Part shown: positions 1 through 64,000 of the stretch, one piece after another
Numbering within the stretch: the stretch's first letter is position 1
How the letters are laid out: the number at the start of each line of letters is the position of its first letter
NCBI GenBank assembly: GCA_017161075.1
Contig: CP046174.1
Coordinates: forward strand, 3,348,001-3,412,000
Direction of reading: 5' to 3'
DNA: 64,000 bases
From: Erysipelotrichaceae bacterium 66202529
GTDB lineage: Bacteria > Bacillota_I > Bacilli_A > Erysipelotrichales > Erysipelotrichaceae
The notes under the pieces: model-generated
Databases searched by the model: none
The model's input: only the letters and a program-made list of their open reading frames with translations
Told to the model about the DNA's origin: nothing
Position numbers and translations under genes: made by a program

Positions 1-439
1 GATACAGCCAGATTGCTTTATTGTATTTCTTATAATCTGCATCCTCAATCGCATTGTCCTGCAGCTTATGGAAAAATGCCGCAATCGTCAGATCGAACTG
101 CAGAATAAAGGAACCGAGAACACCAATAGTAGATGCCAGTGCCACTGCTGTTCCGCTATCCATTTTGGCAGCCAGGGCTATCGCCATAGCAGGATAGGAA
201 ACAAAAGAAATATCCACGGGAACGGAGCCTCCCGGTGTAACCAGTGCCAGGTAAACAAGCTGAACCGCAACACCCAGCTGTATTCCTGCCGCTACATCTC
301 CCAATATGATTCCACATACGAAGCCCCCGATTAACGGTCTCCCTAAAACATACCATCCAAACTGCGAACCATATAGTGGAAATTCATTTCCGCTGACTAT
401 ACAGAAAACAGAAACCAGTAAACATTGTACAAATGACAT
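1..439 (-). CDS. PTS mannose/fructose/sorbose family EIIC, partial
   Basis: Membrane permease subunit of a phosphotransferase sugar importer. The reading frame stays open to the left window edge, so only about the first 146 residues are visible. The start ATG at 439 has an AGGAGG site 6 nt upstream. The visible protein is hydrophobic, with the Gly-rich stretch GDVAAGIQLGVAVQLVYLAL and a following PGGSVPVD loop, which is typical of the EII-Sor/EIIC family. It lies 21 nt downstream of the EIIB gene on the same strand, so the two are probably one operon that continues leftwards (an EIID would be expected). The sugar cannot be told from the sequence. Confidence 0.85.
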   Translation of the reverse strand, partial: MSFVQCLLVSVFCIVSGNEFPLYGSQFGWYVLGRPLIGGFVCGIILGDVAAGIQLGVAVQLVYLALVTPGGSVPVDISFVSYPAMAIALAAKMDSGTAVALASTIGVLGSFILQFDLTIAAFFHKLQDNAIEDADYKKYNKAIWLY

Positions 440-460
440 ATTTTTTCCTCCTCACTTTTT

Positions 461-946
461 CTATGCCTTGTCTTTTAATTCTTTCCAGGATAGTGTTTTC
501 TTCACACCACCTGCCGGCAGAATCGAAAATGTATATCCTTTTTCATCCAGATAATTATAAGAATCAATCTCTGTCTGATTTAATGCAAATCCGACAACCA
601 GATCCTTAGCGTCATTTTTTCTACTCGCTGTTCCTACATTGATTGTTTCCATGATTTTCACACCTCTGTCATGAAGCTCCTTTACTGTAAGAATACTTTT
701 GAAAATGACAATATAATGCTTTTTAGACACCTTTGCCTCTTGCAGCTTCCGTTGTGCTTTTTCTATCGAAAAGCAATAAAGCTTTGTGGTATCCGGTACA
801 ACCTGCTTATAGATACCGAGCAGCTGCGGATTTCCTGAAATATGATCATCAATGATGATAATGCCATCACATGCATATTGAGGCAGTAGTCTTACAATTG
901 TCTGCCCGTGTATCACACGGTCATCAATACGATATAAGCTGATCAT
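461..946 (-). CDS. PTS mannose/fructose/sorbose family EIIB
   Basis: Cytoplasmic EIIB subunit that passes phosphate from EIIA to the incoming sugar. It is 161 aa, the normal length for the family. The N-terminal motif RIDDRVIHGQ contains the phospho-accepting His of this family. I use the ATG at 946 and not the GTG 6 nt further up, because the AGGAGG site sits 8 nt before 946 and almost touches the GTG. It is followed by EIIC on the same strand. No EIIA gene is seen upstream; it may be encoded elsewhere. Confidence 0.9.
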   Translation of the reverse strand: MISLYRIDDRVIHGQTIVRLLPQYACDGIIIIDDHISGNPQLLGIYKQVVPDTTKLYCFSIEKAQRKLQEAKVSKKHYIVIFKSILTVKELHDRGVKIMETINVGTASRKNDAKDLVVGFALNQTEIDSYNYLDEKGYTFSILPAGGVKKTLSWKELKDKA

Positions 947-958
947 CTGCACTTCCTC

Positions 959-1072
959 CTATCCTTTATCCTGTCCTGCAGATACATAAACCATTGTTCG
1001 CATTTTGCGAGCATATCCTGGTATAGCTTTCTTCCGTTGTTTAACATGCTGCTGTGTTCTTTTTTTAGACAT
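959..1072 (-). CDS. possible 37-aa basic peptide ahead of the PTS genes
   Basis: Short open frame starting MSKKRTQQHVKQRKKA and ending just before the EIIB ribosome binding site. It is very Lys/Arg/Gln-rich at its start. GAGGTG lies directly before the ATG, which is too close for an ideal ribosome binding site. It could be a small real peptide, a leader peptide translated ahead of EIIB, or chance. I do not recognise it. Confidence 0.25.
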   Translation of the reverse strand: MSKKRTQQHVKQRKKAIPGYARKMRTMVYVSAGQDKG

Positions 1073-1416
1073 CACCTCTACTTTACATGATTATTACTCG
1101 ACGAAGAACGTTCCATGGCTATAGATTATCATAAAAATTAAAAGAAAAATCAATTGTCTGCATTTCCATCATAAAAATCACAAAATAAACGATGTATATA
1201 TATGTGTTACACATATTCTACAATCTGTCGGACAGGAAGGGAGCATTGTCAAAAAAGTGTAGGGCTATAAATGATGTTATTGTGTTATCTAACATACGCC
1301 TTGTTCGTAAAGAAAATAAAAAAAACAGCCGGTTAGAATGCAATTCCAGACAGCTGCTTCATGTTTTTTGATTCATCTCTATCCCGTACGAAATGTAAGC
1401 AGAGACAGCTTGGCAC
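1073..1416. other. intergenic region upstream of the PTS operon
   Basis: About 340 nt with no convincing gene. It must contain the promoter of the leftward PTS genes, but no clear -35/-10 pair or -24/-12 site was found. A weak stem (CAGC/GCTG) followed by a run of T on the minus strand lies near 1,320-1,350. Confidence 0.5.
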
Positions 1417-1444
1417 AAAAAAAGCCGTGCAGACTATGCCGGCT
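1417..1444 (-). terminator. rho-independent terminator downstream of ftsX
   Basis: On the minus strand AGCCG ... CGGCT forms a stem followed by seven T. It lies 70 nt after the ftsX stop codon. Confidence 0.6.
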
Positions 1445-1513
1445 CTTAATTCTTGCAGGTAAGCAGCTGCTGATTCATACAGCCTTCTACCTTATCTTCG
1501 TGCATAAATATAA

Positions 1514-2422
1514 TTAGCGCTTCCAGTGCAGATATCTGGTTGTGGAAAAAAAGCTTCCTACAAGACCGACCAGCATGCCAATCAGAACCAGCACCTCTGA
1601 TATTTCAAGAGTTAAAGGAAATACCTTCTGCAGCACAAACATATTGCTCATAAACGTACCGCCAAGAGCATTATGAATATACTGATATCCAAATATCGTA
1701 AGCAGGACAGGCACTAGACTTCCCAGCAGACCGATGAAGATTCCCTCCAGCATCATAGGAAACTTAATCGCCCAGTTGCTGGCACCGACAAAGCGCATAA
1801 TAGCGATTTCCTGTTTTCTCGTATAGATGGACATTTTAATTTTATTCGATATCAGGAATACGGCAATGATTACCAGGAATATGATGAAGAGCATGCCGCC
1901 CTCTCGGATTTTTTCAAAGGTGGCAATCATACCGCTGGTGGATTCCCCGCCATATTCCGCAGATACGATTCCCTTCATATCCGCAATTTTTTTAGCTGTT
2001 TGCTGAATATCCTTTCCGTTTTTCATTTCAATCAGAAATGTGTCGCGAATTGGATTTGCCTTCCCCTCATACATATCAAACAAAGAGGAATCCTCACTGT
2101 ATTCTGCTTTATAATTCTCCAGCTCTTCTTTTCCTGTGGAAAGCTTCACACTTTTCACCGTATCCAGCTTCTTAATATCCTGCAATAGCTGCTGCTTCTG
2201 CTTATCCTTTACGATCGTATCAATACTGGCACGTATCGTAACCTGCTGTTCGATGTTTTTTGTAAACCCGTTCAGATTGCTGGTAATCAGCATGAATACG
2301 GAAATCAGAATCAGGGTAATGGCTACCGCTACGGATGCGGAAAAGGTCAGACCAAAGTGCCGGACTATATTTTTATAGGTCATTTTCAAATGAAATTTTA
2401 TATATCTGTAAAGTTTTTTCAT
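1514..2422 (-). CDS. ftsX: FtsX-like permease, cell-division ABC transporter subunit
   Basis: Inner-membrane protein that normally pairs with the ATPase FtsE and activates peptidoglycan hydrolases at division. About 302 aa from the ATG at 2422, which has GAGTG 8 nt upstream; a TTG 15 nt earlier is also possible. Features seen: one N-terminal membrane segment (about residues 20-45), an extracytoplasmic domain (about 50-165), then three membrane segments with the family-like RKQEIAIMRFVGAS motif before the second. Odd: no ftsE is adjacent; the upstream neighbour is bioD, 114 nt away. A PcsB-like coiled-coil M23 hydrolase, the usual FtsX partner in Firmicutes, is 5 kb away at 7,214-8,782. Confidence 0.88.
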   Translation of the reverse strand: MKKLYRYIKFHLKMTYKNIVRHFGLTFSASVAVAITLILISVFMLITSNLNGFTKNIEQQVTIRASIDTIVKDKQKQQLLQDIKKLDTVKSVKLSTGKEELENYKAEYSEDSSLFDMYEGKANPIRDTFLIEMKNGKDIQQTAKKIADMKGIVSAEYGGESTSGMIATFEKIREGGMLFIIFLVIIAVFLISNKIKMSIYTRKQEIAIMRFVGASNWAIKFPMMLEGIFIGLLGSLVPVLLTIFGYQYIHNALGGTFMSNMFVLQKVFPLTLEISEVLVLIGMLVGLVGSFFSTTRYLHWKR

Positions 2423-2551
2423 AGGCTTATCACTCAATTTCTCTTACCTAATAATGATACCCTAGCGATAGTGGAAAGTAAAGCAGTTTCAGAATTTGTA
2501 AGATTTGAAATTTCTTCAAATGCTGCAAACAGGCGGTTTACACTACCCTGT

Positions 2552-3217
2552 TTATGGAAATAAACGCTGTAAATTCAGGTGAACAGGCTCATTGTCCGCA
2601 AGACAGCCCAGTACAGGGTAACCGCTGAGCAGTTCGATTGTTTTTTTATTATCCTGATGCAATCGGTCACTGTCATGATAATGATTGAGTAAAAAGCCGG
2701 CAATCGGGATATGCAGCTGTTGTGCATAATGGACACTCAGCATACAGGAATTGATCGTGCCCAGTCCTGCGTCCGCAACAATGAGCAATGCAAAGCCACT
2801 CATACGCATAACATCACTGAGCATGATACACTCCTCGTCAAGACGAAGCGGACAGACCATACCGCCGCTGCCCTCAACAATTAAAAACTCATGTGTATCC
2901 AACATGTGCTGCAGGTCGTTTTTTATAACACTGCGTTCTATGGGACGCTGCTCCAGTACGGCCGCAAGATGAGGGGACACGCTGCTGTGATAGGTGTAGG
3001 AAACAAGGCTGCTTTCTTTCTCTACTCCGCTGAGCCTTCGAACGGTATCCAAATCATCTGCCAGCCAACTTCCTTCGACACGATGTGCATCACTTGCGGC
3101 AGCCTTGTAATAACCGGCATGAATACCTTCTGACAGCAGCTGCTTCAGCAATCCCGCACTGACATAGGTCTTTCCAGCATCTGTTGCCGTCGCGGTGATA
3201 AAAATCCCCTGACTCAT
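2552..3217 (-). CDS. bioD: dethiobiotin synthetase
   Basis: ATP-dependent carboxylation and ring closure of 7,8-diaminopelargonate to dethiobiotin, the penultimate step of biotin synthesis. 221 aa, the usual length. The N-terminal P-loop reads TATATDAGKTYVSAGL, the BioD version of Walker A, and VEGSGG is the second nucleotide/substrate motif. The start overlaps the bioB stop codon (ATGA), so the two are translationally coupled. Last gene of the birA-bioY-bioB-bioD cluster. bioA and bioF are not in the window, so the strain may take up a precursor or encode them elsewhere. Confidence 0.93.
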   Translation of the reverse strand: MSQGIFITATATDAGKTYVSAGLLKQLLSEGIHAGYYKAAASDAHRVEGSWLADDLDTVRRLSGVEKESSLVSYTYHSSVSPHLAAVLEQRPIERSVIKNDLQHMLDTHEFLIVEGSGGMVCPLRLDEECIMLSDVMRMSGFALLIVADAGLGTINSCMLSVHYAQQLHIPIAGFLLNHYHDSDRLHQDNKKTIELLSGYPVLGCLADNEPVHLNLQRLFP

Positions 3218-4173
3218 AACCTGACTACCTGTCTTCCCAGCTCCTTTAACATTTGTAAATCACTTGCGGTGTTTACTCCTGCTGTCGTCAGCATATCCCC
3301 GCTGATTAAGGCATTTGCGCCGCTTTGTAATAATCGCTTTCCCTTATCCCTCATCAGGGAACGGCCTCCTGCAAGCCGCAGAAAGGCACGCGGATGCAGA
3401 AACCGGAAAATGGCAACAGCGCGCAGCATTTCTTCTTCTCTCATGACAGGCTGTGCTTGTAATGGGGTGCCGGGGATAGGATTCAGAAAGTTGATAGGAA
3501 TAGATAAGACCTCCAACGTTCTCAGCTCCAGTGCCAGATCAATGCGATCCTCCCAGCGCTCACCAAGCCCCAGAATTCCTCCGCAGCAAAGATCAAGACC
3601 TGCCTGCTTTGCCGCATGCAGCGTTTGCATTTTATCATCATAGGAATGTGTCGTACAAATGGACGGAAAAAAGGAACGGCTGGTTTCCAGATTATTGTGA
3701 TAGCGCGTGACTCCTGCAGCCTTTAGCTTGAGAAAGTCTTCCCTGTCCAGCAGACCGCAGGACGCGCATAAGGATAACGTGGTCTGCTCGCTAAGCTGGC
3801 GGTAAACCTGTACCAGCTTCTCTACCTCCTCCTTGCATAGTCTTCTGCCGCTGGTGACGATGGAATACCGCTGGATTCCCTCACGTTGTCTGCACAATGC
3901 GTCCTGTAAAATGGTTTCCTTTGATAACAGCTCATGCTGTAGGGAGGTTCCCGGATAGTGAGCAGACTGTGCACAATACCGGCAGTTTTCCGAACAGGAA
4001 CCGCTTTTGCCATTGATGATACAGCACAGGTCAACCTGCTCCTTACAGAAATACGCGCGAATTTGATCAGCCGCTGTACACAGCTCTTGCAAATCCGCAG
4101 TAAGCAGCTGCATTGCCTCCGCCCGGCTTAAAGAACCGCCCTGTAAAACCTTATTTTTGTATATGCTCAGCAT
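3214..4173 (-). CDS. bioB: biotin synthase (radical SAM)
   Basis: Radical-SAM enzyme that inserts sulfur into dethiobiotin to give biotin. 319 aa from the ATG at 4173, chosen because AAGGAG lies 6 nt before it; the frame is open for another 21 codons upstream inside bioY. The CSENCRYC motif (CxxxCxxC) near residue 55 holds the SAM-binding 4Fe-4S cluster, and the family's NNLETS motif is present. It overlaps the end of bioY by 23 nt and bioD by 4 nt, indicating one polycistronic message. Confidence 0.94.
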   Translation of the reverse strand: MLSIYKNKVLQGGSLSRAEAMQLLTADLQELCTAADQIRAYFCKEQVDLCCIINGKSGSCSENCRYCAQSAHYPGTSLQHELLSKETILQDALCRQREGIQRYSIVTSGRRLCKEEVEKLVQVYRQLSEQTTLSLCASCGLLDREDFLKLKAAGVTRYHNNLETSRSFFPSICTTHSYDDKMQTLHAAKQAGLDLCCGGILGLGERWEDRIDLALELRTLEVLSIPINFLNPIPGTPLQAQPVMREEEMLRAVAIFRFLHPRAFLRLAGGRSLMRDKGKRLLQSGANALISGDMLTTAGVNTASDLQMLKELGRQVVRL

Positions 4174-4735
4174 ACAGACTCCTTTCCCTTCCCCGCAATA
4201 CAGCAGTAGGAAAGCGCAGGGCGGCATAGGCCGCAAGAATACTAAAGAGAATATCTCCGGGTAAATCCAGAGGAAAACAGGAGAGCAGCAGCAGATAAAA
4301 AGAAATACCTGTGCCTGTATAATAGTTTAAGAGCATATATTTATACACCAGGCCGATACCATATGTCGCAAGTAACCCCGCCAGAGCTGCCAGAAAGCAG
4401 GTTCTCCAGTTTCTTTGTCCGTGTTCCATGATCCAGCCACTGCAATACGCTGTGACAATAAAGCCAAGCAGAAAGCCAAAGCTGGGGCGAAGCACATAGG
4501 AAATTCCACCACCTGCCGCAAATACCGGTATACCAAGCAAGCCGGTAAGAACATACAAGGCCGCTGACATAGCACCAAGACGCGCCCCCAGCAGCATGCC
4601 TGCCATGAGTACAAAGAAAAACTGCAGGGTGAAGTAATCAAAATTGGGAAGCGGAATCTGAAGAAAGGCACCGATGGCAATCAATGCCGCAAACAGGGAA
4701 CACAGCGTCAGCTCTCGGGTAGTCAAACGCTTCAT
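4151..4735 (-). CDS. bioY: BioY biotin transporter (ECF S component)
   Basis: Substrate-binding membrane subunit of an ECF-type biotin importer. 194 aa with about six hydrophobic helices; the N terminus MKRLTTRELTLCSLFAALIA and the following FDYFTLQFFFVLMAGMLLG block are typical of BioY. No energising EcfAT genes are adjacent, as is usual for group II S components that share a common ECF module. It overlaps the birA stop by 4 nt (ATGA). Confidence 0.93.
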   Translation of the reverse strand: MKRLTTRELTLCSLFAALIAIGAFLQIPLPNFDYFTLQFFFVLMAGMLLGARLGAMSAALYVLTGLLGIPVFAAGGGISYVLRPSFGFLLGFIVTAYCSGWIMEHGQRNWRTCFLAALAGLLATYGIGLVYKYMLLNYYTGTGISFYLLLLSCFPLDLPGDILFSILAAYAALRFPTAVLRGRERSLYAEHIQK

Positions 4736-5685
4736 ACATGCGCCTCCTTCACGGAAACCTCACCGGAATTTAAAATAACCCTTGTTCCTTCACAGCTCAC
4801 AACCAGATTCCCGGCATCATTGATAGTCTCTACATATCCGTTGCAGCGCATTCCATTCCTCATCCATGTGATATGACGATGCAGTACGACTGATTTCTCA
4901 CGATACTGTGCAAGCACTGCGTCTCTGTCTTCGTTTTGCAGCTCCAGCAGCTCATTGACAATACAGGCAATCAGCTCATTGCGGTTTACGGATAACGGAG
5001 GCAGCGATACTGCAATATCGTTTAATTCCTCAGGGAATACCATAGTGGAAACGTTCAATCCGATTCCGACAATAACAGCCTCAATCTGCCCGCTTTCAAA
5101 ATCACTAATAGCCTCACATAAGATACCGCACAGCTTCTTTTTCTGATACAGGATATCATTGACCCATTTTATATGTGTATCAATTTTATACAGCCTATAC
5201 AGGGCACGGTGCACAGCGACGGCGGTATAGATTGTGATCATAGAGGCATCGCTGAATTGCTGTGGCAATCGCAACAGCAGGCTCATATAGATTCCTGTAC
5301 GGGAGGGTGAATAAAATGCTCTACCAAATCTTCCTCTCCCTGCACGTTGTTCCTCTGCGGCTACCAGTGTTAAATGCTCACTCCCGTCAATCGCCATCTT
5401 TTTTAACAGCTGATTGGTCGAATCCACCTGCTCAAAGGTATATACCGGCAGTTGCTGCTTTAAATAACAGGATATTGCTTCCGATGAAAGCTTATTTGAG
5501 GTAGCGGCCATGAGATAACCCTTTCGCGGATATGAGCATATCTCAAACCCTTCCTCATTCAGCGTATGAATCATTTTGCATACCGCATTACGGCTGACAT
5601 GCAGCCGGTCTGCCAGCTCTTGTCCGGATATCGGCTTTGCTCTGTTTTGTTCCAGCTCTTTAATCAAATCACTTCGTATAGACAT
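4732..5685 (-). CDS. birA: bifunctional biotin-protein ligase / biotin operon repressor
   Basis: Activates biotin to biotinyl-AMP, biotinylates acceptor proteins and, when loaded with biotinyl-AMP, represses biotin genes. 317 aa. Residues about 1-60 form a winged helix-turn-helix (GQELADRLHVSRNAVCKMI). The catalytic domain has the GRGRFGRAF biotin/ATP loop near residue 116 and KWVNDI near 170. First gene of the bio cluster, so likely autoregulated through the palindrome at 5,738-5,770. Confidence 0.94.
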   Translation of the reverse strand: MSIRSDLIKELEQNRAKPISGQELADRLHVSRNAVCKMIHTLNEEGFEICSYPRKGYLMAATSNKLSSEAISCYLKQQLPVYTFEQVDSTNQLLKKMAIDGSEHLTLVAAEEQRAGRGRFGRAFYSPSRTGIYMSLLLRLPQQFSDASMITIYTAVAVHRALYRLYKIDTHIKWVNDILYQKKKLCGILCEAISDFESGQIEAVIVGIGLNVSTMVFPEELNDIAVSLPPLSVNRNELIACIVNELLELQNEDRDAVLAQYREKSVVLHRHITWMRNGMRCNGYVETINDAGNLVVSCEGTRVILNSGEVSVKEAHV

Positions 5686-5737
5686 CGTAACAGCTCCTTT
5701 TCATAACTGATACTTAGAATATCAAACTTTATTCATT

Positions 5738-5770
5738 TTGTAAACCATTATTTCATTTTTAGTTTACATT
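5738..5770. promoter_or_regulatory. BirA operator
   Basis: TTGTAAACC and AGTTTACATT form an inverted repeat with about 15 nt between the arms, the architecture of the known Firmicutes BirA box. It lies 53 nt upstream of the birA start, where a repressor would block the operon promoter. The match is by eye. Confidence 0.8.
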
Positions 5771-5873
5771 GGTGTGTTTTATGGCTTGTGGATTTTCTAG
5801 TATGAAGTGTAAATACAGGCAAACACTCCTTTGCACTGATAATGCTCCTTTTGCATTTTTAAAAATCATTTTT

Positions 5874-6077
5874 TTATTCATTACTATAAACAATGTTTTC
5901 AGTATATTTAGCAAGCTGTATGAGAAAATCAAGCCTGTTTGCTAAACCAAGCTGAAGGATTTTACAGATTACGATCATCAAGCCTGGCAGAGAAATCCTA
6001 ACTAAAATAAGTAAAAAAACAAGCAAATAAATAGTAGAACAGATGTTTATAAGCATGTTCTTATTTACTCTCTTCAT
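5874..6077 (-). CDS. possible 67-aa membrane peptide
   Basis: Open frame MKRVNKNMLINICSTIYLLV... with one or two hydrophobic stretches (about residues 9-40). No good ribosome binding site precedes the ATG and no family is recognised. It may be a real small membrane protein or a chance frame. Confidence 0.25.
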   Translation of the reverse strand: MKRVNKNMLINICSTIYLLVFLLILVRISLPGLMIVICKILQLGLANRLDFLIQLAKYTENIVYSNE

Positions 6078-6369
6078 AAGAAATAAATACTAGCATACTA
6101 TGTAGGCAGCATCGTAAAAATCAAACTCATCTATGAGCATATCACAGTTGCGTATAACTATGCTTTAGCCGTCTACAGCTCCACATATGAACAACGAAAA
6201 ACCCCTACATGCTTTTCCTTCTCCGCACTTCCTATAAGATCATTTTTCCAACTTCAATAATTATTCGATTCATGACATCCCTCTTATTTCATTATCTATG
6301 TAATAAATCTATGAGCTTATAGATAATATTTTTTATTCTTTATCGGGAATAGAATTAAGGAATCGTTTC
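6078..6369. other. intergenic region upstream of the lipoprotein gene
   Basis: About 290 nt without a supported gene, RNA or repeat. Confidence 0.5.
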
Positions 6370-6398
6370 TTGTATTTTTCTGAGGATAAGAATAAAAT
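6370..6398 (+). promoter_or_regulatory. promoter of the 227-aa lipoprotein gene
   Basis: TTGTAT, 17-nt spacer, TAAAAT; a housekeeping-sigma promoter 24 nt before the start codon at 6423, with AAAGGAG between. Confidence 0.5.
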
Positions 6399-6422
6399 AG
6401 TGCCATAAAGGAGATCATAGCT

Positions 6423-7106
6423 ATGAAAAAAATTTTCATTTTACTACTTGCATGTCTGTGCTTTTCTTCATGTGCATCAACAAAGAAGAACAGGGAAAAC
6501 CAAAATAACATTACAGATAATAAGAAGAATGTTACAGACAGTAAAAAGAATGATAATAAGCCTGGACAACAAGTCAATGAAGAAGATAATAGTTTAAAAG
6601 CACAGGAGAAAAACAATACTTTTGATTCTGATTTCGCAATAGAAAAAGTCAGAGCTTATTTAAAAATCACGGATTCAACTGGCTTTTCCTTTACTACTAT
6701 GAGCCAGGATACTGATACAATCAGCATTAAAGTCATTTCTGATGATTTAAAAAGTGAAGGTGGATCCGGAACAGTCGGCATTTATTTAGTATATAAGAGT
6801 GGTGAAGTAAAAGAAGATGTCATTCCGTCTTTTTTAAAAGGTACATGGAGGAGTGCAGATGGAACAACCACTTATATAATCAAAGATGACACCTTTCAAT
6901 TTAAAAATGCAGATTATAAATACACGATAATCGATGTAAAAATGACGGATGAAAATGATGATTGTACGACCTATGAACTTGATTGGGACCTGGATAAATT
7001 CAAATCAGAATATAAGACAGGCAGCATGAATCCGCAGCCTATCTTCCTACGGTATTGTGAGAAGGATGATACAATAGATGCCGGTGGAAAGCTATATAGG
7101 CAATAA
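6423..7106 (+). CDS. predicted secreted lipoprotein of unknown function
   Basis: 227 aa. The signal peptide MKKIFILLLACLCFSSC ends in a lipobox (FSSC), so the protein should be lipid-anchored on the outer face of the membrane. Residues about 20-70 are a charged Asn/Lys/Asp-rich linker. The remainder is a soluble domain I do not recognise; the segment GTWRSADGTTTYIIKDDTFQF resembles the WxxxDGxxxxIxxxxF beginnings seen in small beta-rich lipoproteins of Firmicutes. A strong ribosome binding site (GGAG) and a downstream terminator mark it as a single-gene unit. Confidence 0.85.
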   Translation: MKKIFILLLACLCFSSCASTKKNRENQNNITDNKKNVTDSKKNDNKPGQQVNEEDNSLKAQEKNNTFDSDFAIEKVRAYLKITDSTGFSFTTMSQDTDTISIKVISDDLKSEGGSGTVGIYLVYKSGEVKEDVIPSFLKGTWRSADGTTTYIIKDDTFQFKNADYKYTIIDVKMTDENDDCTTYELDWDLDKFKSEYKTGSMNPQPIFLRYCEKDDTIDAGGKLYRQ

Positions 7107-7155
7107 AAAAACAAATATCATGATATATTTTTAATTTAACTGAATCCATACGAAA

Positions 7156-7202
7156 AGGCTGTGACGCAGACTTTATGTCTAGTTGTCACAGCCTCTTTTT
7201 TT
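7156..7202 (+). terminator. strong terminator after the lipoprotein gene
   Basis: AGGCTGTGAC ... GTCACAGCCT is a perfect 10-bp stem followed by CTTTTTTT. It also faces the end of the convergent M23 gene and may act in both directions. Confidence 0.85.
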
Positions 7203-7213
7203 AAAATCGTAAG

Positions 7214-8782
7214 CTACTGCAGCCAGTATTGCTCCGGCCGTTCCCGGCATGGCGCTGTCCCGCATGCATTTGGTGCATCCGCATTCCAGCCTGTGCCGAA
7301 GGTCAAATCGCCTGTACGGTTAAACTGATTCAGTGCAGCAGACATTGTCATTGATCCGACACGGATGATTTCCACATGACAATGCGGCCCGGAGCTGTTC
7401 CCGGAGCTTCCGGAATATCCGATAACCTGTCCCTGATTCACACGCTGCCCCACACTTACAGCCACAGAGCTTAAATGATAGAACGGCATCGCATATACAA
7501 CACCATTCACTCTGGTCAGCAGGGCAACATTATTACCACCGCCAGCCGGAATACCGCACCAGTTATTCAAAGCACCGTATCCACAGCCCTGATATGTATG
7601 AATGATGATACCGTTTGCCGGTGCCACCACCGGAATGCCTGTTGTTGATCCGGTAGAGAAATCCATTCCCATGTGACCGCCGCCACCCGGATATGCCCAG
7701 GTACCAGCTTCATAATGCCAGCCACTCTGCAGCGGAGCTATAAACCCGGAGCTTTGTGCAGTTCCCCCGCCAGATGAACCTCCACCTGTGTTACCGCCTG
7801 AATTTCCAGTATTACCCTGAGAATTATTATCGGAATTTCCGCCACTGTTATCCGTATTGCCATTTTCATTCCCATTGTTTCCGGTATTTCCATTATCCGT
7901 ATTGCCGCTATTTCCGGTATCGTTTCCATTATTTTGAGAATTGTCCGGCTTCTGCGGCTCTTCAGCAGGTTCGTCAAAATCTGCGGCAAGCGATAAATCC
8001 ACCTTTGGCAGACTTGCCTGCGCCATCTGCGCCTCACGTTTCTGTGCTGCCAGACTTGCTTCCTTCTCATGATAATCACTTAACAAATCCTTTTTTACCT
8101 CATTAAAGGCTTCCACCTTCGCCTTACTGGATTTTATATTCTTCTGCTGTACAACGAGCAGCTCCTTTTGTTCCTCAACGATTTTGCGGTCCTGATCAAG
8201 CTTTTTCTTTTCCTTATTCAGCGTTTTGATCTGATCATTTTCATACTTGTTTAATTCGCCAACAATTTCTGTTCTTCTCAGCAGATCGGTAAAGCTTGTT
8301 GATCCCATAAGGAAATCAATATAATAATTACTTCCCGTATATGCCTGCATTTCCAAAAGCCGTGCACGCATCTGCTTGTCACGTTCCTTAATGCTTTCTT
8401 CCTTATCCTTAATCTGCTTTTTTAAATCACTGATAGAGCTCTGCGTCTGATCAATGCTCGCCTGAATACTGCTGATTTCCTTCTCATAGCTCTCAATTTT
8501 CTTATTGTTTTCCGCAATCAGCTTGCTTACCTGCTCTGCATCTCCCTTAACACTGGCAATCTGACTCTTAATATCACGGATTTCCTTATCCAGATTATCC
8601 GACTTGCTTTGCAGATAACTCTTATATCTGCTGCATTCCTCCTGGGTTTTCGTATCCTTAATGACTGCACATTTAGCATTCATTTCACTTTCTCTGCCTT
8701 CAAAGCTTTCTGCTTTCAGAAGGCCCGCATTACTGATCAGCAATGCCCCGCTGACAAACAGAACCGCATATTTTTTTTTCAT
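7214..8782 (-). CDS. secreted coiled-coil M23 peptidase, PcsB/EnvC-like
   Basis: Predicted cell-wall hydrolase for daughter-cell separation. 522 aa from the ATG at 8782, where GGAGG precedes by 8 nt. Order of parts: signal peptide (about 1-26, ending LKAES), long coiled-coil region rich in Lys/Glu/Gln (about 35-250), a low-complexity Asn/Gly linker (about 280-345), then a LytM/M23 domain (about 350-500). Zinc/catalytic motifs are visible: GHMGMDF, YHLS and HCHVEI. The coiled coil followed by M23 matches proteins held inactive until contacted by FtsX, and an ftsX lies 5 kb away. The catalytic domain carries three extra Cys (GCGYGALNNWCG and a C-terminal CGTAPC). Confidence 0.85.
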   Translation of the reverse strand: MKKKYAVLFVSGALLISNAGLLKAESFEGRESEMNAKCAVIKDTKTQEECSRYKSYLQSKSDNLDKEIRDIKSQIASVKGDAEQVSKLIAENNKKIESYEKEISSIQASIDQTQSSISDLKKQIKDKEESIKERDKQMRARLLEMQAYTGSNYYIDFLMGSTSFTDLLRRTEIVGELNKYENDQIKTLNKEKKKLDQDRKIVEEQKELLVVQQKNIKSSKAKVEAFNEVKKDLLSDYHEKEASLAAQKREAQMAQASLPKVDLSLAADFDEPAEEPQKPDNSQNNGNDTGNSGNTDNGNTGNNGNENGNTDNSGGNSDNNSQGNTGNSGGNTGGGSSGGGTAQSSGFIAPLQSGWHYEAGTWAYPGGGGHMGMDFSTGSTTGIPVVAPANGIIIHTYQGCGYGALNNWCGIPAGGGNNVALLTRVNGVVYAMPFYHLSSVAVSVGQRVNQGQVIGYSGSSGNSSGPHCHVEIIRVGSMTMSAALNQFNRTGDLTFGTGWNADAPNACGTAPCRERPEQYWLQ

Positions 8783-8940
8783 TTGCACATACCTCCTGTC
8801 ATATGATTGGATATGTATTTTATTATACTTCCTGCATGTATATGATAACGTAAGCACTATGAAAAGTAAAGAAAAAACACTGTCAATCCATTCTTCATAA
8901 AATCCATGGCAGACAGTGTCTGTTCTTTATCTGTACACGA

Positions 8941-9828
8941 TTAAAATGTTTCTGATACTCTGACCCACAGCTGTATTTTACAAGCCTCCTGTTTTGGATG
9001 AATATAGCGCTGAACCAAAAAGGCATCGCTTTCATAACCGTGACTTGGCAGCCACACCTCAAAAAGATAGGCACTGGCCTTATACAGCGCTTCCTGCACC
9101 AGAATCTCAAAGCTTTCCGCTTCATATTCACACATCACATAGGTACCCGGCGGCATCTGAAAGGAGGCATAGCCCTGCACCGGGTTTTCTGTCTGTACCG
9201 CAGCCATATATGTAAAAATACCCGGGCTTTGTGAAGGCGTAAGTATGTCATCCCCCTCATCCATGGCGGCTGCCTGTAAAAGTGCATCCTGTTCAAGCCT
9301 GTTCCAGAGCTCCACAAGTGTATTTTCCTTCGGCTGTGCGATTTTTGTTTGATCTTCTTCTTTCAAATAACCGCTGAACCAGATGGCATCCTTACATACT
9401 ACGCGATGAATTTCAAGTACCATATCATCACAGATCAGCGGAACACCCTCATCAATCAGGGTATATTTCATTCCCAGTTGTGGTCGTATCACATGATCCA
9501 GATGAATATCCTTTGTTTTATAGTCTGTCGGTGAAATACCATACACCTGTCGAAAAGCTCTTGTTAATGCACTGTGACTGGAAAATCCGCACCGCATAGC
9601 GATATCCACGATTTTCATTTCCTCTTTTTTTAACAGTCCTGCCGCCTTTTTCAGACGCACGCTGCGAAGATAGTCATTAACGGTATACCCCACCAGTCTG
9701 TAAAATAAGCGCTGATAATAAAATCTGGAAAGATGTGCGATTTCAGAAAGCTGCTCGATTGTCAGCTCCTCATCATAATGCTCCTCCATATAATCCAATG
9801 TCTTTTGTATTGCATCCCATGCCTGCAT
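8941..9828 (-). CDS. AraC-family regulator with GyrI-like ligand domain
   Basis: Transcription factor, 295 aa. Residues about 5-105 contain the two AraC helix-turn-helix motifs (LTIEQLSEIAHLSRFYYQRLF and IVDIAMRCGFSSHSALTRAFR). Residues about 110-295 look like a GyrI/BacA-type effector-binding domain, as in Rob and BmrR relatives that sense small hydrophobic molecules. It is monocistronic. Its targets are unknown; the nearest divergent candidate region is 9,829-10,223. Confidence 0.85.
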   Translation of the reverse strand: MQAWDAIQKTLDYMEEHYDEELTIEQLSEIAHLSRFYYQRLFYRLVGYTVNDYLRSVRLKKAAGLLKKEEMKIVDIAMRCGFSSHSALTRAFRQVYGISPTDYKTKDIHLDHVIRPQLGMKYTLIDEGVPLICDDMVLEIHRVVCKDAIWFSGYLKEEDQTKIAQPKENTLVELWNRLEQDALLQAAAMDEGDDILTPSQSPGIFTYMAAVQTENPVQGYASFQMPPGTYVMCEYEAESFEILVQEALYKASAYLFEVWLPSHGYESDAFLVQRYIHPKQEACKIQLWVRVSETF

Positions 9829-10223
9829 GCAGCATCACCTCCACTATGAGTATACCCTAACGCTTATCATTTTGGCTTTGCACACAATGCCCTGTGAAAG
9901 CATAAAAGCAGTGACTCACGCGCTGTTTCATATATATTACCTACTGCAGCATGCGCAAATCCGGAAGAATCCTGCCATACAGCATAGCAGGATATGGAAA
10001 AGCAGTACTGCATCGGATGAGGAAACCCATGATAATTAGAAAGAAAATTATCTACCAGTCGAATACAGCGAATTAAAAAGCAAATTTTCTATCACCCCAG
10101 TACATAAGAAAGTTAATCTTATATTTATGATGTTTCACTCTGGTATTTCTGTGACAATCCTTCTCTTTCTTTATTATACTGTGCTTGTAAATGCTATCCA
10201 GCAAACAAAAATCGAAGATCTTT
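9829..10223. other. 395-nt intergenic region
   Basis: Lies upstream of the AraC-type gene and downstream of fetB. The only plus-strand frame (70 codons from 9827) overlaps the AraC promoter region, has no usual protein features and is not supported. No RNA or repeat is recognised. Confidence 0.5.
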
Positions 10224-11003
10224 TTACTTCAGGGATGCATGACGTGTGAAAAATGTTTTATAGCCAAGGGTCACAAAGACAACAACCGTTATTGCCGTAC
10301 AGCCCAGAATGGCAAGCATGATGCCGATCTGGTATTTAATCGCTGTCAGAGGAAAGGTTCCCGATAGCATCTGTCCGGTCATCATTCCCGGCAGCGAAAC
10401 GATTCCCATTGTCATCATATTATTCATCGTTGGTAAAATGGCACTGTCAAAGGCGTCGTTCACTTCTTCATGAGCCGCCAGCTTTGGTGATGCGCCTAGC
10501 ATCAGTGAGTTTTCAATTTTTTCTCTGTGATCCTGCATATTGGCGCACAGACGGTTTGCGCCAAGTGCGATGCCTGTCATAGAATTTCCAATAATCATAC
10601 CGGAAATTGGAATGAAATACTGTGGATTGAACCAGGGGCGTACCTGCAGAACCAGCAGCATGAAAATAACCGCAGTACTGAGATAGCCGACGGTCATAGA
10701 AATGGCCATGAGGCGTTTTAAATCACTGTTCATCTGATAGCGTACTCTTTTTTGTGCATTGTAAATGGCAAAGCCCAGCATGATTCCCAGCATAAGCAGA
10801 GTCAGCCACCAGCTTGGATTTTTAAACACATACAGCAAAATGTATCCCATAATGGTTAGCTGAATAGTCATACGGGTTGTCGCAATTAAAATCATGCGCT
10901 CTCTGCGGATTCCTCTTGCGCGGAAGATAATCAGCAATACAAGCACAAAAATATAGGCGATGGAAAGATTGATAAGCGACAGATCCATAACTGAATTATT
11001 CAT
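10224..11003 (-). CDS. fetB: FetB-like ABC permease (UPF0014)
   Basis: Membrane subunit of a two-gene ABC exporter; the E. coli homologue FetAB (YbbL/YbbM) exports iron. About 259 aa with roughly seven hydrophobic helices. Family-typical stretches GNSMTGIALGANR, EVNDAFDSAILPTMNNMMTMGIVSLPGMMTGQ (near residues 145-215) are present. I prefer the ATG at 11003, which puts AAAGGGG 7 nt upstream. It overlaps fetA by 8 nt. Confidence 0.88.
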   Translation of the reverse strand: MNNSVMDLSLINLSIAYIFVLVLLIIFRARGIRRERMILIATTRMTIQLTIMGYILLYVFKNPSWWLTLLMLGIMLGFAIYNAQKRVRYQMNSDLKRLMAISMTVGYLSTAVIFMLLVLQVRPWFNPQYFIPISGMIIGNSMTGIALGANRLCANMQDHREKIENSLMLGASPKLAAHEEVNDAFDSAILPTMNNMMTMGIVSLPGMMTGQMLSGTFPLTAIKYQIGIMLAILGCTAITVVVFVTLGYKTFFTRHASLK

Positions 11004-11631
11004 ATACATACCCCTTTGTATCGCCGTTTTCGATACGCAACAGACTCTTTGGATATTTTGCGGATACCTCCTGCGAGTGTGTTACCATGATCAACTGACG
11101 GTTACGCTCCATCACAAACTGTACCAGATTTTCAATCACAAAGCCTTCGGTTTCCTTATCCAGCGCCGAGCTAGGCTCATCCACCAGGTAGACCTCAGCC
11201 TCCATCAGCATGACTCTAGCCAGACATAAGCGCTGCTTTTCCCCTCCGGATAACCGCGCACAGCTTTCATTCAATTCCTTGTTTAAATCAACCTTTTTCA
11301 GATACTCCTTCAGCTTCTGCCGCGTTGCCGGAAGGCGTCCGCTGAGCTTTAAGCCTATTTGCAGATTTTCTTCTATATCCCCCGGATAAATCACAGGCGT
11401 CTGCCCCAGCATGACAACCCTTCTGCGCAGCTCCACCGGATTCATTTTCTGAATATCCTCACCGTGAAACAAAATGGTTCCCCCATCGGCCTCATTCAAA
11501 CGGTTTAATAATCTTAGCATTGTTGTTTTCCCGCTGCCGCTGGGACCGGTTATACAGGTAACACAGCGATCCAGACATACATGCTGTATATGAAGAATAT
11601 GTTTAAATGTAACATTTTTAAGCTCAAACAT
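10996..11631 (-). CDS. fetA: FetA-like ABC ATPase
   Basis: ATP-binding subunit partnering FetB. About 211 aa; Walker A GPSGSGKTT near residue 30, signature LSGGEKQRLCLARV near 127, Walker B VYLVDEPSSALD near 150, and the H-loop His in VTHS. The start at 11631 is preferred because a GAAAGGG site is 9 nt upstream; an ATG 9 nt earlier sits on the site itself. Confidence 0.88.
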   Translation of the reverse strand: MFELKNVTFKHILHIQHVCLDRCVTCITGPSGSGKTTMLRLLNRLNEADGGTILFHGEDIQKMNPVELRRRVVMLGQTPVIYPGDIEENLQIGLKLSGRLPATRQKLKEYLKKVDLNKELNESCARLSGGEKQRLCLARVMLMEAEVYLVDEPSSALDKETEGFVIENLVQFVMERNRQLIMVTHSQEVSAKYPKSLLRIENGDTKGYVYE

Positions 11632-11732
11632 GATATTCATCCCTTTCTTTACCTTTTCAGAATATCACAATTCTAAAAATACTTCCACACATACACCATA
11701 TGATATATAATTGTTAGCATGAGGGTGATCGT

Positions 11733-12608
11733 ATGTATACCAAGGGTATTCTATATACTGTTTTATCTGCTGTTTTGTTCGGCATAACGCCACTGATTAC
11801 AACTGCCGTCTATGGATACGGGGCTAATTCCATGACCGTTGTGTTTTACCGTTCCTTGTTTGTAATTCCCATGCTGGCAGTTATCATGAAAGCAAGAGGG
11901 ATATCCTTTACCATTTCTGTAAGGGATTTGCGAAATACCGGTATCATAGCCGTATTCGGAAGCGGTTTGACAACCATCCTGCTGTTTTCTTCCTATGCCT
12001 ATATTGATGTCGGCTGTGCAACTACCCTGCATTTTCTGTATCCGGTCTTTGTGTCGCTTCTCTGCTTTGCGGTATATCATGAACGGCTTGGAAGACGCAA
12101 GCTGCTGGCTTTGGGGATGGCATTTGTTGGAGCTCTCTGCTTTTTTGATCTGACCAATGCAGGAAGCATCACCGGTTTGATCATGGCCGCAAGCTCTGCA
12201 CTCACCTATGCATTTTATATGGTGCAGCTGGAGAAAACACGGCTATCCCATCAAAATGCCTATAAGATATCCTTTTATCTCGCCATTTTCATTCTCCTTG
12301 AAACCCTCGTCTATCACCTGCTGTTCTCCTCAATTCAGTTTATATTGCCATGGAATGCCTATCTGCTGATTCTGCTGCTCAGTCTGGTATCCAGCTTTCT
12401 GGCCGTTGTACTTTTACAGAAGGGGATTCAGAAGCTGGGCTCCAGTACCGCTTCCTTATTCTGTCTCTTTGAGCCAATCACATCCGTAATTTGCGGTGTT
12501 TTCTTTCTTCAGGAGGCTTTAACTCCGGCAAAAACAGCAGGATGTCTTATCATACTTACGGCACTGATTATCATGAGCAGAGAACAGAAGAAGAAAGAAG
12601 CTTCTTAA
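11733..12608 (+). CDS. EamA/DMT-family transporter
   Basis: Putative metabolite exporter of the drug/metabolite superfamily. 291 aa with about ten hydrophobic segments arranged as two EamA repeats. GAGGGTGATCGT precedes the ATG. It diverges from fetA with a 100-nt shared upstream region. Substrate unknown. Confidence 0.85.
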   Translation: MYTKGILYTVLSAVLFGITPLITTAVYGYGANSMTVVFYRSLFVIPMLAVIMKARGISFTISVRDLRNTGIIAVFGSGLTTILLFSSYAYIDVGCATTLHFLYPVFVSLLCFAVYHERLGRRKLLALGMAFVGALCFFDLTNAGSITGLIMAASSALTYAFYMVQLEKTRLSHQNAYKISFYLAIFILLETLVYHLLFSSIQFILPWNAYLLILLLSLVSSFLAVVLLQKGIQKLGSSTASLFCLFEPITSVICGVFFLQEALTPAKTAGCLIILTALIIMSREQKKKEAS

Positions 12609-12705
12609 TATTTCTTAAAATTTACAGGATTTTGCATGATGCTATAGGAAACGGTAAAAACTATGATATAATGAAAACAAAAAAGCATATATATGAAGGA
12701 GTCCC

Positions 12706-12852
12706 ATGGAACCATTGAATCTTGCCAGTATAGCAGAAATCGGCGGTAAATATACGTCGCATAGAAGTGAAATCATTTCCTACATACTCATTGCCCTGTG
12801 CGGAGCTGCTTTTCTGTATCTGATTATTCATCAGATCCGCTCACACAAATAA
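12706..12852 (+). CDS. 48-aa predicted single-pass membrane protein
   Basis: Starts MEPLNLASIAEIGGKYT and contains one hydrophobic helix (about residues 24-42, IISYILIALCGAAFLYLII) followed by a short basic tail. GAAGGAG lies 5 nt before the ATG, and a clean terminator follows 18 nt after the stop; together these make it a credible small gene although no family is recognised. Confidence 0.7.
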   Translation: MEPLNLASIAEIGGKYTSHRSEIISYILIALCGAAFLYLIIHQIRSHK

Positions 12853-12869
12853 TCAACACCTAATCCCGG

Positions 12870-12895
12870 CAGTTTCAATATGAAACTGTTTTTTT
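12870..12895 (+). terminator. terminator after the 48-aa gene
   Basis: CAGTTTC and GAAACTG pair around a short loop and are followed by seven T. Confidence 0.85.
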
Positions 12896-13410
12896 ATGCA
12901 TTTTCCTTTGCGTTGCTGTGCTTTTCTCAGATATACTGCTTTGTACTTCCCTGTATCATGGCAGGTACCATCATGTTACCTAGACAAGGGTTCTTCAAAT
13001 GAGAATACGTAATTTCATATGTCATCAGGCTCTTTACTACGAAAACAGACTGATTCGATATATCACTACGTTCCTTTTCCTTCTTCATACATTGAAATAT
13101 CTATATTATGAGAGTAGCAGTCACATCCCTTATGTATATCAGATTCTAATCAAAACAGAGAAGCAAACAAAGCAAAAATATATGAAAGAATGTAAAATCA
13201 GCTTATTACATATAAGATATGTTTGTATCTTTACGTTATCTTATATTATAGAAATACCCAAATATATAAAAGATTTAGTCAAGAACGCAATATCTTTTCA
13301 TATAATTCTGGATTTAGAAATAACAAATTCAAACTCATGAAGCGTATTCATATAGAATAAGCAAATTAGTCCCCTATAAGAAATGTTATATACCTTTTTA
13401 ATGAAGTAGT
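12896..13410. other. AT-rich intergenic region
   Basis: About 515 nt. A 113-codon plus-strand frame (12999-13340) is present but has no ribosome binding site, and its Tyr/Ile/Lys-rich composition is what AT-rich non-coding DNA gives. Nothing else is supported. Confidence 0.5.
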
Positions 13411-13437
13411 AAAAACAGCACAATTTCCCGTGCTGTT
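13411..13437 (-). terminator. terminator downstream of the toxin gene
   Basis: Minus strand AACAGCAC ... GTGCTGTT, an 8-bp perfect stem, then TTTTA. It lies 56 nt past the toxin stop codon. Confidence 0.75.
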
Positions 13438-13492
13438 TAGATAGCGCCTTTGCCCATTAGCGACTAAGCCCCCTCTTTTTTATCTTTTAAAG

Positions 13493-13774
13493 TTAAAACA
13501 AATCAGAGTGTGTGCCAGTTTTTACTAAGATAAGTGTTAACTCTTCATTATCCTTAATATACATTAGCAACCAATCCGGCTCTATATGACACTCACGAAT
13601 TCCTCTACTTTTATACTTGCCAGCTAAATCATGGTCACGATATTCAACTGGTAACTCAATATCATTTGCTAACATATTGATTACTGCTTTTATTTTCTCT
13701 AAGTCATAGCTTCGTTTCTTTATTTTCTTTAAATCTTTTTTAAAGTTATTCTCATACCTTATCGCTCTCATCAT
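13493..13774 (-). CDS. YafQ-family mRNA interferase toxin
   Basis: Type II toxin expected to cut mRNA at the ribosome. 93 aa, normal for RelE/YafQ. Family features: N-terminal FKKDLKKIKKR, central YRDHDLAGKYKSRGIRECHI, WLLMYI, and the C-terminal LILVKTGTHSDLF carrying the usual His-Ser/Asp-Leu-Phe end. It overlaps the antitoxin gene by 23 nt, so it is coupled. It lies outside the ICE. Confidence 0.9.
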   Translation of the reverse strand: MMRAIRYENNFKKDLKKIKKRSYDLEKIKAVINMLANDIELPVEYRDHDLAGKYKSRGIRECHIEPDWLLMYIKDNEELTLILVKTGTHSDLF

Positions 13775-14021
13775 TCAAATCCTCAAGTAATTCATCAACA
13801 CTATGAAATTTCCTGCTTAAATTTGTTCCATTTAAAGCATTCTCTATAGCTTGCGTCACTTTTTCATTATACATTGATACTTCGAAAGGAATACGTTGTT
13901 CCCGGCATAATTTCTTTAGAAATATTGTAACAGCAGTAGTCATATTTAAACCCAATTCGTTACATACTTCTTCTGTTTCTTTTTTTAAATCATCGTCAAT
14001 CCTTACACTTATCATTGCCAT
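13752..14021 (-). CDS. RelB/DinJ-family antitoxin
   Basis: Partner of the YafQ-like toxin. 89 aa; the N terminus SVRIDDDLKKETEEVCNELG is a ribbon-helix-helix DNA-binding segment, followed by GLNMTTAVTIFLKK typical of DinJ. AAAGGTGG is 7 nt before the ATG. It likely represses its own operon through the palindrome at 14,066-14,095. Confidence 0.9.
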   Translation of the reverse strand: MAMISVRIDDDLKKETEEVCNELGLNMTTAVTIFLKKLCREQRIPFEVSMYNEKVTQAIENALNGTNLSRKFHSVDELLEDLNDESDKV

Positions 14022-14047
14022 GCATATACCACCTTTCTTATAGCTAT

Positions 14048-14095
14048 ATTATATCAGCTATTTAATACATTGTCTATCATAACATATACAATGTA
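14048..14095 (-). promoter_or_regulatory. promoter and operator of the toxin-antitoxin operon
   Basis: Minus strand -10 TATAAT (14,048-14,053), 17-nt spacer, -35 TAGACA (14,071-14,076). A perfect inverted repeat TACATTGT / ACAATGTA (14,066-14,073 and 14,088-14,095, 14 nt apart) overlaps the -35, as expected for an autorepressing antitoxin. Confidence 0.7.
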
Positions 14096-14407
14096 ATACA
14101 ATATCATAATGTATATATTTTAACCATTGCATAAGAATTTCATATAAAGTATTGCCTATACCTTGTAGCTTGCACAGGCGATTTCAAGAAAAATCACTTT
14201 AAAATCTAAACAGCTATTTGAATTTGAAAAGAGGTAATAATTGATGAAAATCATACTGGCTTATTTATGATTAACAACTACAATGAATTTATAATAACAA
14301 TAAAAAACAAAATAAATCCTTTTTGTTTCTTCCCTTTTCTGGGACATACAGTCTGCTTCATATGCAGATTATATATCTGCAGTAAGTTTCTGTTCTTTTC
14401 ATGAGAG
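14096..14407. other. intergenic region between the TA operon and asnB
   Basis: No supported gene. AT-rich, with several short inverted repeats around 14,350-14,385. Confidence 0.5.
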
Positions 14408-14453
14408 AAAGCAGCCAGCAGCCCTGATACATACCGGGTACTCGCTGCTTTTT
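14408..14453. terminator. terminator downstream of the asnB 3' part
   Basis: AAAGCAGC and GCTGCTTT pair across a 28-nt loop. The plus strand has the better T run; on the minus strand, the asnB direction, the tail is TTTCTCTC. Confidence 0.5.
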
Positions 14454-14477
14454 CGCTCTGACAAAGCTATGCTTTCA

Positions 14478-15151
14478 CTATATTTGAATCTGTACCTGAA
14501 GCTTTTTCATCCAGTAATTTACCTGCAGCAGATATGCGATCGTCTGCGGGGTATTCATCAGCTGTCCATACCATGGAATCGAGCGGTCTTCCCTTAAAAG
14601 CTCCTGCAGCTTCTCTTTTTTCACAATTTGAAGTAGCGGTTCATCGCCCTGTGCCAGCAGCTCCTCCATCTGTTTACTGACCAGCTCACGGTATTTTGGA
14701 TGCCATGTTTTCGGATATGGACTTTTCTTACGCCATAACACCTCATCCGGTAACAATCCCTTCACCGCTTCCCGCAGCAGTCCCTTTTCATAGCCCTGAT
14801 AATCCTTAAATTCCCATGGAATGCTGTACAGATACTGTGCAATACGCATATCGCAGAAGGGTACTCGCACCTCCAGTGAATTGTACATAGACATGCGATC
14901 CTTGCGGTCAAGCAGCGTTTGCATAAACCACTTCATATTGAGATTCACCATTTCCCGGAGACGGCGTTCTTCCTTGGAGCGTCCACATAGGATATCACTT
15001 TGCTTCAGTGTTTCCTGATACCGCTGATCAACATAGGTAACTCCGTTGATGTGTTCCGCCAGCTCATCCTTCAGAAAGCTCATGCGGTATTTTGTGGACT
15101 GTGCCCATGGGAATCCATAGGCAGAGCGAATCTTCGGATCCCGGTACCACG
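14478..15151 (-). pseudogene. asnB: asnB, 3' fragment cut off by the ICE
   Basis: C-terminal part of glutamine-hydrolysing asparagine synthetase: native codons from WYRDPKIRSAYGFPWAQSTKYR to the end, including RVPFCDMRIAQYLYSIPWEFK and the LLREAVKGLLP and RKKSPYPKTWHPKY motifs of AsnB. The native sequence begins at the 6-bp junction repeat (15,146-15,151). A TTG-started frame reaches 19 codons into the ICE (to 15209) but has no ribosome binding site. This piece lacks the glutaminase domain and the ATP PP-loop (SGGLDSS), which are in the other half at 59,019-60,186, so it should be inactive while the element is integrated. Confidence 0.93.
15146..15151. repeat. ICE left junction core (attL side)
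   Basis: ACCACG, repeated at 59,019-59,024. Chromosomal asnB is to its left. To its right the ICE begins TCGAGGGTAAAAGTGACCC, which is an imperfect inverted copy of the other ICE end. Confidence 0.85.
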
Positions 15152-15192
15152 TCGAGGGTAAAAGTGACCCCCACCATATATTTTTTAGTGAA

Positions 15193-17184
15193 TCATTCAG
15201 ATTCACCAATCAATATAGGATTTTTGATCTTATATACTATCTCAATAGAAGTTTCTGTTACATTGATTTTTGAGATAATCTCATCTAAGAACCTTGTTTT
15301 GAAATTCCTACTCTTAAAAATATTTTTGAGTAGTTCTGCTTCATCCAAAACAGCCTTTGATTTACGTTTATAGCTTGAGATAATGTCTCGCTCAATATCT
15401 AATTGCTTATTAAGCAGGATGGCATTTTTTTGATACTCCTTAATCTTATCATAGAATAAGGAATCAGAAATCATACCGTTAGCTCGATCAGAATAAATCA
15501 TATCAATTTTGTGCATTTGGATATCTAGCTCCTTTTCCAAGCGATTGCGTTCTACTATATGAGATGCAACAGGTTCTAAATATATTTGCTCAACTTTTTT
15601 TTCAAAGTCACTACTCTGCACATATTTTGAAAGATTTTTTAATCGTAAAGTAACTTCATTTTCTATATCTAAATAAGATATATGTTTTTGGCTGATACTG
15701 CAAGGAATGATATGCTTTACTTTTTCAGAGGGGCAATATACATTTTGCTTTTTCCTTTTCTCAGTAATTTTAGTTATTTGCATTTTTCGTCCACAGCATC
15801 CGCAATATATATATTGATATAGAATGGGTTTATCTAATAAAGCAGTTGGTTTTTGCTTTGTTGCCATCAGTTCCTGTACATGTTCAAACTGATCTTTACT
15901 TATCAAAGCAATATGACAGTTTGGAGTTACGATTTTCACACCATTTACTTTACGAACATTGCAACCATAATATCCTTCATTTTTTAGTACACATCTGATT
16001 TTATCAGGTGTCCATACATCCTTAAAAGTTGTAGAACCTTGTGTTTTTAAATAGCATTTCGGTGTAATATAGTTACGTTCATTACAGATATCTGCAATAC
16101 TTCTATACCCATATCCTTGTTCATATAAATCAAAAATTTCATGTACAATGTAGGCAACCTTTTCGTCAATAACTAATGAATAATAATCATTACTGTCATG
16201 TGTGTAGCCAAATAGGGTAAAACGATGATGTGCTTTGTGAACATCCTTTGCAATCTTTTTTTTATCAAGTCTCATTGTATTCGCCATATCAAAGGTTTCT
16301 TCATCAATGATAGGTTCATGACGGTTATCTTTGCATAATAGATATTTTTTATCCAGCCTAACAGATTTCTTGCTTTTGAGACTTACTTTTATATACTTGT
16401 TACTTAGAACACTTCCTAAATAAACTTTATTTTGTATTGTATTCAAAATGAAAGATTTATCCCATTTATAACAAGTGTCTGTATCTGTCTCATACAAATT
16501 TCCAGTTTTGCGATATCTCGCTGGAGTTGAAATATGTTCTGAAGTCAAAATATCAGCAATAGCCTTAGCAGAATGATTGTTTATATATAATTCAAATATC
16601 TTTTTGATAATTTTGCTAGATGAATCATCAATTATCAAATGGTGATGATCGGTAGGGTCTTTCATGTATCCATAAGGAGCAAATGAAGATAAATATTCTC
16701 CTTTTTGTCGCTTGCTGTAAATCACTGCTTTTATGCTGTCTGACGTTTGATATGGATAGAAGTCATTGAACCCTATTTTAAGAATTAAATCACTGTTAAC
16801 GCACTCTATCGCAGTATCAACGTTATCATTTATTGCAAGATAACGTATTCTATGCTCAGGAAACCATTTTTCAACATAAAATCCAACCTTGTTAGAATCT
16901 CTGCCAAATCTTTCAAGAGATTTAGTAATGATTGTATTTATTCTTCCTTTTTCAATATCTTGCATCAACCTATTGAAATCAGGACGATCAAATGTCATTC
17001 CACTTATACCATCATCTATATATTCATCAACATATGTTAAATTATGCTTTTCCATATATAAATGAAGTTGTTTTCTTTGATTCTTGATACTTTCGCTCTC
17101 TACATCATCTCCATCCGCTACTGAAAGTCTATAATACAAAGCAATTTTATTTGACTTATAGTAGGTAGTATTCAGTTTACGCAT
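15193..17184 (-). CDS. large serine recombinase, second of a pair
   Basis: Probable integrase/excisionase of the ICE. 663 aa. N-terminal resolvase domain (about 12-160) with the catalytic Ser in YYRLSVADGD and helper Arg motifs in KSLERFGRD; recombinase DNA-binding domain (about 185-310) and a second related region; Cys zinc ribbon near 445-480 (CGCCGRK ... CPSEK ... CSIS); coiled coil near 540-600. AAGGAAG precedes the ATG. It overlaps the next recombinase gene upstream by 8 nt, and its stop lies only 42 nt from the attL core. Whether it acts alone or with its partner cannot be read from sequence. Confidence 0.93.
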   Translation of the reverse strand: MRKLNTTYYKSNKIALYYRLSVADGDDVESESIKNQRKQLHLYMEKHNLTYVDEYIDDGISGMTFDRPDFNRLMQDIEKGRINTIITKSLERFGRDSNKVGFYVEKWFPEHRIRYLAINDNVDTAIECVNSDLILKIGFNDFYPYQTSDSIKAVIYSKRQKGEYLSSFAPYGYMKDPTDHHHLIIDDSSSKIIKKIFELYINNHSAKAIADILTSEHISTPARYRKTGNLYETDTDTCYKWDKSFILNTIQNKVYLGSVLSNKYIKVSLKSKKSVRLDKKYLLCKDNRHEPIIDEETFDMANTMRLDKKKIAKDVHKAHHRFTLFGYTHDSNDYYSLVIDEKVAYIVHEIFDLYEQGYGYRSIADICNERNYITPKCYLKTQGSTTFKDVWTPDKIRCVLKNEGYYGCNVRKVNGVKIVTPNCHIALISKDQFEHVQELMATKQKPTALLDKPILYQYIYCGCCGRKMQITKITEKRKKQNVYCPSEKVKHIIPCSISQKHISYLDIENEVTLRLKNLSKYVQSSDFEKKVEQIYLEPVASHIVERNRLEKELDIQMHKIDMIYSDRANGMISDSLFYDKIKEYQKNAILLNKQLDIERDIISSYKRKSKAVLDEAELLKNIFKSRNFKTRFLDEIISKINVTETSIEIVYKIKNPILIGESE

Positions 17185-18751
17185 AATGATTTAACTTCCT
17201 TATGCGATAATGGATTCTTATATTTCGCTCTTTATCAATATATACCTTTTCAATAAGGCGATTTATAATTTCTTTCGATGGAGTATCAGATGACAGAAAG
17301 GATTTTATAATCCGTTTTATTTCATCATTATCAAGATCAGATGTTTTATGTGATTCAAGCCTAGATTGCAATTCTTTTATTTTTTCTGTTTCTATTTCAA
17401 TTTCATTGTTAATTCGATTAGCAAACCTCATATAGATACTTGCTTCAATTACCTCATTAAGTCTATCTTCATAAAGTAAATTTAGCTTACGTTTTAACCC
17501 ATCTATATTATCTCTTGATCGTTGGATCATTTTATTGATATCCTGTACATCATTGCATACAGCAACAATATCATCAATATTATCATAGTCGAATTGTAAA
17601 AACAGTTTTTTAATGTTGTTTAAAACAGCTTTTTCGAGTGAATCATAATCTAATTTGTGTGAACTGCATAACCCTTTAGAGCTGAACTTTTTATAAGTGT
17701 TACATTGGCAAAAGAATTTTTTCTTATTCTTATCAAAAGAAAGGGAAACTTTTGCACCACAATCGTAGCAAAACAAGAGAGGTTTAAGGAGACATTTATC
17801 ATAATCAATTTTATTATCTGCGCATTCTTTCGTTTTCCTGTTGGAAATGGCATTAGCCAATGCGAAAGTTTCTTCGTCAACGATAGCATCAGTCCAATTA
17901 CTTTCTATTGCCTGATCTTCTTCTGCAACAGGTATACGTTTTCTTGATTTATAACTTACAGATTTTGTAGTACCTGATACATAGCAACCTTTATAAATTT
18001 TATGATTTATTATCCTTTTGATTGTATTGCCTTTCCATATTTCAGGGTGTTTACTTAATTTTTGAGGATTAGGCAAATACTGACAAGGTGTTTTTACACC
18101 CCTTGCGGTTAATAACTTCGCAATTTCAGAATAAGGTTTACCGTTGATGTAAAGCATAAATATTTCTTTGACAATGATACTTTGCTCCTCATTTGGAATA
18201 AGGTGGGTGGCATCTTTTGGATCACGCATATAACCGTAAGGTGGATGATTATGCCAATATTCTCGATTTTCTCTTTTAGTCTTGAATACACTGTTAGTTG
18301 AAATACTGGTTTGTAAAGGAACCATATCATTACTACCAAGTTTCAAAGGCAGTAATGCATTATTCACTCTTTCAGCACCACTATCATAATCATCCAAAAG
18401 ACTAATATAGCGTACTCTTTGTTCAGGAAAGAATGTTTCAATGAAATAACCAGTCTCAACATGATCACGCCCAAGTCTAGAGAAATCTTTTGTTACTACA
18501 CCTTTAATAGTTCCGTTTAGAATATCTTGCTTTAATCGTTCAATGTCAGGTCGATTGAAATTACCACCTGAAAAGCCATCATCCTTATATTCTTTGAATT
18601 TTTTAATGCCACTACGTTTTACTACTTTGGTTATTAGATCACGTTGGTTCTTAATACTATCACTCTCGTTAACGTTGTTATCTCTCGATAAGCGATAATA
18701 TAATCCCCATGTACCCGACATCAATTCAGCGTTTTTTATGACCTCAATCAT
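17177..18751 (-). CDS. large serine recombinase, first of a pair
   Basis: 524 aa. Catalytic Ser in YYRLSRDNN (about residue 21), KDFSRLGRD motif near 86, recombinase domain with the DGFSGGNFNRPD loop, zinc ribbon near 330-370 (CYDCGAK ... CQCNTY ... GLCSSH) and a C-terminal coiled coil. AAAGGAGCGCT precedes the ATG. It is co-transcribed with the 663-aa recombinase from the TGGTATAAT promoter at 18,792. The two proteins are related but clearly diverged, like other two-recombinase elements such as SCC ccrA/ccrB. Confidence 0.93.
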   Translation of the reverse strand: MIEVIKNAELMSGTWGLYYRLSRDNNVNESDSIKNQRDLITKVVKRSGIKKFKEYKDDGFSGGNFNRPDIERLKQDILNGTIKGVVTKDFSRLGRDHVETGYFIETFFPEQRVRYISLLDDYDSGAERVNNALLPLKLGSNDMVPLQTSISTNSVFKTKRENREYWHNHPPYGYMRDPKDATHLIPNEEQSIIVKEIFMLYINGKPYSEIAKLLTARGVKTPCQYLPNPQKLSKHPEIWKGNTIKRIINHKIYKGCYVSGTTKSVSYKSRKRIPVAEEDQAIESNWTDAIVDEETFALANAISNRKTKECADNKIDYDKCLLKPLLFCYDCGAKVSLSFDKNKKKFFCQCNTYKKFSSKGLCSSHKLDYDSLEKAVLNNIKKLFLQFDYDNIDDIVAVCNDVQDINKMIQRSRDNIDGLKRKLNLLYEDRLNEVIEASIYMRFANRINNEIEIETEKIKELQSRLESHKTSDLDNDEIKRIIKSFLSSDTPSKEIINRLIEKVYIDKERNIRIHYRIRKLNHYA

Positions 18752-18791
18752 AGCGCTCCTTTCCTAATTAACGCTGTCCTTTGTCACCTAT

Positions 18792-18800
18792 ATTATACCA
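18792..18800 (-). promoter_or_regulatory. extended -10 promoter of the recombinase pair
   Basis: Minus strand ATGGTATAAT: perfect -10 (18,792-18,797) with the TGn extension. No good -35 at 17 nt. It lies 41 nt upstream of the first recombinase start codon. Confidence 0.55.
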
Positions 18801-18834
18801 TAAATAGGCGGTTTTTTCTATCTTTGACAGCTAA

Positions 18835-18966
18835 TTAGTGAGTGCTTTTTTCAGGTTTAAGAGAATCTTTTTTCTCTATTTCTTCTCTTACCATGTCGGG
18901 TAAAATCTTCTCTAATATCTCTTGTAAAGTATTTCCTTTCTCGTTGAAAACTTCTGTAACAATCAT
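18835..18966 (-). CDS. 43-aa protein upstream of the recombinases
   Basis: Small charged protein beginning MIVTEVFNEKGNTLQEILEKIL and ending in a Lys/Glu-rich tail. A near-perfect GGAGGAG lies 5 nt before the ATG, which strongly supports translation. Its position immediately before the recombinase genes is where recombination directionality factors or small co-regulators are often found in ICEs, but no family is recognised and no DNA-binding motif is evident. Confidence 0.7.
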   Translation of the reverse strand: MIVTEVFNEKGNTLQEILEKILPDMVREEIEKKDSLKPEKSTH

Positions 18967-19120
18967 TTTATCTCCTCCTCTTTATTATGTGTATGCAGTT
19001 CACATAAGCAAATATGCAATTTGTACGTAGCACGTACCACTGGATTACCCATCGCTAATCAAAGCGACCATTGTCTGGGCTAACCTCGACTCAATGGGAG
19101 TATCATTATGCCTGATTGAA
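18967..19120 (-). other. structured leader of the 43-aa gene
   Basis: About 150 nt rich in inverted repeats: GTACGT AGC ACGTAC (19,022-19,036), TCGCT ... AGCGA, and CCATTG ... CAATGG enclosing 18 nt. The density of pairings in otherwise AT-rich DNA suggests a folded RNA or a protein-binding region between the sigma-like gene and the recombination genes. No named RNA class is recognised. Confidence 0.45.
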
Positions 19121-19246
19121 TCATCGCCATATATTGCCACATATATTTATAGGATTTATTTCGCTAACAGATTGACTGTATCTCGGCGTACCTAAATGGC
19201 TCTCAATCAGGAACGTAATTGCATATATTCGATTGTCAAAGATCAA
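19121..19246 (-). CDS. possible 41-aa ORF with TTG start
   Basis: Frame starting MIFDNRIYAITFLIESHLG, preceded by GGAGG 10 nt before the TTG and only 42 nt after the sigma-like gene. The ribosome binding site is the main support; the start codon is weak and no family is recognised. Confidence 0.3.
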   Translation of the reverse strand: MIFDNRIYAITFLIESHLGTPRYSQSVSEINPINICGNIWR

Positions 19247-19288
19247 ATGATTGTCACCTCCTCACTATCTAGGGAAAAAATTGGTAAG

Positions 19289-19705
19289 TTATTCCATTTC
19301 TTGCATGATTTTTTTCAACTTTTTTAGAATTTTGATCTTATGGTTATGTAAAGTAGTAGTTTTCATGTGTAAAAGACGTGCAGATTCTGCTGTATTTAAT
19401 CCTTTATAGTAGTAAACATCAATTATTTTTCTTTCAGTTTCATCTAGCATATCGAATGCTTTTCTTAACTTTTGTATATCCTCCTCATGCTGGAGTAATT
19501 CTTCATCTGCTTTTTTGTTCTGCTTATAGATTTCATATTCAATAGGAATTCCTTTTTCTTCACAAAATTCCAAATATATATTTTTTTGTTTTGCCAGCTT
19601 ATCGAGGTATTGTTGTCGATCATGTATCCTGTAGTATTCTTTGTATATCTCTTGCGTAACTGGTATAGCCTTACCCTTGACCTTTAAAGTATATTTTTTT
19701 GTCAT
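19289..19705 (-). CDS. sigma-70 region 4-like regulator
   Basis: 138 aa. The C-terminal half (about 75-130) reads ...LDETERKIIDVYYYKGLNTAESARLLHMKTTTLHNHKIKILKKLKK, a sigma region 4 helix-turn-helix; no region 2 is visible. Small proteins of this type are standard regulators in Clostridial ICEs, placed near the integrase. The leader upstream contains a terminator and a competing stem (19,794-19,874), so expression is probably attenuated. Confidence 0.75.
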   Translation of the reverse strand: MTKKYTLKVKGKAIPVTQEIYKEYYRIHDRQQYLDKLAKQKNIYLEFCEEKGIPIEYEIYKQNKKADEELLQHEEDIQKLRKAFDMLDETERKIIDVYYYKGLNTAESARLLHMKTTTLHNHKIKILKKLKKIMQEME

Positions 19706-19793
19706 ATAAAACCCTCCAATCTTTCTTAGGTCTGAAAAATTGGATAGGTTATGGATAACGTGCGTAATACCAGCTATGTCCTTTCATAATGGC

Positions 19794-19874
19794 AAAAAAC
19801 GCCCACAAGAGTGAGCGTTAGCAAATACTGGGTAAAACGTAATCAGATAGCAGGCGCTTTTCCTTTCTGCTAAC
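19794..19874 (-). promoter_or_regulatory. attenuator-like leader: terminator with competing antiterminator
   Basis: Minus strand: AACGCTCAC, loop TCTT, GTGGGCGTT (9-bp stem, one G-T pair), then TTTTTT, ending 89 nt before the sigma-like start codon. An alternative pairing of GTTAGCA (19,868-19,874) with TGCTAAC (19,817-19,823) uses the first three bases of the terminator stem, so the two folds exclude each other. Confidence 0.6.
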
Positions 19875-20173
19875 TTAAAACCTCACCCTGCACATTTATA
19901 GTAAGCGGTTACATTTGCGTTTTCTGTCAATTTGTGACTACAAAAACCGAAAATTAAAATAACATAAGATAATTTGCACTATTATATTGATTCCTGTAGT
20001 TTTATTGACTTTTTAGCAAAAAATAAAAAGACCAAATATACTAATGTTTTAATCAAACATTTTCATCTGATCCTACGTGGAAATACTTTAAAAATACTAA
20101 AGATGTTATTTTATAATGAATTTTTTTGAAAAATGAAATATAATATATGTAACTATTATGTGAGGAGGAGAGA
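19875..20173. other. divergent intergenic region of the ICE
   Basis: About 300 nt between the leftward sigma-like operon and the rightward 120-aa gene; no gene seen. A minus-strand TTGACA is present near 19,950, but no -10 at normal spacing. Confidence 0.5.
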
Positions 20174-20175
20174 GT

Positions 20176-20538
20176 GTGAAGAAGAAAGATAATCACATAT
20201 CATCAGAATTTAAGAAAACAGCTTTTTTAAATTGGTTGGATGAGGCTGGTCTAAGTTATACTGTGAATGACGATCTTTGTATTGTGGATGGAGAATATGG
20301 GCAATGGATCGTAAACTTACTGCTGGAAACTAGAGGTAAGCCAACAACAATGCAAACAAAGTTGTTTAATATGATCAAAACTGTAGATCGAACTAAGGCA
20401 GATAAATTCAGTATACTTATTGAGCATAGTGCGCCTGATACAATGACTTTCAAAAGTATTTCTGAATATGTGAGAGAACAGCTCAACATTAGTCTTATAA
20501 CAGTTAATGCAAAAGGCAAAATCAAAGAATATGTATAA
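20176..20538 (+). CDS. hypothetical protein, 120 aa
   Basis: Starts at GTG (MKKKDNHISSEFKKTAFLNWL), with GAGGAGGAG 5-6 nt upstream. Mixed alpha/beta pattern with no membrane segment: an N-terminal WLDEAGLSYTVNDDLCIVDGEYGQWIVNLLLE stretch, then KADKFSILIEHSAPDTMTFKSISEYV. A nuclease-like fold is conceivable from the alternating strands but no catalytic motif is clear. It stands alone with its own terminator, oriented against most ICE genes, so it may be cargo or a regulator. Confidence 0.7.
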   Translation: MKKKDNHISSEFKKTAFLNWLDEAGLSYTVNDDLCIVDGEYGQWIVNLLLETRGKPTTMQTKLFNMIKTVDRTKADKFSILIEHSAPDTMTFKSISEYVREQLNISLITVNAKGKIKEYV

Positions 20539-20540
20539 AA

Positions 20541-20565
20541 AAAGTATCCATTTGATACTTTTTTA
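20541..20565 (+). terminator. terminator after the 120-aa gene
   Basis: AAGTATC / GATACTT around a 5-nt loop, then TTTTTT. Confidence 0.75.
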
Positions 20566-20639
20566 TTATCACTATAAGTTAATGATGTTATAATTATTCT
20601 ATAAATTAGAATTTAGTATATAGATAGTTGGTGAATATT

Positions 20640-21353
20640 ATGATCAAAAACCTATTTAAAAAAAGAAAAACAGCATTACCTGTCAAAGAGTCGATTGAAA
20701 CTGTTAATACAATGATAGAAAATAAGTTGGCTAAACATGGTTGGAAGTATCTAAAAAGTAGTCGCAAACATAAAAAAGTTGTTGGAGATTTATCCTTTGA
20801 GATTTGTTTTGATACGTCTAAATGGAATCACCAAGGGGAATCTATTCGCATAGAATGGGTATCGTTGGTGAATTGTAGAAAATATAAAATCCCGAATAAG
20901 CTTATTCTTGCATATCCTTATGAACCCTTAGATTCAAAACTATCAGGCGGAAATAAATGGTATGATATCACATATAAAGAATATTTTGATGGTGTTGTTG
21001 AAGATATATGTTTTCAACTAGAAAATAGCATTGTTTTACTAGCAAATGAATTTGAAAAAGATTTTATAGCGACAGGAATACGACTGTCCAAAGAAGGACT
21101 TCTCTACACATATGATTCCATTTACAATAACGATGATAACAATAAATACATAAGTATTCCATTCATAGAGGATTATATTGGACACCAGTATGCAATTGAT
21201 ATGGCAAAACGTTATGTTTCTAAGTATATAACAGAACAAGCATCTTTGATGCAGGAAGTAGATGCTTATAAGCGTAACCAACCTTTGTCTATTTATTTAT
21301 CTTGTAATGAAATTTTCGTCATTAGACATTTTGATGAAATTATGAAAATATAA
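20640..21353 (+). CDS. hypothetical protein, 237 aa
   Basis: Start taken at ATG 20640 (MIKNLFKKRKT); a GTG 12 nt earlier is possible and neither has a strong ribosome binding site. Soluble. The segment MIENKLAKHGWKYLKSSRKHKKVVGDLSFEICFDTSKWN followed by strand-rich sequence loosely recalls DUF4304-type proteins, but I would not assign it. Predicted as ICE cargo of unknown role. Confidence 0.65.
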   Translation: MIKNLFKKRKTALPVKESIETVNTMIENKLAKHGWKYLKSSRKHKKVVGDLSFEICFDTSKWNHQGESIRIEWVSLVNCRKYKIPNKLILAYPYEPLDSKLSGGNKWYDITYKEYFDGVVEDICFQLENSIVLLANEFEKDFIATGIRLSKEGLLYTYDSIYNNDDNNKYISIPFIEDYIGHQYAIDMAKRYVSKYITEQASLMQEVDAYKRNQPLSIYLSCNEIFVIRHFDEIMKI

Positions 21354-21441
21354 CCATTTCTGCATGATAAATTTCAGTTTGTCAAACTGGAAAATTAGAA
21401 TTAAATGAGTTGAAGAATTAGAAGTTATGGAGGGAATATAA

Positions 21442-21852
21442 ATGCAACATGAATGCAAAATTACAGTTTTGGAAACAAAAGTTTTTGTCGATTATCAAGA
21501 AAAATATCTTGCGAATCCGAAATCAGGTGCTTGTCCGTTTTTCAAAGTGGGAGACACCTTTACTCTAAAAAGAACCCTTGAAAGAGATGATTTTTATCAT
21601 TTAATGAATGGGAAATTTTGTGGAGAGGCATGGGATGCAATTAGCAGATATGTATATTCAGCATTACAAGGTGGTTCTATCATGCGTAATTGGACAAATG
21701 ATGACAGGATGATGATAGCTTGTTGCAATGATGGTACAAGACCAGTTATTTTTAAGATTGAAAGAATTGATATTCCTGAAACGGAGGAAGAAAGAATATG
21801 GCTTGAGAAACAGGATTTCTCCAATAGTGCAGATACCGCATATACTGGCTAA
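21442..21852 (+). CDS. TIGR04076 family protein
   Basis: 136 aa. Family-like features: the start CKITVLET, CPFFKVGDTF near residue 35, AWDAISRYVYSALQGGSI near 65, and CCNDGTRPVIFKIERID near 95, with conserved Cys residues that may bind metal. Function of the family is unknown. GGAGGG precedes the ATG. It converges on the next gene across a shared terminator. Likely passenger gene. Confidence 0.8.
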   Translation: MQHECKITVLETKVFVDYQEKYLANPKSGACPFFKVGDTFTLKRTLERDDFYHLMNGKFCGEAWDAISRYVYSALQGGSIMRNWTNDDRMMIACCNDGTRPVIFKIERIDIPETEEERIWLEKQDFSNSADTAYTG

Positions 21853-21873
21853 AAAACAAATTCCAGTTTAAGA

Positions 21874-21902
21874 AAAGTGCCTAATTTATTATCAGGCACT
21901 TT
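21874..21902. terminator. bidirectional terminator
   Basis: AAAGTGCCT / AGGCACTTT, a 9-bp perfect stem between convergent genes. The last bases overlap the stop end of the 206-aa gene. Confidence 0.8.
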
Positions 21903-22521
21903 ATTTTATATTTCTCAAGTATTCTACGCATAAATCATTAAAGTCTGTATCTTTTAGAATTTTCAATCGTTTATAATTATTTAACAGATATACACCGTCT
22001 ACGGATTCCAACATAATAAATTTATCATCCGATTTTATTTTTTGGTAGATTTCTTTTAGGTTTAATTCTAATAATTGCTCTTTTATATCTTTAGCATAAA
22101 CTGTAGTTGTTCTACAAGTATGACAAATAACACGATGCACGCATTTATAAAATCCATTATAATAATAAGCAATGATTGAATATATACTATTAAATTCTTT
22201 TCTGTTATTATTCGTAATAATCATAAATCTTTTTTTATTGCCTAGCCTCAGCTCATAATCCATTTGATCTAAAAGTAATATAAGGGTATTAAAAGGATGA
22301 TATTTGTACTTGAGATTATTTAATATAACATCCAAATTATCATATAGTGAATTTAAAATATCTTCATTTAATAAATCAAGCCCAATAAAGCGTAATTTTT
22401 CGTGATCCACAATGATATAATCATTTATCTGTTTTATTTTATCATTTACACATGATAGCCGTTGTTCGTAAGTCAAAGTAGAGTTAAGAAACTCATGAAC
22501 TATATAATAGTATTCACTCAT
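21901..22521 (-). CDS. unknown protein, KRF paralogue family member A (206 aa)
   Basis: Not a family I recognise. It shares two landmarks with the genes at 22,518-23,234 and 24,404-25,084: a central GNKKRFMI element (about residue 95) and a C-terminal VYLLNNYKRLKILKDTDFNDL element (about 177-197). A CHTC pair near residue 135 is unique to this member. Soluble, rich in Tyr/Ile/Asn. Its start overlaps the stop of member B by 4 nt, so A and B are coupled. The neighbourhood contains three XRE regulators. Confidence 0.75.
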   Translation of the reverse strand: MSEYYYIVHEFLNSTLTYEQRLSCVNDKIKQINDYIIVDHEKLRFIGLDLLNEDILNSLYDNLDVILNNLKYKYHPFNTLILLLDQMDYELRLGNKKRFMIITNNNRKEFNSIYSIIAYYYNGFYKCVHRVICHTCRTTTVYAKDIKEQLLELNLKEIYQKIKSDDKFIMLESVDGVYLLNNYKRLKILKDTDFNDLCVEYLRNIK

Positions 22522-23234
22522 TTGAATTCTTCATCAGGAAACAAATATTCCTCGGAACAATAGTCTCCCAGCTCCTTAATTCGCTGTACAATCCTATCTT
22601 GATAATCAGGTGCATCGAGAATATCCAATGTATTAAAATTTAATATGAGATATAGCGGAGAAATATCTATTTGATATAATACATCAATGTTTGAAGAAAG
22701 TGTTTTATATAGATTTTGTAAATTAAATTTTCTATCCCTCAGCTTACTAATGTATTGAATCAATTCCTCTGAATAATTTTCATAACAGTTGAATATATTT
22801 TCTATTGCATATTTTTCTAGCTCGTAATACTCATGATCTACAAATTCTTTAAAATCATTAAATTCAAATCCATTATTCGTATACCTATCTATTGCTTTGA
22901 ATCGTTTTGTTGTGCCATAAGTAACATCTATTGCATGAGCAAATATATACATTTGAATAGTGGAATAAGGATGTTTATCATAACATAAACGATAGTAAAC
23001 TTCTAATGCTTTTCCATAAGCATCATAAATTTCACTTATCGAAGAATATTGAGTAAACGGAACAAAAAAAGGTAAAGTATAATTAACTTTATCGGAAATA
23101 TACTCTAATGTACAATGATATTTATCTAAAAATACTTTACCTGATGGATATTGAATTATACCATCCTCCCTTTCAATTACATCGATCATAGAGTGATCAT
23201 ACTCATACAATTCTCTAATACTATATTTTTTCAT
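22518..23234 (-). CDS. unknown protein, KRF paralogue family member B (238 aa)
   Basis: Shares with A and C the central TTKRFKAI element (about residue 128) and the C-terminal LYLILNFNTLDILDAPDYQDRIV element (about 200-222). Soluble. No Shine-Dalgarno is visible before the ATG; instead the leader holds an inverted repeat (23,248-23,265). Function unknown; first gene of the A/B pair, divergent from an XRE regulator. Confidence 0.75.
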   Translation of the reverse strand: MKKYSIRELYEYDHSMIDVIEREDGIIQYPSGKVFLDKYHCTLEYISDKVNYTLPFFVPFTQYSSISEIYDAYGKALEVYYRLCYDKHPYSTIQMYIFAHAIDVTYGTTKRFKAIDRYTNNGFEFNDFKEFVDHEYYELEKYAIENIFNCYENYSEELIQYISKLRDRKFNLQNLYKTLSSNIDVLYQIDISPLYLILNFNTLDILDAPDYQDRIVQRIKELGDYCSEEYLFPDEEFK

Positions 23235-23247
23235 ATGCTGACAGCTT

Positions 23248-23265
23248 TACAAGCCTAGTCTTGTA
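23248..23265. repeat. inverted repeat in the leader of gene B
   Basis: TACAAG CCTAGT CTTGTA, perfect 6-bp arms, 14 nt upstream of the gene B start. It could be a small RNA hairpin or the operator of an adjacent XRE regulator. Confidence 0.5.
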
Positions 23266-23492
23266 GCAATAAAAATTATAATTACATTGGTAATTATGAA
23301 GCTGACCTCCTTTCTATTTTTTTATTTCTAGGATTTATTATAAAGAAAAATAGTGTTTGTTGGGTTCAACACGTATATAATAAACCAATTTTTGGCATTT
23401 TTCAATACCATTAGCCTTATTGTGACCAATTTCGACTTATCCTCTAATGAATATTATATAATTTTAAGTACAGGATAATGGTAGGTGAACAT

Positions 23493-23822
23493 ATGAAAAA
23501 TGATATTGTATCTCAAATAATTGATCTTTGTTTAGAGATGACTGATTTTAAAACTGCTGAGTTAGCTGACTTAATTGGCGTAAAGCCAAGACAGATTAAC
23601 AGATGGCGTAATGGTACTACCTCTCCTGATATTTTAACATTTTTGCGATTTTGCAAATTATTAAAGGTAGATGTCAATAAGATTTGTGAAATACTAGCAG
23701 AGCCAAGCACAGAAATCATTTTACATAACAAACAAGAAGTTGCTTTATTAAAATATTATAGACATGCGTCAAAAGAAGAACAAGAAAAGATTGATATAAT
23801 CATAAATGCCTTATCAAAATAA
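23493..23822 (+). CDS. XRE-family regulator 1
   Basis: 109 aa from ATG 23493 (AGGTG 5 nt upstream). The helix-turn-helix spans about residues 15-65: TAELADLIGVKPRQINRWRNGTTSPD. The C-terminal EVALLKYYRHASKEEQEKI is typical of XRE repressors that dimerise through a short helical tail. It diverges from gene B and converges on XRE 2. Confidence 0.88.
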   Translation: MKNDIVSQIIDLCLEMTDFKTAELADLIGVKPRQINRWRNGTTSPDILTFLRFCKLLKVDVNKICEILAEPSTEIILHNKQEVALLKYYRHASKEEQEKIDIIINALSK

Positions 23823-23825
23823 AAT

Positions 23826-23871
23826 AAGGGAAGTTTAATAACTATGTTTATAGTTTTAAACTTCCCTTTAT
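23826..23871. terminator. bidirectional terminator between XRE genes
   Basis: AAGGGAAGTTTAA / TTAAACTTCCCTT, a long stem between two convergent regulators. Confidence 0.85.
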
Positions 23872-23889
23872 TATTCCAGTTATAATTAT

Positions 23890-24237
23890 TTATTTTTCAT
23901 GAAGATGAAGTGCTTCTGCAAATAACTTGGCATTTTTTAAATAAAGCTTTTTTTGCTTATTATTCAAATCCCTATATAATTCTAACAAATAACATTCTTG
24001 TTTATCTTGCACAATGTTTATTATATTAGTTTTTTCTTCATGCTTGATTTTAATAATCTCATTGAAATCAATATCCAAAATCATACAAATCTTACATAGA
24101 GTATCAAAATCAGGTTCGTTAGTATTTCCCAACCAACGATATACTGTACGATCTGTCACATTTAATTCACTAGCTAATTGGCTAACAGATAGATCGTTTT
24201 TATCTAAAGCTATATCCAATACATTGCCAAATTTCAT
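23890..24237 (-). CDS. XRE-family regulator 2
   Basis: 115 aa. Helix-turn-helix at about residues 14-60 (LSVSQLASELNVTDRTVYRWLGNTNEPD), then an acidic/basic helical tail with ECYLLELYRDLNNKQKKLY. Divergent from the paralogue C gene, so it probably controls that intergenic region (24,238-24,403). Confidence 0.88.
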   Translation of the reverse strand: MKFGNVLDIALDKNDLSVSQLASELNVTDRTVYRWLGNTNEPDFDTLCKICMILDIDFNEIIKIKHEEKTNIINIVQDKQECYLLELYRDLNNKQKKLYLKNAKLFAEALHLHEK

Positions 24238-24403
24238 AATATCACTTACCCTCTCCGACAGCTAAATTATATAATTTTTCACATCATAATCCCGCTTTGC
24301 GACACATTCGTATACTTTTAAAAAACTGACAGGCACATTGACAAATCACATAGATACATCTAAAATAACTTGGGGCGTGGCATTAAGGAGGAGAGAAACA
24401 AAC

Positions 24404-25084
24404 ATGCCAAAAGAATTAAGCATACTCGATGAAAATGGGAATGATTCATCAGATGAGTATTTTGAAGGGAGAATATCGGAGTTAAAGGCTTATTTAAAAG
24501 AAAATTTCGGAATTACAGAAGAATTATTAAGAGAAAAGCTCGAAAATTATGAAATAGATGAAGTGTATAATCAGTTAAGGTTATATATTCATAGTATGGC
24601 ATATGGAACAAATTGTGAGATCAAAAGTAATTTAGAACACATATTTGAGAATTTCAATATAAATTTAGATACAGGGAACAGTAAACGCTTTTTCATTAGT
24701 TTTAACGAAAAAGATCATGTTAGAACTTTTGAAGTGAATACATTGGTAGAGATGTTAGATATAGTGCTAGATTATAAAAAAAATGAAATTTTGGATGATT
24801 ATATATTTATCTTAAAAAGATGGAATCAGTTACCTGAAAACTTCACATATACAACTGATTCTCCTATTCTTGACCTTTTCAATTTAGTAAAAGAGAAAAC
24901 AAGTTTTATTCTTGAAAGTGATATAGCTGGAGAGTTGTACATATTAAGCCATTATAAAAATCTTCCTGTTCTTACTGATCCAATTTATCTTGATAAAGTA
25001 GTATTACGTATTGAAGAAGTCAATAATAGAATAAAAAAAGGACTTCCAGGTGGGGATTACCTTATGTCCTTTTGGGATGATTGA
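24404..25084 (+). CDS. unknown protein, KRF paralogue family member C (226 aa)
   Basis: Start taken at ATG 24404, which follows GGAGGAG by 10 nt; an upstream TTG frame start is less likely. It shares NSKRFFIS (about residue 97) and LYILSHYKNLPVLTDPIYLDKVV (about 188-210) with members A and B. Soluble and acidic. It is transcribed away from XRE 2 and its end overlaps the end of the convergent XRE 3 gene by 23 nt. Confidence 0.75.
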   Translation: MPKELSILDENGNDSSDEYFEGRISELKAYLKENFGITEELLREKLENYEIDEVYNQLRLYIHSMAYGTNCEIKSNLEHIFENFNINLDTGNSKRFFISFNEKDHVRTFEVNTLVEMLDIVLDYKKNEILDDYIFILKRWNQLPENFTYTTDSPILDLFNLVKEKTSFILESDIAGELYILSHYKNLPVLTDPIYLDKVVLRIEEVNNRIKKGLPGGDYLMSFWDD

Positions 25085-25388
25085 ATTCTTGCAGAAAATC
25101 AATCAATTTTAATATATGTTCATCAGAAATTTTCAAATCACGAATCATCTTTATTAAATATCGTTCATTAACACTTAATACATCAGGTCTTAATCCTACT
25201 ACCTGTGCATTAAGATCTATATGTAGAAATGCACATATTCGTAACATGGTTAAATAATCAGGTTCACTCTTACCAGTCGCATAGGATGAAATTGTCCTAG
25301 AACTACACCCGATATGCTTTGCTAAAGCAGTTTGTGTAATATTTGATATAGCTAAAGCATCTGATAATAATTCACTAAAACATTTCAT
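25062..25388 (-). CDS. XRE-family regulator 3
   Basis: 108 aa. Helix-turn-helix at about residues 15-60 (TQTALAKHIGCSSRTISSYATGKSEPDYL). Tail ERYLIKMIRDLKISDEHI matches the layout of the other two XRE proteins. The CDS ends inside the 3' end of the convergent gene C, a tail-to-tail overlap that would give antisense pairing. Confidence 0.88.
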   Translation of the reverse strand: MKCFSELLSDALAISNITQTALAKHIGCSSRTISSYATGKSEPDYLTMLRICAFLHIDLNAQVVGLRPDVLSVNERYLIKMIRDLKISDEHILKLIDFLQEFNHPKRT

Positions 25389-25521
25389 ATAACACGCTCC
25401 TTGTGGCTATTATAAGATATTTGAGATTATTGCGCTTTGTATTCCTATGATTTTATCTAATGAATTACTAAAATATAGGAATCCTGTTTTTAGTATAGGC
25501 AATCATTAAAAAAATATACAT

Positions 25522-25566
25522 AAAAAAAAGAACCAGTGAACATAAATCGTTCTACTGGTTTTTTTG
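25522..25566. terminator. terminator of the conjugation operon
   Basis: AACCAGT / ACTGGTT around a 16-nt loop with T runs on both strands, 14 nt past the relaxase stop. It closes the long leftward operon. Confidence 0.8.
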
Positions 25567-25579
25567 ATCATTCAGATAC

Positions 25580-26761
25580 TTAAAATTCAATACTATCTTG
25601 AACTGCATATTCTCTAGCTAATTCTGCCTCTTGTTTTAAACGATTCGCTGTATAAGATAACACTGCTAAATCATATGTAACATCATGAAATACGGTGGAA
25701 TAAAGGAAATTAGAATATGCTTTACATTCTTTTTTACTTAAACTCTTTTTATTTTTAACTGGTTGATCAATAGTGCGTGCTTGCTTTATCGTTTGCAATA
25801 TTAGGTTACCGATCCGATCATCAATTTTTTTCATTTGATTATCTTTATATTTTTGATAACGTTGGTCAAATTTATTCCCACCATAAAGAAATATATTTTT
25901 GTCTATAATTTTTTCTACTTGCAATTCGTATTCCTGTATAGCTTGTGCAATCTCATTATCATCTTTTATTATTTTAATTACTTCATTTATATCATTTTTA
26001 TATGGTAAAACATTAGCACTATTATATTTTAACGAACCAGATACAGGAAGTGTATTATATAATTTCATTAGTAATGGATACAAATCTTTTGAGGATGTAT
26101 CATGTGAAAAAAATTTGCTGAAGGAATGATTTTGAACACTTTTTATCACTTTTTTATCTACATTACTGTTTTGCAATATAGTTATGAAATCATTGAATGC
26201 CGTATCCTTTGTTGAGAGTAATTCAGCAGAATTTATGAGGTACGATCCAAGTGTAGACTTCATTTTCATAAATTTTTTCTTGTTGATTTTAAGAAGCTTT
26301 TTTGTAGGCATTTTCTCATACATCCATATGTGTACATGCGGGTTGTCCGTATTTGTGTGATAGTATGCTCCCCACATAACATTACTAGGATCAAGTCCTA
26401 ATTCAATAATATTTCTGTTCATTGTTTTTGTTATGAATTGTTGCATATCTTTAATATCTGTTAAATTATTCTCAATAGCAAACTCTGACCTTACAGATAT
26501 CACCATTTGGTAGTAAGAATCAGGATGATATTTCAATATATCTTTCTCAACTTGTTTACGTTCATAAATGCCATTTTTTCCAAAACACCCTGTACTACCT
26601 AGTCGGTATTCATAATAATCCAGCATCTTATTTGTTTCTACTGAAAATTTGCAACATCTGTCATCTCGATCGTAATAGTTCAACATCCTGTAAATATTGA
26701 TACCGTCATTTTTCCTGTATCTCAAATTCACAATAATTTGAGCTTTATCTTTATTTTTCAT
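25580..26761 (-). CDS. conjugative relaxase, MOBP-like
   Basis: Nicks oriT and pilots the transferred strand. About 393 aa from ATG 26761 (MKNKDKAQIIVNLRY). The HUH metal motif is visible as NPHVHIWMYEK near residue 154; candidate catalytic Tyr residues occur in the first 45 residues (YRMLNYYDRD, MLDYYEY) and at KYHPDSYYQMV. The start needs care: GGAGG overlaps the T4CP stop, 35 nt before this ATG, with a 28-bp palindrome between. A GTG at 26797 is in frame but touches the site. Subfamily assignment as MOBP rests on the RP4-like nic site found at 29,078. Confidence 0.82.
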   Translation of the reverse strand: MKNKDKAQIIVNLRYRKNDGINIYRMLNYYDRDDRCCKFSVETNKMLDYYEYRLGSTGCFGKNGIYERKQVEKDILKYHPDSYYQMVISVRSEFAIENNLTDIKDMQQFITKTMNRNIIELGLDPSNVMWGAYYHTNTDNPHVHIWMYEKMPTKKLLKINKKKFMKMKSTLGSYLINSAELLSTKDTAFNDFITILQNSNVDKKVIKSVQNHSFSKFFSHDTSSKDLYPLLMKLYNTLPVSGSLKYNSANVLPYKNDINEVIKIIKDDNEIAQAIQEYELQVEKIIDKNIFLYGGNKFDQRYQKYKDNQMKKIDDRIGNLILQTIKQARTIDQPVKNKKSLSKKECKAYSNFLYSTVFHDVTYDLAVLSYTANRLKQEAELAREYAVQDSIEF

Positions 26762-26765
26762 TTGA

Positions 26766-26793
26766 TAAAAGTAGGCAATATTGCCTACTTTTA
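26766..26793. promoter_or_regulatory. 28-bp perfect palindrome between ribosome binding site and relaxase start
   Basis: Core GTAGGCAATATTGCCTAC extended by TAAAA/TTTTA on the sides. As RNA it folds into a hairpin leaving 3 + 4 unpaired nt between GGAGG and ATG, close to the ideal 7-nt spacing. It may equally be a dyad operator. Confidence 0.7.
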
Positions 26794-26800
26794 ACACCTC

Positions 26801-28798
26801 CTAGCTATTAAGTACATTCATAATATCATTGAATAAGGTATCAGGATCTATATCGGGTTCTTCTGAAGATAATGAATTATTAAACGTATTTTGCTCATCC
26901 AAATGATTGATAAAATCTTGAAATGTCTGACTGTTTAAATAATCTGCAATTTTATCTATTATTTCAGGATTTATTTCATCTTCATCACATTCAGTTTCAA
27001 AATAATCTAATATATGATCCTGAACTTGAGCGGTTATATCGTTACGCTGAGACCAATACCAAAAAGTTATACCAAAAAAATCTACTGCTCTTGGAACCGC
27101 ATAATGTAACTCCATATCAGCTACTGGTGTTTCTGTCTTATCTTCTTTTATGATTTTACTATATCTATATTTTGACCAATCGGGGAGTGTAGTAAAGATT
27201 GGTTGCATATATGTTCTCATAACTATAGCTTCACCTTTCTCCTTGTTTAAAGTTTGCAATTCATTGGCATCAATCAATGATCTTTTGGTCTGCTGATAAG
27301 AACTACCTCCGCCTTGAACCGTTGCAGAAGAATTATAGTTTTGTGAATAACTCTCTGTCCAAATTGTTTCTGATCCTATTTTTCTTTCAATTTCCTCACA
27401 TGTAGAATATTCACCACTGGCGATATATATCCATAAATTGCAATTACCTCTAATAGTCTTTGCTACTTTTTCACCATAGATTTCATCAATCTGACTTGTA
27501 TCTTGGACAAATAAATGATAAATGATTCCTCTTGATCTTGAAACAGTAATTTTTCTACTCATATTTTCCTGTTTTATCAAATTACCATATTCGTCTAAAA
27601 TCATATGTATTCTCCGTGGTAATCGTCCGCCGTATTCATTGGCTTTAAATACCAAAGTTTTATAAATCTCATCAAGTAGCATGGATACAACAGCATCCTT
27701 ACTGGTTTTTTCGTCTGGAGTTATACAAAATAATGCACATGGTTTATCACCAAATGTTGAAATGTCGAAATAGGATTGTGCCATCATTTTAGCCAGTTTT
27801 ATACTGGAAAAAATGTTTAATGTTGCAAGTGATGATGTATAAAAAGACCCCCTTGTTTTATCAGGAGCATTTTGTACTGTAGTAAACGCTACTCTTGCTA
27901 TATCCGTTTCACCAAGGGAATTGAAAAATTCATTTAACGGAATGATTTTATTTATTGGTTTTGATAATAAAGCTAAAGTTTGATACACACTATAAAAATT
28001 CTTTTTAGAATCAGGAACATTTGCTTGGGCTACTGCTAATATCAACCCCTTGATTAAGGCACGCTGACCGTCAATCCATATTTTCTCACCAGCTCCATTA
28101 TCTATTACTAAACTATTGGATAGATCACCAGCTAACTCGTCCGCATCGTCAATATTATCTTCTTGTAGATATCTAATAATGTTAGTTAAAGGATTCCATT
28201 TATCGCTATATTCAAGATTTCTAAAATCAACACAATAAACAGCATATCCCAATCCTTTTAAAAAATTTCTAAATAAGAAGAATAATTCTTTCTTTGGATC
28301 ATTCACTACCATACTTTCTTTTGCTTTTGAAATAAGTGCTATTAAAATACGTACAATTTTTCTACTTTTACCGCTTGCAGTTGTACCAATTACTAAGCTA
28401 TGTACATCATGCTTTTCATAAAGTAATTCATCCTTTTTCCAAAATTTAATACCTTTGGGCAGATAGTGTATAGGCAAGCCACCAACATCTAAATTCTCAT
28501 CCATATTCGTTTGAGCAAAAAAAGTTTTCTGTTCGTCTAATGTAGCCCACCTAGAAGATGCAAGTTTCGTTGATTTTTCTAAATTATATGTGATTTTAAA
28601 TATCATGGCACATATAAGATATATTGAGATACCAAAAGATAGCATAATGATTTCAATTTTATTTAACTGAAAACATTCTATCATTTCAGTATTTGTTAAA
28701 GTGGAAATTATAATTGTAATACACAAGGGAAATATCAACATAAAAGCTATGAATATAATTGAGAATCCTACCCATTTATTTAATTTATGTTTATTCAT
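26801..28798 (-). CDS. VirD4/TraG-type coupling protein
   Basis: ATPase that brings the relaxase-DNA complex to the secretion channel. 665 aa. Two or three N-terminal membrane segments (about 10-30, 43-68); Walker A VIGTTASGKSRK near 137; Walker B MILDEYGN near 398; a QDTSQI motif near 430. A short C-terminal tail EPDIDPDTLFNDI resembles the tail of the 611-aa protein at 29,158. AAAGGAG precedes the ATG. It is followed directly by the relaxase and preceded by the oriT region. Confidence 0.94.
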   Translation of the reverse strand: MNKHKLNKWVGFSIIFIAFMLIFPLCITIIISTLTNTEMIECFQLNKIEIIMLSFGISIYLICAMIFKITYNLEKSTKLASSRWATLDEQKTFFAQTNMDENLDVGGLPIHYLPKGIKFWKKDELLYEKHDVHSLVIGTTASGKSRKIVRILIALISKAKESMVVNDPKKELFFLFRNFLKGLGYAVYCVDFRNLEYSDKWNPLTNIIRYLQEDNIDDADELAGDLSNSLVIDNGAGEKIWIDGQRALIKGLILAVAQANVPDSKKNFYSVYQTLALLSKPINKIIPLNEFFNSLGETDIARVAFTTVQNAPDKTRGSFYTSSLATLNIFSSIKLAKMMAQSYFDISTFGDKPCALFCITPDEKTSKDAVVSMLLDEIYKTLVFKANEYGGRLPRRIHMILDEYGNLIKQENMSRKITVSRSRGIIYHLFVQDTSQIDEIYGEKVAKTIRGNCNLWIYIASGEYSTCEEIERKIGSETIWTESYSQNYNSSATVQGGGSSYQQTKRSLIDANELQTLNKEKGEAIVMRTYMQPIFTTLPDWSKYRYSKIIKEDKTETPVADMELHYAVPRAVDFFGITFWYWSQRNDITAQVQDHILDYFETECDEDEINPEIIDKIADYLNSQTFQDFINHLDEQNTFNNSLSSEEPDIDPDTLFNDIMNVLNS

Positions 28799-29028
28799 AA
28801 CCGCTCCTTTCTGTCATAATAAATGATTTTTGATTAGATAGTTTTATAGAATGGTTTTAATAGTTTAATGATGAAATAATCTATATTACTGACAATATAA
28901 AAAATCTATGAAATACATTATTAGTAAAGGAAAATATCTAATTTTCACAACAAAAAAAGTGATTTTAAGAATCACTAAGTCGTTAATATTGATTATTTGT
29001 TTTTATCGTTGTTTTAAAGTAAAATCTG
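28799..29028. other. non-coding region between oriT core and the coupling-protein gene
   Basis: About 230 nt, very AT-rich, no gene. A plus-strand 75-codon frame (from 28,908) crosses the oriT hairpins and is not credible. Confidence 0.5.
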
Positions 29029-29121
29029 TTGTTGCCACTGGCAACAAGCACCAAAAAGTCGAAACTCGTTACGACCTTATCCTGCTACCAATACAGATTA
29101 TAAATAATCTGTTATTGGTAG
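29029..29121. other. oriT: candidate origin of transfer (oriT)
   Basis: Three hairpins in 93 bp: TTGTTGCCA C TGGCAACAA (29,029-29,047); GTCGAAAC TC GTTACGAC (29,058-29,075, one mismatch); and CTACCAATACAGATTAT with its near-perfect inverse (29,085-29,121). Between the second and third lies TATCCTGC (29,078-29,085), an exact fit to the YATCCTG|Y nic consensus of RP4/Ti-type MOBP systems. The predicted nick after G29,084 is 9 nt past the second repeat, near the 8-nt gap known in RP4. It lies in the conjugation operon next to the VirD4 gene. Confidence 0.75.
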
Positions 29122-29157
29122 GGCTAATCGAATAGCTGGATACTTTTCTATAAAATT

Positions 29158-30993
29158 TTAAAGATCAATTTCTTCATCATCCAATGAAATATCTTCTTGT
29201 ATAATATCATTTATTTTATTTCCTAAATGATGTTCTTGCTGGCATTCATTGAATAATGTTTCAGGATCCGCTTCTATCACCTCATATGTATTCTGATTAG
29301 GGGATAGACGAACTGTTATTTTTTGCAAAGTCATGTGGTACTTACCATCTAAATAATCATCAGAGAAATCCGCATCTCTAGTATATAAGATGAGATCACC
29401 ATTTTCGTTTTTCATAATGGTGCCATTTACATGATTGACTAAATCTTGAATAAAATATTTGTCACCATCCTGATGTGCAAAATATTCAGGTTTTTTATCT
29501 TGACCATATCTTAGATTTTCTGCTTTCATAATATAGATTTTATTTGTCCCGACTATATCATAGAAATTATCAATTATGGCATCCATATTCGTACAATATT
29601 TGTTTGAGCCATAATCTGATGTCATTGCTAACACATTTTTGGCATTTATGATTTGTGAGTTTTCAATAATATTTCCATTGATAATTTCTTGAAAACACTC
29701 ATATGCTAGGGAATGATTAAAGCCAACATAATCTAGTTTTGTAATAGTATTGTCTTTCGTTATAACTGCATACATGGATTGTATTTCGTTTCTATAATCG
29801 CTTTTGTTATTCATCTGATATAACCCAACTGACGAGTTATCATCAAATTTTATATTTTCTAATTCATTAGATTCAAGAAACAGTTTTTTTAATTCATTTT
29901 CAATTTTTATTTTATCGACTGACAGCAAATCATCATTATACAGTAAATCAAGATATAGGTCTGTTTCGTCATTCATCTCCCCTTTATTATCTAATAAAAG
30001 GTATTTGTAATTATATTTTGTATTATCATCCATATAGATTAAGTTATATTCCTTTCCTTCAAGGAACAGTTCTATAATTTCTTCTACGTATCCTACCTCA
30101 GCAAAATAATTATCTGATACAAGTCCAAAATCTTCCGTTCTATACATTTTTAGTTCATCACCATTCTCATTCACATAAAATATGAATGATCTAGTTAATA
30201 GCGTTAAATCAAACTGATTATGCATATCATCTATTAAATACAAAGGTAGGGGATATCCTATCTGACAAAAATCTATTTTTTCAAATTTATTGTTATCTAA
30301 AATTGTATGGCATTTTATTTCGCCATCTTCATTCATCATAAAATATAAACGTTTTTGAAAAATACCATGATTATCAACAATATCAATGATATCTTTATCA
30401 TTCATAGGTCTTTTTTCACCTCTAACAAGTTCGTACCATGTCATATTATTAAATTCATCTTTCTTCGATATATAGCAATGATGTCTATAATAATCATGAT
30501 AATTAGCGATGTTGTTCTCCTCATCCTCAGACGCTTTACAAACTGTATCACGTATATCTATATCTAAGGTAATAGGTGTTTCATACTGACATCTCTCACA
30601 ATATCTATCAGCGTAGCTCTCTATTTCATTTACATAATCCAAAGATACATTTCTGAGAAATGACAACTTACTGATGTCACCTCTTATTGCATGTTTTTTT
30701 AGCAATTCTTTGTTTCTATCAGTAAGATCATGTCCTTTCATTATTATAAATTCTTGAATACCTTTTAACCTATCTTCTTGCCAATTCTTATATTTATTTA
30801 AGTATTCATTTACATAATTTCTAAAATGATCTATATCGTTTTGGCTATACAATGCGTTATATGTGCGTAGTATATCTTTGCAATATTTAAAATTATTTGA
30901 GAATCCACCACTCATATAATTTTGGTCATTTAGAGCATCAGATAGTATATTGATTATTTCATTAAAATATAAATCATTTCTTTTTTCGTCCAT
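29158..30993 (-). CDS. unknown 611-aa ICE protein
   Basis: Large soluble acidic protein, not recognised with certainty; proteins like this with repeated strand-rich segments occur beside DNA-processing genes in Clostridial ICEs (YodL/LPD-type annotations). Visible parts: helical N terminus (about 1-130), a CERCQYETP motif near 135, strand-rich middle, and the C-terminal EADPETLFNECQQEH that resembles the coupling protein's tail. It overlaps the 166-aa gene by 20 nt and is the last gene before oriT. A role in DNA processing or recruitment to VirD4 is inference. Confidence 0.7.
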   Translation of the reverse strand: MDEKRNDLYFNEIINILSDALNDQNYMSGGFSNNFKYCKDILRTYNALYSQNDIDHFRNYVNEYLNKYKNWQEDRLKGIQEFIIMKGHDLTDRNKELLKKHAIRGDISKLSFLRNVSLDYVNEIESYADRYCERCQYETPITLDIDIRDTVCKASEDEENNIANYHDYYRHHCYISKKDEFNNMTWYELVRGEKRPMNDKDIIDIVDNHGIFQKRLYFMMNEDGEIKCHTILDNNKFEKIDFCQIGYPLPLYLIDDMHNQFDLTLLTRSFIFYVNENGDELKMYRTEDFGLVSDNYFAEVGYVEEIIELFLEGKEYNLIYMDDNTKYNYKYLLLDNKGEMNDETDLYLDLLYNDDLLSVDKIKIENELKKLFLESNELENIKFDDNSSVGLYQMNNKSDYRNEIQSMYAVITKDNTITKLDYVGFNHSLAYECFQEIINGNIIENSQIINAKNVLAMTSDYGSNKYCTNMDAIIDNFYDIVGTNKIYIMKAENLRYGQDKKPEYFAHQDGDKYFIQDLVNHVNGTIMKNENGDLILYTRDADFSDDYLDGKYHMTLQKITVRLSPNQNTYEVIEADPETLFNECQQEHHLGNKINDIIQEDISLDDEEIDL

Positions 30994-31474
30994 TTTTTTC
31001 TCCTCGATTCTTTTTTACATACATATTCTCATATCCTGTTTTATAAAACTTTTTACGTAATCGCTTGTCCTTTTTTTGAGATATATTATTAAATGTGAGA
31101 TTTTTATTGAATTCAGAGAAATCACTTTGAAAAAGATGCTCAATTTCAATTCCAGTACCCACAATGTATGCAAGCTCGTCAGTAGTAAGGTAATGGCATA
31201 CTAATTCTCTTTCCTGTGTGATCACACAAATAATTTTTACATCGGGATTCAGGAGCTTTAAAGTTTTAACTGCGTAATAAAGGTCTACATCATTATACAT
31301 ATCCCCATCAATTAGGATATGTGTCAAGTTGGTTACTCGCAACGCAATAAGGTTTATAGCAGTTTTATTTTCATAATGATTTATGAAATATAAGGTGCTG
31401 TCTAATTCATGAAATTCCTTTTGCAAATTATCCATAAACTCATGACTTCCAAATACGATTATTTTCATATTCAT
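30974..31474 (-). CDS. receiver-like/Rossmann-like protein, 166 aa
   Basis: The alternating pattern MKIIVFGSHEFMDNL ... HILIDGDMYNDVDL ... NPDVKIICVIT resembles the beta/alpha fold of response-regulator receivers and TadZ/CpaE N-termini, but no clear phospho-Asp with its Thr/Lys partners is seen. The last 35 residues are strongly basic (KKDKRLRKKFYKTG, KKNRGEKNGRKKK), suggesting nucleic-acid contact. Coupled with the 611-aa gene by a 20-nt overlap. Role unknown; possibly part of the relaxosome. Confidence 0.6.
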   Translation of the reverse strand: MNMKIIVFGSHEFMDNLQKEFHELDSTLYFINHYENKTAINLIALRVTNLTHILIDGDMYNDVDLYYAVKTLKLLNPDVKIICVITQERELVCHYLTTDELAYIVGTGIEIEHLFQSDFSEFNKNLTFNNISQKKDKRLRKKFYKTGYENMYVKKNRGEKNGRKKK

Positions 31475-31478
31475 CCTC

Positions 31479-32027
31479 CTAGATCGTCTTAGAACGATAT
31501 TTTTTATATCCTTGATTTTCTAAATTAGATATTTCTTGATCACTTAATCCATTCAGTTTCAAAATATTCAATAGGTTATCAATGCGTTTTTGATCAGACC
31601 TTATCTGTTTTATATAAGTTATATATAAAGTATCCTCAATTAACTTTATGATCTCTTTTTTTGAATCAGCCAATTTATCAAAGTAAAGGTACTGTTCAAC
31701 ACAGTACCTTATTGCTTCTGACGTATTATCTAAATGTTCTCTTGCTTTGATTTTTTCTAAATCATTCATAACTGTTTCGCTCAATCTGCTACTCACTGTT
31801 ATCGTTGGAGCAGGTATGAAGTCAATAATAGGTATATCATAATAATCAAAAATTCTTTTTAGTACAATAGCATCTACTTTTCTGATTTTAAACTGTTCAA
31901 TTCTGCGGTACAAGTTTATATCAATATGTAGATGTTCAGATACTTCGACTTGTTTAATGTGTTTATCTAAACGCTTTTGCTTGATTGTCACTGACATATC
32001 AAAAGTCAAGAGTATTTTATTATTCAT
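31479..32027 (-). CDS. XRE-like HTH fused to ribbon-helix-helix, 182 aa
   Basis: Residues about 14-65 form an XRE-type helix-turn-helix (KQVEVSEHLHIDINLYRRIEQ); about 75-115 form a ribbon-helix-helix (TVSSRLSETVMNDLEKIKAREHLDNTSEAIRYCVEQY). Two DNA-binding modules in one small protein is unusual. RHH proteins are common relaxosome accessory factors, so it may bind oriT or the GTAGGCAA repeats at 26,766 and 32,239. It overlaps the 74-aa gene by 4 nt. Confidence 0.7.
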   Translation of the reverse strand: MNNKILLTFDMSVTIKQKRLDKHIKQVEVSEHLHIDINLYRRIEQFKIRKVDAIVLKRIFDYYDIPIIDFIPAPTITVSSRLSETVMNDLEKIKAREHLDNTSEAIRYCVEQYLYFDKLADSKKEIIKLIEDTLYITYIKQIRSDQKRIDNLLNILKLNGLSDQEISNLENQGYKKYRSKTI

Positions 32028-32248
32028 AAGGTGGGTTCTTCTTCCTCAAGGATCATTTGATTAAACCTATTCTGTAAATCTTTATAGCATTTCTCATATT
32101 CATTAACAGATTTTCCTTTAAGATAATTCGTAAAATCAGATAACTCCAGTTTCTCGGAAGCATAAATATTATAATCCATGACTAACTCTAATATTTTTGC
32201 TGTCCATGCACGTTTGATCGCATTCTCCCTTTGTTGAAAAGTGGGCAT
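32024..32248 (-). CDS. hypothetical 74-aa protein
   Basis: Short soluble helical protein (MPTFQQRENAIKRAWTAKILELV...), acidic C terminus EEEEPTL. Its start codon lies inside a hairpin (32,239-32,260) that also holds the presumed AGTAGG ribosome binding site. It is coupled to the XRE-RHH gene (ATGA overlap). No family recognised. Confidence 0.65.
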   Translation of the reverse strand: MPTFQQRENAIKRAWTAKILELVMDYNIYASEKLELSDFTNYLKGKSVNEYEKCYKDLQNRFNQMILEEEEPTL

Positions 32249-32260
32249 TTTTGCCTACTT
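32239..32260. promoter_or_regulatory. start-codon hairpin related to the relaxase palindrome
   Basis: Minus strand AAGTAGGCA AAAA TGCCCACTT pairs 8 of 9 positions and encloses the ATG of the 74-aa gene. It shares AAGTAGGCAA with the palindrome at 26,766-26,793. Confidence 0.55.
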
Positions 32261-32261
32261 T

Positions 32262-32921
32262 CTATAGCTCAACCGCTTCTTCACAAGAAACGGAATGAAC
32301 GATCTGACGTTTTTTTTGAGGAAAATGAGATAATTCTTTATCTAATTTTTTGATATCACGTGCTGTCAAATACTCATCTAATGATGTGATCTTTCTCTTA
32401 GAAAAAATTTCATCAATTTTTTTAACAAAAATGGCATTTACCATTTCCTTATTTTCGAGATCTGATTTATAAATTCGGTCATGAACATATTTTTGCTTTA
32501 TCTTAGAGAGTGTATCTTTAATTTGGATTTCTACTGGCATCGTCTTATATTTGATATCCATATGCAAAGCGGTATATCCTGATTTTGGGGTATGCTTATA
32601 GTAATCAGAAATTTCAACACATTTAAAATGATCGTTTATTATATGCTGAATTTTAGGTACATCTTCCTGACTTCTGCAAACAATACTTACACCCATTAAA
32701 TCTGTTAATTGCTTCATTTCTTTATATCCTTTTCGATCAATTTTTTCAATAATGCTTTGTGGTGTTTTATATCTACCTTTCAGTGAATAATCAAAGCCAT
32801 AAAAAAAGCCACTAGATTCTAGTAGCTGGATGAGATCAAATTGTAGTAGTTTTAAATAATCTTGTGATTCAAGATAATTTCTAAAGAATATTGCCGATTT
32901 CTTCAATTTGCTGTTTGACAT
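32262..32921 (-). CDS. small alarmone synthetase (RelA/SpoT synthetase domain)
   Basis: 219 aa from ATG 32921, chosen because AAGGAGG lies 7 nt upstream; the frame is open 13 codons further. A stand-alone RelA/SpoT synthetase domain: KGRYKTPQSIIEKI (about 48-61), the metal-binding Asp in LTDLMGV (D74), YKHTPKSGYTALHMDI (about 108-123) and the catalytic Glu in VEIQIKD (E131). The spacing matches RelQ/RelP, so it could make (p)ppGpp. Alternatively it is a toxSAS that pyrophosphorylates tRNA, since it is paired with a hydrolase whose gene it overlaps by 41 nt. Confidence 0.88.
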   Translation of the reverse strand: MSNSKLKKSAIFFRNYLESQDYLKLLQFDLIQLLESSGFFYGFDYSLKGRYKTPQSIIEKIDRKGYKEMKQLTDLMGVSIVCRSQEDVPKIQHIINDHFKCVEISDYYKHTPKSGYTALHMDIKYKTMPVEIQIKDTLSKIKQKYVHDRIYKSDLENKEMVNAIFVKKIDEIFSKRKITSLDEYLTARDIKKLDKELSHFPQKKRQIVHSVSCEEAVEL

Positions 32922-33474
32922 TCTGAACCTCCTTTTCAAGTTCTGCAAAAAGATCATCATAGTGAGGATTATTCAATTCACTTAAATGAGTATCAATAAT
33001 AGGTAAGAAAACCGTTTCAGTTTCATCTATATATCTCTGTACCTTTATTGGGTTAGGACAATTTTTTAATGAGCTAACATTATGAATTCTATCTAACATT
33101 TTGATTTTAAGTGCTATTAAATCAGTGCATACTAGCTTTAAATAATCTGAATAAGATATACCTTTTTTATGCGTCAATAACTGAATTTTATCGGCTATTG
33201 CTATACCAAACTCTTTTTTAATTTCTTCATATGTAACATCTGTATCCTCAAGAGTATCATGCAGTAAAGCAATGATTATTTCATCAGGATTAGTAAGTCT
33301 TTTAGATACTGCGATAGGGTGCGATATATACTCTGTGCCTTCATCTCTCATTTGCCCTTTATGAGCTTTCTTAGCAATCTTATATGCAAGATATACTTTA
33401 TATTTCTGATCATTTTCTTGTTGCTCATATTCGCTGAAATCAACGTTAAATTCGTTATAATCATATTCTTTCAT
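32881..33474 (-). CDS. small alarmone hydrolase (HD domain)
   Basis: 197 aa. Stand-alone HD-type hydrolase domain as in Rel/SpoT N-termini and MESH1: AHKGQMRDEGTEYISHP (H38, H52), ALLHDTLEDT (H72-D73, E76-D77) and KMLDRIHNV (D128), which together supply the Mn-binding residues. It should remove pyrophosphate from ppGpp or from a modified tRNA. AAGGAGG precedes the ATG. It comes first and overlaps the synthetase gene by 41 nt, so the hydrolase is made before or with the synthetase, an order suited to an antitoxin. Confidence 0.88.
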   Translation of the reverse strand: MKEYDYNEFNVDFSEYEQQENDQKYKVYLAYKIAKKAHKGQMRDEGTEYISHPIAVSKRLTNPDEIIIALLHDTLEDTDVTYEEIKKEFGIAIADKIQLLTHKKGISYSDYLKLVCTDLIALKIKMLDRIHNVSSLKNCPNPIKVQRYIDETETVFLPIIDTHLSELNNPHYDDLFAELEKEVQNVKQQIEEIGNIL

Positions 33475-33485
33475 AAAGTCCCTCC

Positions 33486-33767
33486 TTATATTTCAATATC
33501 ATCATATTCTTGATCTTCTGCCCAACAAGCATCATTCAAGAGTTTCGATGTTATTTTATCAATATCTGTGTTATGTTTTCTTAGAATTTTTTGTACTTCA
33601 GGAAAATATTCATTGTAATAACAATCATCTATTCTGCGTAGTAAACAAACAAGAAATTCCATCTTTTCCTGAATATTATTGATATTCTCATACCAATTAG
33701 AATACTCCTCATAAAATGAATTTGGTAGATGATGCAACATACTTTGTATCAAATTATTCATGCTCAT
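33486..33767 (-). CDS. hypothetical 93-aa protein
   Basis: Soluble, rich in Tyr/Asn/Glu with an acidic C terminus (AEDQEYDDIEI). Overlaps the 1715-aa gene stop by 4 nt (ATGA) and lies 11 nt upstream of the alarmone hydrolase. Not recognised; it may be a third member of the alarmone module. Confidence 0.65.
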   Translation of the reverse strand: MSMNNLIQSMLHHLPNSFYEEYSNWYENINNIQEKMEFLVCLLRRIDDCYYNEYFPEVQKILRKHNTDIDKITSKLLNDACWAEDQEYDDIEI

Positions 33768-36700
33768 GCCTCCATTTCGATGTTTTCTTCATTTACGATT
33801 TCAACAGTGGTAGAGGGATCGTTCAAAGCAAGATCTATTTCTTTTTGTCGGTTTAATAACTGGTTAAGCATTTCTGCATCTTTGAATTGACTCGATATGA
33901 TTTCTTCTAATACAAGTTGGTTATCTAACTGAACGGCTTTTTGATTTTGTAATGTGGTTAATTGATCTTCCATTTCTGAAATCAGTTTATCGAATCTATT
34001 AAAATTCACTTGCACTAAATTACTAATACTAGCTGGACGATAAGAATCATTTTTAGCGATAAGAATGAAGTATAATTCAAGTCCAACCTTTTGAATAGCC
34101 ATGTCATATCCACGATATTTCCCAAATGGTTTTTTATTATCTGTTAATAAATTGAAATTTTGAATTAGCCGTTGTAATTCTTCGCCAGCCCTTTTTATAT
34201 CAGTATAAGTAATATCGTTAATTGTAACAGAGAATGTTTTACTATTATCTTTCATAGAAACATCTTCTTCTAATAAGGCTATTTGATCTTCTAATTTTTT
34301 AATCTTTGCTGGCAACTCTATTATACTCTTTTCTGCTTGAAATTTCTGCTTTAAAAAATTAGATTTTTTCATCTGTAATTGTCTTATTTGATTATCTACT
34401 TCCATTTTTTTACGTATGAGGGGATTTCCTGATGCGATTGCTTTTATTTCAGCATATGATAATATATTTTCATCCATTTCATCCATAGTACGAATTGTGT
34501 TTGATCCCTCAAGTAACTGTTGCATATAGGTACTCTTTGTCTCAATAATCTGCCATGAATATGCATCGTAGCTCTTAACAGTTACATATCTAAATTCATA
34601 TATGGCATCAAACATATTGCCTTGTCTAAACCCACGTCCATTCCTTTGTTCAATGTCACTTGCTTTCCACGGAACATCAATGTGATGTATTGCACATAAG
34701 CGTTGTTGTATATTTGTTCCAGCTCCCATTTTTGGTGTGCTGGCAATTATTATTCTTTTTATACCATCATTTAATTCATCAAAAAGTAGACTCTTTTCAC
34801 TTTCTGTCTGATAATCATGTATGAAGGCTATTTCTTCTTTTGGTATTCCATGCTCAACAAGCAATTTACGCAATTCAAAATATATATTCCATTTATCATT
34901 ATTAGGAGTGCTATAATCGCAAAATAACACTTGTACACCTTTGTTTTCTGCAAACTCGTCATAGACTTTTTTCACATTGCTTGCTATACCGATGATTTTG
35001 GTGCCAGCTATGCACCCATATTCTTCATCAATAAGTCTAAGGTCTATAGATGCCTTTTTACTATCGGTATTCACTTTAAGCGGATTATCTACTCTAGGAT
35101 CAACAGCATTCGCATGTATAAGTTCCATTCTTTCAACCACATCCTCCATGTATTCTTTTAATTCAGGACTAGGTTCATTTTGGATGATTATTGGCTTTCC
35201 TCCAATTCTAGTAGGTATCGTAGAGTTTTGCCTCTGTAATTTACTATTTTTCATTTCGTTTGCAAGCATATTAGAGGTCATAATGATCGCATTTTTACGA
35301 AACATTTGCATGAGTTCAGGTATATTGAAAAATTTATTGAATCTTTCTTTTGTTTGATAACTACCACCATCAACGCTGATTTCTAGTGTCTGCGTGACTT
35401 TACCATAATTTTTAGCCCATGCATCAAAACTATAAATTTGTTTCTCCTGTAATAGATCCTCCTGTAGATAACGCTGAAATGTATATAATTCTGTCATGGA
35501 ATTACTCATTGGAGTACCTGTAGCCATAATAACACTTCCACCTTTAGATTTGATATAGTTTGCTTTACAATATAAATCAAAAGCTTTTTGCGATGCAGTC
35601 GTACTTACACCAGCAATGTTAGACATTCTCGTTGTTATAGCTAAATTTTTAAAATAATGTGCCTCATCTACACATAATAAATCAATACCCAACTGTTGCC
35701 ATACAATACCGTCATCTGTTTTATGATCAAGCAAAGATTCTATTTTAGTTTCATATGATTTTTTTGAACTTTCTAAACGTTTAATCAAATATGTGTTTTT
35801 TACATCTGATTCTCTCTCTAACTCTATAGCAACGGATAGATCATCAATCATATTTCTAATGCTATCTATCTGATAATCTTTTGATAAAGGAATCAATTTA
35901 AAGGACGAATGGGCAATGATTATTGCGTCATAATCATTAGTTGCTATACGGTGGATAAAAGCATTTCTATTATCTTTCTGTAAATCTTTCTTTGTAGCAC
36001 ATAGAATATTTGCAGATGGGTATAACGTATAAAATTCTTGTGACCATTGCATAACCAAATGATTAGGTACAACTATCATAGGTTTTGTTCTTAAACCAAT
36101 ACGTTTTAGTTCCATAATTGTTGCAATAATCTCAAAAGTTTTTCCAGCACCAACTGCTTGAGCTAGTAGGGTATTACCTCCAAACATCATTTGTGCAACA
36201 CTATTTTTCTGAAAATCCTCTAAAGTGATTAGTGGATTCATTTGAGGAAAAGTAAGATACGCACCGTCATACGTTTGCAAAACATCAGAATTATATAAAT
36301 TATTATAGATTTTTTCTAAATCTTCTCTACGGTTTAAATCACTATAAATCCAATCTTGCCATACAGAATCCAAGTTGTTCGCTTTATAACGAGCTTGTAT
36401 TGTACGTTCTTTATTCAATTTACTTTTTACTTTCTTTTTTCCATTTTCGTAAACATCATAATAATTCATGATTTTAATGGTTTTGGAGTTAATAACATCA
36501 TCCATTAAATCAATTATACTATAGTCAGGTTGTCTGTATTTTATATCCAAGTTTTCAGATGGGGGTACTGCCCAGTTATCATAATAGTTCATATTAAGTA
36601 TATACTTTGGAATCATTATATCCCAACTTCCCAGTAAGGGAGAATAACTAGCTTTTACTGAATCCTTTTGATATCCTTTGATATTTAGAAGATGACAAAT

Positions 36701-38911
36701 AAATTCAGATACATATTTTGCTGGAACCCATGTAGTTCCTAGCTGACAAGTGATATTATCTGCTGTTATCCACTCAGGTAGAAAACGTTTTAAATCTGTA
36801 ATATTGTTGTCAAACCTACCATCATCATTTTTACTTTCTGCTATTTTTAGTTTCTCTCTTATATTGCCACTTAGATATTCATTGCTAGGGGTTAGGGAAC
36901 CATCTTTAGGATCAACATAAATTTGATGTTCTTTCAATAACTCAGCCTCTATATCTTCTTTACTCTTGTTGTAAATTGTTTGCATAAAATCTATATTTAT
37001 ACGTCCAAACTTATCTAAAGAAACTAACATAGCGTCTTTGGCAGATTCAGCATGTATTATCTGATCACGAGGTTTAATAGTTCTTTTTCTAAAAATATCT
37101 GATGTAGACACTTTATTTGTTTTCTTATCAATGATTTCAAGTGCCATAAGCATATAAAAGTTAGGATCATTTCTGAATATCCTGAAATTCTCTTTTGAAT
37201 TGATATATCCATATTGAATAATAAATTCATTATAGGATTGTTTAAGTTGCTCTTGTAAATTTTGAAATTCAATTTGATTAAAATTATGTAATTGTATATG
37301 AATGAGCTTTTCTATAATGTTTTCTATAAGCAATAACTGTCTAATTCTACTCTCATTTTTATAATCAGTTAATTTTATTTTATTTGAACTTTGCCTACGA
37401 TAAATATCACGATCAATCAAAAAATAAGCACCATCTTTTATATTTTGGTATTCACTTTCTAGTTTTGTGATTTGAGTTTCATTTTCATTTAAGAAAATTT
37501 CTTCTTCGTGATAAATATCATCAGGGAAGTGATCAACTGCTCTTTGTAGCATTTCAGCAAGAGTAAACTCTTTGTTTGGATTCACAGTTAATTCATGACC
37601 ACCAAAAGCATTAGATCTCGTTGTTAGTGTTCCGAGTATCATATGAGGATTGCTAGTGAAATAATGATTGATATGTTTGCCTTGAAACTCATCTGTTTTA
37701 AGCCAACTGTTTTCTTCATCAACGGTAACTCTTAATTGATCTAGTTTCTTTAAAAATATGATATCGCTCGTTATAGTGGTGTTTGCTCCATTCTTTGTGA
37801 ATGTGTTGTTAGGTAGGCGTATTGCACCGATTAGATCTGCTCTCTCATATAGCCATTCACGTATTTTATTATTTGGATTATCTAATGTTGCCGTTGAGGT
37901 TATAAAACACAAAAGCCCGCCTTGGCGGACTTTTGATAATGCTTTAGCAAAAAAGAAATCATGGATTTGAAAATTATATTTAGCAAACTCTCGATCGTAA
38001 ACACTGTATCTACCAAAGGGTACGTTAGATATGGCTAAATCAAACGAATTATTTTGATATTCAGTTTTCTCAAAACCTTTTATTTGCACTTCAATACTTG
38101 GATAAAGATATTTGCAGATACTTCCGGATATATTGTCTATTTCAACCGCATTGATATTACTATTTGTACGCATATCATTAGGCATCAATCCAATAAAATT
38201 ACCAGTACCAACACAAGGGTCTAAGATATTTCCACAATCAAATCCCATTTTCTGTACAATCTCATACATAGACTTTATCACTACTTGCGGTGTATAGAAG
38301 CTTGTTAAAGTGGATGCCATACATTCTTTGTATTCTTTATCAGATATGTATTTCTGTAATTCTTCTCGTTCTTTTTTCCAATCAGGATTTTGATTATCAA
38401 AAAGATGGGGTAGACCGCCCCATCCTGTATAATGCGATAAAATTTCCTGTACATCTTGTGTTAGCTGTATTTCACTTGCCTCTAATGATCTTAAAGTTTT
38501 TATGGCTTTAAGATTGTTCTTGAACTTCTGCTTTGCATTTAAAGATTGATCTTCATTCTCTATGCTAAAGTCATGTTGCGAACTTGTTGAACTAAGTAAT
38601 CCATTGTCTGTCTCTCTGCTTCGCTTTTTATTTTTACTATGTTTGCGGTCATCTCTGGGTAGCTCGTCTCTGGTGTCCCATAGATCAAGCTTAGGTTCTT
38701 CATAATTCGTACTTCTACTTTTTCTACTTCTTCTTCTAACAATTTTACTTGAGTTGTCAAGGTTTTCTGAAAACGTAATTTGTGATAAACTTTCGGATTC
38801 TCCTGTTTCAAAATTTCCACGATCATTTTTTGCATCGATGTCCCAATCAAAACTGGCGAATAAGCTGATTTGGCTTTCATCATTATTTATCACTCCTTTG
38901 TTCTTACTCAT
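33764..38911 (-). CDS. 1715-aa N6-adenine methylase / SNF2-type helicase fusion
   Basis: Large DNA-modifying protein of the type carried by many Clostridial ICEs, thought to protect or process incoming DNA. Order: charged disordered N terminus (1-115); methylase domain with the SAM motif LDPCVGTGNF (about 232) and catalytic SNVPFG (about 297, the NPPF equivalent); middle region; helicase with Walker A AVGAGKTFEI (about 920), VDEAH box (about 1082), ATGTPMSN (about 1130) and motif VI QRNGRGFRQGN (about 1424); coiled coil and C-terminal region. It is one uninterrupted frame. Helper for conjugation or anti-restriction is inference. Confidence 0.9.
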   Translation of the reverse strand: MSKNKGVINNDESQISLFASFDWDIDAKNDRGNFETGESESLSQITFSENLDNSSKIVRRRSRKSRSTNYEEPKLDLWDTRDELPRDDRKHSKNKKRSRETDNGLLSSTSSQHDFSIENEDQSLNAKQKFKNNLKAIKTLRSLEASEIQLTQDVQEILSHYTGWGGLPHLFDNQNPDWKKEREELQKYISDKEYKECMASTLTSFYTPQVVIKSMYEIVQKMGFDCGNILDPCVGTGNFIGLMPNDMRTNSNINAVEIDNISGSICKYLYPSIEVQIKGFEKTEYQNNSFDLAISNVPFGRYSVYDREFAKYNFQIHDFFFAKALSKVRQGGLLCFITSTATLDNPNNKIREWLYERADLIGAIRLPNNTFTKNGANTTITSDIIFLKKLDQLRVTVDEENSWLKTDEFQGKHINHYFTSNPHMILGTLTTRSNAFGGHELTVNPNKEFTLAEMLQRAVDHFPDDIYHEEEIFLNENETQITKLESEYQNIKDGAYFLIDRDIYRRQSSNKIKLTDYKNESRIRQLLLIENIIEKLIHIQLHNFNQIEFQNLQEQLKQSYNEFIIQYGYINSKENFRIFRNDPNFYMLMALEIIDKKTNKVSTSDIFRKRTIKPRDQIIHAESAKDAMLVSLDKFGRINIDFMQTIYNKSKEDIEAELLKEHQIYVDPKDGSLTPSNEYLSGNIREKLKIAESKNDDGRFDNNITDLKRFLPEWITADNITCQLGTTWVPAKYVSEFICHLLNIKGYQKDSVKASYSPLLGSWDIMIPKYILNMNYYDNWAVPPSENLDIKYRQPDYSIIDLMDDVINSKTIKIMNYYDVYENGKKKVKSKLNKERTIQARYKANNLDSVWQDWIYSDLNRREDLEKIYNNLYNSDVLQTYDGAYLTFPQMNPLITLEDFQKNSVAQMMFGGNTLLAQAVGAGKTFEIIATIMELKRIGLRTKPMIVVPNHLVMQWSQEFYTLYPSANILCATKKDLQKDNRNAFIHRIATNDYDAIIIAHSSFKLIPLSKDYQIDSIRNMIDDLSVAIELERESDVKNTYLIKRLESSKKSYETKIESLLDHKTDDGIVWQQLGIDLLCVDEAHYFKNLAITTRMSNIAGVSTTASQKAFDLYCKANYIKSKGGSVIMATGTPMSNSMTELYTFQRYLQEDLLQEKQIYSFDAWAKNYGKVTQTLEISVDGGSYQTKERFNKFFNIPELMQMFRKNAIIMTSNMLANEMKNSKLQRQNSTIPTRIGGKPIIIQNEPSPELKEYMEDVVERMELIHANAVDPRVDNPLKVNTDSKKASIDLRLIDEEYGCIAGTKIIGIASNVKKVYDEFAENKGVQVLFCDYSTPNNDKWNIYFELRKLLVEHGIPKEEIAFIHDYQTESEKSLLFDELNDGIKRIIIASTPKMGAGTNIQQRLCAIHHIDVPWKASDIEQRNGRGFRQGNMFDAIYEFRYVTVKSYDAYSWQIIETKSTYMQQLLEGSNTIRTMDEMDENILSYAEIKAIASGNPLIRKKMEVDNQIRQLQMKKSNFLKQKFQAEKSIIELPAKIKKLEDQIALLEEDVSMKDNSKTFSVTINDITYTDIKRAGEELQRLIQNFNLLTDNKKPFGKYRGYDMAIQKVGLELYFILIAKNDSYRPASISNLVQVNFNRFDKLISEMEDQLTTLQNQKAVQLDNQLVLEEIISSQFKDAEMLNQLLNRQKEIDLALNDPSTTVEIVNEENIEMEA

Positions 38912-38943
38912 ATTTTACCTCCAAGTGAAGTTTTTAACAAGTC

Positions 38944-39834
38944 TTATTGTAAATTGATTATTCGCATAGGGTCTATTGCTTTACCATATAATCTGATTTC
39001 AAAATGACAATGAGCGCCAGTTACATTGCCTGTGTGTCCTGTATGTGCTACTGCTTGCCCCTTTTTTATATTGGTTCCAACGGATAGAGGGGATAAACTA
39101 CTAAGATGACAATAAAGATATGATAAATCATCATCAACTTTTATTATAATCATATTGCCTGAAATAGAATCATAACCATTATAGGTTACAATACCGTCAT
39201 GACTAGCATAAACTGTAGTGCCATCAGGTGTACCAATATCAACACCATAATGCATAGTTGACACACCAAAAGGAGCATACATACCAAAACCAGCATTGAT
39301 AGGATAACGTTGCGCAAATGGATAGGCAAATATATACTTCTTCTGCAAATCCTTATCTCCATCAGGGTTAGGCTTATTTACATTACCTCTATCAATATAA
39401 CTATATTTCGCAATATCTTCTGACAACTGTATTGGATCAAGTTTTTGATATAAGCTTAACTTAACTAATGATTCACTATATTCTTTAATTTGTTTAAGTA
39501 AAAATGGTTTTCCTTGTGCATTTATTGCTTGTTCAGCTTCAGATTTCACAATTTCAATAGTTTCTTTTATATTGGCAGACCAATTAGGAACTACTAAATA
39601 AGATAAGGGTAATTCAATGCTATATTTTTCCTTATACTCATTTATAACAGGATAATAAATCTCATTATATAATTTTATTCCTTCGGGTGTTTGGAAAAAT
39701 TGTTTAGGTATCTCATCACTCATTTGGCTACTTGCAAAAATACCTGTAAATGCCTGTATTGTTACATATATAAGCAAAATTACTATACCTAAAATTCCAC
39801 CTCCAGCGAATTTTAGAATTCTTTTAACTTCCAT
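38944..39834 (-). CDS. membrane-anchored M23 peptidase of the secretion system
   Basis: Expected to open the cell wall for the conjugation channel. 296 aa: one N-terminal membrane segment (about 9-32), a helical stalk (about 40-150), then a LytM/M23 domain (about 190-290) with complete zinc motifs MHYGVDIG, YCHLSS and GAHCHFEI. No lytic transglycosylase partner domain is fused, unlike many Gram-positive VirB1-like proteins. It lies 1 nt after the VirB4 gene. Confidence 0.9.
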   Translation of the reverse strand: MEVKRILKFAGGGILGIVILLIYVTIQAFTGIFASSQMSDEIPKQFFQTPEGIKLYNEIYYPVINEYKEKYSIELPLSYLVVPNWSANIKETIEIVKSEAEQAINAQGKPFLLKQIKEYSESLVKLSLYQKLDPIQLSEDIAKYSYIDRGNVNKPNPDGDKDLQKKYIFAYPFAQRYPINAGFGMYAPFGVSTMHYGVDIGTPDGTTVYASHDGIVTYNGYDSISGNMIIIKVDDDLSYLYCHLSSLSPLSVGTNIKKGQAVAHTGHTGNVTGAHCHFEIRLYGKAIDPMRIINLQ

Positions 39835-39835
39835 T

Positions 39836-42271
39836 CTAATTTTTTTTCATAGCATCGAATAATTCTTTAGTAGCTGTATCCAAAGCTACATTAAGCCGAC
39901 ATGATGCATTCGTACCGATACGCATATAGCATTGACCTATTTTTGCTTTTGCCACAAAATCAAGCTCTGATTTAGGTACAAGCTTCGTTGAAGTCAAATA
40001 GGATACACCAGCATGACCTAAGCCAAAATAAAAAGCATAAGTCGAATTTTCTATAATGCTCTCACCATATTCCTTCACTGAATCGTTTAAGACATCTGAT
40101 ATTTGTTGTGTTGCACAGGATAAACCACCCTTGTATTTTCTAATGCGTTTCACTATGTTTTTTTGAAATTTACCAGTTTCAGGCATATCAGGATCAAGTA
40201 TTACATGAAATTCATCCTCATATAGTTGTTTCCAAGTATTATCATCAGATGATAGAATATCAGTCCACACATATGAAATGATATTGTAATATTGTGTCCT
40301 TAATATACGTTCATCGCCATTCTGCAATCCTGAAATCACAAAGCATAGCAATTTGTTGTTTAGATTTATATTTGTATGATGATTAAAAATTGCACTATCA
40401 GCACCAACTGCTAGAGGTCGAATCAAAGCAACAACTTCATTAAGCCTTTCAACCTTTTTACTTTCTTTCCCGTATTTTTCTATGTATGCATCCTCTTTTT
40501 TCATAAGATGATCATATAAATCTGACATAATAGGAAAGTCTTGAGAACTATAGTTTTTCACTATATCTTCCGCACTGGTATCATACGTAATACCACATTT
40601 TTCATATATTTCCTCTAAAGCTCTTTCTATTTCTGAAAAATGCAAAATGCCAATAGTATCTTGAATGTATAATCGAAAGAATGTCCGTAAAAAGTGTATA
40701 TGTCTTGATAACGGAAAAATATCTTTTAAATCAACTTTGCTATCTAAGTCACTATCATCATCAGGAAGGTCAAATCGTATATGTAGGGGATTGATAATAC
40801 CTTTATTACCGTTGGCACAATCAATTACTGCACCTTTTAAATAACGTGCAAGTTTTGGTAATTCCTTGCCTTCTACATCAATGATATATTGCTTATAGTT
40901 TCGTGCAAAGCGTGTAAGAATCAATAACATAAGTAAGGTTGTCTTACCCATACCACTATTTCCAGCAAGAAATTCATTGCTATTACTACGATCGTTTTGT
41001 CTGATACAGTTGTTATAAAAAACCACACCATTCGACCAATCTGTATACCCAAGAAATACAGCTAAGTGTTTGTCATAAAGAGACTCAAAAACCAAAGGGA
41101 ATCCCCATGCTAAAGTGTCTTGAGTAGTCATTTTATTATATTCTTTTAAAAGATTGTTACATATAGGGGCGGTTGTATGAAGTAGCTTGGTTTGCTCTTG
41201 AATTCCTTCACGTAATGTTATGTTAATGTCACGTGCATAGTTTTTTATATCAAGAATTTGGCGTTTTAAATCTTCTAAATTTGAATTTTTGATCCGCAAG
41301 GAAACAAAAAAAGATAATGGCTTATAGTCACTACCTGTCATTTTACTTATAATTTTCTCTATATCTAATAGTTGCTTTTGAATAGAAGCTTTTGCTGTTG
41401 TATCTGATTCTCTATTATAAGATCGAGTTAATGTTTTATGTGTTTTATTTAATTGTTTGCTTAGTTCATTTCCCTCTGTTTGTTCAAAATGTAAAGAGAA
41501 GTCTACATCAGGCATCATTGTCAAGTATGATAGATAGGCAAATATAGGAGTTGCTGTATAAGAATATACAAATAGTTCTTTCGTATAAATTCCATCAATG
41601 CAAATTGATTTTTTTAAACCATCTTTTGCCTTTTCCATAACAGTAGGACATATGTAATCCATGATATCATTACCCAGTACATCAAAGAAAGCTCCATCAA
41701 AGGAGCTTGTATACGGATTATAGTAATTATATATGATCTTAGTCTGATCAAGAATAGATAATACTTTACAGGGAATTAGATTGCTAATTGATCTAATTAT
41801 CTCAGATACTTTATTATCAAGACGATCTATATCCGTATCTTTTAATAATAAGATAAATGCTCGATCAATCAGTGTCATTTCTTTTGCTGTATTGGCAAGT
41901 TGTTGCTTGTCATGTTCTAATACTTCATAACGCATCATATCTTGTTCATCTGTGAAATCAATCATAGCCTGTAAATCATCTATTTCATTTAAGTATCCAT
42001 CAATATCTGCGCCAATTTCATAGCTAAATAATTGTCCACATCTTGCGGTAAAAATATGCTGATAAGTTGAGATATAATCATACTGATCATCTTTAGATAA
42101 ACCAAAAATATTTACTGCAGAAAGCTGTATCATTTTAATATATTCTTTATTGTTTTTTATGTAGTACAACGCCTTGTCATAATCGTATGAGAATGGAAGT
42201 GAATCACGTATTGAATTATGAGTTTTGATTTTCTTTGTAATTTGCTTTTTAGTACTTTTTTTCTTTCTCAT
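39836..42271 (-). CDS. VirB4/TraE-type conjugation ATPase
   Basis: Motor ATPase of the type IV secretion system. 811 aa. N-terminal half forms the VirB4 barrel-like region; Walker A GNSGMGKTTLL near residue 438; Walker B-like LYEDEFHVILDPD near 690; the following GGLSCATQQISDVL matches the VirB4/TraC sensor motif. Start overlaps the 181-aa gene by 4 nt. The N terminus is strongly basic (RKKKSTKKQITKKIK). Confidence 0.94.
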   Translation of the reverse strand: MRKKKSTKKQITKKIKTHNSIRDSLPFSYDYDKALYYIKNNKEYIKMIQLSAVNIFGLSKDDQYDYISTYQHIFTARCGQLFSYEIGADIDGYLNEIDDLQAMIDFTDEQDMMRYEVLEHDKQQLANTAKEMTLIDRAFILLLKDTDIDRLDNKVSEIIRSISNLIPCKVLSILDQTKIIYNYYNPYTSSFDGAFFDVLGNDIMDYICPTVMEKAKDGLKKSICIDGIYTKELFVYSYTATPIFAYLSYLTMMPDVDFSLHFEQTEGNELSKQLNKTHKTLTRSYNRESDTTAKASIQKQLLDIEKIISKMTGSDYKPLSFFVSLRIKNSNLEDLKRQILDIKNYARDINITLREGIQEQTKLLHTTAPICNNLLKEYNKMTTQDTLAWGFPLVFESLYDKHLAVFLGYTDWSNGVVFYNNCIRQNDRSNSNEFLAGNSGMGKTTLLMLLILTRFARNYKQYIIDVEGKELPKLARYLKGAVIDCANGNKGIINPLHIRFDLPDDDSDLDSKVDLKDIFPLSRHIHFLRTFFRLYIQDTIGILHFSEIERALEEIYEKCGITYDTSAEDIVKNYSSQDFPIMSDLYDHLMKKEDAYIEKYGKESKKVERLNEVVALIRPLAVGADSAIFNHHTNINLNNKLLCFVISGLQNGDERILRTQYYNIISYVWTDILSSDDNTWKQLYEDEFHVILDPDMPETGKFQKNIVKRIRKYKGGLSCATQQISDVLNDSVKEYGESIIENSTYAFYFGLGHAGVSYLTSTKLVPKSELDFVAKAKIGQCYMRIGTNASCRLNVALDTATKELFDAMKKN

Positions 42272-42813
42272 ATATTTAATTCTTCCTCCTTATTTTGTTC
42301 CATATATCTGTCTAATAATTCAGGACAATCAATAAAATTTATCCTTTCCAAAGCTCCAGCATATACAGTGATATAAGGGGTATTGTCATCCGTCAATAAT
42401 TCACAACTATATTCAAGTTTTTTACAATCATTTGATAAATTATCAAAATCAGGCAACTTCATAAATTCAGGTTCAGGAACATCCATAAAATATATACCAT
42501 TATCACTTTTCAATAACTTTCTAGTCAAATACTGTAAAGTTAGTGGTAATTCTTCAAATTTGATATAATTTTCAATTTTCATTTCCATGATTTCGTGTTT
42601 TATTTTATCAATATCCCATAAACCAAAACTATCTGAATAGTATATTAAGATAGATTCAATATCACAATTTTTATTTTTTACAGAATATCTTACATCAAAA
42701 AACTCTGCTTTTTCTATAACACCAAAATCATTAGCACTTAATGCATTTACTCCTATATCTTTAATTTGATAACTTACATTTTTATCATAGAAATTTATCT
42801 TACAATCCGTCAT
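42268..42813 (-). CDS. unknown 181-aa protein (paralogue of 53,852-54,349)
   Basis: Soluble protein in the secretion block, overlapping its neighbours on both sides (14 nt and 4 nt), so firmly part of the operon. It shares IKFEELPLTLQYL (about residue 93) and a C-terminal ITVYAGALERINFIDC (about 148) with the 165-aa protein at 53,852, where the equivalents are VKFTALPRHLQQL and IIISNGIHNHVNYINS. Family not recognised. Confidence 0.7.
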   Translation of the reverse strand: MTDCKINFYDKNVSYQIKDIGVNALSANDFGVIEKAEFFDVRYSVKNKNCDIESILIYYSDSFGLWDIDKIKHEIMEMKIENYIKFEELPLTLQYLTRKLLKSDNGIYFMDVPEPEFMKLPDFDNLSNDCKKLEYSCELLTDDNTPYITVYAGALERINFIDCPELLDRYMEQNKEEELNI

Positions 42814-43105
42814 AATTGCTCCGTGGAATAAAATATAAATACGATGGTTCTCGAAAGTCTTTTATAACTTTGTGAATAATAATTGATAACGATTGGTTCA
42901 TTTGTGGAATCGTTATATAAAATACACCTGATAACAATGCAATCATCAAAGATATAAAAATACGTAGTAAATCTGACAGGTAAAACAAAAGAATATACAA
43001 ACTAAAATAAACCGCTATAATCTTAAAAACCTCTTTTACGTCCCATATCATGAAGATTTTTTCTTTAACTTTAATGTTGTTTACGATGATCTTGTAATCG
43101 TCCAT
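42800..43105 (-). CDS. PrgI/VirB3-like small membrane protein
   Basis: 101 aa with two adjacent hydrophobic helices (about 27-45 and 49-66, the second followed by QMNQSL). Size, topology and position between a VirB6-like gene and VirB4 match PrgI/VirB3-type channel subunits. The sequence itself is too short for a firmer call. Confidence 0.75.
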   Translation of the reverse strand: MDDYKIIVNNIKVKEKIFMIWDVKEVFKIIAVYFSLYILLFYLSDLLRIFISLMIALLSGVFYITIPQMNQSLSIIIHKVIKDFREPSYLYFIPRSNYDGL

Positions 43106-43107
43106 AG

Positions 43108-44733
43108 TTACCTCCTTTTGAATATAGACTTCAATCTGTCATTATCTTCTCTGAAATCATCTATTTGCTCATTTTCAGGTTGCAGTGTATCAATGCTTTC
43201 TTTTGGTGTGGATGAATTTTTAAAGAAATCTGTGTTATGCCTTGCTATATCTTTCTTAGATGTAGCATCAAAATAAGGTTTTGCTTTGGTATTAGCAGTA
43301 TCTTTTTTTGTGGAATCATTGCTCATAGGTTTATTGGCTGATTTTACTGTTTTATTAGGATTGCTAGTAACGTTATTATTTGGCTTATTCATACTTTCAA
43401 TAGGGGCAGAATGCTGTGGTGTTTGATTATCGCTCTTTGTATCTTCTCCATATCCATTATTCATTTCAGTTGGTTCAGGTTGCATACTATCATTACTTGT
43501 TGAATTATCACTTGTAGATGCAGTATTATTTGAATATGGCTTTTGTGATTGTGAATCTGAGGTTGCATTAGGGTATGAATAATTACTAGGGGAACTTCTT
43601 GCAGAATTACTTGCTGATCCATTTGTTTTACTGTCTTGTTTACCTGAATTTGAATTTGATTTTTGTCCTAGTGAGCCTATATGTCTGCCTAATTTTTTTG
43701 CTGAATTTATTGCGCCTCCATAGCGACCTTCACCAGTCATGGACGGTTTACCAAAAACTGCTTGAAATCCACCTCGTGCCATCCGTAATGGTGCCATAGA
43801 TGTCCGCATCGCACTACTCATTTGATTCAAACTATCTGATATACCAGCAAAATATCCACCAACCATGCTATTTATGATATTAGGAGTTGCCACAACAAAG
43901 ATAAGTCCAGCCAAATATAAGTATAATTTTGCCCATGTATCACCTACTTGATTTATGCTAACAATTATTTTTGTCAAAAAAACTAACAAATATATTTGTG
44001 CAATATTAAGAATGAAAGCTGATAAGACGCTATTTCTTAAAACAGTGAAAGGAGTAGCATTGTTATAGTTCGTTAATGATAAAGCACATAAAGGTGTAAT
44101 GACTTTATAAAACGCTAAAGAAATTATTCTTAACGAAACCTGTAACGTTATCACAGCTAAAAGTATCCAAAATATCAAAGATCCTACAATAGTCCAAAAG
44201 AAATTTAAATCATAGATGTAATTGTCATCTTCATCCTCCTCATTGATATCTAATGAATTATCTTTAAGCTCTTTTATGATCTTTTTTGTTGTAGGATCGT
44301 CTAACCCTCCAAATGACTTAAATAGCATTTCATTAACTCCTTCTGATATGGTGTTCGTATCATTGCCAGAAAGTATAATTGTATTGGATGATGATACAAT
44401 AGAGGATCCGATATTAAATGCAATAGGTGTTGCCAGCATTACGATGGCTACCGTGATAATCGTAAGAGATTTACGATATATGTTAAGATTTTGCTCATCA
44501 TCTCTCATCATTGCCCATAATACTTCAAACGACCATTTTACTGGTAAGATAGCAAATGCAATAACTACCAATCCATTGAAACTAGAGGTTACAAAACTAT
44601 CATTTAGTATACTAAATGGTAATATATGTCCAGTTAAAATATTTAATAATCCTGATAGCATATCAAGCGTACTTTTACAAATTAACCACTGAAACTCCCG
44701 TATAAGATCCTCGATCCATGAAAAATCAAACAT
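43108..44733 (-). CDS. VirB6/TrbL-like polytopic channel protein
   Basis: 541 aa. About six hydrophobic segments within residues 15-305, with the family-like GLDD..TKKIIKEL extracellular loop near 140-170, followed by a long hydrophilic low-complexity tail (about 345-541) rich in Ser/Asn/Lys/Thr. The arrangement matches Gram-positive VirB6-like proteins such as those of Tn1549-type elements. The tail ends in a basic RLKSIFKRR. Confidence 0.85.
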   Translation of the reverse strand: MFDFSWIEDLIREFQWLICKSTLDMLSGLLNILTGHILPFSILNDSFVTSSFNGLVVIAFAILPVKWSFEVLWAMMRDDEQNLNIYRKSLTIITVAIVMLATPIAFNIGSSIVSSSNTIILSGNDTNTISEGVNEMLFKSFGGLDDPTTKKIIKELKDNSLDINEEDEDDNYIYDLNFFWTIVGSLIFWILLAVITLQVSLRIISLAFYKVITPLCALSLTNYNNATPFTVLRNSVLSAFILNIAQIYLLVFLTKIIVSINQVGDTWAKLYLYLAGLIFVVATPNIINSMVGGYFAGISDSLNQMSSAMRTSMAPLRMARGGFQAVFGKPSMTGEGRYGGAINSAKKLGRHIGSLGQKSNSNSGKQDSKTNGSASNSARSSPSNYSYPNATSDSQSQKPYSNNTASTSDNSTSNDSMQPEPTEMNNGYGEDTKSDNQTPQHSAPIESMNKPNNNVTSNPNKTVKSANKPMSNDSTKKDTANTKAKPYFDATSKKDIARHNTDFFKNSSTPKESIDTLQPENEQIDDFREDNDRLKSIFKRR

Positions 44734-44736
44734 ATA

Positions 44737-45273
44737 TCATTTGAATATTAGTATAAAGCATAAGATAGCCAATATAAAAAAGACTGTTATAGTCAAGAAA
44801 TACTTAATAGGGAGTATCGCTTTATTCAATAATTCTTTCATGCTTTCTACTGTTAATGAATTATTTCCTTTAAGCAAAATTTCAATAGTTTTTTTAAATG
44901 CCTTATTTTCGTTTTTTAGGATCTCATTCGTATTATATATATCATACAAATAATAAATAATTTCTTCATTTACCTTATCTTGCATTTCCAGCATATCAAT
45001 AATATGCAACATCTGTTTATCGTCAGAATTTGTATTGTTGTTCATTAAATCTAATTTCTTTGGTGGTTTTATATTAAAAAATTCATCAATAACTTTGCGG
45101 TCTTTCAGAAAAAAACGTTTTTTCTTATCAAACATATCATACAAGTCAAATAAAGTTTTATCCTCAGGTATCCCATATGTATCTAAACATTCTTTTAAAT
45201 ATTCGTAATTTTTATCAGAAAGGTTTAGATCTGTAAATTGATCTAAACCTTGCTCATCATAATCTTTTTCCAT
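44737..45273 (-). CDS. unknown 178-aa protein with C-terminal membrane anchor
   Basis: Acidic soluble part (about 1-150) and one C-terminal hydrophobic helix (about 156-177, FLTITVFFILAILCFILIF), a tail-anchored layout. It sits between the pilin-like and VirB6-like genes and is probably a secretion-system component. Family unknown. Confidence 0.7.
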   Translation of the reverse strand: MEKDYDEQGLDQFTDLNLSDKNYEYLKECLDTYGIPEDKTLFDLYDMFDKKKRFFLKDRKVIDEFFNIKPPKKLDLMNNNTNSDDKQMLHIIDMLEMQDKVNEEIIYYLYDIYNTNEILKNENKAFKKTIEILLKGNNSLTVESMKELLNKAILPIKYFLTITVFFILAILCFILIFK

Positions 45274-45282
45274 ATTTAATCA

Positions 45283-45525
45283 TCACTTTAAGTAATTTTC
45301 AACTATTTTAACAATAAGTGAAGCTAGAAAAATTACAGCTAGACATACGAATATTTTTTTTGTTTTTTGGGAATACATTTGATCTTGTTGACCGTCGGAT
45401 ACCATTTCTAAAACTTTATTAACACCTACCATCAGTACCGCAACTAATGGGGCAATTACTAATAATGCTGTTGATGCATCAGATAAAAAAGGTTTAAGTT
45501 TCTCTAATAGAGTATTCCAGTTCAT
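45283..45525 (-). CDS. Maff2/VirB2-like small membrane protein
   Basis: 80 aa with two hydrophobic helices (about 20-38 and 60-77) separated by a polar loop (KVLEMVSDGQQDQMYSQKTKK). Matches the Maff2-type proteins that occupy the pilin-like position at the head of Clostridial ICE secretion operons. AAAGGAGCATGT precedes the ATG. Confidence 0.8.
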   Translation of the reverse strand: MNWNTLLEKLKPFLSDASTALLVIAPLVAVLMVGVNKVLEMVSDGQQDQMYSQKTKKIFVCLAVIFLASLIVKIVENYLK

Positions 45526-45543
45526 ACATGCTCCTTTCTTTCT

Positions 45544-46335
45544 TTATAATTCGGGTTCTTCCTCCTCTGCTTCGGCAGTAGGGGTAATACTTTGGACTTT
45601 CTCTTTCATTTGATTTATGAAATTTTTACGCCCATCAACATATGCTTGCTGAATGTCTTTAGGATCATGTTGAACCTCAATAGGAATCTTTGTTCCATCA
45701 CCTTGATCAACCATACGAGTGACAGTAATGCTATTCTGAGGTGGTAGCATCACAATCATACGATTTTCATTATTTGGATTAGGTATTAGTAGTGATGATT
45801 TAATTTCAAAAGTTCCTCCACCTATAGCTGTATTTTGAGGTAACAATAATTTGGAATATTCTTTTTCATTACGTAGAATGCCATTTTGAATAATCTGCTT
45901 TTTGGATACACTGAATTTTACCATTTCAGGTTTTTTAGCAAATTTACTTGCTATATCAATAGGGCTTACCTTGTATTCTTTCAAAATGGTATACTCATTT
46001 GTATTTGGGTTGAATTCTTCTGAACGCACTTGTATTTCCCAATCTTTAGGGATACCAACATTATATACAGGGTTTTTATCAGAATAATAAGATGCTTTCC
46101 TTACCAAAGACATAGGTAATAGAAAAGATTCATAGACCTGTTCAGGTGTGCCTGGTAATAAAATACTAGCGAATTGTTTTTCATTTATAGTTAGTTCTCG
46201 GAATTGTCCTTTTTTCAAATGGAAATTCACAAAGTTGTCTGATGTGCTTTTGCTCTGCTCTTGTTTCTTTTCTTTTGTTTCATCAACCTGTTTCTTTGTA
46301 CTTTTTTTTGTCGTTTTTGCTTTTTTTGTTGCCAT
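45544..46335 (-). CDS. unknown 263-aa ICE protein
   Basis: Start set at ATG 46335, 10 nt after AAGGAGG. The N terminus is a Lys/Thr-rich disordered tail (MATKKAKTTKKSTKKQ), then a strand-rich domain from about residue 40 (FVNFHLKKGQFRELTINEKQFASI) and an acidic C terminus (EAEEEEPEL). A basic head plus a compact beta domain and acidic tail recalls single-stranded DNA-binding proteins in layout only. First gene after the terminator-like hairpin, heading the secretion block. Confidence 0.65.
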   Translation of the reverse strand: MATKKAKTTKKSTKKQVDETKEKKQEQSKSTSDNFVNFHLKKGQFRELTINEKQFASILLPGTPEQVYESFLLPMSLVRKASYYSDKNPVYNVGIPKDWEIQVRSEEFNPNTNEYTILKEYKVSPIDIASKFAKKPEMVKFSVSKKQIIQNGILRNEKEYSKLLLPQNTAIGGGTFEIKSSLLIPNPNNENRMIVMLPPQNSITVTRMVDQGDGTKIPIEVQHDPKDIQQAYVDGRKNFINQMKEKVQSITPTAEAEEEEPEL

Positions 46336-46354
46336 TCTAATATCCTCCTTTTTG

Positions 46355-46385
46355 AAAAAAGGGATAACCATTCACGGCTATCCCT
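46355..46385 (-). terminator. terminator or attenuator between surface and secretion blocks
   Basis: Minus strand AGGGATA ... TATCCCT then TTTTTT, directly after the lipoprotein stop and just before the ribosome binding site of the next gene. It may limit read-through from the adhesin genes into the secretion genes. Confidence 0.75.
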
Positions 46386-47208
46386 ATGGAAAAGTAATAC
46401 GGTATCCTAAATATTCATCATCTGATTTAATAGGGGTACACGTATATCCATTTGTTTTATTATCGTTGATCAATGATGTACCATATTGATTACAAGCTGT
46501 ATATGCACTTTCATAAGTAAAGCCAGCAGAGAACAAAAAGCTTTTTTCTATTGGCTTTTCAAGTTGTGGCATACTTTCTTGCTTATCTATGGCAGGCTTT
46601 TTATATGGTGGAGAGGCATTATTTTGTATAACTGTCTCCTTTTCTTCATTTGGTGAAGATAATTGCTCATCCTTATCCTTTACATGAATAACCATATCAA
46701 AATAGCTTTCATTTTTAGATGCATCAATAGCCTTGATTTTGATTTTATAGCTACCAGCTTCGTTAATATTGATTTCACCTATAATTGACACTTTAGGATC
46801 AGGATCTGCATTATCATAAACTGTATAATGATTTGTTAAATCAAAATCAGCACCTTTTGTAATTTCAATATCTGTTTCTCCCTTTATGATAGGAGATACA
46901 ACATCTACTACATTAAAGGTATGCGTATATTTTTCACCATTCAGTACAAAAACTAATTCTTTTGTACCCAGTTCATTCGTATTTAAAGATGGACATGTTA
47001 TAGATACATCTTTATAGACAATATAATTATTGTTTGTAGTAGGCAATGATTCGCCATTAACCGATAGAATAAGGTTACAGGAATTTATATTGCTTTCATA
47101 TGGGATGGGGTCATCCTTATATTCTAATTTATAAGGTTCTGAAACACTACACGCACACAGTAACAATAAAATCGCAGATAAACTAGCTTTTCTTTTTGCG
47201 AAGTACAT
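46384..47208 (-). CDS. Ig-like domain lipoprotein
   Basis: About 274 aa from ATG 47208, which overlaps the adhesin stop by 26 nt. Signal sequence MYFAKRKASLSAILLLLCAC with a lipobox-like LCAC. Then a DUF5011-like Ig fold (about 95-185: SPIIKGETDIEITKGADFDL ... GSYKIKIKAIDASKNESYF), a charged linker, and a C-terminal domain of about 50 aa (AGFTYESAYTACNQYGTS...). The same Ig-like type is present in the 308-aa protein on the other side of the adhesin. Probably surface-exposed. Confidence 0.75.
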   Translation of the reverse strand: MYFAKRKASLSAILLLLCACSVSEPYKLEYKDDPIPYESNINSCNLILSVNGESLPTTNNNYIVYKDVSITCPSLNTNELGTKELVFVLNGEKYTHTFNVVDVVSPIIKGETDIEITKGADFDLTNHYTVYDNADPDPKVSIIGEININEAGSYKIKIKAIDASKNESYFDMVIHVKDKDEQLSSPNEEKETVIQNNASPPYKKPAIDKQESMPQLEKPIEKSFLFSAGFTYESAYTACNQYGTSLINDNKTNGYTCTPIKSDDEYLGYRITFP

Positions 47209-50200
47209 ATGCCATAGTAAATAAACACCCTGAGATTGCCATAAGTAACAGATAGGTAATTGAATAGTCTTGCATTCCTGTATTAACAGTAGTACTAGGC
47301 AATAATACATTAGTCATTGTAACTTTATATTCCTTGTCAGTACCTTCAAGTATGACTTTGACAGTCTCTTTAGATAATGCATAACCTGATGGTGCTTTAC
47401 TTTCTCTTAAATAATAAATACCGTTTGGCAAGTCTTTGAAGTATGCTTTTCCTACTTCATCACTATTTGTTTTGGCTATTTCATTCATGTATTTATCATA
47501 AAGTGTAAATTCGGCATTTGATAATGCTTTATGAGTATATTTATCTTCTTTACTTATAACGATAGTAGACCGTTTTAATTCATTATGGATGTCGTTACCC
47601 TTATTGATATCAATAGCAAATTCAGTTATATTAGAATTTTGATATTCATAAGAGAAATCATATTCTGTTGGATCAAGATTATGATTAGGGCTAGTTTGTA
47701 GTTCTTTGATATAATAGTTTCCAATCGGTAAACCAACTATATCTTGTGATGTTCCATCAGCATTTATACCAAAGGTTTGGATTAGTGTATTTGCTGGAAG
47801 TAAAACATTTCCTCTGTAATCATAGGTGTCATCTCTTGTATACAACCCAAAGACCACATCTTTATAAGCGTTTTTATCAGGATAATACTCATTTTCCTCT
47901 AATACCTTATGCATATTAAGGGTAGGATTCAATCTTTCATTATAAATACTAATACTATTGATTTGTACTTTTGCTTTACCATTACCTATAATTTCAAATT
48001 CATATTTTTCATTTGATTGAATATAAGACTTAGGTGTTTTAGTCTCAACAGCATAATATTTACCCACAGGAAGTAGCTTGCTTTGTACTTTTTCAAGATC
48101 TGATTCTAATTTACACACAACATCATCTTTTTTGTACCAAACAGTGCCATCCCATCCCACTATATCATCACTTGCATAAACGGTTAGCTCTGCATCAAGT
48201 AAAGGTGTTTCTTCCCATATAGGTTGTTTTGCAATACCGAACGGTGTTTCAATTTCTTTTACGGCATTGAATGTCAAACCTGTTTTCGTGAACTCTACTA
48301 AACCTTTGATCGGTTTGTTAGAAATTTCAATTTCTATCAATTCTTCATCCTCATTTATTGTAACTTCATAGATTTTATCGTTTGTCACATAACCATGTAA
48401 CTCACGCTCACGAATGTAATAAGTTCCTAACTCCAATTCCTCGAAAACTGCAATGCCTTGCTCACTTGAAGAAGTGGTTTTAATAACACTTTTCATATCT
48501 TTAGTCGTACTTAAATCAAATTTTACGTTTACCAATGGCTTTTTTGTTTCCTCATCTGTTTTAGTAATGCGAACACTTCCTCTTTTTAAAGTGTTATAGA
48601 AAACAGTATCTCCTGATATTTTAGTCATAGGCTTATTATTATCATTATATGAAAAATCAAATGAATAAATATCAGAAGTTAATTGATAATTATTATCTGT
48701 TGACAATTCTTTGATATAGAATTTACCAGCAAAATCAATTTGAAAAGATGATTGTAAGGTTTGATTAAGTGTAAGTACAGATAACAATGTATCCTTAGGC
48801 AATTCTTCTTTTCCATCTACAATAAGTGGTTCTTGAGTGAATAAACCAAATTTTATATTTTTATAAGCTTCTTTATCATATTCATGGATAGAATCTTCGA
48901 TATTCTTTTTAAATTCTATATACCCACGCTGTCGATCATTCCAATAAACCATAGATTCCGTAACAATAGCTTTTTCAGGAGTATCATACTCAAGATCAAC
49001 ATCATATGTTTTTGGATCTTTGATAAAAGCTGAAGGAGTGCTTTTTTCTACAACGGTATATTTGCCTAATGGTAATTTACTACTATACAGAATTTCATTT
49101 TTCTTTGTTGTAATTTCCTCAACAAGATCGCCTTTTTTATACCAAAGAGTATTATCATTTGTTAAAATATCATTTCTTGCATAGATTTGATAAGTAACAC
49201 CACCTAAGATACCCTTTTTAAAAATAGGCTCATATACTTTTCCATATTCAGTATTTCTAAAGTCAAATCCTTCAAACAATTCTGCTTCCTTTTTAATTTT
49301 TATTTGACCCTTAACAGGCTTATTACCAAATTCAATTTTTATTATGATACTTTCTTCATCTTCTCCAGCTTCATAGGCTTGATTTTTGTCAATTACAAAA
49401 GGGATCGGATCCTTGCTCAAAAGGTATCCCTCAGGACTTTTTACTTCCTCAAGCGCATAATTTCCAACTGGCATTTCTTTAGGGGTCATAAAACTTCCAT
49501 CACTTGAAGTTGTAAAAGTTTCTACTTGGTGGAGAATTGGATACATTACCCACTGTTTTACATACTGACCAGTATCTGTATTTTTGATTTTAAAACTAGC
49601 ATTTGATAAAGTGATGGTTGAATTTGTTTCTTCATCAAATTTAATAACTTTTAAATAAGCTTTAAAAGGGGCATTATTATATATGCGCCATACTTGCGGT
49701 TCACGATTATCCTCATTTATTACAACCTCAAAAGATTTCCCTGTATACATATTATCAGGCACTTTAGTTTCTTTTACGATATATGTACCATAAGGTAGTT
49801 CATCACTTACTGCATATCCTTTAGCATCTGTAATCAGGATATTCGTATTTTTTCCTTGTGCATTCTTAGCAACAGGTGCATCATCCCATCCCATGTTTTC
49901 AACATCTTTTTTTAATTTAACAGTGAATTCAGCACCTTCTACTGTAGGTGTTTCACCTGAAGTACCATCACTACTTATTTTAATAATTGAAAATGGTTGG
50001 GCAATAACACGTTCTTTTAAAGTTTTTTCAATATGAATATTTGCAGTATTTTGGTCTGCATACTTGAAAGAAACTGGATATGTATTTGTATCAAGAGTAT
50101 AACCATCACTAGGCTTTTTCTCTTTTAAGAAATAATTTCCAAGATACAAATTGTTCATACTGGCAGTACCGTTTTTAATTGTCAAGGTTGCAACAAGTTC

Positions 50201-51694
50201 ATTTTTTTTATGTACTATATGCTTATCATCAGGAGATATGATATTATCCTGAGCATATAATTCATATACTGCATTTTCCAATGTCGCATCTCCAAGTGGA
50301 TTGTTACCATTCACGGAATCATGTTTATAGATACGTAATGATGCAGTAACTCGCTTATTTTCAATTTCCTTTTGGATAGTTTCTTGATCTTTGTGAACAC
50401 TAAAATATACTTTGCTCGTATTTTGTGTATATTGATCAGGAGCTAGTTTTTCAGTGAAGAAATAATCTCCATACCTTAGCCATCCACTTTCCGCAACGCC
50501 ATTGGCATTCGTTTTAACTGTTTGTACAAAGGTTCCTGAAGTAGTATATATATCAAATTCAGCATTAGAAGTAGATACATTCACATGAGTATCTGCATCT
50601 TTTTTCTGAATTTTGACTTTTCCTACCTTATAGCGATTATTAGCTTGAAATGCCACTGTATCATTAGCGATAACTTTTAATGATCTAATAGTATTATCTA
50701 ATACATAAGGCGCAGGTACTTCTACTTCTTGTACATAAACTGTTTTAGGTTTCAATTTCTGAACGAGTACAGTGCCATCATTACCAGTTGTAAACGTACC
50801 AATTGGATCGGACATATCTGCATTATAAGAAAGCTTAAACTTTGTGTTTGGAACGCTAACTCCATCTTCATTGAGTTTAGCAATATTCATATTTCCAAAT
50901 TTATTTACTTTTACTCTAATATTGACAATACTAGGGTCAGAAACTTTAATTACTGCGACATCTTGTCCATCATCAGCAGAAGATCTATATGCTATTGAAG
51001 TACCAACGCAACTTTCAAGTTCTTTTTGCAGTGATATCGTGATGTTATCAGGGGTGTTTTCATTTGGGGTGATAATCAAATTATTTCCACTGATTTTCAC
51101 ATCTGCTCCAGCATTAGACTTAACGTGAAATTCATTTAACACACCTTTTGTATCAGAAATTGTTAAACTTTCTCCTAGATCAATTTCATAATTCCCACTG
51201 GCAAAAGAGGGAACAAGAGTATGACGATCAATTTTATGTTGCACATTAGCTTTTAGAGAATTATAACGACTACCAAAATCGCCATACCATTCGTCAATGT
51301 TAGCGCCGACTGCCTCCCATACCATGTATTGGGTAACTGCATAATCATCATTTGTTTTATTACTCGTATCCCAGCCATAATAGACTATCCTAGAGAGGGT
51401 ACGTTGTAGCGAAATAGGAATGTCATCATTTTTACTATATGTACCACCTAAGCCCAATGTCATAGGCTCTATACAAAAAGCTATTTCTCCGTTGACAGAT
51501 ATTTTACCAATTCCCATTTTCCAATATGCCCAGCTACCACCTTGACTTAATTTAGCACCTGTTCCTGATATAGTTCCTAAATTTGTAGGTGTATACGTTG
51601 TCGCATAAATCGTTATTCCAGTATTAGTGAATGCACACAATAAGCACAGCCATATTAAAGCGATTCTTTTAGCTAATTTTTTTATACAATTCAT
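47183..51694 (-). CDS. 1503-aa thioester/Cna-B repeat surface adhesin
   Basis: Predicted cell-wall-linked adhesin. Signal peptide (1-31, ends ITIYA). N-terminal thioester domain: Cys74 in FCIEP and Gln122 in TQYMVWEA are the pair that forms the internal Cys-Gln bond in such domains, allowing covalent binding to host or surface amines. Then about a dozen SpaA/Cna-B-type beta domains (e.g. KEKKPSDGYTLD, REKLxPSGY-like ends such as RESKAPSGYALSKETV). C terminus: LLPSTTVNTGM, a hydrophobic helix and KKKS; this is a degenerate sortase signal, not canonical LPXTG. No sortase is in the ICE. It may promote mating-pair contact or host adhesion. Confidence 0.9.
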   Translation of the reverse strand: MNCIKKLAKRIALIWLCLLCAFTNTGITIYATTYTPTNLGTISGTGAKLSQGGSWAYWKMGIGKISVNGEIAFCIEPMTLGLGGTYSKNDDIPISLQRTLSRIVYYGWDTSNKTNDDYAVTQYMVWEAVGANIDEWYGDFGSRYNSLKANVQHKIDRHTLVPSFASGNYEIDLGESLTISDTKGVLNEFHVKSNAGADVKISGNNLIITPNENTPDNITISLQKELESCVGTSIAYRSSADDGQDVAVIKVSDPSIVNIRVKVNKFGNMNIAKLNEDGVSVPNTKFKLSYNADMSDPIGTFTTGNDGTVLVQKLKPKTVYVQEVEVPAPYVLDNTIRSLKVIANDTVAFQANNRYKVGKVKIQKKDADTHVNVSTSNAEFDIYTTSGTFVQTVKTNANGVAESGWLRYGDYFFTEKLAPDQYTQNTSKVYFSVHKDQETIQKEIENKRVTASLRIYKHDSVNGNNPLGDATLENAVYELYAQDNIISPDDKHIVHKKNELVATLTIKNGTASMNNLYLGNYFLKEKKPSDGYTLDTNTYPVSFKYADQNTANIHIEKTLKERVIAQPFSIIKISSDGTSGETPTVEGAEFTVKLKKDVENMGWDDAPVAKNAQGKNTNILITDAKGYAVSDELPYGTYIVKETKVPDNMYTGKSFEVVINEDNREPQVWRIYNNAPFKAYLKVIKFDEETNSTITLSNASFKIKNTDTGQYVKQWVMYPILHQVETFTTSSDGSFMTPKEMPVGNYALEEVKSPEGYLLSKDPIPFVIDKNQAYEAGEDEESIIIKIEFGNKPVKGQIKIKKEAELFEGFDFRNTEYGKVYEPIFKKGILGGVTYQIYARNDILTNDNTLWYKKGDLVEEITTKKNEILYSSKLPLGKYTVVEKSTPSAFIKDPKTYDVDLEYDTPEKAIVTESMVYWNDRQRGYIEFKKNIEDSIHEYDKEAYKNIKFGLFTQEPLIVDGKEELPKDTLLSVLTLNQTLQSSFQIDFAGKFYIKELSTDNNYQLTSDIYSFDFSYNDNNKPMTKISGDTVFYNTLKRGSVRITKTDEETKKPLVNVKFDLSTTKDMKSVIKTTSSSEQGIAVFEELELGTYYIRERELHGYVTNDKIYEVTINEDEELIEIEISNKPIKGLVEFTKTGLTFNAVKEIETPFGIAKQPIWEETPLLDAELTVYASDDIVGWDGTVWYKKDDVVCKLESDLEKVQSKLLPVGKYYAVETKTPKSYIQSNEKYEFEIIGNGKAKVQINSISIYNERLNPTLNMHKVLEENEYYPDKNAYKDVVFGLYTRDDTYDYRGNVLLPANTLIQTFGINADGTSQDIVGLPIGNYYIKELQTSPNHNLDPTEYDFSYEYQNSNITEFAIDINKGNDIHNELKRSTIVISKEDKYTHKALSNAEFTLYDKYMNEIAKTNSDEVGKAYFKDLPNGIYYLRESKAPSGYALSKETVKVILEGTDKEYKVTMTNVLLPSTTVNTGMQDYSITYLLLMAISGCLFTMAYVLRKKKS

Positions 51695-51718
51695 GTGTAT
51701 GCTCCTTTCAATTTGGCA

Positions 51719-51751
51719 TAAAAAAACACTCGGCTAAGATTTACCAAGTGT
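51719..51751 (-). terminator. terminator-like hairpin between surface genes
   Basis: Minus strand ACACTTGG ... CCGAGTGT (one mismatch) followed by seven T, between the 308-aa membrane protein and the adhesin. It probably lowers adhesin expression relative to the first gene. Confidence 0.6.
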
Positions 51752-51761
51752 CTATAATTAT

Positions 51762-52688
51762 TTAATTCTGTTTTTCAAAATCAACTGTCCATCCTTCACC
51801 ACCACATTGATCATGTACAAGATACACACCATATAAATATCCTTCGGGTGTATTATTCATTCCCCAAGTATTCGCTTCATCCCATGTTCGGCTTACATGT
51901 CCACTATTACCAATTTGTTTCCATTGAGTTGCATCACAAGCAGGAGGTTGTGGTTCAGTAGGCTTAGGTTGTGTTGGTGTATTAGATTGACTTTGCTGTG
52001 ATTGAGAATTATTTGATTGTGTATTACCTGATTGAGTATTCTTAGATGTTGTTGTAGAAGAATTACTTTCCTGTTTCTTCTGCTCTACAATACCAGCATC
52101 AGAGTCTTTAGATACGATTGTAACTTTAAAATCTTTTGAACTTTCATTACCAGCTTTATCCTTAGCGGTAACCGTTAAGATATAATCGCCAGCAGTATCA
52201 TAGTCAATATCGCCACTGATTTTAAATTCATTGATAACCCCATCTGCAATATCAGTCACTGTTACATTACTTTTTAGATCATATTTACTACCAATATCCA
52301 ATTCAATATGATCATCAGCTAGTTTTATGCTTGGGGCAGTAGTATCAACTATTGATATCTCAAGCGGAATTTCTTTACTATATCCTTGTGATGAAACTTT
52401 ATAGACAACTTTAATTTTACCTACCTTGCTAGTATCTAGCTGATTCTTGGGTACAAGCACATCACCGTAACTATCTGAAATGAAAGACTTATAATCAACA
52501 TCCTCAGAACCACATTCCACTGATACATCTTCAACCCAAGTAATAGATAATTTATCTAAAATACTTTGCTTATAATCTTGTTCCATCTTATACCATATTC
52601 CTATACCTAAAGCTGATATTACTAAAATAACAATTAAACTAACATATAAAATTTTCTTTTTGCCATACTTCTGTACTATGCTATTCAT
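51762..52688 (-). CDS. membrane-anchored Ig-like protein, 308 aa
   Basis: One N-terminal membrane segment (about 14-32). Two DUF5011-like Ig domains (about 45-110 and 115-195; APSIKLADDHIELDIGSKYDL ... GDYILTVTAKDKAGNESSKDF). A Ser/Asn/Gln/Pro linker (about 200-245), then a C-terminal domain with three Cys and Trp-rich sequence (CDATQWKQIG ... HDQCGGEGWTVDF). Surface-exposed; function unknown. It has its own promoter at 52,772-52,800. Confidence 0.8.
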   Translation of the reverse strand: MNSIVQKYGKKKILYVSLIVILVISALGIGIWYKMEQDYKQSILDKLSITWVEDVSVECGSEDVDYKSFISDSYGDVLVPKNQLDTSKVGKIKVVYKVSSQGYSKEIPLEISIVDTTAPSIKLADDHIELDIGSKYDLKSNVTVTDIADGVINEFKISGDIDYDTAGDYILTVTAKDKAGNESSKDFKVTIVSKDSDAGIVEQKKQESNSSTTTSKNTQSGNTQSNNSQSQQSQSNTPTQPKPTEPQPPACDATQWKQIGNSGHVSRTWDEANTWGMNNTPEGYLYGVYLVHDQCGGEGWTVDFEKQN

Positions 52689-52771
52689 TGGTATACCCCC
52701 TCTTTCTATATATAAACTCTATTAAAGAGTATGTATATTGATATATTCTTGTGTGTTATCCCCACATATAT

Positions 52772-52800
52772 ATTATACCATATTTTAGGCATTTTTTAAA
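52772..52800 (-). promoter_or_regulatory. promoter of the surface-protein block
   Basis: Minus strand TTTAAA, 17-nt spacer, TATAAT with a TGG extension (ATGGTATAAT). The ten bases around the -10 are identical to the recombinase promoter. Confidence 0.65.
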
Positions 52801-52883
52801 CATGAAAGAGGCAAATAGACCTTTAAATAAAGGCTTTTATGATGTTTTGTGGCAGTGTTTCTAAAGAATAACAACCCTTGAAA

Positions 52884-53855
52884 TTATGGGTAATCTAAGT
52901 CATTCTCATAATCTAAATTGCATTCATTTTGTAAATCAAGATTGTGATCCTTTGATTTAGATAATAGGGGATCAATAATAATATCAGGATGCTTTTCTTT
53001 ACAATATAGTTTAAACTTATCTAAATTAAGCAGACCTTTCTCATCATTATCTAAAGCTGGTCTTACTACTTTCACATTTCTCATTCTTTGTATATAATTA
53101 AATTCAAATGATTTTATAAATGATCCAGCTCCTGACATAAGCAACCAATTAAAATCATGATAATCAATATTTTTGTTTATCATTTTTGTCATAATAGACA
53201 TACCGTCAATAATTGCTTCACAACAAATAAGTACATCTGAACTATTGTCTATGAATAAGCCTACCTCTTTGAAACTACTTGCTAAATCTCTTTTATAGAC
53301 TAACTCATGCTCTGTACCAGTAGAACGTGAAAAACCAAAAGCTGGCTTATTGTTATAATAACCAACAAAAATACAATTTCTATACTCATCCTGATATAAA
53401 TAGTTTTTGTTAATAAATTCCATGATTACGGGTAAAGCGATTTTCCTTTTTTCATATAAATATCCAATAATAGCATTATTATTTCTCGCTCTTTTGGGTA
53501 ATGGAATCCCTGATGACAAATCTTTTTTTATTGGATTCGGAAGAATAATATTATCTTGTATGACCGCACCATGTTCACGGTAATACCTGTATAAATGCTC
53601 TATTGCATTCATTAGGTTAGTATTATCCATTTCCATAATGAAATTAACCAAATTTCCTCCTGTATATTTTGAAAAACTACAATAAGTATTATCAGGATAT
53701 ATCATAATACTGCTACCATCACCTGATATACCTTTTTCACCAGCAAAAGACCAATACTTTGATTTTTTCACGGGTTTTAATCCATACTCATGTTGGGCAA
53801 ATTCTTGTATAGGAATTGATCGAGCGATTTCACCGATCGTAACATTCTTTTTCAT
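52884..53855 (-). CDS. DnaG-like primase / TOPRIM protein, 323 aa
   Basis: Layout of mobile-element primases with a DUF3991 region: N-terminal zinc-ribbon-like region (about 1-75), middle region (about 105-170), TOPRIM (about 205-300) with the acidic motifs VLICCEAIIDGMS and ALDNDEKG. The N-terminal ribbon retains the strands (GDGSSIMIYPDNTYCSFSKYTGGNLVNFIM) but only one Cys, so it cannot bind zinc in the usual way. It may prime the complementary strand after transfer. Overlaps the next gene by 4 nt. Confidence 0.75.
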   Translation of the reverse strand: MKKNVTIGEIARSIPIQEFAQHEYGLKPVKKSKYWSFAGEKGISGDGSSIMIYPDNTYCSFSKYTGGNLVNFIMEMDNTNLMNAIEHLYRYYREHGAVIQDNIILPNPIKKDLSSGIPLPKRARNNNAIIGYLYEKRKIALPVIMEFINKNYLYQDEYRNCIFVGYYNNKPAFGFSRSTGTEHELVYKRDLASSFKEVGLFIDNSSDVLICCEAIIDGMSIMTKMINKNIDYHDFNWLLMSGAGSFIKSFEFNYIQRMRNVKVVRPALDNDEKGLLNLDKFKLYCKEKHPDIIIDPLLSKSKDHNLDLQNECNLDYENDLDYP

Positions 53856-54349
53856 AATTTTATTCCTGAATTTATATAATTGACATGATTATGAATACCA
53901 TTTGATATTATAATCTTATTCTTGGATAACGTTATAAGATTTTGAAAATTGAATTTATTGATTTCTATTTTCAATATCTTCATATCATCCTTAGTCCATG
54001 AAAATAAATCACAATCTAGTACAGAAACACTTTTCTTGTCTTTACACACATACAATAGTAATTGCTGTAAATGTCTAGGTAATGCTGTAAATTTCACATT
54101 TGCTTTTAATTTTGACACTAATTTGCTATTCATTTTATTTTTGATAAAATGATAAAGGGTTTCAGAATAGACGAATCCGCTACTATCCAAAATGTATAAG
54201 CCTGTAGCACATACTTCATCATTCGTAATTACACTGTAATTGATATCAATAAATAATTTATCTACAATATCATATATATCATCTATTTTACAATTATGTA
54301 TCAATAGTATATCATCAGCAACTTTGATAACTCTTGTTGTATTTTTCAT
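53852..54349 (-). CDS. unknown 165-aa protein (paralogue of 42,268-42,813)
   Basis: Soluble alpha/beta protein. VKFTALPRHLQQL (about residue 88) and the C-terminal IIISNGIHNHVNYINS (about 146) parallel the 181-aa protein in the secretion block. It overlaps the primase gene by 4 nt. GAGAGG precedes the ATG. Family unknown. Confidence 0.7.
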   Translation of the reverse strand: MKNTTRVIKVADDILLIHNCKIDDIYDIVDKLFIDINYSVITNDEVCATGLYILDSSGFVYSETLYHFIKNKMNSKLVSKLKANVKFTALPRHLQQLLLYVCKDKKSVSVLDCDLFSWTKDDMKILKIEINKFNFQNLITLSKNKIIISNGIHNHVNYINSGIKL

Positions 54350-54373
54350 GAAAACCTCTCTTTCTTTGTTTGA

Positions 54374-55378
54374 TTAAAAGAGTGATGGTTGAAAACTTTT
54401 GTACTTATTAGCTTTTTTAGGTCTATATAGTAATAAAGATTCATATCGCATTTTACCATATAGATGCTCCCACTTCTGCTTTCTTTTTTCCTCGTACATA
54501 GTATCAAAGGGTAAGCATACATTTTGAGCAATATAAACATCTTGCATCCAATTCATTGCAACCATGTATCTGTTTGGTTCATATTCATTTAATTTTTTTA
54601 GATCATCCGCCAAATGCAATGAAAATGGACATAAAAAACACCCTGTACGTTTATACCCATACATTGTATAGGCATTAGACAAGGGTGTCGCATATTTCTG
54701 TATAAACTGTTCTATATCATTATCTGTCCAATCAATAATTGGCATCTTGATAATTAGATTTTTTCTATAGGCTGTACATAATTTACCGCCATTTTTAAGT
54801 CTTTGAGATGCGTTTAATTCTCTTGCACCTCCTTCAGCTATGCGCAGTCCAGTTATGTATCCTTTCATTAAGTTTTGCTTTGCAAAATCTTCAAATGGTC
54901 TTTTTTTCAAATACTTACAACATTTCTCTGATACTTTTATATTAAAATCAGGATGAAGTAAATGCATATCTTTATTGGCTAAGCGTGTTTTAGTAAATTT
55001 ACTATTGACACCAACCAACAAGTCTAAAGCTGTTTGGTCTTTTCTTGCTTGCCATCGAAATAAATTTTCACTCTTTAACTTTGATTTCATTGGTTTGCCA
55101 TAATTTGTTATAATCCAAGGAAACAACTTATTTGGATCAGGTCTTATTACCACTGTATTAGGATAATAGTTTTCAGATATATGTGAAACAAAATTATTAG
55201 TAGCATTAAGCTCTAATCCTGTATTACAATATATGGCTGGTATTGCGTTGATAGGTAAGGTATATATATCTTGGCACATTTTGATTAAGGCAAGAACTAC
55301 CATACTATCTTTACCGCCTGAGAATGATAAGTAGCATTTTCCACCTGTTTCATAGTATAGAGACTCTATTCGCTCCAT
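54374..55378 (-). CDS. PAPS-reductase-like adenine nucleotide alpha hydrolase
   Basis: 334 aa. PP-loop motif SFSGGKDSMVVLAL near residue 20, then the family's YCNTGLE and WTDNDIEQFI motifs, and Cys in CCKYLKK and CFLCPF that could hold an iron-sulfur cluster. Proteins of this family occur in phages and ICEs and include IbrA and DndC, which use activated nucleotides for sulfur or nucleic-acid chemistry; true sulfate assimilation is unlikely here. The frame is open 17 codons upstream of the ATG (GDKINNDLNRKIVVAMERIE), and those residues look like native N-terminal helix, so the real start may be non-ATG. Confidence 0.8.
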   Translation of the reverse strand: MERIESLYYETGGKCYLSFSGGKDSMVVLALIKMCQDIYTLPINAIPAIYCNTGLELNATNNFVSHISENYYPNTVVIRPDPNKLFPWIITNYGKPMKSKLKSENLFRWQARKDQTALDLLVGVNSKFTKTRLANKDMHLLHPDFNIKVSEKCCKYLKKRPFEDFAKQNLMKGYITGLRIAEGGARELNASQRLKNGGKLCTAYRKNLIIKMPIIDWTDNDIEQFIQKYATPLSNAYTMYGYKRTGCFLCPFSLHLADDLKKLNEYEPNRYMVAMNWMQDVYIAQNVCLPFDTMYEEKRKQKWEHLYGKMRYESLLLYRPKKANKYKSFQPSLF

Positions 55379-55498
55379 CGCAACTACTATTTTCCTATTT
55401 AGATCATTGTTTATTTTATCGCCTCACTTTCTTAATACAGATAATAGTTTTTATGTTGGTAGTCTAATATGAATCAAAGTTTCACCTCCTTGGAATGT

Positions 55499-55532
55499 AA
55501 AAAGGGCATTGCTCAAATGAGATATGCCCTTT
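55499..55532 (-). terminator. terminator of the right-end regulatory operon
   Basis: Minus strand AAAGGGCAT ... ATGCCCTTT, 9-bp perfect stem, followed by TTTAC. Confidence 0.75.
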
Positions 55533-55570
55533 ACTTCCATACTAATATATTACTATCATTCGATGGGGAA

Positions 55571-55587
55571 TGAAACTGACAGTTTCA
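55571..55587. repeat. 17-bp perfect palindrome, possible centromere or operator
   Basis: TGAAACTG A CAGTTTCA. Built from the same GAAAC/GTTTC arms as bacterial parS but in the opposite arrangement. ParA/ParB genes are 1 kb away. Confidence 0.5.
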
Positions 55588-55690
55588 TTTTCAAACATCA
55601 ATCAAAATATGATGAAATATTGATTATTACAGGTCAATATTAACCCTATTTTATCATTCATTAGTAACTTAGAAGTAAAACGTTGTCATA

Positions 55691-55714
55691 AATATCATTC
55701 AAAATATCATTCAA
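55691..55714. repeat. tandem 12-bp repeat
   Basis: Two exact copies of AATATCATTCAA, just past the stop of the 132-aa gene. Confidence 0.6.
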
Positions 55715-55721
55715 AATTTTA

Positions 55722-56120
55722 TCAATCTATATACTCGACGATATCCAAATTCACAGCTAAACAGAATAAAGCTTCTTTATAGCTCTTTGTAAATCCATGA
55801 ATTTGTTTTTTTAAATCACTGATATCATGATTTTTAATATAGATTTCAGTTATGATATATCTTTGCTTATAGGGAAGTTTGCTAATTGCATTTAAAGTAT
55901 CTTTAATTAACTTTATTTCCTGATCACTTGCTACTATTTTATTTATGACTTGTTTTTCATAATCACTATTATTGTTATCAGGCAATTTTATTATACCTGT
56001 ATTTGATCTAAACTTATTTTGCACTAGATAGTCCTGTGACAGAATTAAGTTTCTGAATCGTTCTAATATCAAATTTATTTTTAAGATAGTTAAGTCACGA
56101 TCAATTTTATTGTATCTCAT
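55722..56120 (-). CDS. sigma-region-4-like/ArpU-like regulator 1, 132 aa
   Basis: The C-terminal half LNAISKLPYKQRYIITEIYIKNHDISDLKKQ ... SYKEALFCLAVNLDIVEYI has the length and pattern of a sigma region 4 helix-turn-helix, as in ArpU-type regulators. It resembles the gene immediately upstream and overlaps it by 14 nt. Assignment is tentative. Confidence 0.6.
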   Translation of the reverse strand: MRYNKIDRDLTILKINLILERFRNLILSQDYLVQNKFRSNTGIIKLPDNNNSDYEKQVINKIVASDQEIKLIKDTLNAISKLPYKQRYIITEIYIKNHDISDLKKQIHGFTKSYKEALFCLAVNLDIVEYID

Positions 56121-56475
56121 AAAACACCGCCTCTCCTAATAATAAAGCTAAATTGATATGTGCTTTACGTAACAATCTATGTACATTTGTATTAGACACG
56201 TATTCTTTGGTTTCCTCTATAGTGTACTTCATCACATATATACTATAGATTATTTCAGCTTGGATTGCTGGTATTTTATCTAAAGCACATGTAATAGTTG
56301 TAACATACTCTATTTCTCCAGCACTTGCATTTTCATCATTTACAATAAGACGATTACACCATAATGGATTACGCATATCAATACTATATCTGCCTGATTG
56401 CATGATAATAGCATAAATGTTCAAACGTTCCTTTATGTTTTTTATTGTCTTTTTGTTATTGATTTCTGCTAACAT
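56107..56475 (-). CDS. sigma-region-4-like/ArpU-like regulator 2, 122 aa
   Basis: C-terminal ALDKIPAIQAEIIYSIYVMKYTIEETKEYV ... RLLRKAHINLALLLGEAVFYEI parallels the 132-aa protein downstream residue for residue in pattern. Probably a diverged tandem duplicate. Role tentative; such proteins regulate ICE or phage late genes. Confidence 0.6.
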   Translation of the reverse strand: MLAEINNKKTIKNIKERLNIYAIIMQSGRYSIDMRNPLWCNRLIVNDENASAGEIEYVTTITCALDKIPAIQAEIIYSIYVMKYTIEETKEYVSNTNVHRLLRKAHINLALLLGEAVFYEIQ

Positions 56476-56477
56476 AA

Positions 56478-56684
56478 CTAATTTTTAATTGGCGTAGAAA
56501 TACGAATTTCATTGATTGTTGCATATAGAATTTCAATGAGTGTGTTGCGATTTATGATTTCTCCTTCGATCATGATTTCAAAGGTAGTTTTAAGACTATC
56601 AAATACAAGTACTAAATCGCTGTTTAAAACAATGTTTGTCTCATCATTTTCTCTTGTGATAGCTAAAATCGTTACATCTTCCAT
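56478..56684 (-). CDS. hypothetical 68-aa protein
   Basis: Small strand-rich acidic protein (MEDVTILAITRENDETNIVLN...). Packed between ParB and the sigma-like pair with 1-2 nt gaps, so it is a real operon member. Family not recognised. Confidence 0.65.
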   Translation of the reverse strand: MEDVTILAITRENDETNIVLNSDLVLVFDSLKTTFEIMIEGEIINRNTLIEILYATINEIRISTPIKN

Positions 56685-56685
56685 T

Positions 56686-57396
56686 TTAATTTTCTCCTTT
56701 TTCTATGTTTTTTAACAATGTTATAACATGGGCAATTTGTTGAGTTGCTCCACCATTACATTCATTTTCTGCAATCTCCAATAATTTCTCGATTTGCTTA
56801 ATGGTCTTAGATAACATGGTTTCAAAGCTGATCTTTTGTGGTTCTCTTTCCTTTTTTTCTTTAGGCTCTTGACCCTCAGCTTTAGCGATCCAGTTGGATG
56901 CAGTTCTACCTTTCTTGTGTATCATTCTTCCAACCCATTCTCTTTTTTCACCTTTAGGTCGTAAACCATTTGCTTTGAAATACTCATATCTTTTTAATAC
57001 AAGTCTAGTGAATTCAATCATTTCATTTTCATTCATATCTCTTGTATCATTTGCTCTATTGATTTGTTCGTATTCCATCAAGGCATTATCTGATTTCGTT
57101 AAAATATAACAGGGGACTGCATCTTCATACTCTCTATCATTAAATAGATAGGTTTCATCTTTAGCAAAGATTTTTGATATGGCGGTGTATCTTCGTTCAC
57201 CACTTATCAAAGTAAAAGTACCATCATCATTCTTGTAAACTGATAATGGTACTAATAAGCCTGAAACTTGAATGTCTAATACAAGCGTATCTATATCTAT
57301 AATTGGGTTATCATTTAAAGGATTTTTTTTGATCTTATCAATTTCAATATCCTTTATAATCATGCCCTTGGATGCTTCATTAAGAACAAAGCCCAT
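56686..57396 (-). CDS. parB: ParB-like partition/regulatory protein
   Basis: 236 aa. ParB N-terminal nuclease-like fold: KKNPLNDNPIID, then GLLVPLSVYKNDDGTFTLISGERRYTAI (about 52-80), the GERR box, followed by a helix-turn-helix-like KKGRTASNWIAKAEG (about 160). C terminus helical. Directly downstream of ParA (1-nt gap). It may stabilise the excised circular ICE or act as regulator. Confidence 0.9.
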   Translation of the reverse strand: MGFVLNEASKGMIIKDIEIDKIKKNPLNDNPIIDIDTLVLDIQVSGLLVPLSVYKNDDGTFTLISGERRYTAISKIFAKDETYLFNDREYEDAVPCYILTKSDNALMEYEQINRANDTRDMNENEMIEFTRLVLKRYEYFKANGLRPKGEKREWVGRMIHKKGRTASNWIAKAEGQEPKEKKEREPQKISFETMLSKTIKQIEKLLEIAENECNGGATQQIAHVITLLKNIEKGEN

Positions 57397-57397
57397 A

Positions 57398-58192
57398 TTA
57401 TTCTCTAGTTAGGATATCCAAGATTTCTGTGGCAAGTCTTTTGTAATCATGACCAACATTGTATTGTTTACTATAATCAACAACTAAATCATGTTTCAAT
57501 GACAGTTTAGTTATAGGTTTTGCTTGATATCGAATCTTTGTTGATAAGACCATACCTTGAAACAGGGGATCACTCTCGATATCAGCAATTTTTTCTTTAT
57601 CGTCATTATTACGATTGACCATTGTAAACAGGATTTTTAAATCAATTCTGCGATCATAATTATCCTCTAAAGCAATATCGTCTATATATTGGCGCAAAGA
57701 ATATAACCCTGTTATGCTACCGTCATCTGTTTTGCTAGGTGCTAGTATCATATCGGCTGATAAACAGATGTTAAGGAACATTAAATCCTCACTGTTATGA
57801 CAATCAATAATACAGATGTCATAATCATTTTTAAATCTTTTGAGAACCTTAGATAAACGCTTTGTTTGCTCCATTTTACCTAACTGGATACGTATAAATG
57901 CTTCTTTAAGCTTATTTTCATGAGTACCAATCAGATCAATACCACATTTTGTATGTATAAGACATTCATTACAATAACGATCAAGTTCAGATTTTGTATC
58001 AATGGTTATTAGATTATCCATGCCGATAATCACATCCTTATCATCAATAAAATAACGAGTGCAGTCTGCTTGCTCGTTATAGTCAATAAGTAATACTCTC
58101 ATGCCAAGTAAATTTAATCCTTGGCTCAAATTAACAGCAGTTACCGTTTTTCCGACACCGCCTTTTCTTTGATAAATTGCAATAGTTTTCAT
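57398..58192 (-). CDS. parA: ParA-family ATPase
   Basis: 264 aa from ATG 58192 (AAGGAG 8 nt upstream; the frame is open further but inside the previous gene). Deviant Walker A KGGVGKT near residue 9, Walker A' ILLIDYNEQAD-like segment near 36 and Walker B ICIIDCHNSED near 113. Partner of ParB for maintenance of the circular intermediate. Confidence 0.92.
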   Translation of the reverse strand: MKTIAIYQRKGGVGKTVTAVNLSQGLNLLGMRVLLIDYNEQADCTRYFIDDKDVIIGMDNLITIDTKSELDRYCNECLIHTKCGIDLIGTHENKLKEAFIRIQLGKMEQTKRLSKVLKRFKNDYDICIIDCHNSEDLMFLNICLSADMILAPSKTDDGSITGLYSLRQYIDDIALEDNYDRRIDLKILFTMVNRNNDDKEKIADIESDPLFQGMVLSTKIRYQAKPITKLSLKHDLVVDYSKQYNVGHDYKRLATEILDILTRE

Positions 58193-58229
58193 TTTTTTAG
58201 CTCCTTTCTCATCTCCTCTCAAAGTGAAT

Positions 58230-58835
58230 CTATAATTCTTCTTCATCCTCATTTTCATCAAATTCTTGCTCAGTAATATCCAAGTCCATATTCTGCTGAT
58301 TTGCTAAATTTCTTAATTGTCTAACTGCACCATATGATAAGTAATTCAAACCTTGAGGTGTTTCAGTACCTTGAATAGCCTCATTATTAACAACACGAAT
58401 CAGTTGTAATAGTTCCTCAAATGATAATGATTTCAAATGGTTTGTGATTGTATCAAAATATGGATTACTCGATTTTTTTATGCTGTCACTGTAATTCATG
58501 TGAGTATTAAGACAGGATTCAGATTTTGCATAAATGATATTGAGATCCTCAAGTACTTTCATAGCTGTCCTTACCTCGTTTGGGATAAGTCTTGCTATAT
58601 TTCTTTGTGAAGTATTGCTCCAGATTAGATTTTGGATTTCACAAGTTTTAATGTAGTCCCACATGAATAACTCATCTATAGAAAGAGTGTTCAAATCTTC
58701 TAGCGTAAGATTATGTGTTTTGAGAAAATCATATCCGTATTCTTTTTCATAATATTCATTGTTCACGATAAGCTTTATTAGACTATCTTTTATATCATCT
58801 AGCTCAACTCGTGGTGGTTTTACTATTTTTTGCAT
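58230..58835 (-). CDS. unknown 201-aa protein, first gene of the ICE operon
   Basis: Start at ATG 58835 behind AGGAGG. Helical, soluble, with a strongly acidic C terminus (DITEQEFDENEDEEEL). The middle contains SQRNIARLIPNEVRTAMKVLEDLNIIYAK, which could be a winged-helix recognition region. It precedes ParA and is the gene nearest attR, so it may be a replication initiator or regulator; neither can be shown. Confidence 0.65.
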   Translation of the reverse strand: MQKIVKPPRVELDDIKDSLIKLIVNNEYYEKEYGYDFLKTHNLTLEDLNTLSIDELFMWDYIKTCEIQNLIWSNTSQRNIARLIPNEVRTAMKVLEDLNIIYAKSESCLNTHMNYSDSIKKSSNPYFDTITNHLKSLSFEELLQLIRVVNNEAIQGTETPQGLNYLSYGAVRQLRNLANQQNMDLDITEQEFDENEDEEEL

Positions 58836-58858
58836 TTTTTCCTCCTTGTATAAGAAAA

Positions 58859-58879
58859 GGGTTGCCATATAGACAACCC
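58859..58879 (-). promoter_or_regulatory. hairpin in the leader of the first ICE gene
   Basis: GGGTTG / CAACCC separated by 9 nt, 24 nt upstream of the 201-aa gene start. No T run on the minus strand long enough for a terminator; possible leader element. Confidence 0.4.
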
Positions 58880-59001
58880 AAGACAAAGAACAACATTAAC
58901 TATTTTTATTTACTTTTTCTCAATAGAACCTTTATTTTAAAGCAATGTAGATATTGTCAAACAAATATTATTCAAAATCGTATGTATAGGATTTTAGAGG
59001 G

Positions 59002-60186
59002 TCACATTTGAACATCGAACCACGGATATCCCCCGAATATTTCATCTGCACATTCTCCCGATAAAGCAACTGTACAATACTTGCGTATTTCCTTACAGAA
59101 CAGCAGTAAGGAGCTGTCCACATCCGCCATACCGGGTAAATCTCTGGCATCCACTGCCGTATACAGAGCATCTACCAGATCCTCGGTCTTTAACACGATG
59201 TTATGATGCTCACTCTGCAGAAAATCCTGCATGACTGCTATATAATGCTGATCGGAATTGGGTTGAAATTTTGTAGCGTGAAAGTATTTCTCATTATCCT
59301 CATAATTTACCGAAAAGGTATGCAGCGTTTTTCCCTGCTTTTTAAATTCCCGCGCTGCCACTGCAGATATAATACTGGAATCCAGGCCGCCTGATAAAAA
59401 GGTTGCGACATCTACATCGGCAACCAGCTGCCGCCGTATAGCATCCAGTACGAGGTCATGGACGGTTTGTACCGTTGTTTCAAAATCATCCGTATGTGCT
59501 ATATCCTGTAAATGATAATAGGTAGTCAATCGCATTCCCTGATGATCATACCATGCATATTGTCCTGGCTTTACCTCACGTATATTATGAAATACACCAT
59601 ATCCTGGAGTTCTTCCAGGCCCTATGAGCATAATTTCCGCTATGCCATCCGCATGTAAAACAGGGTCGATGCATGGATGTGCCAGCAGCGTTTTGATTTC
59701 TGAAGCAAAGATCATCGCTCCATCCTGCAGCGTGTAAAATAACGGCTTTACGCCCATGCGATCCCGTGCCATAAACAAGCGGCGCTCTTTGTTATCCCAT
59801 ACGGCAAATGCAAAAATACCATTCAGCTTTTCAACCACGTTCTCCTTCCATTCAATAAACGCCTGCAGCAATACCTCTGTATCACTTGTTTCCTGAAAGC
59901 TGTATCCCCTTTCCTTCAGTTCTCTGCGTAACTCCTCTGTATTATACAGCTCTCCATTATAGACCATGATGTAGCGTGGATTTCCTTTTAGCTGCATTGG
60001 CTGTATCCCATGCTCTATATCCATAACGCTCAATCTCGCATGAAGCAGTGTTACCGATACATCAGTATACGTATGCTGCTGATCCGGACCTCTGCGCTTC
60101 ATCGTTTGCATCATCGCCTCTACCGCCTGCAGATTTCTATACGTAAGACGATTCTCTCCATCTACAATACCTGCAATACCACACAT
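59002..60186 (-). pseudogene. asnB: asnB, 5' fragment truncated by the ICE
   Basis: N-terminal 389 native residues of glutamine-hydrolysing asparagine synthetase plus five ICE-encoded residues (FDVQM) and a stop. Contains the glutaminase domain with nucleophile Cys2 (MCGIAGIVDG), RGPDQQH and NGELYN, and the synthetase PP-loop SGGLDSS near residue 265 up to the GECADEIFGGYPW motif. It keeps its own start and ribosome binding site (AAGGAGGATATAAT), so a truncated protein with an intact glutaminase domain is probably made. The rest of the synthetase domain is 43.9 kb away at 14,478-15,151. Confidence 0.94.
59019..59024. repeat. ICE right junction core (attR side)
   Basis: ACCACG, direct repeat of 15,146-15,151. 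The ICE end inside it reads, on the minus strand, TCGATGTTCAAATGTGACCC, an imperfect inverse of the left end. Confidence 0.85.
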
Positions 60187-60198
60187 ATTATATCCTCC

Positions 60199-60237
60199 TT
60201 AAAAAAGGGGTTCTCCCCGTTACAGAAGAACACCCTT
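60199..60237 (-). terminator. terminator/attenuator immediately upstream of asnB
   Basis: Minus strand AAGGGTGTTCT ... AGAACCCCTT with one bulge, followed by six T, ending only 2-3 nt before the asnB ribosome binding site. It ends the AmmeMemoRadiSam operon and may also attenuate asnB. Confidence 0.7.
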
Positions 60238-60278
60238 GTTCCATAGTAGTATATGCGATTTTTCTGTATTGTTTCCTG

Positions 60279-61103
60279 TCAGATGTTTCCAGCATAGACA
60301 TGCTTCAGCCATTTGGATGCCACTTTTACGGCACGAAAGAGCAGCTCTTTGTCCGTGGCAGCTTCCTGCTGCATATGATAGCGCGGGAAAAACCGTGTCA
60401 AATGCAGCGGTATTTCCGGATTCAGTGAAGCAAGCCATACAGCCTCCTGCTCTATCAACTTCAAATCATCATGAATCCCCGGCACCATGAGGGAAGTAAT
60501 TTCCACATGAATCCTTTGACTGGCAAGCTCCACAAAGCGCAGAACTGTTTTAAAATCGCCCTGCAGCCTTCTGTATCCGTCTTCACGAAATGCCTTGATA
60601 TCAATATTCATGGCATCAACATATGGAAGAAGCTCGAGCAGCTTTGCTTCCTTGATACAGCCGTTGGTGACAATCACATTTTTCAGTCCATACCGATGTG
60701 CAAGTCTGCAGGTATCAAGGACTAATTCAAAATTGATCAGCGGCTCATTATACGTATAGGCAATACCGATATTTCCCTGCGGTTTTAGTTGGAGTGCAAG
60801 ATCGACAATTTCCTGCGGCTGCATGAGCTTCACAAAAGGAGCATCTGAATGCATGGATATCTCATGATTCTGGCAGAAGGGACAACGCATATTGCAGCCC
60901 ATACTGCCAATGGACAAAATCTGTGCTCCAGGATAAAAGTGACGAAGCGGCTTTTTTTCAACCGGATCCAGTGCCATCGAGGATATTTTTCCATAGGTGG
61001 TGGATACAGGCTTTCCTTCTTTCAGCGTTCTGACACCGCAGAATCCCGTTTGTCCCTCCTGCAGCTGACAGGCATGCGGACACAGATCACATACGGTCTT
61101 CAT
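60279..61103 (-). CDS. AmmeMemoRadiSam system radical SAM enzyme
   Basis: 274 aa from ATG 61103 (MKTVCDLCPHACQLQEG). Radical-SAM motif CNMRCPFCQNH (CxxxCxxC) near residue 68; an extra N-terminal CDLCPHAC...GFCGVR Cys set; the family is the PflA-like AmmeMemoRadiSam enzyme. Substrate unknown in bacteria. It overlaps the Memo/AMMECR1 gene by 17 nt, so the three-part system is encoded by two genes. Confidence 0.9.
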   Translation of the reverse strand: MKTVCDLCPHACQLQEGQTGFCGVRTLKEGKPVSTTYGKISSMALDPVEKKPLRHFYPGAQILSIGSMGCNMRCPFCQNHEISMHSDAPFVKLMQPQEIVDLALQLKPQGNIGIAYTYNEPLINFELVLDTCRLAHRYGLKNVIVTNGCIKEAKLLELLPYVDAMNIDIKAFREDGYRRLQGDFKTVLRFVELASQRIHVEITSLMVPGIHDDLKLIEQEAVWLASLNPEIPLHLTRFFPRYHMQQEAATDKELLFRAVKVASKWLKHVYAGNI

Positions 61104-62406
61104 GATGCCGTACGACTTCAAACCGCTCCAGCATAAACGGTTCATCCGGATCCATTCCAGCCTTGTTTAAAGCAATACGTATCTGCTGCAACGGCGTGTT
61201 CACACCCTCCAGATCAGGAAGCAGTAAGCCACGGCGATGTTCATCACTGACGATAACACCATAACGCTTTACATCCAGTTCCTCCAGACTTTCAATCTGT
61301 TCAGCTTCCTTCAGCACATCCACACTATACTCCAGATATTGCAGCTCCTTTTCTTCCACCGGCATAAAGCGGGGATCTCTTGTACCAGCAGATATAGCAT
61401 TGGAAATTATCTCCTGTGCCAGATTCTCCTGAACCGGTGCAATCGTTCCGATACAGCCACGAAGCTCCCCGAATTTTTTCAGAGATACAAAGACGCCTCC
61501 CCGCCGTTGAAGCAATTCTTTTGGCAGGGTGCTGCGTACTGGCAGCACGGTTTGTGAACGGATGTATACCTCCAGAGATTCTCTGGCAAGCGCTACATAT
61601 GGATCCTTTTTCATCACACTGATAATGGCCGTCGCATAGCCGACTCCAAAAGGGCCCTCATAGGATAGGAACTGGGAATCAATCGGATATGCCTGCAATA
61701 CACCGTACAGCATTAGAAATGCAGGATAGCCGCAATTTGCACTTTCTTCAACAATCTCCTCGTCCATATCGAGCAGCCGGGCATAATCGTTATCCTTTAT
61801 GATGCTTACAATCTGTTCATCAAACACCGCTCCCAAAGGATGTAAGCCATACGGCCCATCCTCCTTCAGTTTATGCGACAGATCACCACTCGCAATGACA
61901 GCCACATTACGCTGTGATTCATCAATTACTCTGCGTAAACAATCACCAAACAGCACCTGCGTATTGCGATCCAGTCCACTGACAGAAATGCGTACCAATC
62001 GAAAATCCGTATACTCCTGAAGAATAAAATGCAGCGGTACCATCGTACCATGATCCAGGGTCTGATTCTGTTCTCCCAGTGTACCGGCAGGCAATCCCTG
62101 TGCAGCGGCGGCATTGCACAGCATATCCACAAAATCCTCATCATACAAAACCTTCATGTCAGAATCCTCTACACCGAAGGCTTCAAAATTCCCATAGGCC
62201 TGTGCACCCTGAGAAATCTGTATATAATCCCGATAACATGGTGCATGCGGTGAAAATATAATAATGGTCTGCGGCTTTGTCGCTGCTATATCATGCGCAA
62301 TCATACGATAGGCATTCACCGTATTCTGAATACTGCGTTCCTGTCCCTTTCCAACTTCCGGCAGAATGATTGGAGGATGCGGAACAATATATGCTTTCTT
62401 TAACAT
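61087..62406 (-). CDS. Memo-like (LigB) / AMMECR1 fusion protein
   Basis: 439 aa from ATG 62406 (GGAAGTG 5 nt upstream). Residues about 1-260 are the Memo/class III extradiol dioxygenase-like domain with metal-ligand His motifs (PHPPIILPEVG, SPHAPCYRDY, LDHGTMVPLHFI, SGDLSHKL). Residues about 265-435 are AMMECR1 (RGGVFVSLKKFGELRGCIGTI, with the LRGCIG signature). This is the A+B fusion of the AmmeMemoRadiSam system; its reaction is not known. Confidence 0.92.
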   Translation of the reverse strand: MLKKAYIVPHPPIILPEVGKGQERSIQNTVNAYRMIAHDIAATKPQTIIIFSPHAPCYRDYIQISQGAQAYGNFEAFGVEDSDMKVLYDEDFVDMLCNAAAAQGLPAGTLGEQNQTLDHGTMVPLHFILQEYTDFRLVRISVSGLDRNTQVLFGDCLRRVIDESQRNVAVIASGDLSHKLKEDGPYGLHPLGAVFDEQIVSIIKDNDYARLLDMDEEIVEESANCGYPAFLMLYGVLQAYPIDSQFLSYEGPFGVGYATAIISVMKKDPYVALARESLEVYIRSQTVLPVRSTLPKELLQRRGGVFVSLKKFGELRGCIGTIAPVQENLAQEIISNAISAGTRDPRFMPVEEKELQYLEYSVDVLKEAEQIESLEELDVKRYGVIVSDEHRRGLLLPDLEGVNTPLQQIRIALNKAGMDPDEPFMLERFEVVRHHEDRM

Positions 62407-62537
62407 CGTATCACTTCCTTTATCTTCATTATACACATTCTTGCCTTCTTTTTAAACCTCTCCATGGAAATATACAGCACCGTTAAACTGTCTCATCCAT
62501 ATACAAACAATATATCGTCTGTCTACCTCTCCATACG

Positions 62538-62565
62538 AAAAAGAGAACCGCAAGGTATGCGATTC
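62538..62565 (-). terminator. terminator downstream of mreB
   Basis: Minus strand GAATCGCA ... TGCGGTTC (one wobble) then TCTTTTT. Confidence 0.7.
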
Positions 62566-62579
62566 CCGTTATATCAATG

Positions 62580-63551
62580 TTATAAATTCTGAAGCATGAT
62601 CGTACAGCCGTCAACAACACATTTCAATGCATTTTCCGCAACATAAACAGGAATCTGAAGCTCATTGCGCATAAGCTGATCCAGATTTTTCAATAAGGCA
62701 CCGCCACCTGTCAGTACCAGACCATGCTGAACAATATCCGCAGCCAGCTCTGGCGGAGTAACCTCCAAAATCGTTTTTGTAGCGTGTACGATTTCCTGCA
62801 AACTGCTTCTTATGTAGCTTTCCACTTCATTACTGTTTATTTCAATGGAATGCGGAAGTCCTGTTTCCACATCACGTCCGGAAATCGTGATTGTTTCCGG
62901 TTCCTTTACAACGAGTGCATTGGCGATTCTCCGCTTAATTTCATCCGCTGTCTGTTCACCGATATACATTTTCTTCTGTATACGTACATTTTCCAGAATA
63001 TCCTGTGTAATTTTATTACCTGCTGTTTTAATCGAAGTCGAACAGACGATATCCCCAAGGGAAAGTACAGCGATATCACTGGTACCTCCACCAATATCCA
63101 ATACCATGTTTCCACTCGCTTTCCCAATATCCAAACCGGCACCAAGCGCAGCAACCTTTGGTTCCTCCTCCAGATACACCTTTTTGGCACCTGCACGGTA
63201 AGCACAGTCACGAATTGCATTTTTCTCTACAGATGTAATCTTTGTTGGATGGCAGATTAAAATTACATTTTTCTTAAACATCCCTTTCAGGTCGCATTTC
63301 TTCAAAAAATAATTCAGCATCATATCGGTTGCTTCAAAATCCGCAACGACCCCATCCTTCAAAGGACGGATACAGATCATATTTTTTGGAGTTCGTCCCA
63401 GCATATCTCTTGCATCAAGACCTGCTGCGATACATTTTTTTGTTGAGGCATCTACTGTAATGATGGAAGGTTCATCCACCAGGATTCCTTTGTTATCTAC
63501 ACAAATCAATAAATTTGTCGTTCCCAAGTCAATTCCAATTTTTCTTGCCAT
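62580..63551 (-). CDS. mreB: MreB/Mbl-type actin-like cell-shape protein
   Basis: 323 aa, usual length. Actin-type phosphate loops IGIDLGTTNLLICV (about 5-18) and VLDIGGGTSDIAV (about 150), and adenosine-binding LTGGGALLKNLD near 280. Guides lateral cell-wall synthesis with MreC/MreD and RodA complexes. No mreC or mreD is adjacent, so this is a solitary paralogue, Mbl- or MreBH-like. It is 174 nt upstream of the Memo/AMMECR1 gene with a terminator between. Confidence 0.92.
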   Translation of the reverse strand: MARKIGIDLGTTNLLICVDNKGILVDEPSIITVDASTKKCIAAGLDARDMLGRTPKNMICIRPLKDGVVADFEATDMMLNYFLKKCDLKGMFKKNVILICHPTKITSVEKNAIRDCAYRAGAKKVYLEEEPKVAALGAGLDIGKASGNMVLDIGGGTSDIAVLSLGDIVCSTSIKTAGNKITQDILENVRIQKKMYIGEQTADEIKRRIANALVVKEPETITISGRDVETGLPHSIEINSNEVESYIRSSLQEIVHATKTILEVTPPELAADIVQHGLVLTGGGALLKNLDQLMRNELQIPVYVAENALKCVVDGCTIMLQNL

Positions 63552-63722
63552 GTTTAACCTTCTTTCATATCATGCATTGTCGAATTTCCAATAATAATAT
63601 ACCATTTCTTACCAGTAAAAGCAAAGAAACACGAATCTTTTTGATAAATTTTTACTTTTACAGACTGAAGCCATGATTATATGGTTCAGTATACCCGTAT
63701 AAAAGTCCTGCAACCCCGTAAA

Positions 63723-64000
63723 TTAACCGGAATATATGGTGAATATTGGCAACAGCATAAAGGCCAGCCATATGAGAAGCTGCAGAATACCGAAATATAT
63801 CAGATAGCGTTCAACGGGTTTTCCAATACGGTAAGATTTCATCATAGAGATTACAAGCACGGGTGCCGGAATAATCATAACAGATATCCCTATTGTTATA
63901 AGGCTGACAGGAATAGTGGAGGTAGCATACAGACTGCATAAAAATGCAGCATTCACGCTAACTAGAAAAATCTGGTGGAGCATAATGGACGCATTGCGCT
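63723..64000 (-). CDS. membrane protein, small or partial
   Basis: Hydrophobic frame with about three membrane segments ending ...LIWLAFMLLPIFTIYSG. An ATG is present at 63983, but the frame stays open to the window edge, so it may be the end of a longer protein that starts outside. Family not recognised. Confidence 0.5.
   Translation of the reverse strand, partial: RNASIMLHQIFLVSVNAAFLCSLYATSTIPVSLITIGISVMIIPAPVLVISMMKSYRIGKPVERYLIYFGILQLLIWLAFMLLPIFTIYSG

Follow-up and report, generated by a model that had tools for sequence, protein, structure and literature searches.

What could an ICE do with two overlapping genes, one for a predicted alarmone hydrolase and one for a predicted alarmone synthetase, inside its transfer operon? 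Such a pair is found at 32262..33474 of the window, that is, the whole stretch of 64,000 nucleotides analysed here. One gene probably makes a stress-signal nucleotide and the other probably destroys it, which would provide the element with a growth-control switch of its own. An ICE that encodes the synthesis as well as the breakdown of an alarmone in its transfer operon would also allow the link between alarmone and transfer to be tested directly by gene removal.

The ICE and its insertion site

All the components that define an ICE were found, namely a recombinase, a relaxase, a coupling protein, a VirB4 and an integration site. Two large serine recombinases (Pfam Recombinase and Resolvase) are encoded by frames overlapping by 8 nt (15193..18751, minus strand). 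The same strand encodes a MobL relaxase (25580..26797; Pfam MobL 2.7e-25) and a VirD4/TraG-type coupling protein (26801..28798; Pfam T4SS-DNA_transf 6.6e-47). Upstream of the pair are a VirB4-type ATPase (39836..42271, minus strand; Pfam P-loop_TraG 5.1e-08), an M23 peptidase and a weakly TrbL-like protein, the latter under the Pfam cut-off.

The element interrupts asnB, the N-terminal half of which lies at 59002-60186 (positions 2-139 of the Asn_synthase profile) and the C-terminal half at 14478-15209 (positions 137-353). Since the two parts meet in this profile, asnB is taken as the target gene. A comparison of stretches from the two ends (14900-15420 and 58700-59250) gave no repeat above 11 nt in length, and the exact ends of the ICE are therefore not fixed. 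The G+C content is 30.7% in the ICE (15193-58900) versus 44.7% in the host flank (59002-63551), which suggests an origin in a host of lower G+C. A megablast search of positions 25500-44800 against phages and plasmids gave no match, and viral-contig searches with VirD4, the 611-aa ORF described below, protein P0007 and the compact-synthetase alignment A5 gave no relative.

Other genes inside the ICE include one for a surface protein of 1503 aa (47183-51694), in which ten SpaA matches and a thioester domain were found, with genes for Ig-like surface proteins on either side (46384-47310 and 51762-52688). Near one end of the ICE (54374-58261) are genes for a PAPS-reductase-like protein, a weakly ParB-like protein (below cut-off) and a ParA-like ATPase.

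Gene organization around the pair

The genes of this region are all on the minus strand. A 1715-aa methylase/SNF2-type helicase (33764..38911; Pfam SNF2-rel_dom, Eco57I and Helicase_C) is followed by a 93-aa ORF (33486..33767), which overlaps the preceding gene by 4 nt and has no Pfam, NCBIfam or PADLOC family. The first gene of the pair encodes a small alarmone hydrolase of 197 aa with an HD domain (32881..33474; Pfam HD_4, E 7.8e-13), and the second encodes a compact small alarmone synthetase of 219 aa with a RelA_SpoT domain (32262..32921; E 3.6e-18), in which Ser79 replaces the usual Arg. Directly 3' of the synthetase is a 74-aa ORF (32024..32248) with no Pfam or NCBIfam family and a weak PADLOC match to PDC-S02 (E 0.0042). 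Then come an HTH/ribbon-helix-helix-like protein (31479..32027; weak HTH_3 and RHH_1 matches, under Pfam cut-offs), which as a guess could possibly be a relaxosome accessory, and ORFs of 166 aa (30974-31474) and 611 aa (29158-30993). In the tight run that starts with the methylase and ends with the 611-aa ORF, adjoining genes overlap or lie at most 15 nt apart; a gap of 359 nt follows, 5' of the coupling protein gene. The 74-aa ORF was considered as a second antitoxin and dropped, since its single YxxY is a short motif that often arises by chance, and it has no curated family match.

The frames of the hydrolase and the synthetase overlap by 41 nt (32881..32921), a segment that contains the synthetase start codon, and both genes have strong Shine-Dalgarno sequences (ribosome sites AAGGAGGTTCAGAATG and TAAGGAGGGACTTTATG). 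The longest synthetase frame starts at 32960 and has 232 aa; the start with a good ribosome site is codon 14, which gives the 219-aa protein. An earlier reading of this DNA from its sequence alone (hereafter the sequence-only reading) had described the 41-nt overlap, the strong ribosome sites and the position between the methylase/helicase and the relaxosome genes; the overlap is exact with the synthetase start at 32921, and the position holds, with two extra ORFs, the 93-aa one before the hydrolase and the 74-aa one after the synthetase. Because translation begins with the hydrolase, and the start codon of the synthetase falls within the hydrolase gene, hydrolase should accompany any synthetase made.

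Promoter-like sites numbered 17, with 21.0 expected. Two terminator-like hairpins were found, against a mean of 1.0 (sd 1.1) in shuffles, which is not clearly above chance. One of them, a hairpin with a T run within the synthetase gene (32807-32827, minus strand), could lower synthetase relative to hydrolase; a real terminator at this place was dropped as a candidate, with two sites found and 1.0 expected.

The hydrolase

Residues H38, H52, H72-D73, E76-D77 and D128, attributed to an HD hydrolase in the sequence-only reading, are all present in the hydrolase (P0002), and are invariant when it is aligned with 20 of the 23 relatives found. With its HD domain, its metal and catalytic residues and no synthetase domain, the protein is classed as a small alarmone hydrolase. 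Its motifs are Rel-like (R43 and DRIHN), and it differs at both places from the solved (p)ppApp hydrolase of B. caccae (7smg), which has Asp at the R43 position and no DRxHN. These positions may set hydrolase specificity. The motif comparison covered 17 long-RSH rows read by pattern, with two unread and L011 probably misread at the first motif, and L006 misread and L038 unread at the second.

In a tree of 51 of 52 hand-chosen rows, the hydrolase of the pair grouped with stand-alone hydrolases at 92/90, which is under the 95 mark, and the long RSHs were separate at 100/96. Relatives of the hydrolase are common, with 285 phage and 293 plasmid records obtained by tblastn (E 1e-5). Scans with hydrolase alignment A2 gave 160 loci, from the best 80 of 541 genome relatives and 80 of 172 viral relatives. 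When these loci were compared with the synthetase (P0001) and its relative P0003, matches at E <=0.01 were obtained in L006, L013, L050 and L064 only, all of them within long-RSH frames that also carry an HD domain.

The synthetase and its active site

RelA_SpoT was the sole family found by Pfam in the synthetase, and no HD domain was found. D74 and E131, on which the sequence-only reading had based a RelA/SpoT synthetase, are both present, as are the further core residues R50, K52, S56, K60, Y116, H120 and Q133. The protein can thus be filed as a single-domain SAS by its RelA_SpoT domain, lack of an HD domain and core residues. Predicted models of the two proteins of the pair had mean pLDDT values of 84 and 88, and their solved relatives were as expected.

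An addition to the sequence-only reading is that the adenine-stacking Arg (FaRel2 R95) is missing, being replaced by Ser79 in both P0001 and P0003; the correspondence was set by our own alignment and by the spacing of residues named in the literature. The filing as a SAS stands, since the stacking Arg is a conserved superfamily residue and not a stated membership rule. Residues were counted in 96 proteins, in rows that include many near copies and some fragments, and the compact and classical groups were set by rank in the profile-search list, not by residue (P0004 was outside the alignment, P0069 and P0079 were outside both groups, and L164-L166 were uncounted). At the FaRel2 R95 position, the 44 compact rows have Met (40), Ser (2) or Ile/Leu (2), whereas Arg is found in 50/50 classical small synthetases and in 14 of 16 long RSHs, with one Lys and one gap in the others. 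This Arg is therefore near-invariant in the classical and long sets compared here. A second substitution turns IQIR into IQIK (Lys135), with Lys in 41/44 compact rows versus Arg in all classical (50/50) and long (16/16) rows. R63, which corresponds to the triphosphate-binding R77 of FaRel2, is kept in P0001 and P0003 and is hydrophobic in 38/44 compact rows.

The hairpin before EIQI is about 8 residues shorter than in RelP and RelQ, a trait that is not diagnostic alone because long RSHs and a Nitrososphaera phage protein are also short there. The synthetase has VHDRIYK, versus an MH..AE type stretch in the two long RSHs compared.

Relatives and placement of the synthetase

A word-based search of ~5.8 billion proteins, which is blind to relatives sharing no 5-residue words, found P0003 (87% identical) and the shortened P0004 as the only close sequences besides the protein's own cluster. 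The metagenomic P0004 (141 aa) tracks P0003 to about residue 111 and then ends in an unrelated sequence, as if the frame had shifted, which could reflect decay or sequencing error. Single-protein scans of viral and genome contigs with the synthetase found no close relative, and tblastn against plasmids and phages gave distant matches only (5 and 13 records, respectively, none covering 80%). In sets of 296, 291 and 244 genomes, which may overlap, the best-scoring matches were 36, 34 and 30% identical, and none exceeded 39% identity among the matches listed. The best distant relative in the 291 genomes, which belong to the class of genome G003, was a 165-aa lone synthetase encoded behind rplT (L214), and a profile search starting from it uncovered a group of compact proteins.

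In a tree of 58 of 60 hand-chosen rows (L038 was unmatched and one more row was lost to the length filter; FaRel2 and CapRel were outside the tree), P0001 and P0003 were placed with the compact group (support 98/86), with a long stem (2.21 changes per column), and small synthetases were split from long RSHs at 100/99. AU tests left two other placements of P0001 and P0003 unrejected, one among classical small synthetases (p 0.375) and one among long RSHs (p 0.09). Because of the tree and the shared substitutions, the synthetase likely, though not provenly, belongs to this compact, rarely found group.

Among solved relatives, in a comparison set whose toxSAS side consisted of FaRel2, CapRel and Tas1 (without FaRel, PhRel, PhRel2 and cloRel, the last reported as a Firmicutes subgroup in the part of PMC3153485 available), the profile ranking was RelP, RelQ, Rel, FaRel2, CapRel and Tas1. 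The fold ranking placed RelQ, RelP and Rel together (tied, 15.2 to 14.7), then CapRel (12.9), Tas1 (11.2) and FaRel2 (10.5). The nearest matches of the synthetase, in profile as in predicted fold, are RelP, RelQ and Rel; its score against the NCBIfam equivalog for RelP/RelQ (GTPPhKinYjbM) was 37.2 bits, under the cut-off of 320.

Distribution of compact synthetases and related transfer regions

The profile of alignment A5 (18 hand-chosen compact rows) matched 152/391 genomes of G003's class at E 1e-15, and only G003 scored above 86 bits (259 bits); judging from score and frame length, the remaining matches are consistent with classical small synthetases or long RSHs. At E 1e-26, 3/191 genomes of G003's order matched, with the gene directly behind rplT in all three (L214:1408-1905, L267:6912-7493 and L268:5700-6200). 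These lone synthetases also lack the adenine-stacking Arg, and the 12-16 kb around each contained no match to the hydrolase, save a 13-residue chance match (E 2.3). Thus, among the four compact loci with readable surroundings, a hydrolase was found only beside the ICE copy. It is possible that the lone synthetase behind rplT is a translation-linked alarmone enzyme.

The nearest MreB found (72%) was that of genome G082. In the family to which G082 belongs, the best synthetase match was a 173-aa small synthetase of genome G976 (L285:9315-9836), which keeps the Arg (DIIGIRIIC) and lies beside two-component regulator genes. No hydrolase match was found in the 19 kb around it.

Relatives of the methylase/helicase at E 1e-60 were found in 24/395 genomes of G002's class. 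When searched at E 0.001 with the hydrolase, the synthetase, P0041, P0105 and P0011, fourteen stretches downstream of related methylases (seven of 15 kb, and seven of 2.5-8.1 kb bounded by contig ends) gave no match, and the same was true of 30 methylase-related loci with 1.5 kb flanks. As these stretches are without the pair, it is probably cargo. Since these ICEs are remote from the present one, with VirD4 pieces 23-37% identical, the comparison shows only that the pair is not general in such operons.

Possible functions of the pair

Both genes, their overlap, their position in the operon and their predicted folds are as described, and the active-site residues are intact save for the Arg-to-Ser and Arg-to-Lys changes; from these we infer an enzyme activity, its product, a coupling of the two proteins and an effect on growth or transfer. 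Our tentative preference is a self-contained device of the ICE that makes and destroys a (p)ppGpp-type alarmone, is expressed along with the transfer genes and would set the growth state during transfer. The synthetase would use ATP to pyrophosphorylate a guanine nucleotide at its 3' position, and the (p)ppGpp-type alarmone so formed would be removed by the hydrolase. Produced together with the transfer genes, the pair would likely control how the donor, or the new host, grows while those genes are on, and switching could come from the control of the transfer operon or from the relative activity of the two enzymes. Such a cycle is the simplest reading given the Rel-like hydrolase motifs and the RelP/RelQ-like fold. 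Raised (p)ppGpp is reported, in the part of the source available, to favour plasmid donation in S. aureus through an unknown mechanism (PMC13249265), which makes a link with transfer plausible. The sequence-only reading had also offered a device acting through alarmone and had argued for a transfer link from location. The former remains the natural reading of a stand-alone synthetase and hydrolase co-encoded with transfer genes. The pair does lie in the transfer operon, but the argument from location is weakened by the 14 stretches downstream of related methylases that are without it.

It is also possible, though rather unlikely, that the pair is a toxin-antitoxin or phage-defence module, as the sequence-only reading had proposed under the name toxSAS/antiSAH. 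A toxic SAS acting by (p)ppApp synthesis or tRNA modification would be held by the hydrolase as antitoxin, serving ICE maintenance or phage abortion. A hydrolase beside a synthetase, with a small ORF (74 aa here) following, is the layout reported for FaRel of C. marina in the available part of PMC11782079, and all 18 A5 members matched the PADLOC candidate defence model PDC-S33 (best E 3.9e-15). The match of P0001, however, covers about one third of this profile (68-170 of 349) and may be a generic RelA_SpoT match. RelP, RelQ and Rel outrank FaRel2, CapRel and Tas1 in both the profile and the fold comparison (FaRel itself was outside it), the hydrolase motifs are Rel-like, and the three compact relatives with readable surroundings are lone genes with no hydrolase near. 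Positive sequence support for a toxin was thus not obtained. An improbable alternative is that we see a pseudo-enzyme in the synthetase, either degenerate or regulatory, and that the active hydrolase alone lowers host alarmone during transfer or shields the ICE from the stringent response. Ser79 and Lys135 at positions that are Arg in every classical row, the shortened variant P0004 and the hairpin within the synthetase gene would agree with decay, but P0001 and P0003 retain the rest of the core residues, and the number of hairpins does not clearly exceed chance. Since the compact group shares the loss of the Arg yet keeps the remaining active site, this loss looks like adaptation.

A further reading we consider unlikely: the compact synthetases would be a separate class with a reshaped donor site (Met or Ser for Arg) and another product or donor, and the ICE copy with its dedicated hydrolase would provide a private signal coupling transfer to donor physiology. 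The compact synthetases would also test whether the adenine-stacking Arg is dispensable or its loss marks a new substrate. As to origin, the sequence-only reading had called the pair split, and a long Rel gene broken in two and captured by the ICE would be compatible with the functional readings. The order of hydrolase and then synthetase domains and the hydrolase motifs are as in Rel, and the AU test leaves the synthetase with long RSHs unrejected. Nevertheless, such a break seems very unlikely, given that the best tree places the synthetase among the small synthetases, strongly apart from long RSHs, that VHDRIYK differs from the stretch of the two long RSHs, and that the hydrolase falls with stand-alone hydrolases, at support below the 95 mark, with long RSHs in a group of their own.

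Comparison with known systems

The preferred make-and-destroy device has partial counterparts in several known systems. RelP and RelQ of B. subtilis and S. aureus are the best profile and fold matches of the synthetase and have the core residues in common with it, but the ICE protein has a shorter hairpin, Ser79 and Lys135 for Arg, VHDRIYK, a hydrolase partner and a location on an ICE. The lone synthetases behind rplT share the missing Arg, IQIK, the short hairpin and a VHDxIYK type motif; they differ in their chromosomal setting among translation genes, with no hydrolase near, and are 31-38% identical over ~110 residues. FaRel/ATfaRel of Cellulomonas marina, a toxSAS with a SAH antitoxin, also has an adjoining hydrolase and synthetase with a small ORF behind, and FaRel is described in the available part of the source as flanked by the SAH antitoxin and a second antitoxin (PMC11782079). 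In contrast, FaRel2, CapRel and Tas1 were weaker matches here, in a comparison that FaRel was outside, and the hydrolase motifs are unlike those of the solved (p)ppApp hydrolase.

Single-domain SpoT hydrolase and synthetase genes are reported as cargo of the RAGE ICEs of Orientia and Rickettsia, which belong to another phylum and have another transfer system; the portion of the source available gives 15-46 intact hydrolase-only genes per Orientia genome, with many truncated, and one synthetase-only gene (PMC10732058). Rickettsial synthetase and hydrolase groups are said, in the portion of PMC3153485 available, to have arisen independently and not by the splitting of one gene. Tde-SAS and Tde-SAH of Treponema denticola are a separate synthetase and hydrolase that putatively act on the alarmones of the same cell, but according to the accessible part of the source they are non-adjacent (TDE1711 and TDE1690), Tde-SAS has 410 aa with a TPR domain and the host is without a long RSH (PMC10434055). 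An adjacent SAS-SAH pair in the transfer operon of a Firmicutes ICE was not found in the titles and abstract openings among the CC-licensed literature matches listed. SAS and SAH as a kind, and alarmone genes on ICEs, are thus already known, and this pair is set apart by its place among transfer genes in one operon and by its changed donor site.
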